From Maylandia zebra (taxonomy: Eukaryota; Chordata; Actinopteri; Cichliformes; Cichlidae): a stretch of DNA of 64,000 bases. A program made the position numbers and the translations under genes. The notes under the pieces are model-generated. The model saw only the letters and a program-made list of their open reading frames with translations, did no database searches and had not been told where the DNA came from. The DNA is taken from assembly GCF_041146795.1 (NCBI RefSeq), contig NC_135168.1:11919131-11983130 (forward strand), written 5' to 3'. This document shows positions 1 to 64,000 of this stretch, piece by piece. Each line of letters begins with the position of its first letter. The first letter of the stretch is position 1.

Positions 1-46
1 AGTCCCGGTTGGTCATTAGGTCAGACCTTTGTTGGTCATTTTGTGG

Positions 47-485
47 GTTAGAGTCCCCATTGTCCATCAGGGTAGATCTGCCTCAGTCATACACTTGTTT
101 TGGGTGTTGATTGTTGTTTCAAAGTATTATAAATTATTCTAGAACGGCAGTTAGAGTCTGCTAGGAAGCGCAGTGCTCAGAGGTAACGCTTGCCAATGCC
201 AAGGACGCTTAGGCATTGTCCTCGAAAAGGGATAGTCAGTTGGTCACTGTGGAGCTTGGGGCACTCCAGAATAACTAGGAGTTAGAGTCTCCTTACCGTT
301 TGGAACGGTAGTCTGCGCTTTTTTGGCCAGCAGAAGTTGGACTTCGGGTGTGTAACTTTAACTTAAAACTTCGGGCCTTGGCTGTGAAACGCAAAAAAAA
401 TAGAACTTGAGGCAAAGTTTGGGTTGGTTGACGCTTTTAAATTGAGTTAGGGATTTTAGAGATGAGGCCAGAAACAGTTAGAGTC
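47..485 (+). repeat. Four copies of GTTAGAGTC
   Basis: The nonamer GTTAGAGTC occurs at 47-55, 150-158, 281-289 and 477-485, always in the same orientation. Short TTGGTCA-type words sit between the copies. Four copies of a 9-mer in 440 bp is more than expected by chance. They may be factor-binding or RNA-packaging repeats of the retroviral leader, or the remains of a decayed tandem repeat. No function can be read from the sequence. Confidence 0.6.
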
Positions 486-1389
486 TGATACTGGTTAATT
501 GATCACAAAAAAGTTGGACTTTATCGGTTGGACCGTTAACCTAAATTTGTCAAAATTGTTTAGGCGCTAAAGCTGACAAATCTGTGCAGTTGTAATATAA
601 GACGTCTGTGTAATATAAAATAAGAGAATTTGATGTGAAAGGAGGCTGTGTGTCGAGTCAGTAATGCACTGACTGCCTGCTGCTATTTTTAGACGGAGTG
701 TGTGTGTACATGCAAATGAGGCAGCATATGCGGAGCGCATGAGAGGATTGTGCTTTCGGTTTTGTGTGTTATTGAGCTCGATAACTATTGTTTGCAAATG
801 TGGTTAAATGTCTGTGATTAAAATGCTGGCTTAGTATATAACAACACTGTGAATAGAGTTTGAATGATGGTTGTAAATATATGAAGGGTGATGGTGTTTC
901 TAAGTAGAATATAAGAATTATTTGTGTTTAAAACCAGCGTTTAAGCCAGAAGATTTAAGGTGGATTTGAAGGTTTAAAAAAAATTAAAAAATTAAAAAAA
1001 TAAAGGCGTGATGTTAGTAAAAAGGGTTACAGCCTGAAAGTGCTGTTAATTTATGAGCTGTCTGGATACAGAGTAAATGGAGTGGTCATCCTGAAAGGAT
1101 TGAATGATGCTCCAACTCTGTGGTCAAGTCAGACATAGGCTTTAAGCAACCATGAGCCACTAATAAGCGTGACAGATTAATGAGTATGTGTAAATTGAAC
1201 TTGTTAAATAGCCTTAATAGGAGTAACTCAATGAGCACGCAATAAAGTGGACTTTTTAGGGGTAGTTTACCACCGATACTATAAAATGAAACTCAATTAG
1301 TAGTTCAATAACAAATTTTAAAGATAACCTTTGTTATTTGATAAAAGAGGGAAAATTCAGGTTACATATAGTTACACATAAATAAGGGA

Positions 1390-1686
1390 ATGTTAATCTC
1401 TGCGTCATATCAGATTGAAATTTCAATTGTAGGGGATCATCTGGAGGTGAATTGTGTTGGGCACGGGGAGACAGAGGAGTCACCCCATGATTTTTCAGTG
1501 TGCATAGAGATAGAGGAGGCTGAACTGGAAGCCTGCCTGGGTTGTTGTTTTCTTTTATTTGAGGGTTTGCTTGAAATTTGTGAGAACGACCACATTGATA
1601 TATGGGAGCCTTCTCGGGCAGCGATTTTTTTGTTAAACATGTGGCAGGCTGTGCAAAACGGAGAAAGCTTTGACATAATGACATAG
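1390..1686 (+). CDS. Small acidic hypothetical protein in ERV-A leader
   Basis: This ATG-to-TAG frame encodes 98 residues. The product is rich in Glu and Asp and has several Cys residues, including a CLGCC stretch near the middle, and a hydrophobic run (FLLFEGLL). It has no recognisable domain, signal peptide or clear membrane segment. Its position upstream of gag matches that of orf C in walleye dermal sarcoma virus, but that is a match of position only; no sequence relation is claimed. Overlapping frames on the other strand are of similar length, so coding status is uncertain. Confidence 0.3.
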   Translation: MLISASYQIEISIVGDHLEVNCVGHGETEESPHDFSVCIEIEEAELEACLGCCFLLFEGLLEICENDHIDIWEPSRAAIFLLNMWQAVQNGESFDIMT

Positions 1687-2064
1687 AGGTGATTTCTTGG
1701 TTTTAGATTTATTAGTACGGGATAAGTTGAGGGACGCTTCAGGGTGTGTTGCTGTAAAGTGTATAAGGGACGTGCAGCGCCGTTAATGGGTTTAAAAATA
1801 GATGAAAAACACTAATCAGAGGAACTATGGGAGAGAGGTAAGTATATGGAGGTGAGCGCGTTGCGCATAAGAGTTGCTGGTTTCATATATTAACACTTTG
1901 AGTGTGAACAATTTTGATTGAGTGTCAACGCTTGAGAACGCGAGGAGAGCGTCTAAAGTGCTGGGTTAAACTTTGTGTGTCACCAAGCAGGGGAAGAGGA
2001 GCCAGTGATTGCGAGAACAGCGAGACGGATTCTGAAACCGAAAGTTAAGCGTGTCTGGGTGACC

Positions 2065-2069
2065 TAGAC
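2065..2069. repeat. Target-site duplication TAGAC, left copy
   Basis: TAGAC lies directly before the TG end of the ERV-B LTR at 2070. The same five bases lie directly after the CA end at 28893. This fixes both ends of ERV-B and shows that the DNA at 1-2069 and from 28899 onward was once continuous. Confidence 0.85.
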
Positions 2070-2321
2070 TGATAGGTTTGTAGCTTGAACCCATCCGCTG
2101 GAACGTTGAAGACAATATAATTACACTGCAAAGCAAGACACAAGTAGGCAAGCTTCTTCATGTTTCTCGTGCACGGGAGAGAACCGGACAGGCACCGTTC
2201 CTTCACTTGACCCCAGTTGCTCTCGTCCGTTCTCCCGTACCACTGTTCTTTTATTGAGGTTACATGAATATGCATAGGTTCATTAACATATGACGTCTAC
2301 ATACACACAAAGAGTACCTTG

Positions 2322-2390
<69 letters not shown>

Positions 2391-2726
2391 ACTGCTGATC
2401 AAAGGGTCAAACATCCTTGGTCAGGAAGAGGGTAGCCTCCCCCTCACCCTAGATGGTTCATCCTAGATAACACGGTGAGGAAGTCCTGCAGTTCATCTAA
2501 ACAAAGAGCACTTAGACTAGAACAGACGCAACTACGTTAATCCTACCATAAAACAATAAGACACGGTATGACCTCTCATGCTCCCAAAGTGCTGTCTAAT
2601 ACACACAAAGTTTGCAGACTATCAAGGATCAAAACCTCTACCAATCTACAACTAATTACAAAACTCTAAGCATATATAAGTAAATATTTCTAAGCATAAA
2701 TGACAATCAACAATACAAATCTAACA
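2070..2726 (-). repeat. ERV-B 3' LTR, complete
   Basis: The 657-bp LTR has plus-strand ends TGATAGG and CTAACA, so both strands read TG...CA. On the minus strand it has a TATATA stretch (about 2672-2678) and an AATAAA poly(A) signal (2250-2255). A (GT)n tract of about 64 bp (2326-2389) lies between them. The same GT tract is the insertion point in the other LTR. Confidence 0.85.
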
Positions 2727-2740
2727 TTTCCCCCCTTTTT
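2727..2740 (-). other. ERV-B polypurine tract
   Basis: On the minus strand, A and G only (AAAAAGGGGGGAAA) abut the first base of the 3' LTR. This is the expected place and makeup of the plus-strand priming site of a retroelement, and it confirms the element's orientation. Confidence 0.75.
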
Positions 2741-5700
2741 GACCTTTATGCTAGAAAAGTTCCCAGGTATGAATACCTCATGTCTGACAGTTTCAATGCA
2801 AACCTTTTCATACTCAGCATATGTCAAATCACCCTAAATTACTGAAAAGGTACACAGTTTAACAAATGTATTAGCAGTTATCCCATTCCTCATTGATCCC
2901 ATCCCATGGCAAACTGCATCCCACAAACAAACAAATTGTTAATTTAATAGTGAAAATAAGAAGATAACATTTCCAAAAACATCTCAGCTTGGTGGTGCTT
3001 CCTCCGGGTGTGCACATCACATGTCTCTCTGCAGAGTGGTTTAAGCTCTGCAGGGCGTCATGAATGTCTCTTCCAGTTGTTTCCTTCACTGTCCATAGGA
3101 CCAGAGTCCAAATGTATGTAGAATAGACATTCAAACATACCAGTTGGTTTTGTTGTTCGTCAACATGGGTCTCAGCTATTTCCAAGCTGCAGACTTCTCA
3201 GCACTCTAGTTTTATGGCCTCTTGCCAGCCCCCATCACCTGACTTCAGACCTTCGTCTTGTGAGGGGGATATTTATGACTCCTTAATTGTCCACGCTCTG
3301 CAGAAAAAGCTCTCTGTGGAAAGGGTGCTGGGTTCCGTCATCTTACTGCTGTTATGATCCCAGCAGCCTTCAGAGTGTCATCGTATGCACAGTACAGTGG
3401 CACAGCGTTAGGTGATGTTCATAGGAAACTGCTGTTATCACCACCATAGCTTCTGGTTCCTGTGCTTTTCACAGAATCATGACGTCATCCTCGAACTCCT
3501 TCTGCGCTGTCGATGGAGCTTGGCACGCTCCCCTCATCCCTCGAGTTTTCATATCCCAACGCTGCTGAAGATTTAAGACAGAGCACGTCGTACACCTTAA
3601 TTGTCTTTCTCAGCGTCAATATTGAATGTTTCATTTTATTTAACATCTTGCTGTGGGAAGTCTCCTCTTGATCTCCTGGAAGCTCAGTAGCACAGCTCTC
3701 TGTGTGATGTCTGCTGTGCTGAAGATGATCTCTGATCCTCCTGAAGCCTCTCTCCTGGCCTCAGCTCCCATCCTGTGGACGATCCTCTCAGGCACTCCTT
3801 CTCGTCATGCATAGTCCTGATTTTGGGCCTGCTGGATCTGTCTCTCTTAGGTGAGAGTTGTCATGTGTCCATCTCCTCTGCCTTCCTCCTGGTTCAGCTG
3901 TTTCCGGCACCAGCTGGGGTCCTATAAGGATGAGCGTCGTAGTCAAGGTAACCAAGAGGGTCCTGGTCGCACACAGGTCCGTCACGCCTCGCACTTGGTT
4001 GCCCTAGAGTTGATCAGAGGCTGGAGGTTGAAGTGCGAGCTTACCCTACGGGGGCTCAATCAGCACTCCCCCCTCACCACTGAAACAACCAAGTGTGAGA
4101 TTTCTCTATTGTGCTGTCTTGAGGGTGCCGGGGTTTCCTGGGACCTCGACCTTTTGCAGTGGCTCTGATAAATCCAGGAGGGTCTCTCGCTATTTTGCAG
4201 GCAGTTAAAATGGTCCTTGCTGTGGCTCCAAGGTCTGATCTCATGATGGGCCCCAACCAGCTTGACCTTTGACCTCAACCACTGCCTGGTCCTGTCAGCT
4301 ATGCGCTTCTCACTGGGCCTCTGAAGATTTCTCAGGAGATTACTGCTGCACCTATATTTCCTTGCTAGGAAGACAAACTATTTGGAGAGTATGTCAACAA
4401 TCATCAAACCACATTCTTTAGTTCAGTGAACTTCACTTATAGGCCATCAAAGCCTCATCTGAACATGGGTGCACCACTTGCATAGGTTTAATATTTGTAA
4501 ATAAAACGGCTAATCACACAAATCACTGCAACAATAATAGTAAACATTGCTTAATGTTACTCCTTGGACCCCACCTCTTGACGCATGGACACACTCATGC
4601 GCCAACACACCAAACCTGGATTCCTGTCTTAAAGAAAAAGATTAGCTAGATCATATCCCAGGCAACATCAGGGCATCTCCTCCCCTGGAGCAGCACCACC
4701 CTGGACCTATAATCCTGCAATAAAAATGTTAGTGTGTTTTGCATATTAAGTATGCTTAACACCTGGCTCTCCCAGGAGCCTGCATACACACCATCATGGC
4801 CTGGAAAGCAAAATCTGGAAGTAAAATCAAACTTCATACCTGTAAACAATTGTATCATAAGAACAATAAGCATTCAACATCAGCAAGACAAGTGTCATGT
4901 GCAGGTTTTCTCAAATCAGTAAACTACAATTATTTTCATAAGTCGCCTCAGACATGGATCATCCCATGTACTCAGGCAACATTAATGTAATCGGTGACTG
5001 CTCTTAAGCAAAGTCACTCCACTTATATATTACTATGGGCTCAAAAGTGGCCAGCTAATGAGCCCATATCAAACTATCCCAGAAACCCTGTATCTCTTAT
5101 TTGTTCTTCTCATGTCACTTGCCCGCTTCTGCCAAATCCTCTACACGCAGTCATAGAAAAACAAACATTAGCAACACAGTGACCATTGGTGGTCAGACGC
5201 AGGTCGACAGGTTCCAGAGGTGCCATAAAAAGACCATAAAGTTAGCCATCTATAGCTGTGGAAAGAAGTAACACCAGTTCTCAACACAGGAAATTTCACA
5301 CGTTATTCACATTATCAAAGTAACCGTCACATTTTCCCATCAACACAATGCAACAGCATCACCACTCATAACCTGTAAACACAGTTTTCCTCACACATAA
5401 ACCCAGAAATCCTGTAGTAGGAAAAAACATCAACCAGTTGTCCTGGTATAAATCGCATCATCAATTCACATGAAGAACTGGCATGCTGTAAGAAAAGAAA
5501 ATGCAAATATTAGCGCTTGCGCAGGCGTATGCATACTTTGTCACAGTTATCTCTGTGAGCAACACAAGCCTATGAATAACACACCTGATAAATGCACAGA
5601 CACAGAAAATGGCATTTAAAAGGTTAAATCATCATGCAACCTCGAGTGTTGCTGTCATCTTTCTGCTCCTGTAAAAGGAAACACATGGGTTCATCTGCAC

Positions 5701-8700
5701 CTTTGTCAGGTGGGGGTTAACTTCACACAATCATGTTCAGTCAGTCAGTTATTTTAAAATTCTTACTCATTCACTCAGTGGTTCCTTCTTTTGCTAATTG
5801 TGGAAATTATCATCGCATTCGTTTCCACGCTCAGCAAAACGACGTTATTTCAAAAAGAAAAATAATTTAGACTGGATTTCCTCGTTGAATCCTTTTTGGG
5901 GGGGACTCTCATTTCCTAATTGTCCCAAATAAGTGGCTTTCTCCTGAGCCCATTTTAAATGTGGAGAAACTCACTTGCAACAATTGTCTTGACGACGTGT
6001 AACGCTTTTAATTCCCGACTTGCAGATCTGCTCAAAGAAAAGAAATTCACAAGCAAAAATCAGTGCTTGTTCAAAAATGAAAAATAAAAAATAACAGAGA
6101 TTATCAAACCAAACTCTCAGTGCACTGTGAAAGTATCAAAATAAAAAGGCCTTGTTACGTCATGACACAAACTCCTCATCAACTTCACAACAGGAGAAGA
6201 ATCATCAGCTAGATTCACTCCAAACCAACCATCAGCTGCACAACTCACAACATAATCCTAATGTCATATTAGCTATGAGTTTAATCACCAGGTCTGTGCT
6301 CTTCACTCATTTAGGCCACAGATCTATTTTATTCAATTTTCCTTTTTCCCTTCATCATAAAACATGTGACATGCTGTCATGCACTTCACAAAAGAAGTTT
6401 GTTCTGACGTATTCAGAGTTGTGTATCTAAATACAGGATTCACTCGCACATCAAAACAGGAAACTCAGTGTTTTAGAGTCTCCACTCTAACAAACTCCAA
6501 CACATCCCATTCACTCGTGCTAGAATTCAGTCACCTTTCATTAATCTAAAAACCAATCAAATAATTTGCATATCGGCTATTAACCCACTAAGTTGACAGG
6601 ACAACAGAAATGCATGTTCAAAATGTTATCACTAAAAGAGAATTTCCCTCATACAGTAAATTTAGTAGTAAACTTGTGCTGCATCAATCAAGCAGGAAGC
6701 TTCTCCCAATTTACTATATTAACACTAAATTTATTATCTGATCACTAGTTGGTCAAACCAGAATCTTTTTTCCCACAAAAGTTTAAATTGTTGTCCTGCA
6801 ACCTAGAGAGTCAATTTTTTGCATTGGATAAATTCAGCATTTGATAACAAGTGTCTGCTAAATTGACACTATTTTAGCACTGATGAAAGATAACAAGCTA
6901 ATTTTCATTGCATGTGTGTTTGTTATTAGGCAGGTTTAATGCATGTCTGTGGAGCTGCATATCCAACAGAGCATGTTCTCTGCCTTTCCTACACATTTCT
7001 CTGCTATTATTTGATCACTTCTTAACTAATGTGCTATGAGTCCACTGGTTTTTGCATCACACGAGGTGACTTGGACAAGATGATAAACAGACTCACACGC
7101 TTAAGATGTTGTCTAATCTTCATAAGCTCTCTTGTGTTTGTGTTAGTAGGGTTAATGCATGTTGTGCTTGTGTGTGTGATTTTGTATGTTTCTATTTTGG
7201 CAGTGTTTCAGACTCCTTCACAATTTTCCAACTTAAGCAGTCAGTTTTGTTTTTCCCAGGTTTGCTAACCCAAATTTTGATTTCCCACATTAAATAATTC
7301 CTATGTGTTCTCACCTAGTCTTCTCACTCTGTTGTCCTCTCACTCTGTTGTCCTCTCCCACTTCAACAGTCCAACAGCCGGCAGTTCTCCTTCAGCTTTG
7401 TCCTGTATTCCACTGTCTCTTCTTGCCATTTTACTCCACAGGTGGCAAATGTCAAACTCCAACTGTTCAGTTCTCCTCAAACGTTTTCTTCACATGCACA
7501 GTGAAGTCACAGCCTGTTGTAAACACAGTGCCATCCATCCGATCAGTCAGGATGATGGGTTTGCTCTTCTTCTCTGATGCTGTTTGTCCACATTGCTGCT
7601 GCTTTGCTGGGACTCTTTGCTCAGGACTTGCTGCTGTCTCTTTATCATGTTATTGCTTTGGAGCTGCATTCCTTGTCTTCAGGGAGGGGTGAGAGCTTGC
7701 TTGCTTGTGAGGTTGAGAGACACATGGCGCTGTAAATAAGTCAGCCAGAAACTTGGCCTGCATGTTTCCAATGATGTTGAAATATAACTTTCTTCCGACT
7801 GCTGCATGTGGAAAATTGATTCAGGTCTGCTTTTCACCTGAAAGTGACAAACTAAGACATTTTCATTATTATCATCGCTGCTTAATCAACACACATCTCT
7901 CTCTCTGTTTTTGTGAACAATCCTTTCTTAAAAGCAAAAAATAAAATCGTGGTTGTTTTTGGCTGATCAACACAAAACCTTTTCCCTATGATTTATTTTT
8001 CATCTACAATATAAATTCTTCCTCTTTTTCATTTGCATAAATAAATCACATGGCCGATGATACCATGGTGATCCATAAATATAATCACCAGTTTATTAAA
8101 TTATTTTTAACCCAACAAAACAAATAAACAAAAACATGATGCTGATGCTACACACACACACGAGTCAAGGTGCAGGAAAACTGCTCACGGGAACGCTGCA
8201 CACTCTCTGTTTCCCCCTCTTTGAGTAGTTCCCAGACAGCTCTTGATCTGATAATGTGTAGCTTGCTCATCAGCTCAGAAAAAAAACTGCAACGCAACAT
8301 CACACAGTAGTTGCATGCTCTGCCCACAGCGGCAAAGTCTTACACTTTCATATTCAATACAGCTTCTCCATCATGTACTTTTAGATGTTTCATACAGGGT
8401 TCAGCATATTAGTTGTTTTCACAGGTGTGCTCCATATCTCAACAATGGCTCATAACAAGACGACAGTCTTTCACACAGGTCAAGTGCCTCTATGCACTTC
8501 ATTAGTTTAAATATTTACCTATATCACTTCACCTCACATGTCATTGTACTGAATTTAAGCAACCACAAGCTTAATGTAGATTACTTTTAACAACTATCCA
8601 CCTCAATTACGTCTATGGTCTGGCACACAGGCTGTTGTCGATCAGGACAAGCTAAAGAGTTAACATTTTGTGTCAGCTGCCAGGAGCAAAGTCCAGCACA

Positions 8701-9297
8701 AACGTCTGTCTCCCTCCAACTCACTCTTGGTTGCTTAGAAACCCATGATAACAACAACAGTCGGTGTCACAGACCACGTGTTCTGCTCCGCACACACTCA
8801 CACAACAACAACAACAAAAACGACGACGACGACAACAATGACAACAACACAAAATAGGCCTACTCCGGACTCACACCGGACCGCTCGGGACCCTGACCCA
8901 GTTGTGGGACGCTCACCCACTCGCGCGACAAAACCCAATGAAGGGACGCTCGGGACACACACCCAGGGCGATTTCAAAACCGGACACTCACCGGACGCTT
9001 GGGACCCTTGGGCGATTTAACCAAAACCTCTTTTTCGGGACACAAACCCAGTTATCACTCCACAAAGCAGCGAACTTCTCAACGCCTCACAAAATGGCGG
9101 AGACTGCACAACGACACGGTTATAGAGTCGGCCTCTTCAAACTTACTTGGCGTTGCTTAGCGTGTAATATCAGCTTCGAATCCCGCCGATCGCCATTCAT
9201 CGAGGAGAAAGATAGACCGCGAATCCACAGGAACTTCCTGGCTGACGTCAGTCTTTCAGCGTGTCCCTCCTCCCCTCAGTGAATGCGATTCCAGGGC
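2727..9297 (-). other. ERV-B interior, no gene seen
   Basis: This 6.6-kb stretch lies between the polypurine tract and the primer-binding site. No frame on the minus strand exceeds about 105 codons, and no protease, reverse transcriptase, integrase or zinc-knuckle motif was found on either strand. The part near the primer site (8870-9290) is GC-richer. On the minus strand it repeats GGGTCCCGAGCG-like words and contains an AAAATGGCGG word (9091-9100) that resembles a YY1 site. A short ACA/ACG triplet repeat lies near 8800-8840. It resembles a large non-coding LTR derivative that depends on another element's proteins. Confidence 0.55.
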
Positions 9298-9316
9298 TCC
9301 GGCTCTCGAAGGACCA
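9298..9316 (-). other. ERV-B primer-binding site, tRNA-Tyr-like
   Basis: The minus strand reads TGGTCCTTCGAG followed by AGCCGGA, starting five bases inside the 5' LTR end. The first 12 bases pair with the 3' end of eukaryotic tRNA-Tyr including CCA. The CCGGA that follows also pairs if two extra bases (AG) are allowed. This supports a tyrosine-tRNA primer with a 2-base insertion. The fish tRNA set was not searched. Confidence 0.55.
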
Positions 9317-9321
9317 ATTAA

Positions 9322-9573
9322 TGATAGGTTTGTAGCTTGAACCCATCCGCTGGAACGTTGAAGACAATATAATTACACTGCAAAGCAAGACACAAGTAGG
9401 CAAGCTTCTTCATGTTTCTCGTGCACGGGAGAGAACCGGACAGGCACCGTTCCTTCGCTTGACCCCAGTTGCTCTCGTCCGTTCTCCCGTACCACTGTTC
9501 TTTTATTGAGGTTACATGAATATGCATAAGTTCATTAACATATGACGTCTACATACACACAAAGAGTACCTTG

Positions 9574-9609
<36 letters not shown>
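9322..9609 (-). repeat. ERV-B 5' LTR, inner piece
   Basis: This piece matches 2070-2355 with two substitutions, then enters a (GT)n tract of about 34 bp and stops matching at 9610. The remainder of this LTR resumes at 28499 in the same orientation. The break therefore lies within the microsatellite. Confidence 0.88.
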
Positions 9610-9611
<2 letters not shown>

Positions 9612-9990
9612 TTTGCTTGTGTCAAAATTGGGGACTTCTATCAGCTCACACACCAGTCAATTGGGGACACCTCTCCCTTTGGGGACCAAAACCACCGTCC
9701 CCAATTAGATTTACCTCTAACAACGTTCAGCATGTTCTAAAACATATTTTAATCCGAAAATCTCACCTGACCCCAAAAGTGACATTTTTTAGATTTTTTG
9801 TGTATGTGTATGACATTGCCCCCAAAAATTTTTGCAATCTGTGTATAACTCTATGTTGCCCCTAGTGGAAGTGTGTGAAATTGCAAGAATTTCCACTGTC
9901 CCCAAAAGTGACATTTCTTGGATTTTTTTGTGTGTGTATTACCTCTCCCTAACCCTTATATTATTATAGTGTAAGATTTCTTTTAATATA
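9610..9990. repeat. GGGGAC/GTCCCC-rich edge of the inserted segment
   Basis: TTGGGGAC-type words occur near 9628, 9660 and 9677, and GTCCCCAA or GACCCCAA words occur near 9700, 9770, 9820 and 9900. The word GTCCCCAAAAGT recurs near the other edge (27990-28310). Shared words next to both edges are typical of subterminal repeats that bind a transposase or recombinase. Confidence 0.45.
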
Positions 9991-10559
9991 CTGATCTTTG
10001 TTGAAAATCTTATTCAACATTCTTTTGTATGAATGGTTTTATATAAACAAACATTTGTTCTCTTGACTAAATAATAGAAATCAGTCGACTATTTAGTAGA
10101 TTATATTTTCAAAAGGGTAAAGAAGACACCAGAAAATACAAAAGAGTCATATTTCACGTAATTATGATATAAATAGTTTTAATATTTTTTAAAGAATTAT
10201 TTGGCATGATGTGAAGCAGATGCATGAAGTAATGGAGCACTTTAGGTTCATATTTGCTTTCTGAACTGCAGCTTGACATAAATTACTCTAAATTCTTGAT
10301 ACTTGTATTGCAACATATTTAAGATGTTTCTTGAATTTCTGTTGAATGGTGCAGGGATCCAAAATTTGGTGAAACAGCTGAGCTAAATTTCAATGTTAAT
10401 ACCTTTTAGGCAGTATGTAAAATACTGCCTAAAAAGCATAAAAAGTCACAATCATATGGCATAAAACTTAATTCTCACCGAAGTCTCTTTAAGAGCTGAT
10501 CAAAAACTGTAAGACAATGGTCATTACATATGGATCATGACAGAAAAAAAATTATATCC
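9991..10559. other. AT-rich stretch, nothing identified
   Basis: No long frame, repeat end or RNA gene was recognised here. A short inverted pair, AGGCAGTATGTAAAATACTGCCT, can fold into a hairpin near 10408-10431. Confidence 0.4.
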
Positions 10560-11075
10560 TGGATACAAGCGGGAAAGATTAGCTTCTGTAGCATGGTTGA
10601 CTGGGCCTTAGAGATATGTCCAGAGCTTGACTCAAGTTAAATTCAAAGTCAGCTTTATTGTGGAGACGGCTTATGGTTGAGAAATGAACATTCAATGCAC
10701 GGGCGACAGATCTGGTTGACATTCCTGCTGTCAGCATGCCAATTGCACGCTCCCTCATTGCATCTGTGGCATTTTGCTGTGAGACAAAACTGCACATTCC
10801 AGGGTGGCCTTTTGTTGTGGGCAGTCTGAGGTACACCTGTGCACTACTGATGATGTCAGATCAGCATCCTGATGTGGCACACCTGTGAGGTGGGATGGAT
10901 TATCTCAATATAGCAGATGTGCCCACTACCACACATTTGGACTGATTTGTGACCACTGTTTGGGAGGGATGGTTATATTGTGTATCTGGGATGAATTTTA
11001 GGTCTCTACGTCCATCCCATGGGGAATGGGAGCAGTAACAAAGGTGTTGCGTTTATATTTTTGTTGAGTGTATAT
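10560..11075 (-). pseudogene. Tc1-type transposon remnant
   Basis: The minus-strand frame at 10579-10836 encodes a helix-turn-helix core (GMLTAGMSTRSVARALNVH, then STISRL), which is the N-terminal paired-like DNA-binding part of a Tc1 transposase. The catalytic part is absent. At the upper edge, GCGTTTATATTTTTGTTGAGTGTA resembles the terminus of a known fish Tc1 group. No matching opposite terminus was found, so the copy is truncated. Confidence 0.75.
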
Positions 11076-11429
11076 CATATAGGAGACAGTGATATTCCAG
11101 AAGTGAAAAGAAGTTTACTGGATTTACAAAAAGTGTGCAATAATTGTTTAAACAAAAATCAAGCAGGTGCATAAATTCGGGCACCACAAAGTTTAGTTGT
11201 CATGAAATCAATATACTTAGCATCCTTATTTTCCTATTATATTGTTTTATTTATTTCTCCACAAAAAGTGACCCGACTGCAAAATGACAGTTGCTCATCC
11301 ACTTTCCAGGGGTGGGGCCATCTTCTGTGACGCATTGAGAGAAGGAAGACAGGATAAAGACATGTTGTGGAAGAGAGCCAGAAATTAAAGTATGATTCAC
11401 ACACCTATTAGCACATAGTGAGTGAAGAC

Positions 11430-13020
11430 AGTGACTGAAGAAGAAATAGTCAATGCATCATTGGAATCCCCCAGCGCCCTACGTCTATTGCAGCATAACT
11501 AAGAGAGGATTCAGGGTCACCTGATCCAGCCCTAACTATATGCTTTAGCAAAAAGGAAAGTTTGAAGCCTAATCTTGAAAGTAGAGATAGTGTCTGTCTC
11601 CCAAATCCAAACTGGAAGCTGGTTCCACAGAAGAGGGGCCTGAAAACTGAAGGCTCTCCCTCCCATTCTACTTTTAAATACTCTAGGAACAACAAGTCTG
11701 CAGTGTGAGAGCAAATTGCGCTAATGGGGTGATCTAGTATTATAAGGTCATTAAGATAAGGCCTGATTAAGAACTTGTGTGAGGAGCAGGATTTTGAACT
11801 CTGGATTTAATAGGAAGTCCATGAAGGGAAGCCAAAGCAGGAGAAATCTGCTCTCTTTCTAGTCCCTGTCAGTATTCTTGCTGCAGCATTTTGGATTAGC
11901 TGAAGGCTTTTCAGGGAGTTTTTAGGACTTCCTGATAATAATGAATTACAGTCATCCAGCCTGGAAGTAATAAATGCATGAACTCGTTTTTCAGCGTCAT
12001 TCTGAGACTGTTATGAAATGGCTTTGTGCAGGCTGGAAAAGGACCCAAGGTGCAGACACTGAGGCAAAACTTGGACTCAAAACAGCTTTAATGCTAAACT
12101 CAAACGTAACATAACTGGATATATCAAAACAAACTTACCTGGGCCAACTCACAGCATGGCAAAAGGGTAGATCACAACACAGAGAAATACAGGGCTTAAA
12201 TACACAGAGGGAGCAATCAGGGAATGGGTAACAGGAGGGAAACACAGCTGGGGCAAATCAGGCCTAACAAGACAAAGGAAGCAAAACCAGACGCATTTAC
12301 ATGACACAGACTTTCAAAGTAAAACAGGAAACATAACACAGAGACGCGAACTTGACAAGGGAATACAGCTGACAGGGGAGACAGCAACTAGAGAACACAG
12401 AGATGTAAACCATAAGGCAGAACTCAAAGAAACCAAAGACTAGAAATGATAAATAATATAATAAACTCAAAACCATGGGTCAACGACCCAGGCATCCTAA
12501 CAGAGACAGGATATTTCTAATTTTAGAGATGTTGCACAAATGGAAGAAAGCAGTCTTACATATTTGTTTAATATGTGCGTTGAAGGACATGTCCTGGTCA
12601 AAAATGACTCCAAGGTTCCTCACACTGTTACTGGAGGCCAAGGTAATGCCATCCAGAGTAAGAATCTGCTTAGATACCATATTTCTAAGATTTTCAGGGC
12701 CGAGTACAATAACCTTTGTTTGATCTGAATTAAGAAGCAGAAAGTTAGCGGCCATCCAGGTCTTTATGTCTTTAAGACATTCCTGCAGTTTAACTAATTG
12801 GTGTGTGTTATCTGGCTTCATGGATAGATAAAGTTGGGTTTCATCAGCATAGCAGTGAAAATGTATGCTATGTCTTCTGATGATGCTGCCTAAGGGAAGC
12901 ATGTATAATGTAAACAGAATTGGTCCTAGCACTGAACCCCATGGAACTCCATATTTAACCTCAGTGTGTGAAGACGACTCTCCATTCACGTGAACAAATT
13001 GGAGTCTATTAGTCTATTGA
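11430..13020 (-). pseudogene. L2-type LINE fragment, minus strand
   Basis: The minus-strand frame at 12480-12989 encodes reverse-transcriptase blocks: GVPWGSVLGPILFTLY, where GVPQGS is expected, and CYADETQLYL, where YADD is expected. Both changes hit conserved positions, so the enzyme is dead. The C-terminal end of the same protein continues at 11450-11714 (RAGSGDPESSLSYAA region). The fragment is interrupted at 12009-12502 by another element. The wording of the motifs fits the L2/Maui group of fish LINEs. No ends or target duplication were found. Confidence 0.75.
12009..12502. mobile_element. 494-bp TG...CA insertion, probable solo LTR
   Basis: This block breaks the L2 reading and is flanked by GAGAC at 12004-12008 and 12503-12507. 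Its ends are TGTTATGA and ATCCTAACA, giving short TGTTA/TAACA inverted ends. TG...CA ends with a 5-bp duplication and no coding sequence fit a solo LTR. A small non-autonomous DNA element is the alternative. Confidence 0.6.
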
Positions 13021-13026
13021 CCTCCT

Positions 13027-13156
13027 GACCCAGTATTCAAGGTTCAAGGTTCTTTATTTGTCACATGCATAGTTATACAAGTATAACACACAGTGAAATG
13101 TAGCCTGACACGCTCCTCGACATGTGCAAATATTTGGGGGGGTGTAGAGGAAGAAC

Positions 13157-13199
<43 letters not shown>

Positions 13200-13812
13200 T
13201 ATACACTGGGTGAATGTGCAGTAGTAGCAGCAAGCAGGTGAATTCTGTACATTAATATGAATAGACATCTGACTATTTTACAGGATAGACAATATAAATA
13301 TATTTAAAATTAAAGGAATTTGGAATGTACATTGTGCCTTGGTTTAGAGTGTCTGGAAGAGAGTCCTGTCTCAGTCAATTATAGATGATGTGAGAGGGCG
13401 GGTGTGTGTGTTTAGGGCACGGATGGCTTGGGGATAGAAGCTCCTCTTGAGTCTCTCTGTCCTTGCCCGGATGATGCGGAACCTTCTACCAGATTGCAGA
13501 AGTTGGAACAGTTTGTTGCCAGGATGGGACGGGTCCTTCAGTATCTGCGCTGCTCTAGTCCGGCATCTCCTGGTGTAGGTGTCCTGAAGCGGGGGGAGAG
13601 CAATCCTGCAGCAGCGTTCTGCTGTACGGATCACTCTCTGGAGAGCTTTTTGGTCCTTCACACAGCTGTTCCCGAACCACGATGTCATGTTCTGTGTGAG
13701 GATGCTCTCCACAGCGCCTGTATAGAAAATCCTGAGGATCTTTGGAGAGACCCTGAACTTCCTCAGTTGTCGTAGGTGATACAGGCGCTGCCTAGCCTTT
13801 TTGGTCTGGACC
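13027..13812 (-). pseudogene. LINE C-terminal fragment, minus strand
   Basis: The minus-strand frame at 13371-13712 encodes the region after the reverse transcriptase of a fish non-LTR element (WFGNSCVKDQKALQRVIRTA, then SLFYPQAIRALN-like text as KRSFYPQAIRALN). Its 3' untranslated end at 13027-13130 contains a widely repeated TTATTTGTCACATGCATAG word. A (TA)n run lies at about 13158-13196. Truncated and not functional. Confidence 0.65.
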
Positions 13813-14240
13813 TGAATGTATGAACCTTCCAGATGCCTCAGGTCATCTGGATCCGTTTTTTTATCAGTTCCCAGAGTCAGAACCAGACACAGAGAAGCTG
13901 CATTCAGCTTTTATGCTCCATATATCTGGAACAAACTCCCAGAAAGCCTCAGATCAGCTGAAACACTCAGTTTATTTAAATCCAGGTTGAAGACTCACCT
14001 ATTCTCAGCTGCATTTGAATAAAGCACCAAATCCACACTTTTAAGCTTAAATTTCAAAACTTATATTTTAACTACTGATTTTATCTAGTGTTCTGATTTT
14101 ATCTACTGTTTTTTAACCAATTTTAAATCATGCTGTTTTTGTTTTTTAATTTCTCTTTAAAGCACTTTGAATCACCTTGTTGTTTAATTGTACTATATAA
14201 ATAAACTTGCCTTCCCTATTGTTGCTGTATAAATAACATT
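13813..14240 (+). pseudogene. LINE 3' end, plus strand
   Basis: The frame at 13816-14022 encodes the last part of an L2-type LINE protein (FYAPYIWNKLPESLRSAETL, then FKSRLKTHLFSAAFE). The untranslated tail ends at ACTATATAAATAAACTTGCC, a common 3' signature of these fish LINEs. It is 5'-truncated and lies head to head with the minus-strand fragment before it. Confidence 0.65.
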
Positions 14241-15779
14241 GAATTGAATCAATCAAATCCACAAATCAAATCAATCATATGCAACTGGAAATCTGCAATT
14301 TCAACAAAGATCAGTATATCAATAGAAATCATTACCATCCAATATCTCCTAACATATTCTGAAATCTTTTTTCCTTGATCACAAATACTTGAGTCAAGAT
14401 GAATATGTGGCTCTTTATATCTGTATTGATAAAAAGAGCCACTATAATGCTAATCTATGTTAAGATTACAAGGATGCACACTTACAAGTCCTCTCTTTCA
14501 AATCCTTCTGTGCTGCCATTTTAAGTATAAAGACTGCCGCTTCCTGATAGCACATCTCTGAAGAGTCTTCTTACAGCAGTTGTGCCAGCAAGTGAAATAT
14601 AAAATAAAAAAATAAGAATTGTTCTTTCTTTAACAACACTAATTTACTCATATGTTCCCATACATATCTGTTTTAATCTGTCATTTAATCACAGGAGAAG
14701 CCAATGTAAATTGTAGAGAGTCGTCTCTTCTGCCATGATCTGATAGAGTAGCAGCATTAGAGCCAGGGATTAAAAAAGTTCAACATGCATAAAGGTACCT
14801 GGTACTGGGGACAAAAAGGAGTTAGATCCCGTTCAATCGTCTGCAAGACAAGCTCACTAATATTAAGTCCTGGCATACATGGTATCCATAGAGACCTGTG
14901 AATCTCAGCTAAACGCTCATATTATCCATTTCTACCATTTCTACAACCACCAAACACAAACACAAAAGCAGTTACACCATTTCATGAAATGTCAGTAAAC
15001 AAACACAGTGGAGCCTCATCAGCATGGAGCCTCAGCTAACCAATAAAACAATACATGGTTTTGAAAAGAAAGCTCTTACAGATTCCAGAACTGCAAGCTT
15101 CGTCACACTCTGACCAAAAATCAACGAACCAGCCGCAAAATCAGACCACAATATTTTTACGATCAATAATCAGTAACGTTATAATCGGACTTTGCTTGTT
15201 GTTTCCAATGTTTAAACATCTATATGGGACTACAGAATGTTTCCTTCTCCCACAATGCCTTGGAGATGTTTACTATTTTTAAAAAATATATAATTTTCTG
15301 CCCAGTTACAGACATTTGATTGGACCAGGGCGAGGTCACGCATTTTTCTTTGGCCTTGCAACTTCTGATTGGTGGGACTGACGTGAACATGGCCATATTA
15401 CTGTGATTTTATTAGCTCAAACAATTAAAAAGAGATGTCAATCAACACAAATCGGACAATAGAAGCCGAAGTTACAGCCCCTCTGAATTTAGAGGGAAAC
15501 CTTTTTAGGTATGTAAATAAAGTTAAATCATTTCTGTTCAATACCTAAGAAATTTCTACTCACAAAAGGTAACAAAATGTGCCAAATACCTGGCTTTCTA
15601 TTCCTTTAAAGTGCTGTAATTTTTCACTGTTTTACTTCAGAAGTATTCATCTTTGCACAGATAATGTTAATACGTTGATTACTGTCTTGATGCATGCTCA
15701 AACATCCAGGTAAGTAATTCTTGATTCTATGGCTTACTGTTTATATGAACAGGGCGTACATTTAAGACCAATTTTCTGT
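14241..15779. other. Unassigned intergenic DNA in the inserted segment
   Basis: No convincing gene was found. Two CCAAT-box words in reverse (GATTGG near 15320 and 15368) lie in a short GC-richer patch at 15300-15400, but no transcript can be attached to it. Confidence 0.4.
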
Positions 15780-16330
15780 ATGATCAACATGGCCATCTCA
15801 AATTTTCTGGCTTCGATGCTCAACCCGTTGGTAGGCAGCTCTGAACACATCCAGAACAACTTGTCGAGAAAGTGAGAGATGCCATTATGGAGGCAGATGA
15901 AACAATGGTCTTGTACAATGTTACACCTCTTACTTCACTTGGGTTCCAGTCACTGAAGAATAGGTAGTTCATAACTTGTACATGGAAGAAGTGGAAAAGA
16001 GATCTTTGTTATCCTATCCTGGAACACCACCAAGTCATTGGTTCAGGTATGTGGATGACACCTAGCTGAAAATCAAATCTCAGGATGTACCACAAGTAAT
16101 GGATCACATTAACTCAGTGGATTAACACATCAAATTCACCAGGGAGGATATGAGTGATAAAATGTTTCTCCCATTGAAAATGCTACGTCCAGAAGAACTT
16201 AATCAACCTTTTGGGATTTACTTATCTGGATGATCGAGCATGCATCAAGACATGCAAATAGCAGTTTTTCCCATAAAAAAAAGTAACCAATCTACTGCAT
16301 TGACCTGTATGCACATGTTCAAAGGTGAAC
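15780..16330 (+). pseudogene. Penelope-like element, reverse-transcriptase remnant
   Basis: Around 15900-16090 the plus strand reads like the core of a Penelope-type reverse transcriptase. TCTTGTACAATGTTACACCT stands for the LYNVT block before the palm. GTPPSHWFRYVDDT (about 16021-16062) holds the YVDD catalytic motif, followed at once by a stop. Stops and frame changes throughout show that it is dead. No termini were recognised. Confidence 0.65.
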
Positions 16331-16659
16331 TCTTTTGATATCATTGTACACAGCATTTTTTGGAGTGATTTGTTCTCCACATCACCCTCAAAAACACTAT
16401 GCAAAAAGAAAAGTTTGTACATTAAGACACTATGGAGGGGGCTGTCTTACACCATAAGGTAGTGGTAGACTTTATTTAATTGTAGGAAAAATGAATGGAG
16501 AAGTCTACCTGGACAGTTGTTCAAAAGAATCTGAAGAAAAGACAAGTGTGGATTTTCAGGCAAGACAATAATTCCAATCACAGAGGATAGAAAACTTTCA
16601 ATTGGATTGAGAGAAATAAACCAATTATGAGCCCTCTGGTAACCTGATTTGTTTTGTAT

Positions 16660-17095
16660 TCGCAAAGCGAGAGCTGTGTTTGCATTCTTGACACAAAGCT
16701 GAAGTTGTTCCCAGAGAAGGTTAAACTCTGCCTGGGCTGACCTTTGTCACTGATTCTGTTGGTGGTTTTCATGGATTAAATGGTGTCTGGTTTGTGAACC
16801 TTGGGGTCTCATCTTTGGCAAATGACATGGTACTTCAGGCTTCTTAAGGCCATGACCTTCAGTGTGTACTAGAGTGGTTTGCAGCTGAGTGTGAAGCAGC
16901 TGTGATTAGAGTTAGCTCCTCTAGGTCTATGGTACTGTGCAGAGCTCTGTCATCTGAGGGGTGCTTGAAAGAGAGACACTGCTCCACCACATCAAAATGA
17001 CCAGCATGCCTACTGGGTGCCTCCCTGAGCATATTCCACTGACTGGGATCTCTCTGGGGAAGATCTAGAGCTTGTTGGAGAGACTAAGATAAAGT
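16660..17095 (+). pseudogene. RTE-type LINE remnant
   Basis: This stretch reads as a heavily mutated reverse transcriptase of the RTE/Rex3 group. It has the region before the catalytic aspartates (GGTGTCTGGTTTGTGAACCT) and the block after them (GAGTGGTTTGCAGCTGAGTG and what follows). Stops occur in all frames. It is a short internal piece with no ends. Confidence 0.55.
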
Positions 17096-17559
17096 GTTTA
17101 TTACCTAATTTCAGTCTTTACATATTTTAGACTGTTTTTAAACATAGAAAATAGTGTGAAATAAAATCCAGCAAAACAAAACAAAAATTATAATACTAGA
17201 ACATTTAAAAGGTAAAAGTGATACTTAAATTAACAGTGGAATAGTAAGGCAGCTCGTATTTTTCTCATTTGACAATTTTATTCACTGTGTACAAAACCCC
17301 AAACATTAGTTCCTCTATACTTTAAAGCAAGGAAACTGAGAAATTTCATTTAGAAATTGATTTAATTTTTGCAGATTAATATATTGTTTTTTTTAAGTTT
17401 TCATAAGATAAACAGTGATTAAAATAATAATTAATTAAATTAATAATTACAATAATACTGAACCGACTGATTGAACATCTTTAAGTGCATAATCATAATC
17501 TTGCCATTAGGCTTTGCAAAAAACGTTGGTTTCTCAGATTTTTTTTTTAGATATGTGGA

Positions 17560-17721
17560 TGGGGCAGGGCCTGCCGGTAGGCGGGCGGGAGGCGCGCGAA
17601 AGGGAGAGGCGCGAAGGAGAGGCGCGAAAGAAGAGGCGGGTGGGGGAGGGTCACAATAGCTTTGGATCGCAGTCATGGAGGTAACCATCTGAGAGCAGCA
17701 GCGCATGGAGCAGCTTTAAAG
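17560..17721 (+). promoter_or_regulatory. GC-rich promoter and first exon of the SET/recombinase gene
   Basis: A CpG-dense patch with GGCGGG boxes and a repeated GAGAGGCGCGAA word stands out in AT-rich surroundings. It is followed by a good splice donor, TTTAAAG|GTATGA, at 17721/17722. The next acceptor is at 18400, just before the ATG at 18425. This patch is therefore read as promoter plus 5' untranslated exon. A four-codon upstream frame (ATG at about 17705) lies in the exon. No TATA box is seen, as in many broadly expressed genes. Confidence 0.55.
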
Positions 17722-18046
17722 GTATGAAAAGTAGCTTAAGACATTTAGTTTGTTATTGCCATGCCTTTAGGTTTCTGCTGAAAAGGAAATTACACGACAA
17801 AAAGAAATGTCAGTATTTTCTGTCTGAATGTAAGAAAGTTATTTCAAGATGAATGTTGATATTGGTTAGCTAGCTAGGTGTACCCTTGATAAAACTCAAA
17901 TGAGCTAACATTGAAATCAGAGTACGTACTAAAATGTACGGGGGAATGATAACAAGACAATTTTCTCTAGATCGCTGATTTTTGCTGTCTTGTGAACAGC
18001 ATTCCCGTGGTGACATTTATTTGTTAGCTGTTTTCGAGGTGGCCTC

Positions 18047-18104
18047 GACACCAGCCTGAGTTCTTTTTTTTTTTTTTTTTTTTTCTTGACACCAGCCTGA
18101 GTTC
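18047..18104 (+). repeat. 17-bp direct repeat flanking a poly(T) run
   Basis: GACACCAGCCTGAGTTC occurs at 18047-18063 and 18088-18104 with only a poly(T) run and CTT between. This is what a tiny poly(A)-primed insertion with target-site duplication would look like on the opposite strand. It lies in intron 1 of the SET/recombinase gene. Confidence 0.5.
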
Positions 18105-18424
18105 GAGTCCTTTGCCCAGTGTCTTCCCCCCTCTTTTTCTGCCCCGCTTTCCTGACATTCTTTACTGAGTCAATCGAATAAAACAGAAAAAAGCCAAGAA
18201 AAAGTACAAATGTTAAATTTCAGTGTAATCTTTAATGTAATCATGAGAGTTGATAGTGTGCTTTAGTAATTAACAAATATTTTAAATAATTTATCAAATA
18301 TTTATATTTTATTATAAGCATTTAAGAAAAGGCATACTGTATTTTAATTTGGAGTTGGTGAACACAGGGAATAATTAGGTATTTAAATCTCTTTTTACAG
18401 AAAAGAAATCTTGCATTTGATATT

Positions 18425-21400
18425 ATGATGGAAACATCAGGTAGAAGAAGAAAAAGAGTTAATCCTCAACACGATGCAGAACACTATATTAAACTGAAAA
18501 CTGACAAGACTGGTCTAACAGAGCAATTCATCAGCCCATGCAAAGGTATAGTGGTGTCATTTGTGCATTTTGATAATTACAGCACGCATAAACAGTAACA
18601 CTTCGCTCCTGTATGCAAATTAGACATTCAGTACTGATAACCTTGCTCATGTCATTTGCATTTATCAAGCGTTTATGTTATAGTTTTTTAATAGGCTGTG
18701 TAAAGAAGAGTAACTTTATTCATAAGTTTTAAAATGTCTTACAATTGGTGGAAACATTTTTTTTTAAACTAGAGCAATATTTTCTTCTTTTAAAGGTCGT
18801 GGTGTAATTGCCTCGCAGTTTTTCAAACAGGGGGAATTTGTTCTTGAGTACCGTGGAGAACTTTGCAAAGCAGATCCTTATCTTGAAAAAAACAAGTTCA
18901 ATGATACGGTGGAAGTATTCTTATTTGATTTCAAATGGAAAGGAACCTCTTGGTGGTAAGACAATATTTCATGTTACAGTGTATTTTGGATCTATGCTAT
19001 ACTTAATACACTACTACAAATATCTATTATTTATGTAACATGCCACACAGTATGTTGATTTACTCCACTGTTGATACTTTTTTTTCTTCAAGCATTGATG
19101 CTTCTGTTGAAGACAAGTCATTAGGAAGGCTTGTGAATGATGACCACCGAAGGCCTAGCTGTAAGATGAAAACAGTTGAAGTTGAAGGAAGGCCACATCT
19201 TTGCCTGTTTGCCTTACGTGACATTGACCCAGGAGAAGAAATAACTTATGACTACGGGAAAGCCGACTGGCCTTGGCGCAAGATGGTAAACTATTGCATT
19301 GCACTATTGCTGCACATGATGTCAAATAAGTCTAACTATATTTGATTTTGGCCCAAAGATATCACATAAACTACTGTTAAAACAGCTTAGATTTTAAACC
19401 TCTTCAAGTTTTTCTTAAACCTCTTCAGAACATGGTGTTGTTATTTTTGAGTTGAAATACAAAGTATGTTTTGTATTTCGATAAGATAATAGTATTTAAT
19501 ATCAGTGAATATACTGGTATGGTGGGGTGTGGTCTGTGGGGCCGCTGCATTGGCTCATCACGCTGTCCTTGCATTAAAGCCTGTACTGGGTCCTTACTGA
19601 CTTGTTGTTGTCATTTTGTACAGGACACCACTGAAGAGCTGCTTCTGTGTTTGTTTATTGAGACGACAACCAGAAATAAAAATGTTGAGGGGTGGGGAGT
19701 AGGGCTCTAGCCACCTTGTCGGTCTTTTTATTTCTGGTTGTTGTCTCAACACACACAGCTTTTCAGGAGTGTCCTGCACATAATATGTTCTCATCACTCT
19801 GGACATGAGCCTTGTGTTTGCTCTGAGCAGTGAGGGGGAGGGGCAGTCGTTACACTCCCAGTGGCACATCAACAGAGCTGGAGGGAGAGAGAGAGAGATC
19901 CTTCTCCTTCTTATTGGATTCAAGTGCACATTTGAGTTCTGTGAGAACAGTTTGCAGCCTTGTCTTACTAGTCATTTCTACACAGACGCCATGAAATGCA
20001 CAGATGCGGGCACGCACAACACGAAGCACATGGTCAATTTAGGGGAGGCTTAGGTTAAAGCAGAGTGTATTTGTGTTAGAAACGTCCCCAAAAGTTATAA
20101 GTGTGAGGCCTAATGATGACTGTAGTTGGTGATGTTTTTGTAGTTGTAAGTGAAGTCATGTCTCTGTTTTTAGGATAAGTCTACTCTAGAGATCAGCAAC
20201 CAAACCGGTGATCTTGAACACTGCATTCAGGTAAGTGTTATGTTCTCATCAGTATCTAATGAGTATCTAATGAGTGGCCTTAGTTCAGTTTGCCATTTAC
20301 TGTCCTCACTTAGGTTAAAGCAGAGTGTATTTGATCCCCTCTATGGTGTGGTGTATAGTAAAGGAGATTCACATGTGTACTACCTCCTGTTACCCTTGTA
20401 CCATTTTGGGCCCCATTGACTTCCATTATAATCACATATTTTCCATATACTGTAATCCTGACATGTGATAAGGCTTTTCTCGTGGATACCTAATGGATCT
20501 AAGCCTCTGCCTTCAAAATAAAGGAAAAATAGGTTTTGGATCAAATGAGCACAATATTAGGCACAGCACCACCATAGACACTCAGTGGTTTTGAATGCAG
20601 GACATGGTTATCTTACCTTGCAAAATACATGGTAACAAAACGGCTAATCACCATAAAATAGTCTTGATGTAGTGGAACTGATATAAGAGAGTGGTGTGAA
20701 TGTGATTGAGAATATATATACATATATATATACATATACTGTGTGTGTGTCGGTGGCAAACAAAACGGCCCGTAGAGCCGCCTCCTTGAAGTGAACAACT
20801 GCAGCCTGCCCCGTTTTTTTTTCCTTTCTCTAAATCTCTCTAAATGTTTTTTTTTTTTGGCTTCACTCTGGACATGAGGCTTGTGTTTGCTCTGAGCAGT
20901 GAGGGGGAGGGGCAGTCGTTACACTCCCAGTGGCACATCAACAGAGCTGGAGGGAGAGAGAGAGAGATCCTTCTTATTGGATTCAAGTGCACATTTGAGT
21001 TCTGTGAGAATAGTTTGCAGCCTTGTCTTACTAGTCATTTCTACACAGACGCCATGAAATGCACAGACGCGGGCACGCACAACACGAAGCACACGGTCAA
21101 TTTAGGGGAGGCTTAGGTTAAAGCAGAGTGTATTTGTGTTAGAAACGTCCCCAAAAGTTATAGGTGTGAGGCCTAATGATGACTGTAGTTGGTGATGTTT
21201 TTGTTGTTGTTAGTATGGGTGGGTTTTAATAATCGATTCATTGATTAAAATCGATTCAGGTTTGGATAATGTGATATCGATTCATTAAAATCCGGAATCG
21301 ATTTTTCTTTTTTTATATAAATGTATTTTGCCCAAAATCCTTCTCCTTCTTATTGGATTCAAGTGCACATTTGAGTTCTGTGAGAACAGTTTGCAGCCTT

Positions 21401-22148
21401 GTCTTACTAGTCATTTCTACACAGACGCCATGAAATGCACAGACGCGGGCACGCACAACACGAAGCACATGGTCAATTTAGGGGAGGCTTAGGTTAAAGC
21501 AGAGTGTATTTGTGTTAGAAACGTCCCCAAAAGTTACAAGTGTGAGACCTAATGATGACTGTTGTTGGTGATGTTTTTGTAGTTGTAAGTGAAGTCATGT
21601 CTCTGTTTTCAGGATAAGTCTACTCTAGAGATCAGCAACCAAACCGGTGATCTTGAACACTGCATTCAGGTAAGTGTTATGTTCTCATCGGTATCTAATG
21701 AGTATCTAATGAGTGGCCTTAGTTCAGTTTGGCATTTACTGTCCTCACTTAGGTTAAAGCAGAGTGTATTTGATCCCCTCTATGGTGTGGTGTATAGTAA
21801 AGGAGATTCACATGTGTACTACCTCCTGTTACCCTTGTACCATTTTGGGCCCCATTGACTTCCATTATAATCACATATTTTCCATATACTGTAATCCTGA
21901 CATGTGATAAGGCTTTTCTCGTGGATACCTAATGGATCTAAGCCTCTGCCTTCAAAATAAAGGAAAAATAGGTTTTGGATCAAATGAGCACAATATTAGG
22001 CACAGCACCACCATAGACACTCAGTGGTTTTGAATGCAGGACATGGTTATCTTACCTTGCAAAATACATGGTAACAAAACGGCTAATCACCATAAAATAG
22101 TCTTGATGTAGTGGAACTGATATAAGAGAGTGGTGTGAATGTGATTGA

Positions 22149-22213
<65 letters not shown>

Positions 22214-25200
22214 CATACACTGTGTGTGTGTCGGTGGCAAACAAAACGGCCCGTAGAGCCGCCTCCTTGAAGTGAACAACGGCAGCCTGCCCCGTTTTTT
22301 TTTTCCTTTCTCTAAATCTCTCTAAATGTTTTTTTTTTTTGGCTTCACTCTGGACATGAGGCTTGTGTTTGCTCTGAGCAGTGAGGGGGAGGGGCAGTCG
22401 TTACACTCCCAGTGGCACATCAACAGAGCTGGAGGGAGAGAGAGAGAGATCCTTCTTATTGGATTCAAGTGCACATTTGAGTTCTGTGAGAATAGTTTGC
22501 AGCCTTGTCTTACTAGTCATTTCTACACAGACGCCATGAAATGCACAGACGCGGGCACGCACAACACGAAGCACATGGTCAATTTAGGGGAGGCTTAGGT
22601 TAAAGCAGAGTGTATTTGTGTTAGAAACGTCCCCAAAAGTTACAAGTGTGAGACCTAATGATGACTGTAGTTGGTGATGTTTTTGTAGTTGTAAGTGAAG
22701 TCATGTCTCTGTTTTTAGGATAAGTCTACTCTAGAGATCAGCAACCAAACCGGTGATCTTGAACACTGCATTCAGGTAAGTGTTATGTTCTCATCAGTAT
22801 CTAATGAGTGGCCTTAGTTCAGTTTGCCATTTACTGTCCTCACTTAGGTTAAAGCAGAGTGTATTTGTGTTAGAACCGTCCCCAAAAGTTATAAGTGTGA
22901 GGCCTAATGATGACCGTAGTTGGTGATGTTTTTGTTGTTGTTAGTATGGGTGGGTTTTAATAATCGATTCATTGATTAAAATCGATTCAGGTTTGGATAA
23001 TGTGATATCGATTCATTAAAATCCGGAATCGATTTTTTTTTTTTTTATATAAATGTATTTTGCCCAAAATCCTTCTCCTTCTTATTGGATTCAAGTGCAC
23101 ATTTGAGTTCTGTGAGAATAGTTTGCAGCCTTGTCTTACTAGTCATTTCTACACAGACGCCATGAAATGCACAGACGCGGGCACGCACAACACGAAGCAC
23201 ATGGTCAATTTAGGGGAGGCTTAGGTTAAAGCAGAGTGTATTTGTGTTAGAAACGTCCCCAAAAGTTATAAGTGTGAGGCCTAATAATAATAACAGTTGA
23301 TGATATTTGTCAAAGCTGAGCCCAGGGCAAACTAAGCTAAATTATTGGTTTTAGCTAATAGCTACAATAAGCATAACAGTTACTGTTAGGCTGTCATTTG
23401 TTCGCATGATGCTTTTTCTTATACACGCAATACATTTATTACCCAACTAATTCAACAAAGTTCTGTCCATACAAGTACTGTGTAATTGAAAACACAAAGA
23501 TTGTTTATTATTGTTAAATATGTCTGCTATATAATGAATTTCACAAGTACACTGCTGTGCAGTTTAGGTTTGTTTTAATATTAATTTTCATATCCCTCTT
23601 TAAAAATACCCTATGCAACCTTGTTTTCTAAATGACATATTATTTTTTTTCAAATGTATATCCTCAAACCAGTGATTCCAGTGTTGAATTTTATGCTATA
23701 ACTAGTATTACTTTTACAGTTTAATATTTCCTTATTTGGTTTTATAGATATCAAAAATATGTTGTAATAATATGATACTTTTAGAAACTCAGTTTTTGTT
23801 TTTTGTCCATCCTTTAAGGCTGCAGTTCCTCCTATAGTTGCCACAACATCATTACTTCAACCAGCATCTGATAATTGCTTCGTTGAATACTCAAAAAAGA
23901 GGTCCTCAAGACAAAAACAGGTGGAAAATGTTTAATATACATGTTTTATTTATCTTTAAATAGCTCTAACTTTTAATCTGTCACAAAAAATACTTCTATC
24001 ATGTCTTAAATCTTAAAGAGATGTTATTTTTTCCCCAAGGTCTCGACATATACAGAAACATCTTCTGATGAATCCGATCACACAGACTATAGTGATGCTA
24101 ATTATGTTCCAGACACTGAAGGAAGTTCCTCTCAGCTAGATGAAGATGAACCTCTTTATCCAACTGCACAGAAGTCTCTGCCTTCTCTGCAATACCCCGA
24201 TTTATCTCCACAAAAACTAGATAATTATTCAGAAATTTTAAATAAAGGCAATGGTGCCACAACTTTTAAGAAGAGGATCTCAAAAACTCCAAGAAAGAGA
24301 AAGCTCTCGTCCCACAGTGCAACAAATAGTAATGAAAGTACACCGAAGAAAAGCAGAACTCAACAGATTTTGGACTCGATCAAAGTGTTACCACCTTCAA
24401 AGTCTGGAAGTCGCCGTGTATATGATAAGAGAAACTATTGTTTGTTTTGTCTCCAGCCTACATCAAAAATTGCACGACACCTGGAGACTGTACATAAAAA
24501 TAAGGAAGAGGTTGCTCGTGCATTTCAATATCCCAAAAATTCAAGAGAGAGGCGCAATAGGTTGAACATCCTTAGAAGACGTGGAAATTTTGCCCATAAT
24601 GCCAGTGTTGTGAAGAGGGGGGCTGGTGAGCTACAGGCCTGCTATAGACCAAAGAAATCCACAGAGGGCATTGATTACATTCATTGTTATCACTGCCAGG
24701 GACTCTATTCTAAGAAAACACTGTGGAAGCACATGAGAATATGCCCAGCAAAGAAAGAAAGTGAAGAAGACTCCCAGAGTGGGAAGCAGCGGGTTCGATC
24801 CAAATGTGCACTGAAAACTGCTGTTGTTCGTGACATTGGAGAGGGCTTGAAAACTGTGATTTCCTGCATGAAATATGACGAGGTAACTCAATTAATCCAA
24901 AATGACCAACTTCTTCTTCAGTTTGGACAGCACCTTTATGATCTAAATGGTTCAAGAAAGAACAGACATGACTACATAAGGCAAAGGCTTAGGGAACTTG
25001 GGCGACTGCTGCTTATAGCTCAGAAGAATACCCCCATTCAAAAGGCAGAGGAACTGATTTATCCTGCAAACTTCAACCATTTGATATCTGCAGTGAAAGA
25101 GGTGGCTGGGTACGATCCTGAAAGAAATACGTTCCAGAAACCTACCTTAGCTCTAAAAATTGGCAACAATCTGGGAATTATCTGTGAGCTTGTAGAGACT

Positions 25201-27351
25201 GACAATTTGTCCTCAGAAGACGGAGACTCAAGCCTTGTGCAATTTGCCAGAGAATTTAAGGCTATCAAAAATTTTAGATGGAAGGGACTGATCACCAGAG
25301 GTGCAACAACAACCATGAAGGAGTCTAAGTGGAATGCACCACAGATTTTACCTTTAACAGCTGATGTCAAATGCTTGGATCGCCATATGGAGACTGTTAA
25401 AAGCGGTGCTGAAAGAATGCTGAGGTTGACTCCAACTCCATACAGCTATGCAATGCTTGCCAAAGTGACACTAGCTCAAGTGATCATTTTTAACAGAAGA
25501 AGAGAAGGAGAGGTATCAAGAATGGAGGTGTCCACCTTTAAAGACAGAAAAAAGTCAGAAATCAATATGGACATGGCTGCTTGTCTGACCTCACTTGAGA
25601 AAAAAATGTGTGATTTCTTCACCAGAGTAGAAATCCGTGGAAAACGAGGGAGAGGAGTTCCTATTCTCCTAAAACCATCAATGGTCTCTGCAATGGAGCT
25701 CCTTGTGGAAACTCGTGAATCTTGTGGCGTCCCCAAAGAGAACATTTACATGTTTGCTAGACCAGGAGCTTTATCTGCCTATCGAGGAAGAGACTGTATC
25801 CAAATGTTGGCAAAGGAGAGTGGAGCAAAACACCCTGAAATCTTAACATCAACAAGGCTCCGAAAACATATCGCAACAATGTCGCAGGTGCTTAATCTTC
25901 AAGAAAATGAAGCAGATCAACTAGCAGACTTTCTGGGTCATGACATACGTGTGCACAGGCAGTATTACCGCTTGCCTCAAGGAACACTTCAGCTTGCTAA
26001 GATGAGCAAATTACTTTTGGCACTGGAGAACGGAACTGTTTCACATTATAAAGGCCAAACACTTGATGATATTGAAATTGACCCCGAAGGTAAGAGTGTA
26101 AATTTTATTAGGATGCTCTAAAATATAATAATTGATTTTTTTTTAATTATTAAATGCTCTGGAAACCTTTAGAAAAAGTTGATCTGGAAAATTCAGATTA
26201 CTCAAGCGATGAGAGTGAGCCTCTTCAATCGGCTCTGGAGGCAATAAAAACACCAGAGAATGAGACAACGGATCAGGATGGAGACAGAGGGCCATGGACT
26301 TCTTCATCTCCAGGGACGTCTTCATCTCCAAGGACTTCTTTCAGTCCTCCCTTGAAAAAGGGTACTGACCAATTTGTTTTGGCATAAACATAAACTTTAT
26401 ACATTGGCACAGAAAAATAAATATGGTTCAGTGAATTAATGAAGTGAAAAGGTGATAAATAAATGACGGTCACGATCATCAACTCGGCGAACAAATAATT
26501 CAGAATTCATCCAATATGCACAATTTTGCTTTTACTTTGAACAGGCTTGTGCCTACCTTTAAATCTTTTTAGACCGGTCTGTTGTCCGCCTCATATCAGA
26601 TCGTACCTTAAGGTCCAAATTAGACCTCTCAGCCGCAAAAGAATCCAGGTCATGGCACCAATTATTAAATTCATTTCTTTGTATTCTTTTAACAGCGAAG
26701 AAAGACACGGCTCAAAGTGGTCTAACTCAAAAAATGATCTTTAATTTTACATTTTCCGGAAAATGGAGACTGAGCACACAGACATCAGCTCAAGTCTGAA
26801 GCAGCAGCAGGCAGTCTGGTTATTTATATACTTCCTCTAGACGTCACGCACACTTTTAAGTTTCGATCAAACACTCTACTTAGTTTCACTTTCTGCCTGC
26901 AGCTCATATTCTTTGCAAAAGCATGCAGTTTCCTATCAGCCTGCGACCTAGTTTACACTCAACGCTGGCCATCTCTTATACGTAAAAGAATATAATCAGC
27001 AAATAAGCACTAATAATATATATATATTAAATACATGACATTATTCATTGAGTAGAGGAGGAAAACATTTGATATTGAAAAAGTTTTAAGCAGTGTATTG
27101 ATGTCTGTTTTCTTTTCTTCAAAGGCAACCGAAGTAACGCCAAATGTAAGTGGGAAGATCATGAGGTACGTGCAGTTGAAAAACACATGATGCGTTTCAT
27201 CAACACATGCAAGTTGCCTCAGAAGCTGGACTGCACTCAATGCATCAATGCAGAACCCTATGCACTGAAAGACAGAAACTGGACTGGGGTAAAAAATTAT
27301 GTTAGAAATCGCATTACTGCCTTAAAAAGAAAAGCTTGTGCAAAGGACTGA
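18425..27351 (+). CDS. SET-domain and tyrosine-recombinase fusion gene (KMT5A-like/Crypton-like), spliced
   Basis: Coding exons read from consensus splice sites are 18425-18545, 18796-18955, 19093-19285, a 57-nt exon present three times (20174-20230, 21613-21669, 22719-22775), 23819-23920, 24040-26089, 26173-26361 and 27125-27351. Phases match at every junction and there is no internal stop. The product is about 1032 residues with one copy of the 57-nt exon, or about 1070 with all three. Domains in order are a KMT5A-type SET domain, an acidic Ser-rich linker, a C2H2 and a C2HC finger, a tyrosine recombinase, and a Cys-containing C-terminal module. I recall related gene models, usually named KMT5A-like or uncharacterised, as multicopy in fish genomes; this was not checked. 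A role as a mobile-element recombinase that also marks or reads chromatin is inference. Confidence 0.8.
18796..19285 (+). other. SET domain exons of the fusion gene
   Basis: Exons 3 and 4 encode GRGVIASQFFKQGEFVLEYR, then CIDASVEDKSLGRLVNDD and DIDPGEEITYDYG. These are the start, core and catalytic-tyrosine segments of a KMT5A (H4K20 monomethyltransferase)-type SET domain. The usual Asn-His pair that lines the cofactor pocket is Asn-Asp here, so catalytic activity is uncertain. The EEITYDYG tyrosines are kept. Both exons are in frame across a split Cys codon (18954-18955 with 19093). Confidence 0.8.
20174..20230 (+). other. 57-nt exon, copy 1
   Basis: This copy encodes DKSTLEISNQTGDLEHCIQ, preceded by TTTTTAG and followed by GTAAGT. 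It is 19 codons in phase 0 on both sides, so it can be skipped or repeated without a frameshift. Confidence 0.7.
21613..21669 (+). other. 57-nt exon, copy 2
   Basis: Identical coding sequence to copy 1, with acceptor TTTTCAG (a T-to-C change that strengthens the site) and donor GTAAGT. Confidence 0.7.
22719..22775 (+). other. 57-nt exon, copy 3
   Basis: Identical coding sequence to copies 1 and 2, with acceptor TTTTTAG and donor GTAAGT. The next exon downstream is at 23819. Confidence 0.7.
24040..26089 (+). other. Zinc-finger and tyrosine-recombinase exon of the fusion gene
   Basis: This 2050-nt exon encodes, after a Ser/Asp/Glu-rich stretch and a basic TPRKRKLSS patch, a C2H2 finger (CLFC...H...H, about 24439-24495) and a C2HC finger (CYHC...H...C, about 24685-24744). 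The recombinase follows. Its Arg I box is RREGEV (25498-25515), its second box is STRLRKHIAT with the second Arg at about 25861-25863, its third box is LGHDIRVHR, and the nucleophile is the second Tyr of QYYR (about 25966-25968). The Arg-Arg-His-Tyr set is complete. The His usually three residues before the second Arg is Thr, as is tolerated in some eukaryotic families. The lineage closest in plan is Crypton. Confidence 0.75.
26560..27000 (-). mobile_element. Possible LTR-element fragment in the last-but-one intron
   Basis: On the minus strand this block reads like an LTR followed by TGGTGCCATGACC, a primer-site-like start, a few bases past an AAT end (about 26650-26665). CCGGAAAATG and a TTAAAG word lie inside. 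The block does not resemble the neighbouring intron. No second LTR or target duplication was found. Confidence 0.3.
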
Positions 27352-27715
27352 GGGCTGTTTGTGATTTCAGTGAGTTAAAATTTCCTGTTTCTCTGGTAAA
27401 ATGGTTCTGAAGATGTTTTGAAGATGTTGCACTCCAAAAATTTCAGGTTCAGTAAGCAGGTGTAAGTTTGTTTCCTAAAACCTTTTGTCATTCTGAGAGG
27501 AAAAAAACAAATCTTTTCAAGTTGACATTTTTTTCTTAACATGGTTTTCATTGTGTCCACTTCGCACTGTATGAGATGTATTTGGAATCAAAGTTTTTTA
27601 CATTTGCAGGTAGAAGCACTTAATGAATTGTGCAGATATTTTGTTGTTTCTTTGTTGCTGCAAGTTCCTGTGTATACATGAAGTGCATGTAAAGTGCTAA
27701 AAACAACACGGTAGA

Positions 27716-27721
27716 AATAAA
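27716..27721 (+). terminator. Poly(A) signal of the SET/recombinase gene
   Basis: AATAAA lies 365 bases after the TGA at 27349-27351, in an AT-rich 3' untranslated stretch with no other gene before it. Confidence 0.55.
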
Positions 27722-27989
27722 AGAAGCAGAATATTTAAATGTTTCTGTGGCACAATAAGTTGTGATTTCTTTCATAATAAGTAATGACCTGACTTTGAAG
27801 TTCTGGCAAATCCATTGGATTTTGTCAAGTTAGCAGACCTAATTGCAATGAATATTGTTAGGTTGGGTAGAAAAAGATGGCTTTTAACATTGTGACACTG
27901 AGCAGCAGCAGCATCCTAAAACATTTCTAGATGGTTAAATCATAACATTACCTTGTACTTACTTTGATGAAGTAATATCCCCAAAACTG

Positions 27990-28310
27990 AAGTTATGTGT
28001 GTATTGCTGAAGACCCCAAATGGAAGTAACGACCCCAAAAGTGGCATAACATAATTTGTGTATGTGTGTATTGCTGAAGACCCCAAATGGAAGTATGGTC
28101 CCCAAAACTGACATAAAATAACTTGTGTATGTGTGTATTGCTGAAGACCCCAAATGGAAGTAAGGTCCCCAAAAGTAGCATAAAATAGTTTGTGTATGTG
28201 TGTGTCGCTGAAGACCCCAAATGGAAGTAAGGTCCCCAAAAGTAGCATAAAATAGTTTGTTTATCTGTGTATCGCTGAAGACCCCAAAGAGGACATTAAA
28301 CATTCCCAGT
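27990..28310. repeat. Minisatellite of about 60-bp units with GACCCCAAATGG
   Basis: About five units follow one another, each with GCTGAAGACCCCAAATGGAA, then a CCCCAAAA word and a TTTGTGTATGTGTG-like end. The array lies near the right edge of the inserted segment and shares CCCCAAAA words with the left edge. Translations of it on the minus strand are low-complexity and not genes. Confidence 0.8.
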
Positions 28311-28497
28311 CCCCAATGTGAAGGTAAAAATACTGTCTGGACAAATGTTGCTTAAAATGAAAATCTCAAGTGATTTTTTATTTCTGTGGTCTTGGAGGAG
28401 TAAAACTGAGTTGCCAGCTTGCTTCTAAACCATACAGAAAGTGGTGTCCCCAAAGGGTGGGAGTTAAGATATGCGACCCCAAACGGGACTTAAGCGA

Positions 28498-28498
<1 letters not shown>

Positions 28499-28557
<59 letters not shown>

Positions 28558-28893
28558 ACTGCTGATCAAAGGGTCAAACATCCTTGGTCAGGAAGAGGGT
28601 AGCCTCCCCCTCACCCTAGATGGTTCATCCTAGATAACACGGTGAGGAAGTCCTGCAGTTCATCTAAACAAAGAGCACTTAGACTAGAACAGACGCAACT
28701 ACGTTAATCCTACCATAAAACAATAAGACACGGTATGACCTCTCATGCTCCCAAAGTGCTGTCTAATACACACAAAGTTTGCAGACTATCAAGGATCAAA
28801 ACCTCTACCAATCTACAACTAATTACAAAACTCTAAGCATATATAAGTAAATATTTCTAAGCATAAATGACAATCAACAATACAAATCTAACA
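28499..28893 (-). repeat. ERV-B 5' LTR, outer piece
   Basis: After a (GT)n tract of about 58 bp, 28557-28893 matches 2390-2726 without a difference that I can see. It ends CTAACA and is followed by TAGAC. Together with 9322-9609 it makes one full LTR. Confidence 0.88.
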
Positions 28894-28898
28894 TAGAC
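28894..28898. repeat. Target-site duplication TAGAC, right copy
   Basis: This is the partner of 2065-2069. The sequence that follows (CTAGAAGGCGGAGTCGACC) resumes the interrupted ERV-A leader. Confidence 0.85.
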
Positions 28899-28930
28899 CT
28901 AGAAGGCGGAGTCGACCAACGTCATTTGAA

Positions 28931-28939
28931 GAGGTAAGT
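28931..28939 (+). promoter_or_regulatory. Probable major splice donor of ERV-A
   Basis: GAG|GTAAGT is a near-perfect donor at 28933/28934, 20 bases before the gag ATG at 28954. A donor between leader and gag is what makes the spliced env messenger in retroviruses. The matching acceptor before env was not identified. Confidence 0.5.
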
Positions 28940-28953
28940 TTGTGTTTCAGAGA

Positions 28954-31337
28954 ATGCCTGACAGCTCGGGTGCGACACCTAGTGGGAAAAGGGGATATAA
29001 ACCTCTGAAGGACCAGCTTGAACAGCTTAAGAAAGCTATTCGTTTGGCTTCCCCTGGAGTATTAAAATCAGCAGAGAAGGAGTGCCAAGCGATGGAGGTT
29101 GAGGTAAGCAAACTCATTACATCCCAACAGAAAGGGCTGGGTGACAAAATAGCTCTGAGCTCGGTGTTAAAAACTGAAGGAGAGAGATGTGAACAGAGAT
29201 TGAAACAATTAGAAGAGGAGTCTAAGGGACGTTCAGTGAACAGGAAAGCCAGAGGAGAAATTAAGGACCTAAAAGAAACTCATGCCAAGTGTTGTAAGTG
29301 GCTGTTCCTGTGGAGGGCAGCCTCTTCCTGGATGACAGAGGAGGAGGATGACACAGGAAAATCAGGAGACATGGTGAGTATAATGGAGTCTTTGAAACAC
29401 CTGAAGGAGGAAAATAAAAAGCTAGAGGACCAAGTGAAGGATTTGACTCCAAAGATAGAAGAGGTCAACAGGTATTACACACCGAAACTATATCCTTGGG
29501 CCACATTGACGCCTAGTGCCCCACCACCACCGTATGTCATGCCTGTAATGACCCTTGGAGGGGGACAAGTTCGCGGTCCAGACGGACAGACTGGAGCTGT
29601 CCTTGGAGGAGTAGTAGACGTTGAATATACTACTACACCCCGAACTATCCCCGAAGGAGGGACAAGGGCAGTGGAATGCCAGTCCCAAAATATGGGAGGG
29701 AGAATGCTAGCCTCAGCTGCAGATGAAGGCTCGACCTAGCCTCCCAGTTTGTTGGATAGTGGAGACATGGTACGGGCCGAAGTGTCTACAGTGGAACAGC
29801 CAAAGCAGGATAGAGAGGCCAAAAGGACGTCTAGAATGGAGGACAAGATACCACCAGGGGACACAACCAAGGGAGAACCCTGGGAAGGAGAAGTGTATGG
29901 ACAAATGCATGACGCCCCACGTGCGCTATTAGAGGCATTAAAGGCATTGGATGCAGAGAGTAATGAAGGGAGTGTCAGAAGAGGAGAACGAAGACGGTGT
30001 GACTTCACCGGAAGAAGAGGCCGATGAGGAGGACGAAGACGGAGAAGGAGCTGAGCCCCAACCAAGTACAAGCCTAATTTTGAGGAAAAGAAGTGTGAAG
30101 AGAGACCAAGCGCAGAGACGGCCCATATTTAAGAGCTCAAAGGGAAAAGGAAAGTTGAGGAAGAGTAGAAAAGTGAGTTTTGAACATGGAGCTGCCGACC
30201 CTGGTTTAAATCTGCCTTTAATAGCAGGTCCAAAGAACGAACCAGTTTATCGTGCATATAAGGTAAGAGATTTGGAAGCATTGGTTAAACAACTTCCACC
30301 AATAACTGAGGGAGGAGCTAGCTGGTTGAGAAAGCTGGGCGCACTGACCGAAGGAGAAGATGGGCGATTTTCGCGCTTTGGCCGGACGTTGCATGCTGGG
30401 TGGTGGGTTAGCAGATGTAGAGCAGATAGCTCAAACAACCAGATATGCAAATGACCTGCCATATCATGAGGTGCAGAGTGACTTAGCAGATGCAGTCCGG
30501 GAGAAGTACCCAACCCCTAACACTGGAGCCATTCCAAAAATTATTTGGGATCCCAAAAACACACCCAGAGAGTTTTTAGCTAAAGCAAAGGAACAATGGC
30601 TGTCAGAGACAGGAATACATCCGGGGAAGGAGGGAGAAACTAGAGCGTGGTTCCGTTCGGCTGTGCTGGCAGGGCTGCCCAACCAGGTTGCAATGGACTT
30701 GGAAAAGAACCCAGATTTTGCCGTTGCAGATTCCGTACAGTGGGAGAGACATGTGACCCACAGACTCCAGCAGGAACAGGATTTGGTGAACAAACAAAAG
30801 AAAGAGTTGGAGGAAGCCCAGGCGTGGCTGGTCAAGTTGCAGCTGGCAGAAGCAAAAAACAAAGCAGGCGACAGAAAGAAAGAGGATAAAGAGAGCGCAA
30901 AGAAAATAATGGTGGCAAGGCCTCAGCCTGATCCTGTGCCTGACTGGCCAGATCAGGATCCGGGTCTCTACTCTGATGACCGTTGGCCCGTCAATGCACC
31001 AAGGCAGCGTCAACCCGTAGGGAATTGGGGGACCGGTGGATCGCAGAGAGGGCGTGGTGGATCCGCGAGGGGAGGACAAAGGGCTCGGAGTCCAGGGAAT
31101 CCCAGTAACAATGTGTCTTGGACTGGCTGTTACAGCTGTGGAGCAGAAGGACACTGGTCCCGAGAATGCCCTGAATCGCCGCGAAATTATCAGAGGCGAG
31201 GCTATCAATCCCAGGCACGAGGAGGCCCAAGACAAAGAGCTGCCTACAGGGGAGCACATCAAGCTCCAAACCCGAATGCAGCACCAGTCGCCCAGTACCC
31301 AGTAGCTGACTGGGGCTGGGAGGGGGAGCAATACTGA
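28954..31337 (+). pseudogene. gag: ERV-A gag, broken by one stop and two frame changes
   Basis: Translation begins at ATG 28954; the in-frame GTG at 28942 lies within the splice-donor region. The first part is a matrix-like, Lys/Glu-rich coiled-coil region with a PPPPY late motif (about 29524-29535). TAG at 29737-29739 interrupts it. The frame then changes near 29960-29990, in an Asp/Glu-rich stretch, and again near 30345-30365, at the start of the capsid-like region. The final frame runs to TGA 31335-31337. It holds a Gln/Lys-rich coiled coil, Arg/Gly-rich flanks and one zinc knuckle, CYSCGAEGHWSREC (about 31131-31172). The damage would prevent a full Gag product. Confidence 0.85.
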
Positions 31338-31340
31338 CGG
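31335..31340 (+). promoter_or_regulatory. UGA-CGG gag-pol junction, candidate readthrough site
   Basis: Gag ends with TGA followed at once by CGG, and pol continues in the same frame with no stop before ATG 31362. UGA-CGG is a known leaky context in several RNA viruses, whereas gammaretroviruses mostly use UAG with a downstream pseudoknot. Whether a structure forms after 31340 was not computed. Confidence 0.5.
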
Positions 31341-31361
31341 AGCCCGGAGAGACCAAACAGC

Positions 31362-34300
31362 ATGGGGACGGCAGAACCCATGCTGTCGATGACAGTGGAA
31401 GGTACTGAATTGCCCTTCCTGGTAGACACTGGAGCAACATACTCAACACTAAGAGACACACCAGACAGTGCAACACTCTCCTGTCACACAGTTAATGTGG
31501 TGGGTTTTTCCGGGGTTCCGATGACTCTGCCATTGACAGATCCAGCATTGACAAAGCTGGGAAAACAGACTTTGAAACACCAATATGTGGTGTCCTCACA
31601 GGTGCCTGCAAATCTCATGGGCAGGGATCTGCTCGTGAAGCTGGGAGCCACGATCATGTGCTCTCCAGATGGACTGACTGTTACTCTGCCTGGAGGAAAA
31701 GAATTTCCGTGCCTGGGATCACCTTCAAAGACTCAATATCTAGTCCAGAACTCTGAACAACCCACTGCCGAAATCTACTGGGGGAGGCTAGTGGAAGAAG
31801 GCATTCTGAGGCACTATCAGCTGTGGAAACCCTGGATAATGAGCCTGGCCGTCTTCCCCCCCCCCCCGCGAAATCCTTTCCACGTTACACTCTTTTATGA
31901 TAGGGAAGATAACGATATCTATCGGGAACAGTTCCAGTCTGATCTTGAGGGACAGACGTGGAATGTGCGAACACATAACATTTATGTTGGACCAGAAGGT
32001 GTGGCCGCGGCTGTGAAATTTACTGATGAACAACTGCCTTGGTACAATGTGGGAGAGGATTCAGCCCCTCACATTACCTTGGCGGTCCACGAGGGTCATG
32101 GGCCAAGAGATCTGGGACCGATGGTCAAGCGGGCGCTGGACAACGCATGCTGGCAAAGCACCCAAATTCCAAATGTCTGGTATGCACCAAAATGTAAAAT
32201 ATATCGCATAACTTGTTTGTCCAACGATGCAGTGATCTTAGAACAAAAAGAAATCTCCAGAATACATGGCAGGGAAAGAATGGATCATCCTGATGCAGTA
32301 GCTGAGCTCTCAAAATTGCCTGATACTTTGTGGTCCGCAGGGCCCACAGATGTAGGTTTGGCTAACTGTTCGCCTGTCCTGTTCCAGCTGAAGTCTGACA
32401 CACCAATTAGTAGACCACAGTATAAGCACAAAACTGAGGCAGAGGAAGGCATAGCTGAAACCATTGAAGGGCTGTGGAAGGCAGGAGTGCTTGAGCCCTC
32501 ATGTTCATTTTGGAACACACCTATTTTGCCAGTGGAAAAACATGGGACAGGGAAGTACCGCATGGCACATGATTTGAGAGCGATAAATGCCATACTGAGG
32601 ACTGACACTGTGCCTGTACCAAATCCGTACACAGCTCTGACCGAAATTACTGGGGACCAAAAGTGGTTCACATGTATTGACCTAGCGAATGCATTCTTTT
32701 GTCTTCCACTGCACGAGTCACTCAGAGACATTTTCTCATTCACATACAGAGGCCGGAAATTTAGGTACACACGCCTACCACAAGGCTTTGCACTCTCACC
32801 AGGCATTTTCAATCAGGTGTTGAAGGAGGCATTGTCCCCATGTCAACTGCCAGAGGGCTGTACATTAATACAGTATGTTGATGATCTTCTTATTACAGCC
32901 CCGTCAGCAGCGGCCTGTATGGCAGCATCGCTCGTGGTGTTGAACAGATTGGCGGAGTGTGGCTTCAAAGTAAGTAAAGAAAAACTGCAGTTGGTCCGAT
33001 CAGAGGTAACATTTCTGGGCCGGGTGATCGCACACAGATCAGTGGGGTTAATGAACACACACAGAGACCAAATTCTGACACATCCAAAACCAAGAACTGT
33101 GAAGGAGTTGCTTTCCTTTCTTGGCTTGACAGGTTACAGCAGGCAGTTCATTCCGAACTATGCTGGTAAAACCGCCCCTTTAAGGGACCTGATCAAGAAA
33201 GTTGGTGTTCGAAATCTTAAGGCTGAATTGCCTTGGACGCCGGACACAGAGACAGCGTTCATTTCGCTAAAACAGGATTTGTCAAGAGCCACAGATCTAG
33301 CCACACCTAACTACGATGAGGCATTTTATCTTGATGTTTCAGAAACAAAGGGAGTTGTGAATGGTGTGTTGTTTCAGAAAAAAGGGGGAGGTAGAGATGT
33401 GCTTATGTATGTCAGCATAAGATTAAATTCAACAGAAGCAAGTCATCCCACATGCACAGAACACGCAGCAGGAGTAGCAAAAATAATTCAGAAAACAGCA
33501 CACATAGTGAGGGAACACCCACTGAAAGTGCTTACCACACACAGTGTAGTGGCGTATGTGAACTCACAGGCATTCACAATGACCCCACTGACGCAACAGA
33601 GGTTGAGCAAAATTTTAGATGCGTCAAATTTGACATTCACACATGAAGGAATCAATATGGCAGATTTAATGGGGTCAGGAGAACCGCATGACTGTATTAA
33701 GAAAGCCCAAGTTGAAGGAAAAATCAGGGAAGACCTGAAGGCAGAGCCCATACATGGAGCTGAGGACTGGTTCACAGATGGATGCTGCCACAGAGATGAA
33801 GAAGGATTGAAAGCTGGCTATGCTGTAGTCTGTAGAGTAGGAACTGAGTTTCAGGTGAAAGAAGCAGGAAAAATTGAGGGACAACAGTCGGCCCAGAGAG
33901 CTGAAGTGATAGCCCTAACTCGAGCCCTGAGGCTGGCTAAGAACATGAGAGTGAACATCTACACGGACTCAGGATATGCGTTTGGAGCAGCTCATGTGGA
34001 ACTGGCTCAGTGGAAGAGAGCCGGGTTCAGAACGGCCACTAATGCACCCATCTGTCACAAAAAGGAAATGGAGGAACTGGAAAAGGCCCTGGAGGACCCA
34101 GACGAGGTAAGCATCATAAAATGCAAAGGCCACTCACAAGCAGACAGTATGGTGGCGAAAGGAAATCAGAAAGCTGATGAAGCCGCAAAGGAAGCAGCAG
34201 GCTACAAAGGACAGAGACAAATGGTGCAGGTAACCCCAGAAGAGGAGGTTAGCACTAACAGCATGGAAGAAGTTAGACAGGCTCAGGAGGAGACATCCCA

Positions 34301-35543
34301 AGAGGAAAAGGGGGTGTGGGAAAACAAAGGAGCCTGGCAAGATGGTGGTTTGTGGAGGGGGCCAGATGGGCGTCCCGCTTTAACGGCCAAAATGGCGGAA
34401 CAGAAGGTGAATGAGGCTCACGGGCTTGGTCACGTGGGAGTGAAACAGATGGAGAGAAATTTGTGCCGATGGTGGCATCCTGATTTGAGAAGGATGATAA
34501 TGGAAAAGGCCAGAACGTGCCTAATTTGTGGGGCACACAACCCAAAGCCAGCAGTAAAACCTGAAGGCGGTAAGTTTCTCATGCCAGAGAGGTCAGGAGA
34601 AGAGGTTGTGATTGATTATACCGACATGATTGATACAGGCCCAGGTGGTGTGAGGTATTTGTTGGTGTGTGTGGATGTTCTGACTGGATGGCCCGAAGCA
34701 TGGGCAACCAAACGTGAAGACGCGAAAAGTGTGATCAAGTGCTTAATCAATCATTACATTCCAAGGCATGGGTTTCCCAAGAGAATTAGATCAGACAATG
34801 GCACTCACTTCAAGAACAAAGATTTGCAAGAGGTAGAGAGGATGTTGGGAGTGCAACATAAGTTCGGGACGGTCTATCATCCCCAATCCCAGGGAAAGGT
34901 CGAGAGGATGAACCTAAATTTGAAAAACAAGTTGGCTAAAATATGTGCGCAAACGGGGCTAAATTGGGTCGCAGCCCTGCCCATTGCTTTAATGACCATA
35001 AGATGCTCTGTTAACCAATCCACAGGTTTCACGCCTTATGAGCTGCTGACTGGGAGACAGTTTCCAGCACCCTGGACAGTGGTCCCGGTGGAGCAGCCCA
35101 GGACAAGCAACAGGTCTCATGCAGAATATTTTAATGAGTTGAAAGCTCTTGTGTCCAGCTTTACAAAACAGGTCACTTGTGAGAGACCCACGGGGAACGG
35201 AGAGGTCCCGGACGCAAAGGTGGTGTGGCTAAAGGTCATTAAGCGAAAGTGGAAGGAGCCCCGCTGGACTGGTCCGTATGAGGTGACCGCCCGGACGGCC
35301 ACAGCAGTCCAGCTGAAAGGGAAAGGCGACACCTGGTACCACTGGTCGCAGTGTGCACCCGCACATGAGAGCTTGGTGGAGGAAAACTCGTCTTCAAAGA
35401 ACACAGGTGTCAACAAACAGAGGCAGAATAAACCCTCTCACCTGTGCAACGGGCCGACCAATAGTCCACCTGGAAGGCTGAAGAAAGAAGAGCAGCCTAG
35501 GAGAAAATCACCGCGTCTACAGAAAGGAGTGGTAACAAACTGA
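31362..35543 (+). CDS. pol: ERV-A pol: protease, extra domain, reverse transcriptase, RNase H, integrase
   Basis: The open frame encodes 1393 residues counted from the first ATG; true translation probably enters by readthrough from gag. Domains are a retropepsin (VDTGATYST, residues 21-29), an extra region (about 125-305), and a reverse transcriptase with Asp440 in CIDLANAFF, LPQG 472-475 and YVDD 505-508. RNase H has Asp806, Glu848, Asp869 and Asp939, all present. Integrase has an HHCC finger (His1020, His1024, Cys1053, Cys1056), DD35E residues Asp1085, Asp1145 and Glu1181, and a GPY motif at 1304-1306. The length is about 200 residues above a typical gammaretroviral pol, and the extra region accounts for it. 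Every catalytic residue looked for is present. Confidence 0.9.
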   Translation: MGTAEPMLSMTVEGTELPFLVDTGATYSTLRDTPDSATLSCHTVNVVGFSGVPMTLPLTDPALTKLGKQTLKHQYVVSSQVPANLMGRDLLVKLGATIMCSPDGLTVTLPGGKEFPCLGSPSKTQYLVQNSEQPTAEIYWGRLVEEGILRHYQLWKPWIMSLAVFPPPPRNPFHVTLFYDREDNDIYREQFQSDLEGQTWNVRTHNIYVGPEGVAAAVKFTDEQLPWYNVGEDSAPHITLAVHEGHGPRDLGPMVKRALDNACWQSTQIPNVWYAPKCKIYRITCLSNDAVILEQKEISRIHGRERMDHPDAVAELSKLPDTLWSAGPTDVGLANCSPVLFQLKSDTPISRPQYKHKTEAEEGIAETIEGLWKAGVLEPSCSFWNTPILPVEKHGTGKYRMAHDLRAINAILRTDTVPVPNPYTALTEITGDQKWFTCIDLANAFFCLPLHESLRDIFSFTYRGRKFRYTRLPQGFALSPGIFNQVLKEALSPCQLPEGCTLIQYVDDLLITAPSAAACMAASLVVLNRLAECGFKVSKEKLQLVRSEVTFLGRVIAHRSVGLMNTHRDQILTHPKPRTVKELLSFLGLTGYSRQFIPNYAGKTAPLRDLIKKVGVRNLKAELPWTPDTETAFISLKQDLSRATDLATPNYDEAFYLDVSETKGVVNGVLFQKKGGGRDVLMYVSIRLNSTEASHPTCTEHAAGVAKIIQKTAHIVREHPLKVLTTHSVVAYVNSQAFTMTPLTQQRLSKILDASNLTFTHEGINMADLMGSGEPHDCIKKAQVEGKIREDLKAEPIHGAEDWFTDGCCHRDEEGLKAGYAVVCRVGTEFQVKEAGKIEGQQSAQRAEVIALTRALRLAKNMRVNIYTDSGYAFGAAHVELAQWKRAGFRTATNAPICHKKEMEELEKALEDPDEVSIIKCKGHSQADSMVAKGNQKADEAAKEAAGYKGQRQMVQVTPEEEVSTNSMEEVRQAQEETSQEEKGVWENKGAWQDGGLWRGPDGRPALTAKMAEQKVNEAHGLGHVGVKQMERNLCRWWHPDLRRMIMEKARTCLICGAHNPKPAVKPEGGKFLMPERSGEEVVIDYTDMIDTGPGGVRYLLVCVDVLTGWPEAWATKREDAKSVIKCLINHYIPRHGFPKRIRSDNGTHFKNKDLQEVERMLGVQHKFGTVYHPQSQGKVERMNLNLKNKLAKICAQTGLNWVAALPIALMTIRCSVNQSTGFTPYELLTGRQFPAPWTVVPVEQPRTSNRSHAEYFNELKALVSSFTKQVTCERPTGNGEVPDAKVVWLKVIKRKWKEPRWTGPYEVTARTATAVQLKGKGDTWYHWSQCAPAHESLVEENSSSKNTGVNKQRQNKPSHLCNGPTNSPPGRLKKEEQPRRKSPRLQKGVVTN
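31734..32276 (+). other. Extra pol domain with two H-x-T-L motifs (2H phosphoesterase-like)
   Basis: Between the protease and the reverse transcriptase, about 180 residues match no standard retroviral domain. They contain FHVTLFYDRE (His174, 31881-31883) and PHITLAVHE (His237, 32070-32072). Two H-h-T/S-h motifs, each on a predicted strand, are the signature of the 2H phosphoesterase superfamily (LigT, AKAP7, coronavirus ns2, rotavirus VP3 C-terminus). The size fits one such domain. The spacing of 63 residues is shorter than the usual roughly 80. A 12-base C run (31856-31867) encodes four prolines just before it. Function is inferred from motifs only. Confidence 0.5.
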
Positions 35544-35617
35544 GAGTTTGAAAAGGGGTGGTTTAAATAAAAAGAGTAAAAGGGAAAGAGGAAAACAGAA
35601 ACAAAGTTTCAAAATTT

Positions 35618-37186
35618 ATGCTAAGTACAAATATACATCACACAATGCCACCCCGCGAACCGGAGACTCGTGAGGAGAAAGGACTGATTAAAATGTTGCT
35701 TGTGATGGTTAGTTTGATGACTGTAATGATATTGATAATGGCCCTATGTTTGCTTGTTTATATTTTGCAGGGAGGCCCCCACGAACTGTCTGAACACAGG
35801 GGCCAGTTGAATTCAGCACCAAAAGAGAAACTGTTTATTGAAACAGGGCTAAAGAGGAGATCAAAACACGAGGTTTCGGGTAAAAGGGATGAGTAACTGA
35901 GTACATATGGTGGTTTAGAGTTGAACTATGTTAATGGGTCTACAACTTCATTCACATTTGATTTATGCGATGTTTTTAAGTGTGGAGGAGCAGATAGTAG
36001 TTGGAGAGGATATAATGTGTGGGTTTGTTGGGATTATGCAGTAAGTACACATTGTGAAAGAGGAAGTCGGCCCTTTGCAAACTGGTGTCGGAACTGGAAT
36101 CAGGTAAAGGGTTACACTGGGGAGAATGGGGAAGCGTCAGAACAAGGGTCGGAGAACGTGTTAAAACTTCAAAGAGATTATAGTCCATCTAAGAATCCTT
36201 TGACTATGTCGCTGGGCAACTGGCGGCGTAAAAACTCTGTGTATTTAGTCTTGGGTGTGGAGACTGTGGGAATTGACCCGAAGGGGTTAATTAAAGTTAA
36301 TTTTCTTGAAAAGGCCAATCCCGTAAATACTGTAGAGCCAATTAGAGAAGAAAAGGAAATACACATGATTAACAACCCAATAAACTCGGTTGCACATTTT
36401 ACAGGAAAAAAGGGAAACGGGTCGTTATATGTGGTACCAGAGGAACAGGAACCAAAGGATAGACGAGTCCTGGCGGTGGACTACACTAGACTGAAGCCTC
36501 AAGATTTAATTGAGCGCGCCACTGGGTTCAGTGACAGTAATCTCTGGCTGGACTGGATGGCTCTAAATGCTAGGGAACAAGAGCTATCTAATTGTGTTGC
36601 TTGTGCCTCTGCTAGACCACGTTTGTTCACAGAGCCCGCTCCACTCCATCCGGAGGACAAGTGGGGCTATGATTGCATGTTGCGAATGACTAGAGGAGCG
36701 GTGAGTACTGGAGACTGCACTGTGTTGTCCAGTTTGTTTCCTCCAGTTGACAAGCGGACAAAGGCAGGACCATTTTTGCCGAAAAAAGGTAATTATACGT
36801 GTTTTAAGTTCTCCACAGATAAAGTAATATATAACGTGGGAGAAATCGACCCAAGTTGGTGCGCTGTTACCCAGACGGGAAGAACCACAAACAATATAAG
36901 TGATCCCACCACTTTAATTGGGACTTGGGCTAGAAGTGGACTTTATTATTACTGTGGGCACAAGACTCTTTTGGCTCGTGTTCCTCTGGGAAGTGTGGGG
37001 ACGTGCGCAATGGTGAGACTAGGAGCACCTCTTATGCTAATTGGAAATCAGGTAAAAACCATTCCACAGCACAACACACGCACATTGGCAGCGTGTGTTA
37101 GAGACACAGTTAGAGAGAAGAGGGGAAAGTTTAATCATGTTTCGCTGGGGTTGCAAAAGAGCAGTTTGTCGCAGAACTGCTGCTGA
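35618..37186 (+). pseudogene. env: ERV-A env, stop-interrupted and lacking the membrane subunit
   Basis: ATG 35618 opens a 92-codon frame with a charged N-terminus and a strong hydrophobic stretch (residues about 26-50), which looks like a leader or signal peptide. TAA at 35894-35896 stops it. The same frame then stays open to TGA 37184-37186, encoding about 420 residues. These are rich in Cys and Trp, with N-x-S/T sites, and resemble a surface glycoprotein. No furin-type cleavage site, fusion peptide, heptad repeat or anchor follows. Only about 80 bases separate the stop from the LTR, so the transmembrane half has been deleted. The gene cannot encode a working envelope. Confidence 0.7.
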
Positions 37187-37264
37187 GGTGTCAAGATGAC
37201 AAGCGAGCATCCGGCAGTAACAGGATGTACCGGCCATGAAAACGACGACAACGCTCTTTTAAAC

Positions 37265-37517
37265 TGTGTTAAAAGTCATTGTGGTTTTGATTTGATCTAT
37301 GTATAAAATGTATCTGTGACGTTGAAGGGGCGTCATTAAATTTAAGCCCTGACGGTATAAAATATCTGTTTATGCTTTGATTAAGTTGAAGATCAATTCC
37401 TGTCTGCATACAGGGTTGGCTTCCCACGCGTGTAGTCATTAAAATCATTGTTTGACCAAGATCTTCTGGACCATGGTGGTTTGTACTCTCCTTCCTCAAT
37501 TTTTGAACCTTAACACA
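37265..37517 (+). repeat. ERV-A 3' LTR, short
   Basis: The ends TGTGTTAA and TTAACACA form a perfect 8-bp inverted pair around 253 bp. Inside are a TATAAAA word (near 37360) and an ATTAAA word (near 37438) that could serve as core promoter and poly(A) signal. No good polypurine tract lies directly before it, which may reflect the deletion that removed the end of env. The 5' partner lies outside the window, so the boundaries rest on the inverted ends alone. Confidence 0.55.
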
Positions 37518-39839
37518 ACGCTTCTTAAATGTGTTTTTGCAGGATAAAACACAGCAGGTGGTGTAGAGAGGACGTCAGCTGACGGAGCAGAGGGAGGCAG
37601 ACTGTGGATAAATGACAGAGTGAGAGGAGAGCAACCATGACAGAAGCACAGGTGTGGCAGATAGAAGTGGCTTTATAGACACTTATTGTCAGTCCTCGTG
37701 CATGCTGTGGAAATAAGTGTCTGTGTCATGAGGTGACATGTGAGCTTATCTTTGGTCAATAAAGCTGAACGACCAGTTTTCACTTTGCTTGTTACGCTTG
37801 TTTAGTGACGTCTGGGTTTCTGTGGAGCCCGAATTTTGATGAGTTCTGGTGAAATCATCTGAGATCATCTGAGCATCGGTGAAGAGTCAGCAGAGAAAGT
37901 GTGGGACAGAAGTTTGCTTTGGACACATGGACTGAAATCAAAAAGTAACAAACAGGATTTCCAATGGACAGTATGGAGAAGTGAAAGTACACAAAGGCTG
38001 TGCTGGAACACGTGTGTTACACTTTTTGACAGCTGAGAACAAAACACAATATTTTGCATCATCTCTGCAGTGTCTCTTCTTTCCTCTGCTGTTGTGCTTT
38101 TAGCTCCAAACTGTTTCAAATGGTTTGTCAGCAAGCTGACCTCTGACCTCTGCAGTACTAACTCCTGACCCGTACAAAGAGCGGGCGTTTCTGACCTTTG
38201 ACCTGCAGCTGTATGTCTCTCAGTCTCAGTTCTTCTCTCCGTCACTGATGGAGCAGGTGTAGTTGCTGCTGACAGTCAGTCGTTTGTTTTCTCAGAGTGA
38301 GGCTGAAGTCTGAACTGTTCAGAGCATCAGGTCTCATCAACGTGCGCTGCTGTAACGCCGCTTTGTCCTCTGAGATCACCAGGTATGAAACCTGAGTGCT
38401 GACAGAGCAGCATGTTCCCCCTCATTCACCTCCACCACCACAGCCAAGGCATGCTGGGAAACTGAGGACACACAGACGGAGAACTGAAGTGTCTGCTGTG
38501 TGTTCATCTCAGAGTCCTCACAGGTGACACATTAGCTCCAGAACACCAAGCCAGGTGTTTGAAGCCTGACAGGGATTCTTCCCATCCAGAGGGAGGATTT
38601 AGCTGCACAACAATGAACATTAGTGTGTAGTTTAGAAACACAGACTGTGCCTGCACTGCATCTAGTGAAGAAAAGTGTTACTGCGAGAGAACCAGGCTCC
38701 TTTAAAGCAGCTGATATTAAGGTTGAAAAATCAACAATAAGCTGATGTAATCAACGTTTCACAAAATGGTCAGCAGCTAAAATCTGGAGCCGTTCTTTGG
38801 TGGTAATTAACAGTTTGTTCTTGTTAGCTAATTATGTCATTAAAGGTAGCAGCAGAAGCCTTGTGTTGAAAGCCCATTCACTCACACATTCACACAGTAT
38901 GTGTGTGTCTGTGTTACACTGTGGACATCCCTTCTGTTGGAGCGCCATCTTGTGGCAGGTTTAAGAAATGTTCTTCTTGTAAATCCAAACTGATGCACCT
39001 CCATAGCAGACTGTGGAGGCTTTCAGTGACATGAAGACTTGATTTATACTGTCATATTCTCCTGTTACACAAAGCACAGCACGCTGAACATGGATGAACT
39101 GAAACTCCCAGCATCTGACTGAGGAAAAGCACAAATCATTCTCACACTGACTCCTGCTTGATTTTAGATTTGCTTTCAAATCCTCACACTTTCATATGAA
39201 GCACTAAATGGGCTCCAGACTGTTTATCTCAGCTTCCTGTCAAACACACTGCTGCTCACACCGAGGCTCAGTTTACTCCTCCAGCCTGGCTTAACCTGCT
39301 GTCTGTTAAAAACAGTCCCACACTCCTCTGTTTAATCCTTCTGATCAGACTCTTTGATTTTGTATTGTTTTTACCTGAAGTTGTGTTTTTGACATGGTTC
39401 TGTCTGTGAAATAAAGCTCACACACACACTGCTACAGTCCTTCATACACTTAGAAACGAAGCTGCTCCTTTCCTCAGTGCTGACACATAAAGAAGAGTTG
39501 GTTTTATATCCAACACGTCTCTGTTCCAGAAAACAGCTTCAGCAGCCTCTGAGTCTGAACTTGGAGTTGGTTATAAGCCACAGGCCTGTGTGCACAGCAA
39601 TGAGGAAATATAATGCAGTAAGTGAAACATGGATGTGTGGAACAGATTATCCCAAAGGTTGATTCTGTTCATCTGGACGTTCTCAGTGAAACATTTGGTC
39701 TCTCGGTCAGGTGACTCCTTTAGTCTCAGCTGACTGCAGCTTTCCAAACCTTTGTCACTGGATCACTCACTTCATCTCCAACGTGTCCCTGACACAGACA
39801 GCTGGAGCCGTTACAGCAAAATCATTGATCATCGTTTTT
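37518..39839. other. Flanking DNA, no certain gene
   Basis: No long frame was convincing. Two possible 3' ends of transcripts are visible: an acceptor-like TTTTTGCAG at 37533-37541 followed by a short frame with AATAAA near 37758, and AATAAA near 39410. Neither could be tied to coding exons. Codon-like text near 38300-38385 recalls leucine-rich repeats of fish NLR genes but is too short to call. Confidence 0.4.
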
Positions 39840-39855
39840 AGAACATTAGCTGGTG

Positions 39856-41275
39856 GTGGTGGGAGGTTTGGAGTCTTCTCTCACCCCCATTCTCTGCGGC
39901 CTGCTGGAGCGGGAGGGCTAGTAGGAGGAGTTGGCCGTCCGACTGCGGTCTGGGGTGTGGGGCCTCCCTGCTGCTGCGGAGTCGGGGTGGTCTGCCTCTC
40001 CCCACCGCAGGGAAAAGGGTAACACCACCTGGGTCTGGGTGCAATTCCCCCCTCCAGGGGCAAGGGTACCTAGACCCGGTTTGTAGAGTACGCTTGGGGA
40101 GTGTGATTGTGTGTACAGCGTCTCTTTATGTCTGTCTCCACGTTGGTTGAGTGTGGAGTAAGTGCATATGAGAGCATGAGGGTGGGAATGGATGTTTGTG
40201 TCTGTGTGTGCCTGTATGTCTGTGTCTATATGTCAGGTTGGGTATCAGACGCCACCTCTCTGGGGACACCTCAGGCCCTCCAAGGTTTGGAGGCCTATCT
40301 CCACCCACCACCACTTCCCCTGCCGGTGGCGGACTCCCTCAGGTGTCGGTGTGTTGGTGGTTCTTTGTGTCTGGGGGTGGGCGTCCGGGTACACACCGGC
40401 TCACTCCTTGGCGGCCGCTTGTCGGGGCCTGGGGCCTGGGGCTCGCTCGGGCCCCTTTGGAGGTGGGGTGCCCCCGGCCTCTCGGCCTAGGGCTCGGTCA
40501 CTCAGGCGCAGCTGGGGGCCGGCGGAGCTCACGGGCGCGTCACTGCAACTCCCCCTGACTTCTGCTCCGCGGCTGCTGGGCGAGCCCTCATCTGGGACTC
40601 TCCTCAGCTCTTACTGGAACAGTGGCGCGGCTGCCCCCCTGTTGGTCTTCCATGGTCTCTTGTGTTCTGGGGTCCTCTGGATGTCTGGAGTTTTGATCTC
40701 CTCCATACCCGCTTCACACCCTGGAGGACGGGGCTGTGGCCCCCCCACACTCCCTAGCAGATCATTACATGGAGAAACCTTTGGAATGCAAGCATGCTGA
40801 TCCACACAGGTATGCACACATGGGTATTCACAGACGCGGACTAAAGCTTTCTTGGCTGCTGCCTCAAAGCACACTGTGCGCTGTCTATCTTGCGTGCTGC
40901 ACAATATCGTTTATTACTTAGTAAATACTGATATCTATGACTAGCTAGTTTATTGTGATGGTGCTTTGTTTTCTCTATTATTATGTTGCTCTTTGTTGTT
41001 TGCTGTCTCCTCTGTTTGTTTTTGTTTGTTTGTTTGTTTGTTTTTTTTCTCCATACAGGTGACCCAGGAGTTTTTTTTTTTTTCTCTCTCTCTTCCCCCC
41101 CCTTCTCACCTTCTCTTCTCCCCTTTGGTTTTCTTTCTTTCTCTCCCCCTCTCTCTCTCATTCATTCCCCCTGTCCTATTTATTAAAAAAAAAAAAAAAA
41201 AAAAAAATGACAAAGGATGAACTGAAGCTCTGCCATCACGTAATGTCGCATACTGCTGTTTCTGATGTCATTTAG

Positions 41276-41306
<31 letters not shown>
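39856..41306 (+). mobile_element. 5'-truncated LINE copy with 3' transduction
   Basis: The block is flanked by GAACATTAGCTGGTG at 39841-39855 and 41307-41321 and ends in poly(A), so it was inserted by target-primed reverse transcription. It is mostly GC-rich, non-coding 3' sequence with TG- and CT-rich tracts. There are two poly(A) runs, 41185-41207 and 41276-41306, with 68 bases of unrelated sequence between them. That is the mark of transcription past the element's own poly(A) site. No reverse transcriptase remains, so the family (L1/Tx1-like, from the poly(A) tail) is a guess. Confidence 0.75.
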
Positions 41307-41310
<4 letters not shown>

Positions 41311-41506
41311 ATTAGCTGGTGTTGGTGGGCAGGCTAGCAGTGCTAATTGTTAGCACTAGTTCTGCTGCTCTCCCTTTGTCTCTGTTATTGTTGGTCTTTA
41401 GTGAACAATATAAAGTGTCTTCATGAGACTGTTGCCTAATGTTCAAATGTAGATAACACCACCTGCACCAACCTGTTACACAGCACAGCCCTCTGGTGTA
41501 GCTTTG

Positions 41507-41775
41507 CCCATACGGTAAAAAAATATATTTTAAAATACATTTTAAAATATATTTATATATTTAAAATGTATTTTAGCACATATATTTTTTGGCCATTTTT
41601 TGTATATTTTGAAATATATTTCAAAATACATTTTGAAATATATTTATATATTTTGAAATGTATTTTAGCACATATATTTTTTGGCCATTTTTTGTATATT
41701 TTGAAATATATTAATAAAATATATTTCAAAATACAATTTAAATGTATTTAAAATCATTCAAAAAAATATAAATTT
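41507..41775. repeat. Left terminus and subterminal AT palindromes of the 9.3-kb transposon
   Basis: After the terminal CCCATACGG, two near-identical units of about 110 bp follow, each with TTTTAGCACATATATTTTTT and TTGGCCATTTTTTGTATATT. Palindromic AAATATATTT words in them match those at the right end (50650-50810). Confidence 0.75.
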
Positions 41776-41945
41776 AACCCTTCATATATTTCTAAGAAAA
41801 CACATTCACATGTAACATCTGAAAGAAATCTTTATTTGATGTTTAAAACATACATATAGCATATCAATCAAGCAAGGAATATTCATTTTATAAGTTTATT
41901 CTCATTACATACTTAAACATTCTAAAAGAAACACACACACATATA

Positions 41946-43547
41946 CAGTGGGGCAAAAAAGTATTTAGTCAGCCACCGATTGTGCAAGTTCCCCCACCTA
42001 AAATGATGACAGAGGTCAGTAATTTGCACCAGAGGTACACTTCAACTGTGAGAGACAGAATGTGAAAAAAAATCCATGAATCCACATGGTAGGATTTGTA
42101 AAGAATTTATTCGTAAATCAGGGTGGAAAATAAGTATTTGGTCAATAACAAAAATACAACTCAATACTTTGTAACATAACCTTTGTTGGCAATAACAGAG
42201 GTCAAACGTTTACTATAGGTCTTTACCAGGTTTGCACACACAGTAGCTGGTGTTTTGGCCCATTCCTCCATGCAGATCTTCTCGAGAGCAGTGATGTTTT
42301 GGGGCTGTCGCCGAGCAACACGGACTTTCAACTCCCGCCACAGATTTTCTATGGGGTTGAGGTCTGGAGACTGGCTAGGCCACTCCAGGACTTTCAAATG
42401 CTTCTTACAGAGCCACTCCTTTGTTGCCCGGGCAGTGTGTTTTGGATCATTGTCATGTTGGAAGACCCAGCCTCGCTTCATCTTCAAAGTTCTCACTGAT
42501 GGAAGGAGGTTTTGGCTCAAAATCTCACGATACATGGCCCCATTCATTCTGTCCTTAACACGGATCAGTCGTCCTGTCCCCTTGGCAGAAAAACAGCCCC
42601 ATAGCATGATGTTTCCACCCCCATGCTTCACAGTAGGTATGGTGTTCTTGGGATGCAACTCAGTATTCTTCTTCCTCCAAACACGACGAGTTGAGTTTAT
42701 ACCAAAAAGTTCTACTTTGGTTTCATCTGACCACATGACATCCTCCCAATCCTCTGCTGTATCATCCATGTGCTCTCTGGCAAACTTCAGACGGGCCTGG
42801 ACATGCACTGTCTTCAGCAGCGGAACACGTCTGGCACTGCGGGATTTGATTCCCTGCCGTTGTAGTGTGTTACTGATGGTGACCTTTGTTACTTTGGTCC
42901 CAGCTCTCTGCAGGTCATTCACCAGGTCCCCCCGTGTGGTTCTGGGATCTTTGCTCACCGTTCTCATGATTATTTTGACCCCACGGGATGAGATCTTGCG
43001 TGGAGCCCCAGATCGAGGGAGATTATCAGTGGTCTTGTATGTCTTCCATTTTCTGATGATTGCTCCCACAGTTGATTTTTTCACACCAAGCTGCTTGCCT
43101 ATTGTAGATTCACTCTTCCCAGTCTGGTGCAGGTCTACAATACTTTTCCTGGTGTCCTTCGAAAGCTCTTTGGTCTTGGCCATGGCGGAGTTTGGAGTCT
43201 GACTGTTTGAGGCTGTGGACAGGTGTCTTTTATACAGATGATGAGTTCAAACAGGTGCCATTCATACAGGTAACGAGTGGGGGACAGAAAAGCTTCTTAC
43301 AGAAGACGTTACAGGTCTGTGAGAGCCAGAGATTTTCCTTGTTTGAGGTGACCAAATACTTATTTTCCACCCTAATTTACGAATAAATTCTTTACAAATC
43401 CTACCATGTGAATTCATGGATTTTTTTTCACATTCTGTCTCTCACAGTTGAAGTGTACCTCTGGTGCAAATTACTGACCTCTGTCATCATCTTAAGTGGG
43501 GGAACTTGCACAATCGGTGGCTGACTAAATACTTTTTTGCCCCACTG
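41946..43547 (-). mobile_element. Tc1-like transposon, apparently complete
   Basis: The element begins CAGTGGGGCAAAAAAGTA and ends with its reverse complement. TA flanks it at 41944-41945 and 43548-43549, the standard Tc1 target. The inverted repeats are long: the matching stretches reach about 200 bp inward on each side with few differences, as in fish Tc1 families with paired transposase sites in each arm. It lies inside the 9.3-kb transposon, so it is younger. A (TA)n run of about 50 bp abuts the right side (43561-43612). Confidence 0.9.
42161..43183 (-). CDS. Tc1-like transposase, intact frame
   Basis: The 340-residue frame is uninterrupted. Residues 1-50 and 65-110 form the two helix-turn-helix parts of the paired-like DNA-binding region, with a GRPR-like SGAPRKIS linker between. 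The catalytic triad is complete as DD34E: Asp153 in WSDET, Asp244 in QHDND and Glu279 in PIENLW. A Gly-rich box ([12 protein letters not shown]) follows residue 186. Length and triad positions equal those of well-known fish Tc1 transposases. It cuts and pastes its own element at TA sites in the nucleus. Whether it is still active cannot be judged from sequence alone, but nothing visible is missing. Confidence 0.92.
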
Positions 43548-43551
43548 TACA

Positions 43552-43619
<68 letters not shown>

Positions 43620-44114
43620 GTCTCAGTTCCCCCAGCTTTCACTGCAATCCTCAAAGCCCTTCTGGACACGCTGGGAAACCCCTTCCTTACCCCCACTGTA
43701 ACAAACAAAAGTCACAGTTCTATTACTTTTATCAGAGTTAAAATAAAAATGTGATTTATGTTAGCTGGCTTCATTTAGCAAACAGATATTTCTGTTTATA
43801 CAGATACAGATATTAATACAGATATATTTTACGCATAATTTTACCTCTTTTTTTTCCTAGATGGGAAGTCTATCCAGTTCACATTACAGTAATGCTAACA
43901 CCCCTTTTGGTCGTCTCTCCTTACCTTCCAGCATTCATAAATCTGTTGACCTTCTTTGTCTGAGACCAACCACTACAATGCATCATCACCTATTTGTATT
44001 GGTAACTTACTTTACAACCTATTTTAATGGTTGCAAAGTGAGTTACTTGTGGTGTATGCAATTTTAGATACACAGAAAGTCTTCACTTACTATATATGGC
44101 TGTCATAGTGTCCT

Positions 44115-47100
44115 TATCAAGGGCAGTTCTTCACTCTGCGCCGATGTCCGTTTTGCTCTGTCCTCCTATAAAAAGCATGAACATTTGAGTGTTTGACTAG
44201 TTTTAGATTTCCAAAAATTTGATATTTGTACAACTAAACATTTGAACTACAATTATATGCTATTGAGCGATACTTTTATGGGTAATTTTTGGTAAAGAAA
44301 CTGGTGACAGAGTTGTAGGCTTTTTAAAGTACTATTACCTAACCATTTGAACTGACTTTCAAAGCTGATTACCTTTTAAATTGCTGTGGATCAAAACCTC
44401 CAGTGGGAAGGCGGCCATTAGAAGAACACGCACCATTGAACCTGAAAATAACAAAAACAAACAAAAAACAGAACAATATATAAGAGTCCGGTAGGGTAAT
44501 AAATCTCTTCTGAAGCAATATAGTTCATTTTGGGTGAAAAACAAAACATTCCTCTAAAATATATATACTGACATCAGCAATCAACATCATGATTGTAATT
44601 ATTTCCTTTTTAGTACATCTACTGCTGTTTGCATGTGTCAAGCACTACGACTGTATCTATGCATATAAATTCACCATATATATCCAGCAAAAATGTTTTG
44701 TTATAGTCAAAAGGAAAACAAACAAAGGCATTCAATCAGAGGTGAGAAATTAATTGGGAATATGAATTATAGGTGAACTATTCTTTACCTACTAGCAATC
44801 AAGCTTCTTTAACCAAGAAGCTTGAAATATTTGAATGTAAAATAAAATAAATAAATAAATAATAATAAAAATAACATGATGTAATTAAAATGCACAACTT
44901 ACATTAAGGAAATCTGCATTTGTATCCACAGGCTAAAAGTAAAACAGTAAATGTGTTAGTAATAGTACAGGTATTTGTAAAAAAAAAAAAAAAAAGAGGC
45001 AGTAACTGTGACGCTTCTAGTGGGATGCTAAATGCAGAGATTTATATTTACAGTATAATACTGCATGTACGGGTAGCTGTGTTGTGAACTGTAACTGAAT
45101 ATTAGAGAATCTCAGAGAAATTAAATGTATTTATTTTTTTAATTTATCAATCATAAAACTGTGTGTTTTGAAGGCCTGTTACGATAACGACTTTTTGTTG
45201 GTCGGTATATTGCCCCATAAACAATTGCGACAAGTTATGTCATTGTCATTTTAAGACCATTTTATGTCTTTGAATGTATAATCATAATATAACACCATAA
45301 TAATGCAAGATCTACACACTTTCAATTGACAAACCAACATCTAATTCTTAAAGTATTTAGATCATTGAAGTTAGGAATCAAAATATTAGATACCTTAAAA
45401 ACTTGAATAAATAGTAAGTTTTCTAACAAATAGAAAACAATGATATTTAATGTTATTGTTTTGTTATCATTATATTTTATTTTTGTAAATATAATGGCGG
45501 ATAAATTACATCATCAACAATTATTGAGGTCATGTACATGTACTGTGTGTTAAGTCGATATATCGATTATTGTGATAGGCCTACTGTTTTGGTATCATAA
45601 CGAGCTTGTCAAACATGCATGACCACTAAACAATGTCTAAGCAGTAGTACTGGTCTGAATGACAACAAACATAACTAGTGTTTTGGAAAATCTGTTAGAA
45701 AACAGTTATTTCAATAATTATGATTAGCATGTGACACAGACACCGCATAAAAAACCACAACAACAAATACTTACTTTAGGAGGATGGGGGAGGGCAGCAT
45801 GAGGTTGAGACTTTGACATCTGTAAGAAACAAATTCATGTATTACAAACAAGTCACTTAAAAATACATTAATGTGGCAGACTGTTCCCTGTTCAGATGCA
45901 GTGTATAAGTACAATCAGGGCTGTCACAACAATGGGGTGGGGCCAAGTGGCTGCAACCCTAGGTACAATGTGCAGGTATATATAATTACATATAATATAT
46001 GTGAATAAAGCAAGAATCTGTTTAGGTTAGTCACTGTGCTGACTGATGCTTGCTAGGTTTATATGATTGCAAACTGCACAAAAACAACAACAGCAACAAC
46101 ATTAATGACAATGACAAACAAAATTACTTACATTTATGTAAATCTCACATTAGGAAGATCTGCATTCGATTTCATGGGCTGAAATAAATAGGCAGAAACA
46201 TTACTGCTAAAAAAATAAAAAACAAAAACTCTAAAAAGCCTAAAAATGACTTAAAAAGCAAGGAAATGTGGAACATTGTAATTAGCGAACATTAATAAAG
46301 CATAACTGTTCTTTGTTTCTAACCTTGGTAAGTACTCTGTAGCCAGAAGGAGAGGTAGGATTTCTGTGAAAGCCAAATTAAATGTGAATAGGCTTTGATA
46401 GTTATTGAGAAGGCAGAATAATAAGAAAAGGCAAAAGTACGTCACAATATAATTAATTAAGTTACATATTTTGATTACCAAATTATGGAAGCGTGGAGCT
46501 GCCACCCAGGCAAAAGAAAAATAGAGCTATATCACGTTATGACGTGAAATGTTTATTGTTCTAACATTATGCTTTTCATGTTTGTATAATACAGTGGTTC
46601 TTAACCTTGTTGGAGGTACCGAACCCCACCAGTTTCATATGTGCATTCATTGAACCCCTCTTTAGTGAAAAATAAAGTGTGTTTTTTTTTCAAATTAGAC
46701 GTAGATATGTTTTTTACTGGTGCACAAAATGAGCCGTGCACGTCACAGCGGAGGCTCTGCCGAACCCCTGAGACCAACTCACCGAACCCCTAGGGTTCGA
46801 TCGAACCCAGGTTAAGAACCACTGGTATAATATAATATCACGTTATTATAATATACATAATTGTCACGTTCGCACAATATTGTACGGACGTGATAATTAT
46901 GTACATTTTTCGTACAATGTTGTTCAAACATGTTGTTCAAACATGATAGTATATTGTTAGAACGATAAACTTTTCACGTTATAACGTGATATACTTATAT
47001 TTCTCTTTTGCCTGGGTGGCAGCTCTACGCTTCCGTTCCAAATAAGCGAGAATAAAGTAATATTATATGGGAAAAGGCACCTGCTAGCTTGATGATGGAG

Positions 47101-47266
47101 GCGTCTTAGACTGGCCACCCGCCTTGGCTTCTTGTCGCCACTCCACGAAATAAAGGTCCGTTTCCTCCATGCCGGCTAATTATTCATCCTCATTAAAATC
47201 TCGTATATGTTCAGTTGGCAGAATTGAGAATTTTACATCTTCCAACCACTTAATTAACGCGAACAT
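44115..47266 (-). CDS. Micro-exon gene in the 9.3-kb transposon, possibly decayed
   Basis: On the minus strand ATG 47266 opens MFALIKWLEDVKFSILPTEH, a Tudor-like opening seen in some fish BEN-type and transposon proteins, but TAA interrupts it at 47182-47180. Downstream on the same strand are short blocks with good acceptor and donor sites: 46178-46149 (30 nt), 45819-45775 (45 nt), 44932-44903 (30 nt) and 44441-44373 (69 nt). A last block at 44165 ends with a stop near 44115. Four of these lengths are multiples of three. The two 30-nt exons encode similar decapeptides sharing N-A-D. The function is unknown. The stop suggests that this copy is dead or that its first exon is read differently. 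Confidence 0.35.
46487..47034. mobile_element. Inverted-repeat miniature element
   Basis: GGAAGCGT(G/A)GAGCTGCC and the following CACCCAGGCAAAAG stretch occur at 46487 onward and, inverted, up to 47034. The similarity runs about 80 bp inward on each side through CACGTTAT-type palindromes. It has no coding sequence. A hAT element (46592-46824) has inserted into it. The target duplication is unclear. Confidence 0.65.
46592..46824. mobile_element. hAT miniature element with 8-bp duplication
   Basis: The inverted ends are CAGTGGTTCTTAACC and GGTTAAGAACCACTG. GTATAATA flanks it at 46584-46591 and 46825-46832. The 8-bp duplication and CAGTG ends are diagnostic of hAT. It is 233 bp and non-coding. 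Confidence 0.85.
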
Positions 47267-47505
47267 AATCGGCTTGTTTCTTCCCGTCTCCTGTATCCGG
47301 CCGTTCCTCTCGCTGTCAGATTTCGCGCCTCAGAGACGTCGTTATTTTTCAAAAAAAAAAAAAAAGAAAGAAAGAAAGAAAGAAACAGCAACAACTACTA
47401 AAGAGAGTTTTTGCACGTTCATTGCACATTTGTGGGAATGTTTAAATATTTAATTTTTATTAATTACTTTTCATTATATCTTTATTTTTTAAACCACCGT
47501 GGCAA

Positions 47506-47517
47506 TGCGCATGCGCA
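47506..47517. promoter_or_regulatory. NRF-1 palindrome, candidate two-way promoter
   Basis: TGCGCATGCGCA is the full NRF-1 binding palindrome. It lies between the start of the minus-strand gene (47266) and the plus-strand SWIM gene (first clear exon at 47777). A CCATCTTG word, the YY1 type, is at about 47583. A GC-richer patch surrounds both. This fits a shared promoter. Confidence 0.5.
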
Positions 47518-47776
47518 TACACTCCTGCACGCAAAGGGCTTTGGAGTTGACGTAATGTCGCAATGCATTGTGGGAGCGCAGCACCATCTTGGCAGGTCAC
47601 GAATCAAAACAAGTTTGCTACGAACCATTCTGAAACGTAGCTCAAAAGAAAATGACGGTATAGAGACAGATTCTGTCCAGATGCAAAGAGACGGTACTTG
47701 ATTGTTGAAATGTGGACCCGTATGAAATATAGCCGTGGAGTAGAAACCCTGAAGACCAAACCGCTATTGACTTAGC

Positions 47777-49234
47777 ATGATCTACTCTCATACCTTGTCT
47801 GTGGAGTCAGAGCATACACGGCGCAGCAATTTCGCAATTATAAATCTCTGGAGGCGCACATCCAATTCACCAAGGACTGGGTACAAGATTTGGCTATTTT
47901 TAAGCCTCCACGTTGTGAGTACGCCGTCATTCAAGCAAAGGTAAGTCAGCTTGAGTACTGCGAGTAAAATGCGTTTGATTCCCCCCAACATTCGAATTAG
48001 TGCTAGCAAAAATTCATTCGTGAGGGGGAAATTACAGTGAGAACATGTAGAGCAGGGGTGCCCAATCCCGGTCCTCGAGAGCTACTATCCTGTAGCTTTT
48101 AGATGCATCCCTACTCCAACACAGCTGAATCAAATGGTTTGATCTCTTCAGCATGCCATCATGTTTGGCAAAGGCCTGATAACAAGCCATTCATTTGATT
48201 CAGGTGTGTGGGAACAAGGATGCATCTAAGAGCTGCAGGATAGTAGCTCTCGAGGACCGGGATTGGGCACCCCTGATGTAGAGGCTCTGTTAGAGGGATA
48301 ACATAGTGAGTTCAGTGCATTGATGTGACATTGTCCTGAAGGATTTAGTTATTCTTTATGGTTAAAGAAATTGCCCTAATTAATTCATATTTATTATAAA
48401 TAATCCTAATTACACATCTTGCTTCCTTGTTTGTGTCCTGTGTCACTAAAAATACATTCTGTTTTAGTTTTATACATTGATTAATGACCTGCAGAATCTG
48501 CTTGTCATATTAGGTGTCCATAGTTGTCACTTAAAGTCGAACTTTATGTTTTCTCCCTCTTGAAAGTGATTACATCCTTGCATTACATACTTTAGGTTCA
48601 TTTTTTGCTGATAGGTTTCTAAAAAGAAACATGCAGATTTAGAATATAACATGCAGCGTTCTATAGATGGATACATAAAAACACTTTATTTGTTACATTT
48701 ATGATAAATGGATTTGAAAGTAAATAAAACACATTTGTGTCGGCCTTGGCTTATTAAAGTTCTTGTCTTTAAATGAACTTTGTCTGTGTGTGTTTTAGGT
48801 CCTGCACTCTTAAAGACTGAATTGCAGCATTGCAGCCACAGGTCATTGTGAGCATCACAGGGAAGGTTGAAGCCGCCCACTGCAGCTGTATGGCTAGAGT
48901 CGTGGAGACTTGCAGCCATGTCACTGCTCTTCTGTTTAATGTATAAGCAACAGTGAGGATCTGTGGCACAAGGACTGTTACAGATGAACCTGCATACTGG
49001 GTTTTGCTGGGTAATATGACCAAGATACAGCCAGAGGTTGGCCATAAGATAGACTTCTCCTCTTCAGCTGCCCAAAAAAAGGTTCTTGATCAAAACATAA
49101 ACAGACCATCTGTAGTGACAGGTAAAAGAAGCCATCCTCAAAAAAGAAAAGTTCCACCTGCTACTGTGGAGGAGTTGGATCAACTGATGGGACAATATTT
49201 TTCCAAGCATAGTTCTGTTCTGAATAACCCATAA
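47777..49234 (+). pseudogene. SWIM zinc-finger protein of transposon type, decayed
   Basis: An exon at 47777-47940 encodes RNYKSLEAHIQFTKDWVQDL and ends at a GTAAGT donor. A second block from 48799 encodes HCSCMARVVETCSHVTALLF, a SWIM finger (C-x-C-x7-C-x-H, Cys codons at 48881, 48887 and 48911, His at 48917). Fish proteins with this opening and SWIM finger are often followed by a YqaJ-type nuclease, which is not present here. The reading has an early stop and frame change at the start of the second exon and a TAA just after the finger. The last open part (48953-49234) continues the same family text to a stop. A hAT element sits in the intron. Confidence 0.6.
48053..48275. mobile_element. hAT miniature element in the SWIM gene intron
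   Basis: The ends CAGGGGTGCCCAATCCCGGT and its reverse complement lie 223 bp apart, and the inverted match extends about 40 bp. ATGTAGAG flanks it at 48045-48052 and 48276-48283. Non-coding. Confidence 0.92.
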
Positions 49235-49528
49235 TGTTTTAATTTAAGGGGCCATGTAAATACTTTGCATTTACTGAATATGTACTTACTAAATACCACT
49301 GTTCAAAAATTGAATAAAGAAACAAAGAAATGTTTGCCTATTTTTAATTAAAAGCACTTTGTAGAACATCACATCAGTTACAATGTAGAAAAAATGTTAT
49401 GTATAGTTTACAAATGACAAAATGTTCACATAAAATCATGACAGCATTTGTATAATATCACCCACTACTAGCATTCTGTAATTTACTGTCTCTTTTGAAA
49501 ACTTATCACTACATAAGCAGCACAAGAC

Positions 49529-50150
49529 TTAAGAGTATTTAACAAAACCTTTTTTCTGTGGTTTTACTACCACACTGGGGCACATGTTCACCAAAACGCA
49601 GCAAACCTTTGCCATCTTATCCAGGAAGGTCACCTTTTTACCCTCACATGGAAGAAGTAATCTGATTGGCATGGTGGTATGTAGCATGTAGTTTGAAGCA
49701 GGGATTTCGTAGTGCCCCATGTGTAGTGTTGGAACCCAGTCAGGATTTGTTTCATTCATTTCATAGGCTGGTTTGCTGCAATAATGCCAAATAATTAGCA
49801 ACTCTATAAATAGAAGGTAGTTCTGCATGTTTGTTCTAAGTTTGTGCTATGATCTCAGAGCGCATTGAAAATAAAATTAACAGGCTATAAATAATAATAT
49901 GAACTTATTTAGAACTTACCTGAATGAAAATACTGGAGCACACCAACAGATATCTGTGGCTGATAGAGAACTGAATATCAGCTCGTCTCGCAGCTGCTAT
50001 CCAGGCTAGACGCCTTCTTTTGGTAACATCCAACACATAAGCTCCCTCATGATGCTTCCAGGTGAGGAAACAATGAAAAGAGAGCCTGTTTTCAAGCTTA
50101 TTCCTTTGTCGGTAGTGCAATCTAACATTACAACCGACCACACAGCAAGC
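49529..50150 (-). pseudogene. THAP-domain gene, truncated
   Basis: On the minus strand the first exon encodes CCVVGCNVRLHYRQRNKL and goes on to a WIAAARRADI-type core, which is a THAP zinc-finger DNA-binding domain. It ends at a GTAAGT donor (49919-49915). A second exon (from about 49773) encodes KPAYEMNETNPDWVPTLHMG, the usual end of the THAP region, and stops at 49529. The last Cys-x2-His pair reads VCSSIF, so the zinc-binding His is lost. The expected start codon appears to be ATA. No catalytic domain follows. This is probably the remains of the element's transposase or its DNA-binding partner. Confidence 0.65.
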
Positions 50151-50639
50151 ATTTGTTTGGCCTGCTAATATGGCGCCTTGACCAAAACTCCTGGCTACGC
50201 CCCATCCCGTAAGATCACGCTCCAGAGCCCTATTAACGTACGGATCTAGAAAGAAGACGCTGCATTTTTAACTCTGAGGGAGATGGAGAATGAGCCTATT
50301 TCCAAAACAGTGGAGTGTGTTCCTTTAAGTACTAAATTGTATATATTGTCAAAAACTAAAGTGTACATAGCAGTTGTTGTATCTTGTTTACTGTATCACT
50401 GACAGATAATTTCAAAGTCAATGAACACTACATTATAGTGAGATATTGTGTAATGTGAAATACTGTAAGCAAATGAATAAACAACCTAATTCGTGATAGA
50501 CCTTTGACTCTGTTTTGTTTGAATCCAACTGTTTTTTGCAGATGTGCATAAAACATGTTACTTTTAGTATTGTTATCATTATCATCATTATTGCACTAAA
50601 TATATTTTAAATAAAGGATACTTTGATATACATTCTACT

Positions 50640-50820
50640 GTAAGGTTGGAAATGTATTTTCTTCACCCTAAAATATGTTTTGAAATGTATTTTGGTTTGA
50701 AAGAAATATATTTTCAATTTCAAAAATATATTTTTTTGGAGCATCACAAATACAAAATATATTTACCATATATTTGAAATATATTTTGGCCAGGAAAAAT
50801 GTATTTTTTTACCGTATGGG
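50640..50820. repeat. Right terminus and subterminal AT repeats of the 9.3-kb transposon
   Basis: AAATGTATTTT and AAATATATTTT words, inverted relative to the left end, lead to the terminal ACCGTATGGG, which is followed by TTTG. Confidence 0.75.
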
Positions 50821-50824
50821 TTTG

Positions 50825-52529
50825 CTGCTGCTGACTTTGAAAATCACACCAAACATGGAATCAAATATATCGACTCGGCTTAGACTACAGAGAAGCTCGG
50901 CACTGCTCACAAAACTCAACACAAAAGGCTTTTTAAAGACAACAATCACTTTGACAGACACACAAACACGACTGAGTACAGAGCAGCTGCTGGTTTGAAG
51001 CCACAGAAATGTTCAAATGTTTAAACACACTGCAGCGTTGCAGCCGTGATGCATTTGTGCTGCTAAGGCCACACACATCAGCTGCCTTACATTTTAGTAC
51101 CAGTTCATCTCTGACCATGGCAGCACAGTCTTTCCAGTACAGTGATGTTGGTGGGGGACAGTGGGGACTGATTGTTCATTGGCTGTAAGCCGGTCACATG
51201 GACGTTTAACTGGTGCTTTGATTGCTCTGTAGTCTGTTGTGCCTGTGAGCTGCTCCTAAAATGAGACAGATTATAATTGTCACCATTCTGTTAATGACTC
51301 TTATTATGTGCGCTCTCCTCCACTGTCACACTAAACACATTAAACCTTTATTTTTGTGTAAAGTCAGGATTTATTGGCTCTTCTTAAAAGCGTCATGAAG
51401 TGCAAAACTCAGCAAACATTATACAAAAGTAGATTTAGAAGCTGAACTGAAAACATTTAAAGTGACAGTCAGCACAAATCCAGCTGACATCTCCATCCAA
51501 CCCAAGTCTTCATTTAAAGTCATTATAACTGTGACACACGTTTGTTATAGTATTAATCCTGCCTGATGCTGCAGGGCCAACATCATGAAACAGGCTCAGC
51601 ATTTATTTCCATTATGAAACTTTATCATTAAAAACAAACCATTGTTCTGCAGTCGTCCCAGGACTGTCGGTCAAACGTTCTCTCCACATGTTTAACGCTG
51701 AGCTCACTTTATCGTCTGCCTGAAGGAGGAAAGCAGATGTTACTAAACATCACAATAAAACATATGAAATGGGTGCACATGAGGAACGTCTGCACTGTTA
51801 AAGCCATGCAAACATCTTCACACATGAAGCAGCAACACCTCTCAGTTTAGCAGCAGCTGGTAAAAGCCACAGTGATCCTGGAGCCTCCCTGAAGGACTCG
51901 TTCATCAGTAACTGTCAGGAGGACGATTAAACCTTCTGCACACGTCCTGTAGTTACACACTCGGGAGGAAAGACGACGTCCTCGCTCTGCAACATGATCT
52001 GTGTTTCATCCAGGACGCTCAAACACAGACTGGTTTCCAAATATTAGACGCACTGGTTCTTCATGCGTTTCTACCTGAGCACTCAGAGTCATTTCTACAA
52101 CAGGCCTCCTTCACCTGCTGGTGCCTCTGTTTCTGTGTTTGGCTGTTTCCATCAGTGCCTGATGTTTGTGATCTTTGATCTGTTCAGAAGTCTCTCTTTG
52201 TAACACCAATGTTGTTTGGCTTCTTTTGCAAACAAGGCAAAAGAACTTTAATGGATTCATTTGCTGATCTTATTTTCTGATGCAAAGCCGTCCTTTCAAC
52301 GCTTTAGAAAGAAAACCAAACAATGTTTTTAAAACTTTCCCAAAATGTAAAAGCTATTAAAACCATAAACTTCTGCTCCTTGATCATGTGATTCTTCTTC
52401 TAGACTGTCTGTAATTGTTATTGCTGATTGTCAATAAAGTTGTTTTTTATAAGTTATGTTGTAAAGGAAGCTTGTGGCGAGGGAGGAGGGGCGACTAAAA
52501 GCAGGTTCATATAGTGGGAAAGTCCTCAG
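50825..52529. other. Flanking DNA, no certain gene
   Basis: No coding exon was recognised. AATAAA near 52433 with a GT-rich stretch after it could be the end of a transcript. The composition resembles that of 37518-39840 on the other side of the 9.3-kb transposon. Confidence 0.4.
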
Positions 52530-53190
52530 GTCATGTGAGGATATTTACTGATGCGTCAACACTGTCAGATAAAAGAACGGCTGCTGCATTTGTTCTCCCA
52601 GAAATAAGTTTGGTGATGAGTAAAAGAATTACAGATGATGTGGCAGTTTATACTGGGAGCTGGTAGTGATGTTACTGGCTTGAACTGGGTGGAGGACGCA
52701 CTAATATGGAGGTATGTGGTTTGCTGGGACTCTAGCAGCGTGCTAGTGAGCACAGGTGATATGTCTTCAGACTCTAGGCAACATATTGTTTTTGATATAC
52801 TTCATTTACTGTATAGAATCAAACACAGAGGGATAGAAGTGGATTTCTTATGGCTCCCTGTGAATATCGGTGTTGATGCAATGAACAGGACGATAAGTTT
52901 AAAAAGGTGCAGCAAGAAGAAGTCGTGCAGGTTTGACTATAAAATACAGTGAAAGTGAGGTGAAGAGTATAATGAAGGTAAAGATGAAGGACGAGTGGCA
53001 GGCACACTGGGACAGAGACGGGAAAGGCAGATATTATTATACAGAAAACAGTCGTGTAGAAGAAGCTGCAGCAGAGACCAGGATGGAATCTGGAGAGTCA
53101 GAGTTGGTCACACAGGCTTGAATAGCACACTTAAAAAGGTAAACATGACACAGGAAGTGTGACTTCTGTGGACCAGAGGAGACGTTTGAC
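52530..53190 (+). pseudogene. LINE-type RNase H remnant
   Basis: The plus strand reads IFTDASTLSDKRTAAAFVLP, then GLNWVEDA, YVVCWDSSSVL and LYRIKHRGIEVDFLWLPVNI. These are the blocks of an RNase H domain found after the reverse transcriptase in some non-LTR elements. The His of the usual VPAHIG box and the Glu of the GE box are lost, and frame changes occur near 52655 and 52890. It is a dead 3' fragment. Confidence 0.65.
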
Positions 53191-55965
53191 GGGTTGTTAG
53201 CGTCGTCAGGATGCTGGATGGAAACGCTGTGCCTGATAGGATGATTACAGGCTGGACTTTGTCTTCCTGTTACAGATGGATCCAGGCCCTGGATGACTGC
53301 TGGACACACATGACCCACACTAGGCTGCCTTCATCCATCCTTTCCTCCTTCACTGAGACTCAGAGTCAGCATGTATGTATTTATCAGTGATTTGAATCCT
53401 TTCATTACAGAGTGAAGTTAAAGTAGACGTGTGAACACACTAATAAACACAAAGGGACACAACTACTACTCCATGATGGAAAGCTGAAGTATTACACAGC
53501 TTTATGAACCTCCTGTTATCCTGGTAGACGAGTACAGCAATAAATCTTTTACTTGGACATCTTCTGGCTCCAATAAGCTTTGAAATGTGACCATGAAGTT
53601 AGAGACACACTGACTGAAACCCACAGCTGTGACTGTGGATCACATCCACACACAGTGTAGCTGCTGTCTCTGTGTGAGCCTTTGCACTGCTGCTCGCAGC
53701 ACCATTATATCACTCAGCGCTCGCTGCTGTTATTGAATCCACTTTTTACTGTCCGTGCAATCAAGCTCCTCTGCAGAGCTAGAAAATATCTTCGAACCAG
53801 TTTATGTGTTAGGGGATCCTTTGCAGCTGTGACTGTTGCCTCTGTTTTTGTCCTTTGGTTCCTGGGAGCCTTTTACATTTCCATCAGCAACAAATATCTG
53901 AAAAGGCTTTATTGTAGGAAATACAGGATTAAATAGTTGTTATTATTTATTAGATGTTGTTAAAGATGATCAGATGCTTGTTTAGTTTAATGCTGTGGCT
54001 TCAGTCAGCATCACTGTGCTGTATAGTTTTATTTTTCTGATCCTTCTGTTAAAGTTGCTGAATAAAACCTCACCTCTGCCTCGAGCCTCCTTCTTTAAAG
54101 CAGCAGAGGCTCTTCATTCAGGTATCACAGCTCGAGTTGTTCTGCAGGAGACCCAGAGTACTGTCCTTGGTCCATAATGACATTAACTTTGATTCATGTC
54201 AACATGAAGCCTGAACGTCTGTGATGAACACACTATCAGCATCACTGACATGTTTCATCATTTAAAAACACTTCCTGTCACTGTGGTGGTTACAGTGACA
54301 TCATGCAGTTTGTGCTTTGACCTCCAGAGGGCGACAAATCAGCACAGACAGAGAGCTCCATTCAAACTTTGCTGCCATCAGGAATAATTCTTCAAATATA
54401 ATCATCAGTGTTTGAGCAGTTATGATATCAGGGACAATCTAGACATGTGTGACAATACTGAACATGTCACATGACACACCTCAAACATCATGTGATCCAC
54501 TCTCAGTCTGCACTTTCAGTCATGACTTCATGAATTTATGATCAGTTTACTCCTGAAATATTCAAATGCTGCAGGGTGAAGAACAACAAAGTGCTGACAC
54601 ATGTTTGTGTTTCAAACAGGAAAACCAGCAGAAATAAATCATCTTTGGACAACATGACAGAGATTAGTGAGTTTCCAACTTGCACTTGAATGCAGCACAG
54701 ACAGATTCTGATGTTCGTGGTTGTAAACGTGTCCTCAAACGCCGCTCTGACTCTTTCCTTCCTGCTCAAAGTTCCTCTTTTCTGAACTTGGTGTTTGTGC
54801 CTGACGCTGATCGTCTCCGTGTGGAGCTCCGTGTGAAGGTAACGTTAGCAGTGTGTAATGTTTCCTGGCTAACATCAGCTGTGTGCAGCTCAGTTCCAGC
54901 ACAAATCTGCCGCTCCATAGTTCACGGTAACGGACTCATGAGGTCGACCGTTAAACGCTCTCCCGCCATTTTGTCTGTGTGCGCGGATGTGTACGTTTTT
55001 GTTACCACTGTCATCTCATCAATAGCCTATTTGTAAAAGATCTCTGTTCATAGTTTAGTTGGATTTTAAAACTCTGTAGTTGGACAGTTTTATTTTGGAC
55101 TGATGCTAAAATTCTTGCTGATTGTTTCTGTCGAGGTTTTGTACTTGACATCCCCCATTTTGGATGTGATAAGCTGTAGAGAGTGCGTCCAAAAAGAGAA
55201 ACCAGAAAGAGAACCTGTTTTATTAATAACCTCTTGCAAATAGAAGAATATGAAAAAAACAACAACAAATAGGATAAAACCTTTAAATTACTTGAATTTT
55301 TAAAATCACCATCATCTGTTAACACAAATTTGATCATTTCAAATTTTTGTTTTCATTTTCTCTTCCCAGTTACTTCTTTCTCATTCTCTTCATTCTCCTT
55401 GTCACCTTACGTCTCACTCCTTAACTGAAGTTATAGTTCTAACATAAGAAGTCCCACCAACGTCCTTTATTTAATCTCTGTGTTGTCACAGTTATTATCA
55501 TCAGATCAGACATGAGACCCAGACAACAACATAAGTTTACAAGCTAACATCATGTCAGCTAACATTAGACGATAGCATCATAAACTTTAAATTACTTTGC
55601 CTCTGATCAACAGTTTGATTACATTCTCACATCACAGGTTTATTTGCTAAGTGTGAGTCCGCCCACATTAGATCCACTTTTCAGCAGGTGGAATAATTTG
55701 TAGTATATAGGTAATACATCAACAATGCTGCGGTGGCTAAGTTAGGAATATTTATAATGTCATTTCCAAAACTTGCATATGATCTGCAATTTGTAGCAGA
55801 TCTACTGACTGTCACAGAGCAGCTGGAGCAGTCTCGAATGCAGGTCAGTCCACTGCTGCCCCCTGTGGCCAAGTGCCATAGCTACTGCTGGATGAACTCG
55901 TGACACATCTGCACCTGTTTCTATGAACACATTGAGTCTGAGTGGCTGCACTTACACTGGTGCAT
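53191..55965. other. Unassigned DNA
   Basis: Only short frames are present. One at 53682-53936 encodes a possible membrane segment (FAAVTVASVFVLWFLGAFYI) but has no family match that I recognise. A CpG-bearing patch at 54690-55010 with a donor-like GTAACG at 54840 could be a first exon, without further support. Confidence 0.35.
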
Positions 55966-56640
55966 TCAACATATTGAAAGATGGCAGCAATGTGGATTGT
56001 AAAGACTCAAACCAACCATTGAGCAAAGACAGCAGGATCACTTGTTTCTGTTTGTTATACAGCCAGATTTACTCGTGACACACATGTGCAGCTGCTTTAT
56101 CACCTATTCTGAATTTGTTTCAAGCACAATACATTTGTTACACATGTTGGGATATTGTGTTTGTTTTAAATGTTATATACCTGTGTGGTATGTGACTTGT
56201 GTTGCCATGACGCCAGGTCTCTCTTGGAAATGAGATTTTTAATCTCAATGAGATTTTTTTTTACCTGGATAAATAAAGGACTAATTTGTAACTTTCAGTG
56301 TTTTCCGGTCTTCCAAAAGAAAAAAAAACCTTCAACTACATGACATACAGTTGTGTATTTGTTTTCACCTTATCATACACTTGAAGTTTTACAAATCACC
56401 ACTTCTTTAGTGAATATCATTTCAGTCTCAGACAATCTCGTTTCTCTTACAGAGGTTGAATGCACCTTCTGCGGATGGCGGTACCACACAGTGTGCGTGG
56501 ACTTCCCCTGCACAGAAGGCAACTACAAATGCTGTGAATGCTAAATAAACAGAAACAAATGATCCCTGTTGTCTTTGCTTGATGATTGGTTTGAGTCTTG
56601 ACAATCCACATTGCTGGCGTTGCATCTTTCAATGCCAGCA
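55966..56640. repeat. Inverted repeat of about 95 bp around a PHD-like exon
   Basis: ATTGAAAGATGGCAGCAATG and the roughly 90 bases after it (55970-56060) recur in inverse orientation at about 56544-56640 with a few changes. The loop of about 480 bp holds the exon at 56453-56544. The arms could fold as a long hairpin RNA, or they may be the ends of a small element. Confidence 0.65.
56453..56544 (+). pseudogene. Terminal exon with PHD-like Cys cluster
   Basis: After an acceptor (CTTACAG, ending 56452) the frame encodes VECTFCGWRYHTVCV, then YKCCEC and TAA. The C-x2-C...H-x2-C...C-x2-C spacing is that of the second half of a PHD-type zinc finger. Such C-terminal fingers occur on some fish transposon proteins. 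No upstream exon was recognised, so it is probably an orphan exon. Confidence 0.4.
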
Positions 56641-56887
56641 ATGGCAGGTATCAGTGCTCAAACCTTTTGTGTTTGTTTCCAACAAGTTGCCCACCTCGGG
56701 AAACAAAAATGTGTTCTTTTACTTGTCAGATGAACATATGAGACACTTTGACTCTTCAGTGCAGTGTGGAGCCTAACAAAGATCTGTTTTGTGTCCCAGC
56801 TGATCAGCAGGAGGAGGAGAGTCTGACAGAGCAGCAGAGGAACATTTTCAGCTACTTGGACTCAGCTCAGCCACTACAGAGGAAACA

Positions 56888-59800
56888 ATGAGCTCAACAC
56901 AGAAGGTGACAGACAGAGCAGGACCATATGACCAAAGATATTTATCACCATATACATTTGAACATTTGCCATAACGATGTAGCTGACGATATAATTGACA
57001 CCAGACAAAATACTTTACAGCTGCACAACTTTATTAAAAACCCATCAATGTATTTTCACTGAAACAAGCAGCTGTTGTTTATGTGCATTAAAGTTATATA
57101 AAAATGTAACAGTGCAAATGCAAATTCCTCGCTGACAGTTTAACCAAAAGGCGTTTCCAGTGGAAACTGGCCGACACATCCTGAGCATAACCATGTATAA
57201 TATCCACTAAACTTCAGAAGAGGTTATACAGTCGTGGCCAAAAGGTTTGAGAATTGCATAAATATTGGAACCTGGAGAAGTTGCTGCTTAAGTTTTTATA
57301 ATAGCATTTTGCCTGCACTCCAGAATGTTATGAGGAGTAATCAGATGAACTGCATCGTCCTTCTTTGCCATGAAAACGAACTTAATCCCCAAAACGCCTT
57401 ACCACTGCATAGGGCTGCCACAAACGATTATTTTGATAGTCGACTAGTCACCGATTATTTTTGCGATTAGTCGACTAATCAGATCATCATCCATTGGACG
57501 TAAAACGTACAGCTTATTGCACCAGCAGCATCTGCTCTTATATAACTATCATTAGCTTACAGCTTTAAGTGTTTAAGGTATGTGCTAACTAAAAATAAAG
57601 ACAAGATGGTAGTTTATTAAATTTTAATTAAATGTGCAGATTGTTTTGGTGAAGTTTAATAAACTCAGCCGAATTACTCAGGAACAAATAAAATACTGAA
57701 AAAAGCCAAACAATAACATTTTTAAGTTTATCTAAGTGACTTATATATCATGTTTAACCTGAGTAGGGCGGTGGGTTTGAAAACGATCTGCCGGGAGTCC
57801 GGTGCTCTCATGGCCCCCTGCTAGCTATCGAGCTAGTGGGTAACAGACTTCTCCGAAAACGTCGGAGCGCTTTTGAAAATATGTGATGTCCTGATAAACT
57901 GAGCCGATATTTGAGGTTTACACAGCTACATTCTCGCCTGAAAATATGTTAAACGTTTATTTTGTGACCCAGAAAGAATAATAAGAGTAATATTAAAACT
58001 AACTAGCTGCCGCTATTGTTGGAAACTGCGCTGGGCCGCGCTATGAATTCTGGGACAGAGCTTCTTCTTCTTCGGGGTTTAACGGCAGCTGGCATCCTTG
58101 TACATGCAGTGCTGCCATCTTCTGTTTCAATCCGTTATTACACTCTTAAATCCTGCTACTTATTCCTGCTTTTGGGATCTTACAAAGCTTCAAACGACGC
58201 GTCGACTATTAAATCAGTCGTCGACGATTTTGATAGTCGACGTAATCGTGACTAGTCGACTAATCGTGGCAGCCTTACCACTGCATTTCATTGCTGTCAT
58301 CAAAGGACCTGCTGAGACCATTTCAGTGATCGTCTTCTTAACTCAGGTCAGAATGTTGGCGAGCACGAGGCTGGAGATCATCATGGCTGTATCCCGATTC
58401 AGGTTCTGCAGCTTTAAAGTCCTCAAGGGCCGCAGACTCAAAGACCGCTAAGGCCGAAGTGCGAGGCTCGTAGGTTCGTGAAATGGGACGTCTAACCTCC
58501 GTCGCGCTGCCCAGGTTGCCTAGCAACCATGATACTAACAGTTATTTATATATATATATTTATATTATTTCTGAGAGTGTATCATGTAACACTATAGATC
58601 AACTTAGCTCAGAATATATAAAGCATATAAACAGTTACAGCAATATGATGCAACAAACACAGCAGCTACTGATCCAAAATACTCAAAGCTTCATAGAACT
58701 GAAACCAACATTTATTTTTAGCTCCACCCTGCTGCTGATACATACTTTAGGTTTCTGAACATTAAACTTGTTGCTGCCTTTCATAGTGTGTAACTTGAAG
58801 GCCCTGAGTACTTTCTCCCACACTGAAAACACTGGGATGATCACATTATTTGAACATTACCTAATAAGACTGATTCAGCACAGACAGTTATGTTAAACTT
58901 TCCTAGCAGTCCTTCACAAACAGGGAACAGTCTGTCTATTCTCTCCATCTGTCAGCTGCTGCTGGCTCTTCCTCCTCCTCTTCCTCACACACTGCTGAGT
59001 TTGTCCTGGTGGATCATCAGGGCTGCAAAGCCTCACAGATGATGTGCAGCAGTGGCTCCCTCAGTCTGTCCTCACTCTGGACACTTGCAGTCGTCACACA
59101 TGGAAATCAAATGTGTGATAAGCTGCAGGATTCAAACACAAGTGTAACTTATAAACACATGTTCATACTTTTATTCCACAATCAGAGAGAAAGAAACAGA
59201 GAGAGAGTGCAGGACAGACAGACAGGTGACAGTCTCAGGTGTACACACTGCTACACAACAGCAGCAGAGAAGCAGGATTTAGTGTTTGTGTTATTACGAG
59301 TGTAAACAAGAAGAGTTCCAGATGGTGCAGTGGACACATGTGTGACTGCTGTGATTAAAGCATCTTTCTTTCAGCTTAACGAGTGAACCGTCAGCTCGTT
59401 CAAACACACGTTAAAGTGCGTTTGGCTCGACACCACCGAACAGAGGCAGCAATATAACACAGCTAACATTAACAGTGCAGTGAATCCTGCTTGTGCCGTG
59501 ATGTTCAGGACTGCAAACCGAGCAGCATCACTGACTTTCAGCTTGTTGTGTTTGTGGATATATGACTGACTTTAATTATCCACAAAATCATCACATTCTC
59601 TGTCAGATTAAGGTCGACTATTGAACGGCGTATATTTTAAAGGCTTTAAAACCAAGTTAACGCTGAAAGTACAAACATCACTAATGTCACATAACTCTGC
59701 CGACAAGGCATAGCTATGGCTATGAAATGCTCTTTGTGTATCACTTCTTCATTATGAAAGATGTCATTAATGCACTAGTAATGTCTCATCTGGAGTATTG

Positions 59801-60567
59801 TTCAATCATTTGGTCAGCAGCTAATAAGACAGATCTTAACAGACTTCAGTTAGTCCAGAATAAGGCGTCCAGATTAGTGTGAAGATGTTCATACTATACT
59901 AATATTGATAAAATGCATAATAACCTTTCTTGGCTTCCTGTACAGGCTAAAATATTCTATGGCTTACTTGTAGTTCTAAAGAAAGCAATTCTGTTAAACA
60001 CACCACATTTATTCTGCTCAGCTGCATATCCAGATGAAATACATCATCATATTACACAGTTTTCAACAAGCTGCAATTTAGTAAATGCTCGAGTTAAAAG
60101 TAACGTTTTGTAAAACTGTTACATTTAGAGCAACTTTTAAGTGGAATAAGTTGCCTTAAAAAATTAGAGAATTATTCAAAACTTCAATGAACACTTAAAA
60201 GCCGATTTACAGAGCTTTTAGTTGTTGTAAATATTGTAAGACATGATTTGTTTTTGAAATTTGTGTAATGTGCCTCAATGTTATTGATATTATTATTATT
60301 ATTATTGATTGCTTATATTTGAACAATTGTGAAACCTCACTGTGGATGTAAGAGTGAAATTATGTGGATATCTTGAATCCACTTTATTGTGTAATATTTT
60401 ATGTGAGTATTTGACGGAAGACGAGCAACATCTGTTGTGGAAGCTAACGGGGTTCCTTTAGAATAAACAAACATAGGATTTATTATCACTGAATAATTAT
60501 GTATAAATCTATACAAATTATAGAAATATGTAATAGGAAACAACAAAATAATCTAAATTATAAAATA

Positions 60568-60625
<58 letters not shown>

Positions 60626-62456
60626 ATGATTTTAGTGTTTGAACAGTCATGAATTATCTTTAACAGCAGGTTGGATGTAATGTGTTAGAACTACCAGCAG
60701 GTGGGGATAAGAGACCTTTAAGGTGTTTGGTGCCACGCTCCACCTTCAGGTTTAAAACTAGTGTTAATGGAGTTTGAAGGTTGAGTTTGTTCCACGACTG
60801 CATTTCACTCACTGCCTCTGTTTGTATCTGTGTCACTGCAGGACCAACATGGAGCCAGAAGTCAGCGCTCTCAGGAGGCCGACAAACCTCACAGAAGAAA
60901 GGGAGAGAAAAAACACACCTGTGACGAGTGTGGGAAGGGTTTTACTGTGAGGGCTAAACTAAAACAGCATCAGGTCATCCACACTGGAGAGAGACCGTTC
61001 AGCTGTGACTTGTGTGGAAAGTCTTTTTCCTGGAAGGGTTACCTAAAAACACACCAACTCATCCACAGTGGAGTTAAAGCGTACAGCTGTGATCAGTGTG
61101 GCAGAGCTTTTACTCACAGTAGCAACTTACAGAGGCATCTAGTTACCCACTCTGGAATTAAGGCATACAGCTGTGACATCTGTGGAAAAACTTTCAGCCA
61201 GAGAGGGAACCGAAATACACACCTACGCATTCACACCAGACATGATGTGTACTGCTGTGAACAGTGTGGCAAAGAGTTTATAACTCACACAGACTTACAA
61301 CAACACATGTTTACCCACACTGAGGAGAGACCTTATCAATGTGACCTGTGTGAGAAGACTTTTAAATCTCCACGTCACCTGAGACGACACCAACAGATCC
61401 ACACCAGAAAGAGACTCTACAAGTGCAGCTACTGTGAGGTATGTATTTATATTGTTATCTTGTCATTTTAGCCTGACTGTTTGGAACAACTCTGCTCATT
61501 AAACTGTGTTAGCATGTTAGCAATTCTACTGCATGGAAAAGCAGCTCTGAGTGATTATTCAGATTTTCCTTTCAGTTATGATTTTAGTATTACTGTAGTA
61601 TTATGGTGGTAGTATTGTAGTTATTGCAGCCCAGTAAACTGAGTGTGTTAACTGAAACAGTCAAATGTAGTTGGACGTCTGCAGAGATGCTCTTTATTTC
61701 AGGCGACGTTCAGGATACAAATGTTGAAGGACTGACTTACACTGTCTTTGTGTCTTTGTTTAGAAGCAGAGCGACACAGATGGATCCAGTTCTCAACCCT
61801 GTCATCACTGTGGTGGTGGGAAAGACTTTCATTGTGACCTCTGTGGAAAAACTTTCAGTCAGCAAATTACCCTAAAAGTACATCAACGTAGACACACTGG
61901 AGACAAACTGAAATACTGCAAAGAATGTGGGAGAAGCTTCACCACACCAAGTGAGTTAAAACAACATGAACTGATTCACAGTGGGGTTAAAAAGCACCTC
62001 TGTGATCAGTGTGGGTCATCCTTCACCACTGCAAGGGACCTTAAATTACACAAACGAGTCCACACAGGAGAGAAACCACACAAGTGCAGACACTGTGAGA
62101 GAAGCTTCTCACAGTCAGGTAATCGTAACATTCATGAACGTACACACATGGAAGGAAACTACAGCTGTGACCAGTGTGACAAGAGCTTCAGGAATCTCAG
62201 TTCATACTCTGCACACAAACGATCCCACGTTACTAATAAACTGTTTCACTGTTACCAATGTGCCCAAACATTCACCTCATTGTCTGCTCTGTGCAAACAT
62301 CAGCGCGATCACTCAGGGCTGAAATCACTCCCATCACTGGATCACAGTGAATCTGAAGACACAGAAAGATCCTCTGGTTTCTGTGTCAGACTCAAAAAGC
62401 TTGAGATCAGGCTCCACAGAGTTCAGATAGAATCATTTAAACTTGTGTTGAACTGA
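56888..62456 (+). CDS. C2H2 zinc-finger protein, three coding exons
   Basis: A first exon (56800-56905) carries the start ATG at 56888 and six codons, ending at a donor AAG|GTGACA. Exon 2 (60842-61438) opens after an ACTGCAG acceptor and holds six complete fingers plus the start of another. Exon 3 (61764-62456) holds six more and ends in TGA. All junctions are phase 0, giving about 435 residues. Most fingers keep C-x2-C-x12-H-x3-H, with TGE(R/K)P-like or shortened linkers. The seventh finger is cut off by the exon junction (CSYCE). The gene is of the expanded fish zinc-finger type and is probably a nuclear DNA-binding repressor or regulator. No KRAB-like region is seen. This is the only clearly intact gene in the window that does not look mobile. 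Confidence 0.8.
57229..58345. pseudogene. Tc1-like remnant, split by a hAT element
   Basis: The block opens TACAGTCGTGGCCAAAAGGT, close to a known fish Tc1 terminus. It continues, after the hAT element, with text up to about 58345. No transposase frame remains. It lies in the first coding intron of the zinc-finger gene. Confidence 0.45.
57410..58277. mobile_element. hAT non-autonomous element, 868 bp
   Basis: The ends are TAGGGCTGCCAC and GTGGCAGCCTTA. CCACTGCA flanks it at 57402-57409 and 58278-58285. Long inverted arms rich in AGTCGACTA words follow the ends. No transposase is encoded. Confidence 0.88.
58346..59749. other. Zinc-finger gene intron, nothing identified
   Basis: This is intronic DNA with short repeats only. 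A patch at 58390-58530 resembles the edge of another interspersed repeat, but no end could be fixed. Confidence 0.4.
59750..60235 (+). pseudogene. LINE C-terminal remnant in the zinc-finger gene intron
   Basis: The plus strand reads VINALVMSHLEYCSIIWSAA, then LQLVQNKASRLV followed by a stop, then LSWLPVQAKIFYGL. This is the region after the reverse transcriptase of a non-LTR element. It is 5'-truncated with stops. A (TG)n run lies further on at about 60569-60624. Confidence 0.6.
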
Positions 62457-64000
62457 ACTGGTTGCTGGGCTGAACTTCTACATAATACAGATCTACATGG
62501 GATCTTCTTTTCTGTTGTTTTACTGAGTCAGTTTTGTCCTTTTTTCTCTGTCCTGGTTTTGCTCATCTGTAAATGATTGAAACTCAGTCAAATAGTTCAT
62601 TGTTCTCCAGCAAAACGTTTTGGAAACTCATGTTTAACCTTTAAAACTCTGACATGTTTTAGCACACAAGGCTTCATCGGGGAGTTCACTCATGATTGGA
62701 CCATGAGAACAAAGGTTTTTAGTTCTTTCAAAGAGAGTCTTGGAGATGTTTGATGTTTCTGTTTTTCTGAAACCACCTGAAAGAAAAACTATTTTTCTTG
62801 CTTTATGTAGTGTGGAAGTTTTTAATGTTTCTTCATCTGTTATGTTCTTGAATGTGTTCACATGAAGATGGTACAAATAAACTGTCCTTTCAGCTTTAGC
62901 TCCTAATTTATTCATTATTTATGGATGTAGCACAGCAGCCGTCTCTTGATTAACACATGGAGGGCTCGGGATCTGATGGTGTCGTCTCCCTAATTTGCCC
63001 ACTCAGTAAATCTCACTCATGGCCAAGAAATTGAAATAAACCTTGTTTCCCTGCTGGATAGTGATCCACTGTAACTCTGCTCCTCCTTCCTGTTTAGGAT
63101 TTCTGTGGCTGAAGTAAAATTCCCTCCATCCATCACTTATCCCAGCTAACCCAAAGTGAAATAAAGTTTTGCTGGTCTTAAAAAAGCATTACAATAATGG
63201 GCATTACCAATGCAAACTGAATGATACAGAAGATGAAAGAAGAGACTTTGATCAGTTAATAAAGCTCATGATCTGGATTCATTGTGGCTGCTACACAGAT
63301 ACTTCTGGGTCACTTCTCTCAGTTAGGAACCTTCCTCACCAAACTGACTGTTGGACCACACCCCTGGTTTCATGAGAAATTGTTTCAGCCATGATTTCTC
63401 TTCCTGTATTTCAGAGTAAAGACTGAAGTGACAAATGGAAGCATGTTTAAAAACACAATGTGAGAGAGACGTTGAAGTCCTTAGAAGTTACCCTGGGTTT
63501 TTCTGTCACCCTGCTAGATGTTACACACCTTGTTATTGTACTGATTTCTACTGCTGGACTACTCCTGCGGAGAGTAACAATACTCTTACTAATTAGCTCC
63601 CTTTCACAGCTTTGGGGATATTTATTTTTGTGTTTGCAGCGCTGTGAGCCAGAACAGCGAGAGAAAAATCTGCAACAGCGACGAGCCGAATGCTTACGTG
63701 AATCGCAGCAGCTGCACATGTGCTACGCTGAATTAGAGGATATCTTTGCTCTGGATTTCTATTTCTACTCTTTCATTTCTATATGATTCTTCTTGCATCT
63801 AAACAAAGATGATTCAATTTGCTAAATGTTGATGGCTCTTCGTGCTCAGGTGTAAATGAGACGTAATATTTGCTCTTGGTTTGGTTCTCCTGTACAGAAC
63901 CTTGCAGTACAACAGAAACCTAAAAACATTATTTGTAGTTGTTATTCTTAGTTGTTCTGCTGCCTAAATACCACAGGGTCTGATTATGAAGTTATTGAGC
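62457..64000. other. 3' untranslated region and downstream DNA
   Basis: AATAAA at 62876-62881 is the likely poly(A) signal of the zinc-finger gene, 420 bases after its stop. Beyond it no convincing gene was found. A frame at 63460-63786 with a hydrophobic start and a Glu/Gln/Arg-rich end is not recognised and may be chance. Confidence 0.4.

Follow-up and report, generated by a model that had tools for sequence, protein, structure and literature searches.

An 18,891-base segment of Maylandia zebra DNA lies within the GT repeat of an LTR at positions 9610 to 28500 of the window (the whole stretch of 64,000 nucleotides that was analysed), which raises the question of how so large a segment came to interrupt the LTR and which enzyme brought it there. 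We consider it very probable that the segment is a copy of a mobile element and that it likely owes its move to the SET-zinc finger-tyrosine recombinase that it is predicted to encode, which would have recombined the element, as a circle, into GT-repeat DNA.

The host LTR element, a young one, spans positions 2070 to 28893 on the minus strand, and its two LTRs differ at 2 of the 592 bases compared. A target-site duplication of 5 bp, TAGAC, is located to the left (2065-2069) and to the right (28894-28898) of this element; because it lies outside both element ends, the two LTR halves must be parts of a single insertion. The intact 3' LTR (2070-2726, minus strand) carries (GT)33 at 2324-2389 and served as the model of the unsplit target, no empty allele of the split site itself having been seen. 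The other LTR, also on the minus strand, is in two parts. The first part (9322-9609) consists of positions 9322-9575 followed by (GT)17 at 9576-9609 and shows 2 mismatches in 254 bases with the intact LTR outside the GT tract, while the second part (28501-28893) opens with (TG)28 at 28501-28556 and shows none in 338 bases. A polypurine tract adjoining position 2727 and, next to position 9321, a TGG start like that of a primer-binding site, both recognised by eye, place the element on the minus strand, so that the split copy is the 5' LTR. The initial annotation, which had an LTR cut at its (GT)n tract with both halves in order, the split copy as the 5' LTR and the copy at 2070-2726 as the uncut form, was borne out by these results. 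The interior of the host element (2727-9321) has no ORF of at least 150 amino acids, and 'ERV' is consequently a mere label for it. The mutation rate of cichlids is about 3.5e-9 per site and generation; with this rate, the LTR divergence gives an age of about 0.5 million generations (0.06-1.7 million). The 18,891-base segment arrived later than the host element. GT/AC tracts of at least 10 repeats are rare, with 16 in 257,732 bases (the window and loci L021-L042), several of these 16 being the very element ends under discussion.

We then searched the genome (962 Mb in 63 contigs, the window copy being on contig C2) for the two edges of the insert. The left 401 bases matched at nine sites: four of them (the window, C21, C11 and C18) cover the whole length, at 97-98%, and the other five a part of it. 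The right 1140 bases matched at eight sites; five of these matches (the window, C11, C18 and two on C22) run to the last base, and the one on C14 ends 4 bases short of it. On C11, C18 and C22 the pair of edges, always in one orientation, surrounds 11.9 kb, 8.4 kb and about 2.4 kb, respectively. A pattern search showed that a GT repeat is present at both edges of the window, C11 and C18 copies, at the left edge of the C21 copy and at the right edge of the C14 copy. The pattern of (GT)7 and the left edge was found with no mismatch at the window, C11 and C21 and with 2 mismatches at C18; when up to 3 mismatches were allowed, its total of 195 matches was below the 243 of the reversed control, so that weaker hits off the known edges are uninformative. 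For the right edge followed by (TG)n there were 14 matches: those at the window and C11 are exact, C18 has 1 mismatch, C14 has 2 and C22:48889808 has 3, and the nine others, all with 3 mismatches, are at the level of the control (8). The C22:5362635 right edge does not appear in this set. Positions 9610 and 28500 behave as transposon ends, since they recur as the edges of other copies. The initial annotation had suggested looking for other copies that share both edges next to (GT)n, and those on C11 and C18 do. No recombinase match falls within the spans enclosed on C11, C18 and C22, and these copies therefore look non-autonomous.

The inverted similarity between the two insert ends is modest; a terminal inverted repeat was for this reason dropped as proof of the ends, and the genomic copies were used instead. 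The left (5') end and its subterminal region (9610-9990, plus strand) contain seven CCCCAA/TTGGGG sites at 9628-9900, the first of which starts 18 bases in. The right (3') end (27979-28500, plus strand) contains 67-bp tandem repeats and 13 CCCCAA sites, the last of which stops 18 bases before the edge, and terminates in ..GCGAGTA. These two subterminal regions thus hold 20 of the 43 sites of the window, with the outermost at the same distance from either edge, and we regard the motifs as candidate binding sites.

Alignment of relatives by tblastn, together with splice signals, gave a gene of six coding exons at 18425-27351 on the plus strand, with five GT-AG introns and an open frame of 979 residues; the gene had been annotated initially as a complete-looking tyrosine recombinase, and its exons do splice into a single open frame. 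The first exon (18425-18545) encodes the start of the SET part, which is continued by exon 2 (18796-18955) and exon 3 (19093-19285, with the motifs NDDH..PSC and EEITYDYG). The main coding exon (24040-26089) encodes the zinc fingers and the tyrosine recombinase (R378, K425, R498, H524 and Y533 of P0001) and is followed by an exon for an acidic/serine-rich linker (26173-26361) and by the last exon, which encodes a conserved C-terminal domain with the stop (27125-27351). The large intron contains repeated units (19794-23368, plus strand), three of which include a 57-base exon-like piece with splice signals. The first of these mini-exons (DKSTLEISNQTGDLEHCIQ, 20174-20230) corresponds to the repeated 20-residue units that the relative P0122 has between SET and zinc fingers; the second and third are at 21613-21669 and 22719-22775, all on the plus strand. 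The presence of three such mini-exons in the window makes longer isoforms of the SET-recombinase gene likely. A further likely exon, the start of which is uncertain, is located at 23831-23920 (plus strand) and matches P0122 just before the zinc-finger exon. The coiled-coil stretch of the relatives P0122 and P0005 was not found in the window copy.

The predicted protein begins with a KMT5A-like SET domain, followed by zinc fingers, a predicted tyrosine-recombinase fold and the C-terminal domain. The SET domain matches PF00856 and its nearest PDB relative is KMT5A (E 4.7e-22, residues 36-150); the SET core and the catalytic motifs, including EEITYDYG in the KMT5A alignment, are present, and from its sequence the domain is predicted to be a KMT5A-like histone methyltransferase. 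The catalytic residues of the recombinase occur in the right order (R in 105, K in 105, R in 104, H in 99 and Y in 99 of the 107 aligned sequences), the spacing from H to Y is 9, and the His position of HxxR is occupied by Thr in 101 of the 107. The predicted fold and active site are those of the tyrosine recombinase superfamily. With Foldseek alone, the best E value for the recombinase was 5.4e-3, which is above 0.001, and a PDB sequence search with the recombinase gave no convincing match. Sixty-two relatives together matched 18 Pfam families (E 0.1), and among these was no recombinase or Crypton-type DUF3504 model, nor DUF3435, the Starship captain model.

Of 7997 candidates scored in the search with the recombinase, 311 proteins were matches, and the named organisms among the 120 matches listed were fish and two frogs. 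The search with the SET part found 178 proteins, of which 120, mostly from fish and many of them isoforms of shared loci, were listed; in 114 of these 120 the predicted protein that holds the SET match also matches the recombinase (E 1e-5), in some cases over a part only. No relatives were confirmed in viral contigs or in bacterial and archaeal genome contigs. The initial annotation treated the SET domain as an item carried by the element, and we rejected SET as cargo on the grounds of these 114 matches: SET is the N-terminus of the recombinase protein, in a fusion that is widespread in fish. It had also compared the segment with cargo-bearing elements; in the insert no cargo gene was recognised, just the SET-recombinase gene and degraded passenger fragments. 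The first passenger (10579-10860, minus strand) is a transposase-type helix-turn-helix fragment, Tc1-like by eye, matched by five HTH families of which only HTH_23 attains its curated cut-off. The second (12480-13013, minus strand) is a reverse transcriptase fragment, of the non-LTR type by eye (RVT_1, 7.3e-14). Rfam and tRNA searches gave no match. A 32-nt inverted pair was also noted at 9975/14299.

The 962-Mb genome gave 76 recombinase matches (75 of 104 candidates scored), 37 of them with a stop-free frame of 645-762 codons. Among the scored candidates, the next best full-length match to the window recombinase was 46% identical, and one broken closer relative was present on C3. The flanks examined for three other families (four copies of A, three of C and three of D) align in register over long stretches, 98-99.96% alike, in different surroundings. 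In family D, each of the three copies has SET exons upstream; in family A, the copy on C16 has them too, and three copies have mini-exon arrays. The 3' end of all four A copies and all three D copies is a GT tract where similarity stops, and five of these seven end in ..GTATG(TG)n, the exceptions being the copies on C16 of family A (..ACACG(TG)n) and of family D (..GTATATG(TG)n). A copia element is nested in two family D copies and is common to both, which shows that passengers can travel along. One family C copy reads ..GTGTATG(TG)n, but the two other C copies fetched run into N, and the family C end is for this reason not counted.

If the insert is a copy moved by its own enzyme, the recombinase would excise the element as a circle, the form suggested in the initial annotation, and the junction of this circle would offer a TG core for pairing with the alternating GT core of the target. 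This TG core would be common to circle and target, which would explain why no duplication is visible. The zinc fingers and the CCCCAA-rich subterminal repeats may provide the recognition of the ends, the shorter copies on C11, C18 and C22 would have been moved in trans, and the SET domain may act on the chromatin of the target or of the element.

A different enzyme could also have done this work. The segment would then be such a transposon, moved in trans by a recombinase of another family, and its own protein would be inactive or used otherwise. The genome contains at least six other recombinase families (in our grouping), several with near-identical copies, the ends read so far have the GT-repeat target in common, and copies of the window element without a recombinase match do exist. 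However, the terminal sequence inside the GTATG motif varies from family to family, an indication that each enzyme recognises ends of its own, and the frame in the window is fully open; we judge this explanation unlikely. It is more improbable still that break repair or ectopic recombination between GT repeats, with no recombinase involved, copied into the LTR a genomic segment containing a domesticated SET-recombinase gene. GT repeats are recombination-prone, and the segment holds old passenger fragments, but one and the same pair of edges delimits copies of three lengths (18.9, 11.9 and 8.4 kb) at three sites with GT on both sides, and two other families end likewise. GT repeats are also classic misjoin points, yet an assembly artefact, in which an unrelated contig was joined into the GT tract of the LTR, is the least credible explanation, as a single LTR would have to contain two misjoins, both at edges that are met again on other contigs, with the outer TAGAC duplication left intact.

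We then compared the insert, as a transposon moved by its own recombinase, with known systems. The part of PMC8869645 that bears on CryptonV, a group described from cnidarians, states that for some of its families microsatellites are the specific insertion site (Kapitonov and Jurka 2012, Repbase Reports, via PMC8869645). The likeness lies in a DNA transposon lineage with a tyrosine recombinase and a microsatellite target, the latter seen here in three copies with GT at both edges and in the 3' ends of all seven A and D copies, whereas CryptonV was described from cnidarians and that part of the source mentions neither a SET fusion nor a size of 19 kb. CryptonA, I, F and S have a tyrosine recombinase with an R-H-R-Y tetrad and known non-autonomous derivatives, excision as a circle has been proposed for Cryptons, and those of animals are without terminal repeats, according to the sections consulted of Kojima and Jurka (2011, PMC3212892). 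Like these elements, the insert is a tyrosine-recombinase DNA transposon that has no reverse transcriptase of its own, only the RVT_1 fragment; unlike them, it has Thr at HxxR, which departs from the R-H-R-Y tetrad, and a SET domain, a length of 18.9 kb and a split gene, with no SET domain in those sections of the Crypton account. CryptonV appears to be the nearest printed precedent that we found, and the element would work like a Crypton, resembling CryptonV most in its choice of target; both comparisons are between descriptions.

Starships are large tyrosine-recombinase elements that carry other DNA, and the insert resembles them in its size, in its likely movement by a tyrosine recombinase and in carrying other DNA. 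It differs in its animal host and in having passenger element fragments rather than cargo genes. The DIRS and Ngaro retrotransposons of fish integrate by a tyrosine recombinase with no target duplication, two features that the insert would share, but no RT-RNase H gene of its own was found in it, only degraded RT fragments. Its SET domain is closest in PDB to KMT5A/SETD8, the H4K20 methyltransferases, but is fused to zinc fingers and a recombinase and reads NDD at the NHS motif. Starships are described as giant transposons of fungi in PMC12134995. Our search of the printed literature, preprints being outside its scope, turned up no transposon with a SET-recombinase.

Of the eukaryotic transposons described so far, most rely on DDE enzymes or on reverse transcription for their insertion. 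We propose tentatively, as a possibility about which we keep considerable doubt, that fish and frogs host a lineage of giant tyrosine-recombinase transposons, active until recently, for which GT microsatellites serve as ready attachment sites, each with a KMT5A-like fusion that writes its own chromatin mark. If this is true, such an enzyme would be an integrase with a built-in epigenetic writer, marking chromatin as it selects or silences the place where it lands. The question is raised of why a transposon enzyme would carry a histone methyltransferase. A tyrosine-recombinase transposon of vertebrates whose ends are defined and whose target, the GT repeat, is simple and abundant would be a natural integration system for large cargo. 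Many fish gene models labelled 'uncharacterized' or 'KMT5A' are probably part of such elements. The copies encoded at nine named loci of the loach Misgurnus are 96-99.7% alike, and those at four loci of the shad Alosa 95.5-99.9%.

The LTRs of the young LTR element are nearly identical, and an ORF scan of its interior (2727-9321) detected no ORF of 150 amino acids or more. Because this interior lacks such an ORF despite the near identity of the LTRs, the element is likely a non-autonomous LTR element. It seems to be enclosed by an older LTR element. Directly beyond the young element lies an open frame of 265 codons (28942-29739), which is gag-like by eye and for which a Pfam search returned no match above the cut-off. 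Elsewhere in the window, two inverted arms of 239 nt each, separated by 1204 nt, showed 92% complementarity (41906-43587).

Repeated units were found in the large intron of the SET-recombinase gene (19794-23368), three of them containing a mini-exon. A family A copy carried at least 11 mini-exon copies spaced by about 749 bp. The number of copies could vary from allele to allele. Two family D copies located at different sites had in common an internal copia-type gag-pol (L041:1527-3801 and L037:2-712, both loci fetched from genomic copies).

The predicted proteins P0018, P0172, P0206, and P0241 matched the SET-recombinase family, under public names that include UvrABC system protein B, KMT5A, and PAK 1. 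One recombinase match in the window's own genome (G000:C2:11672135-11673418) was set apart from the other matches by lying within an open frame of 2222 codons.
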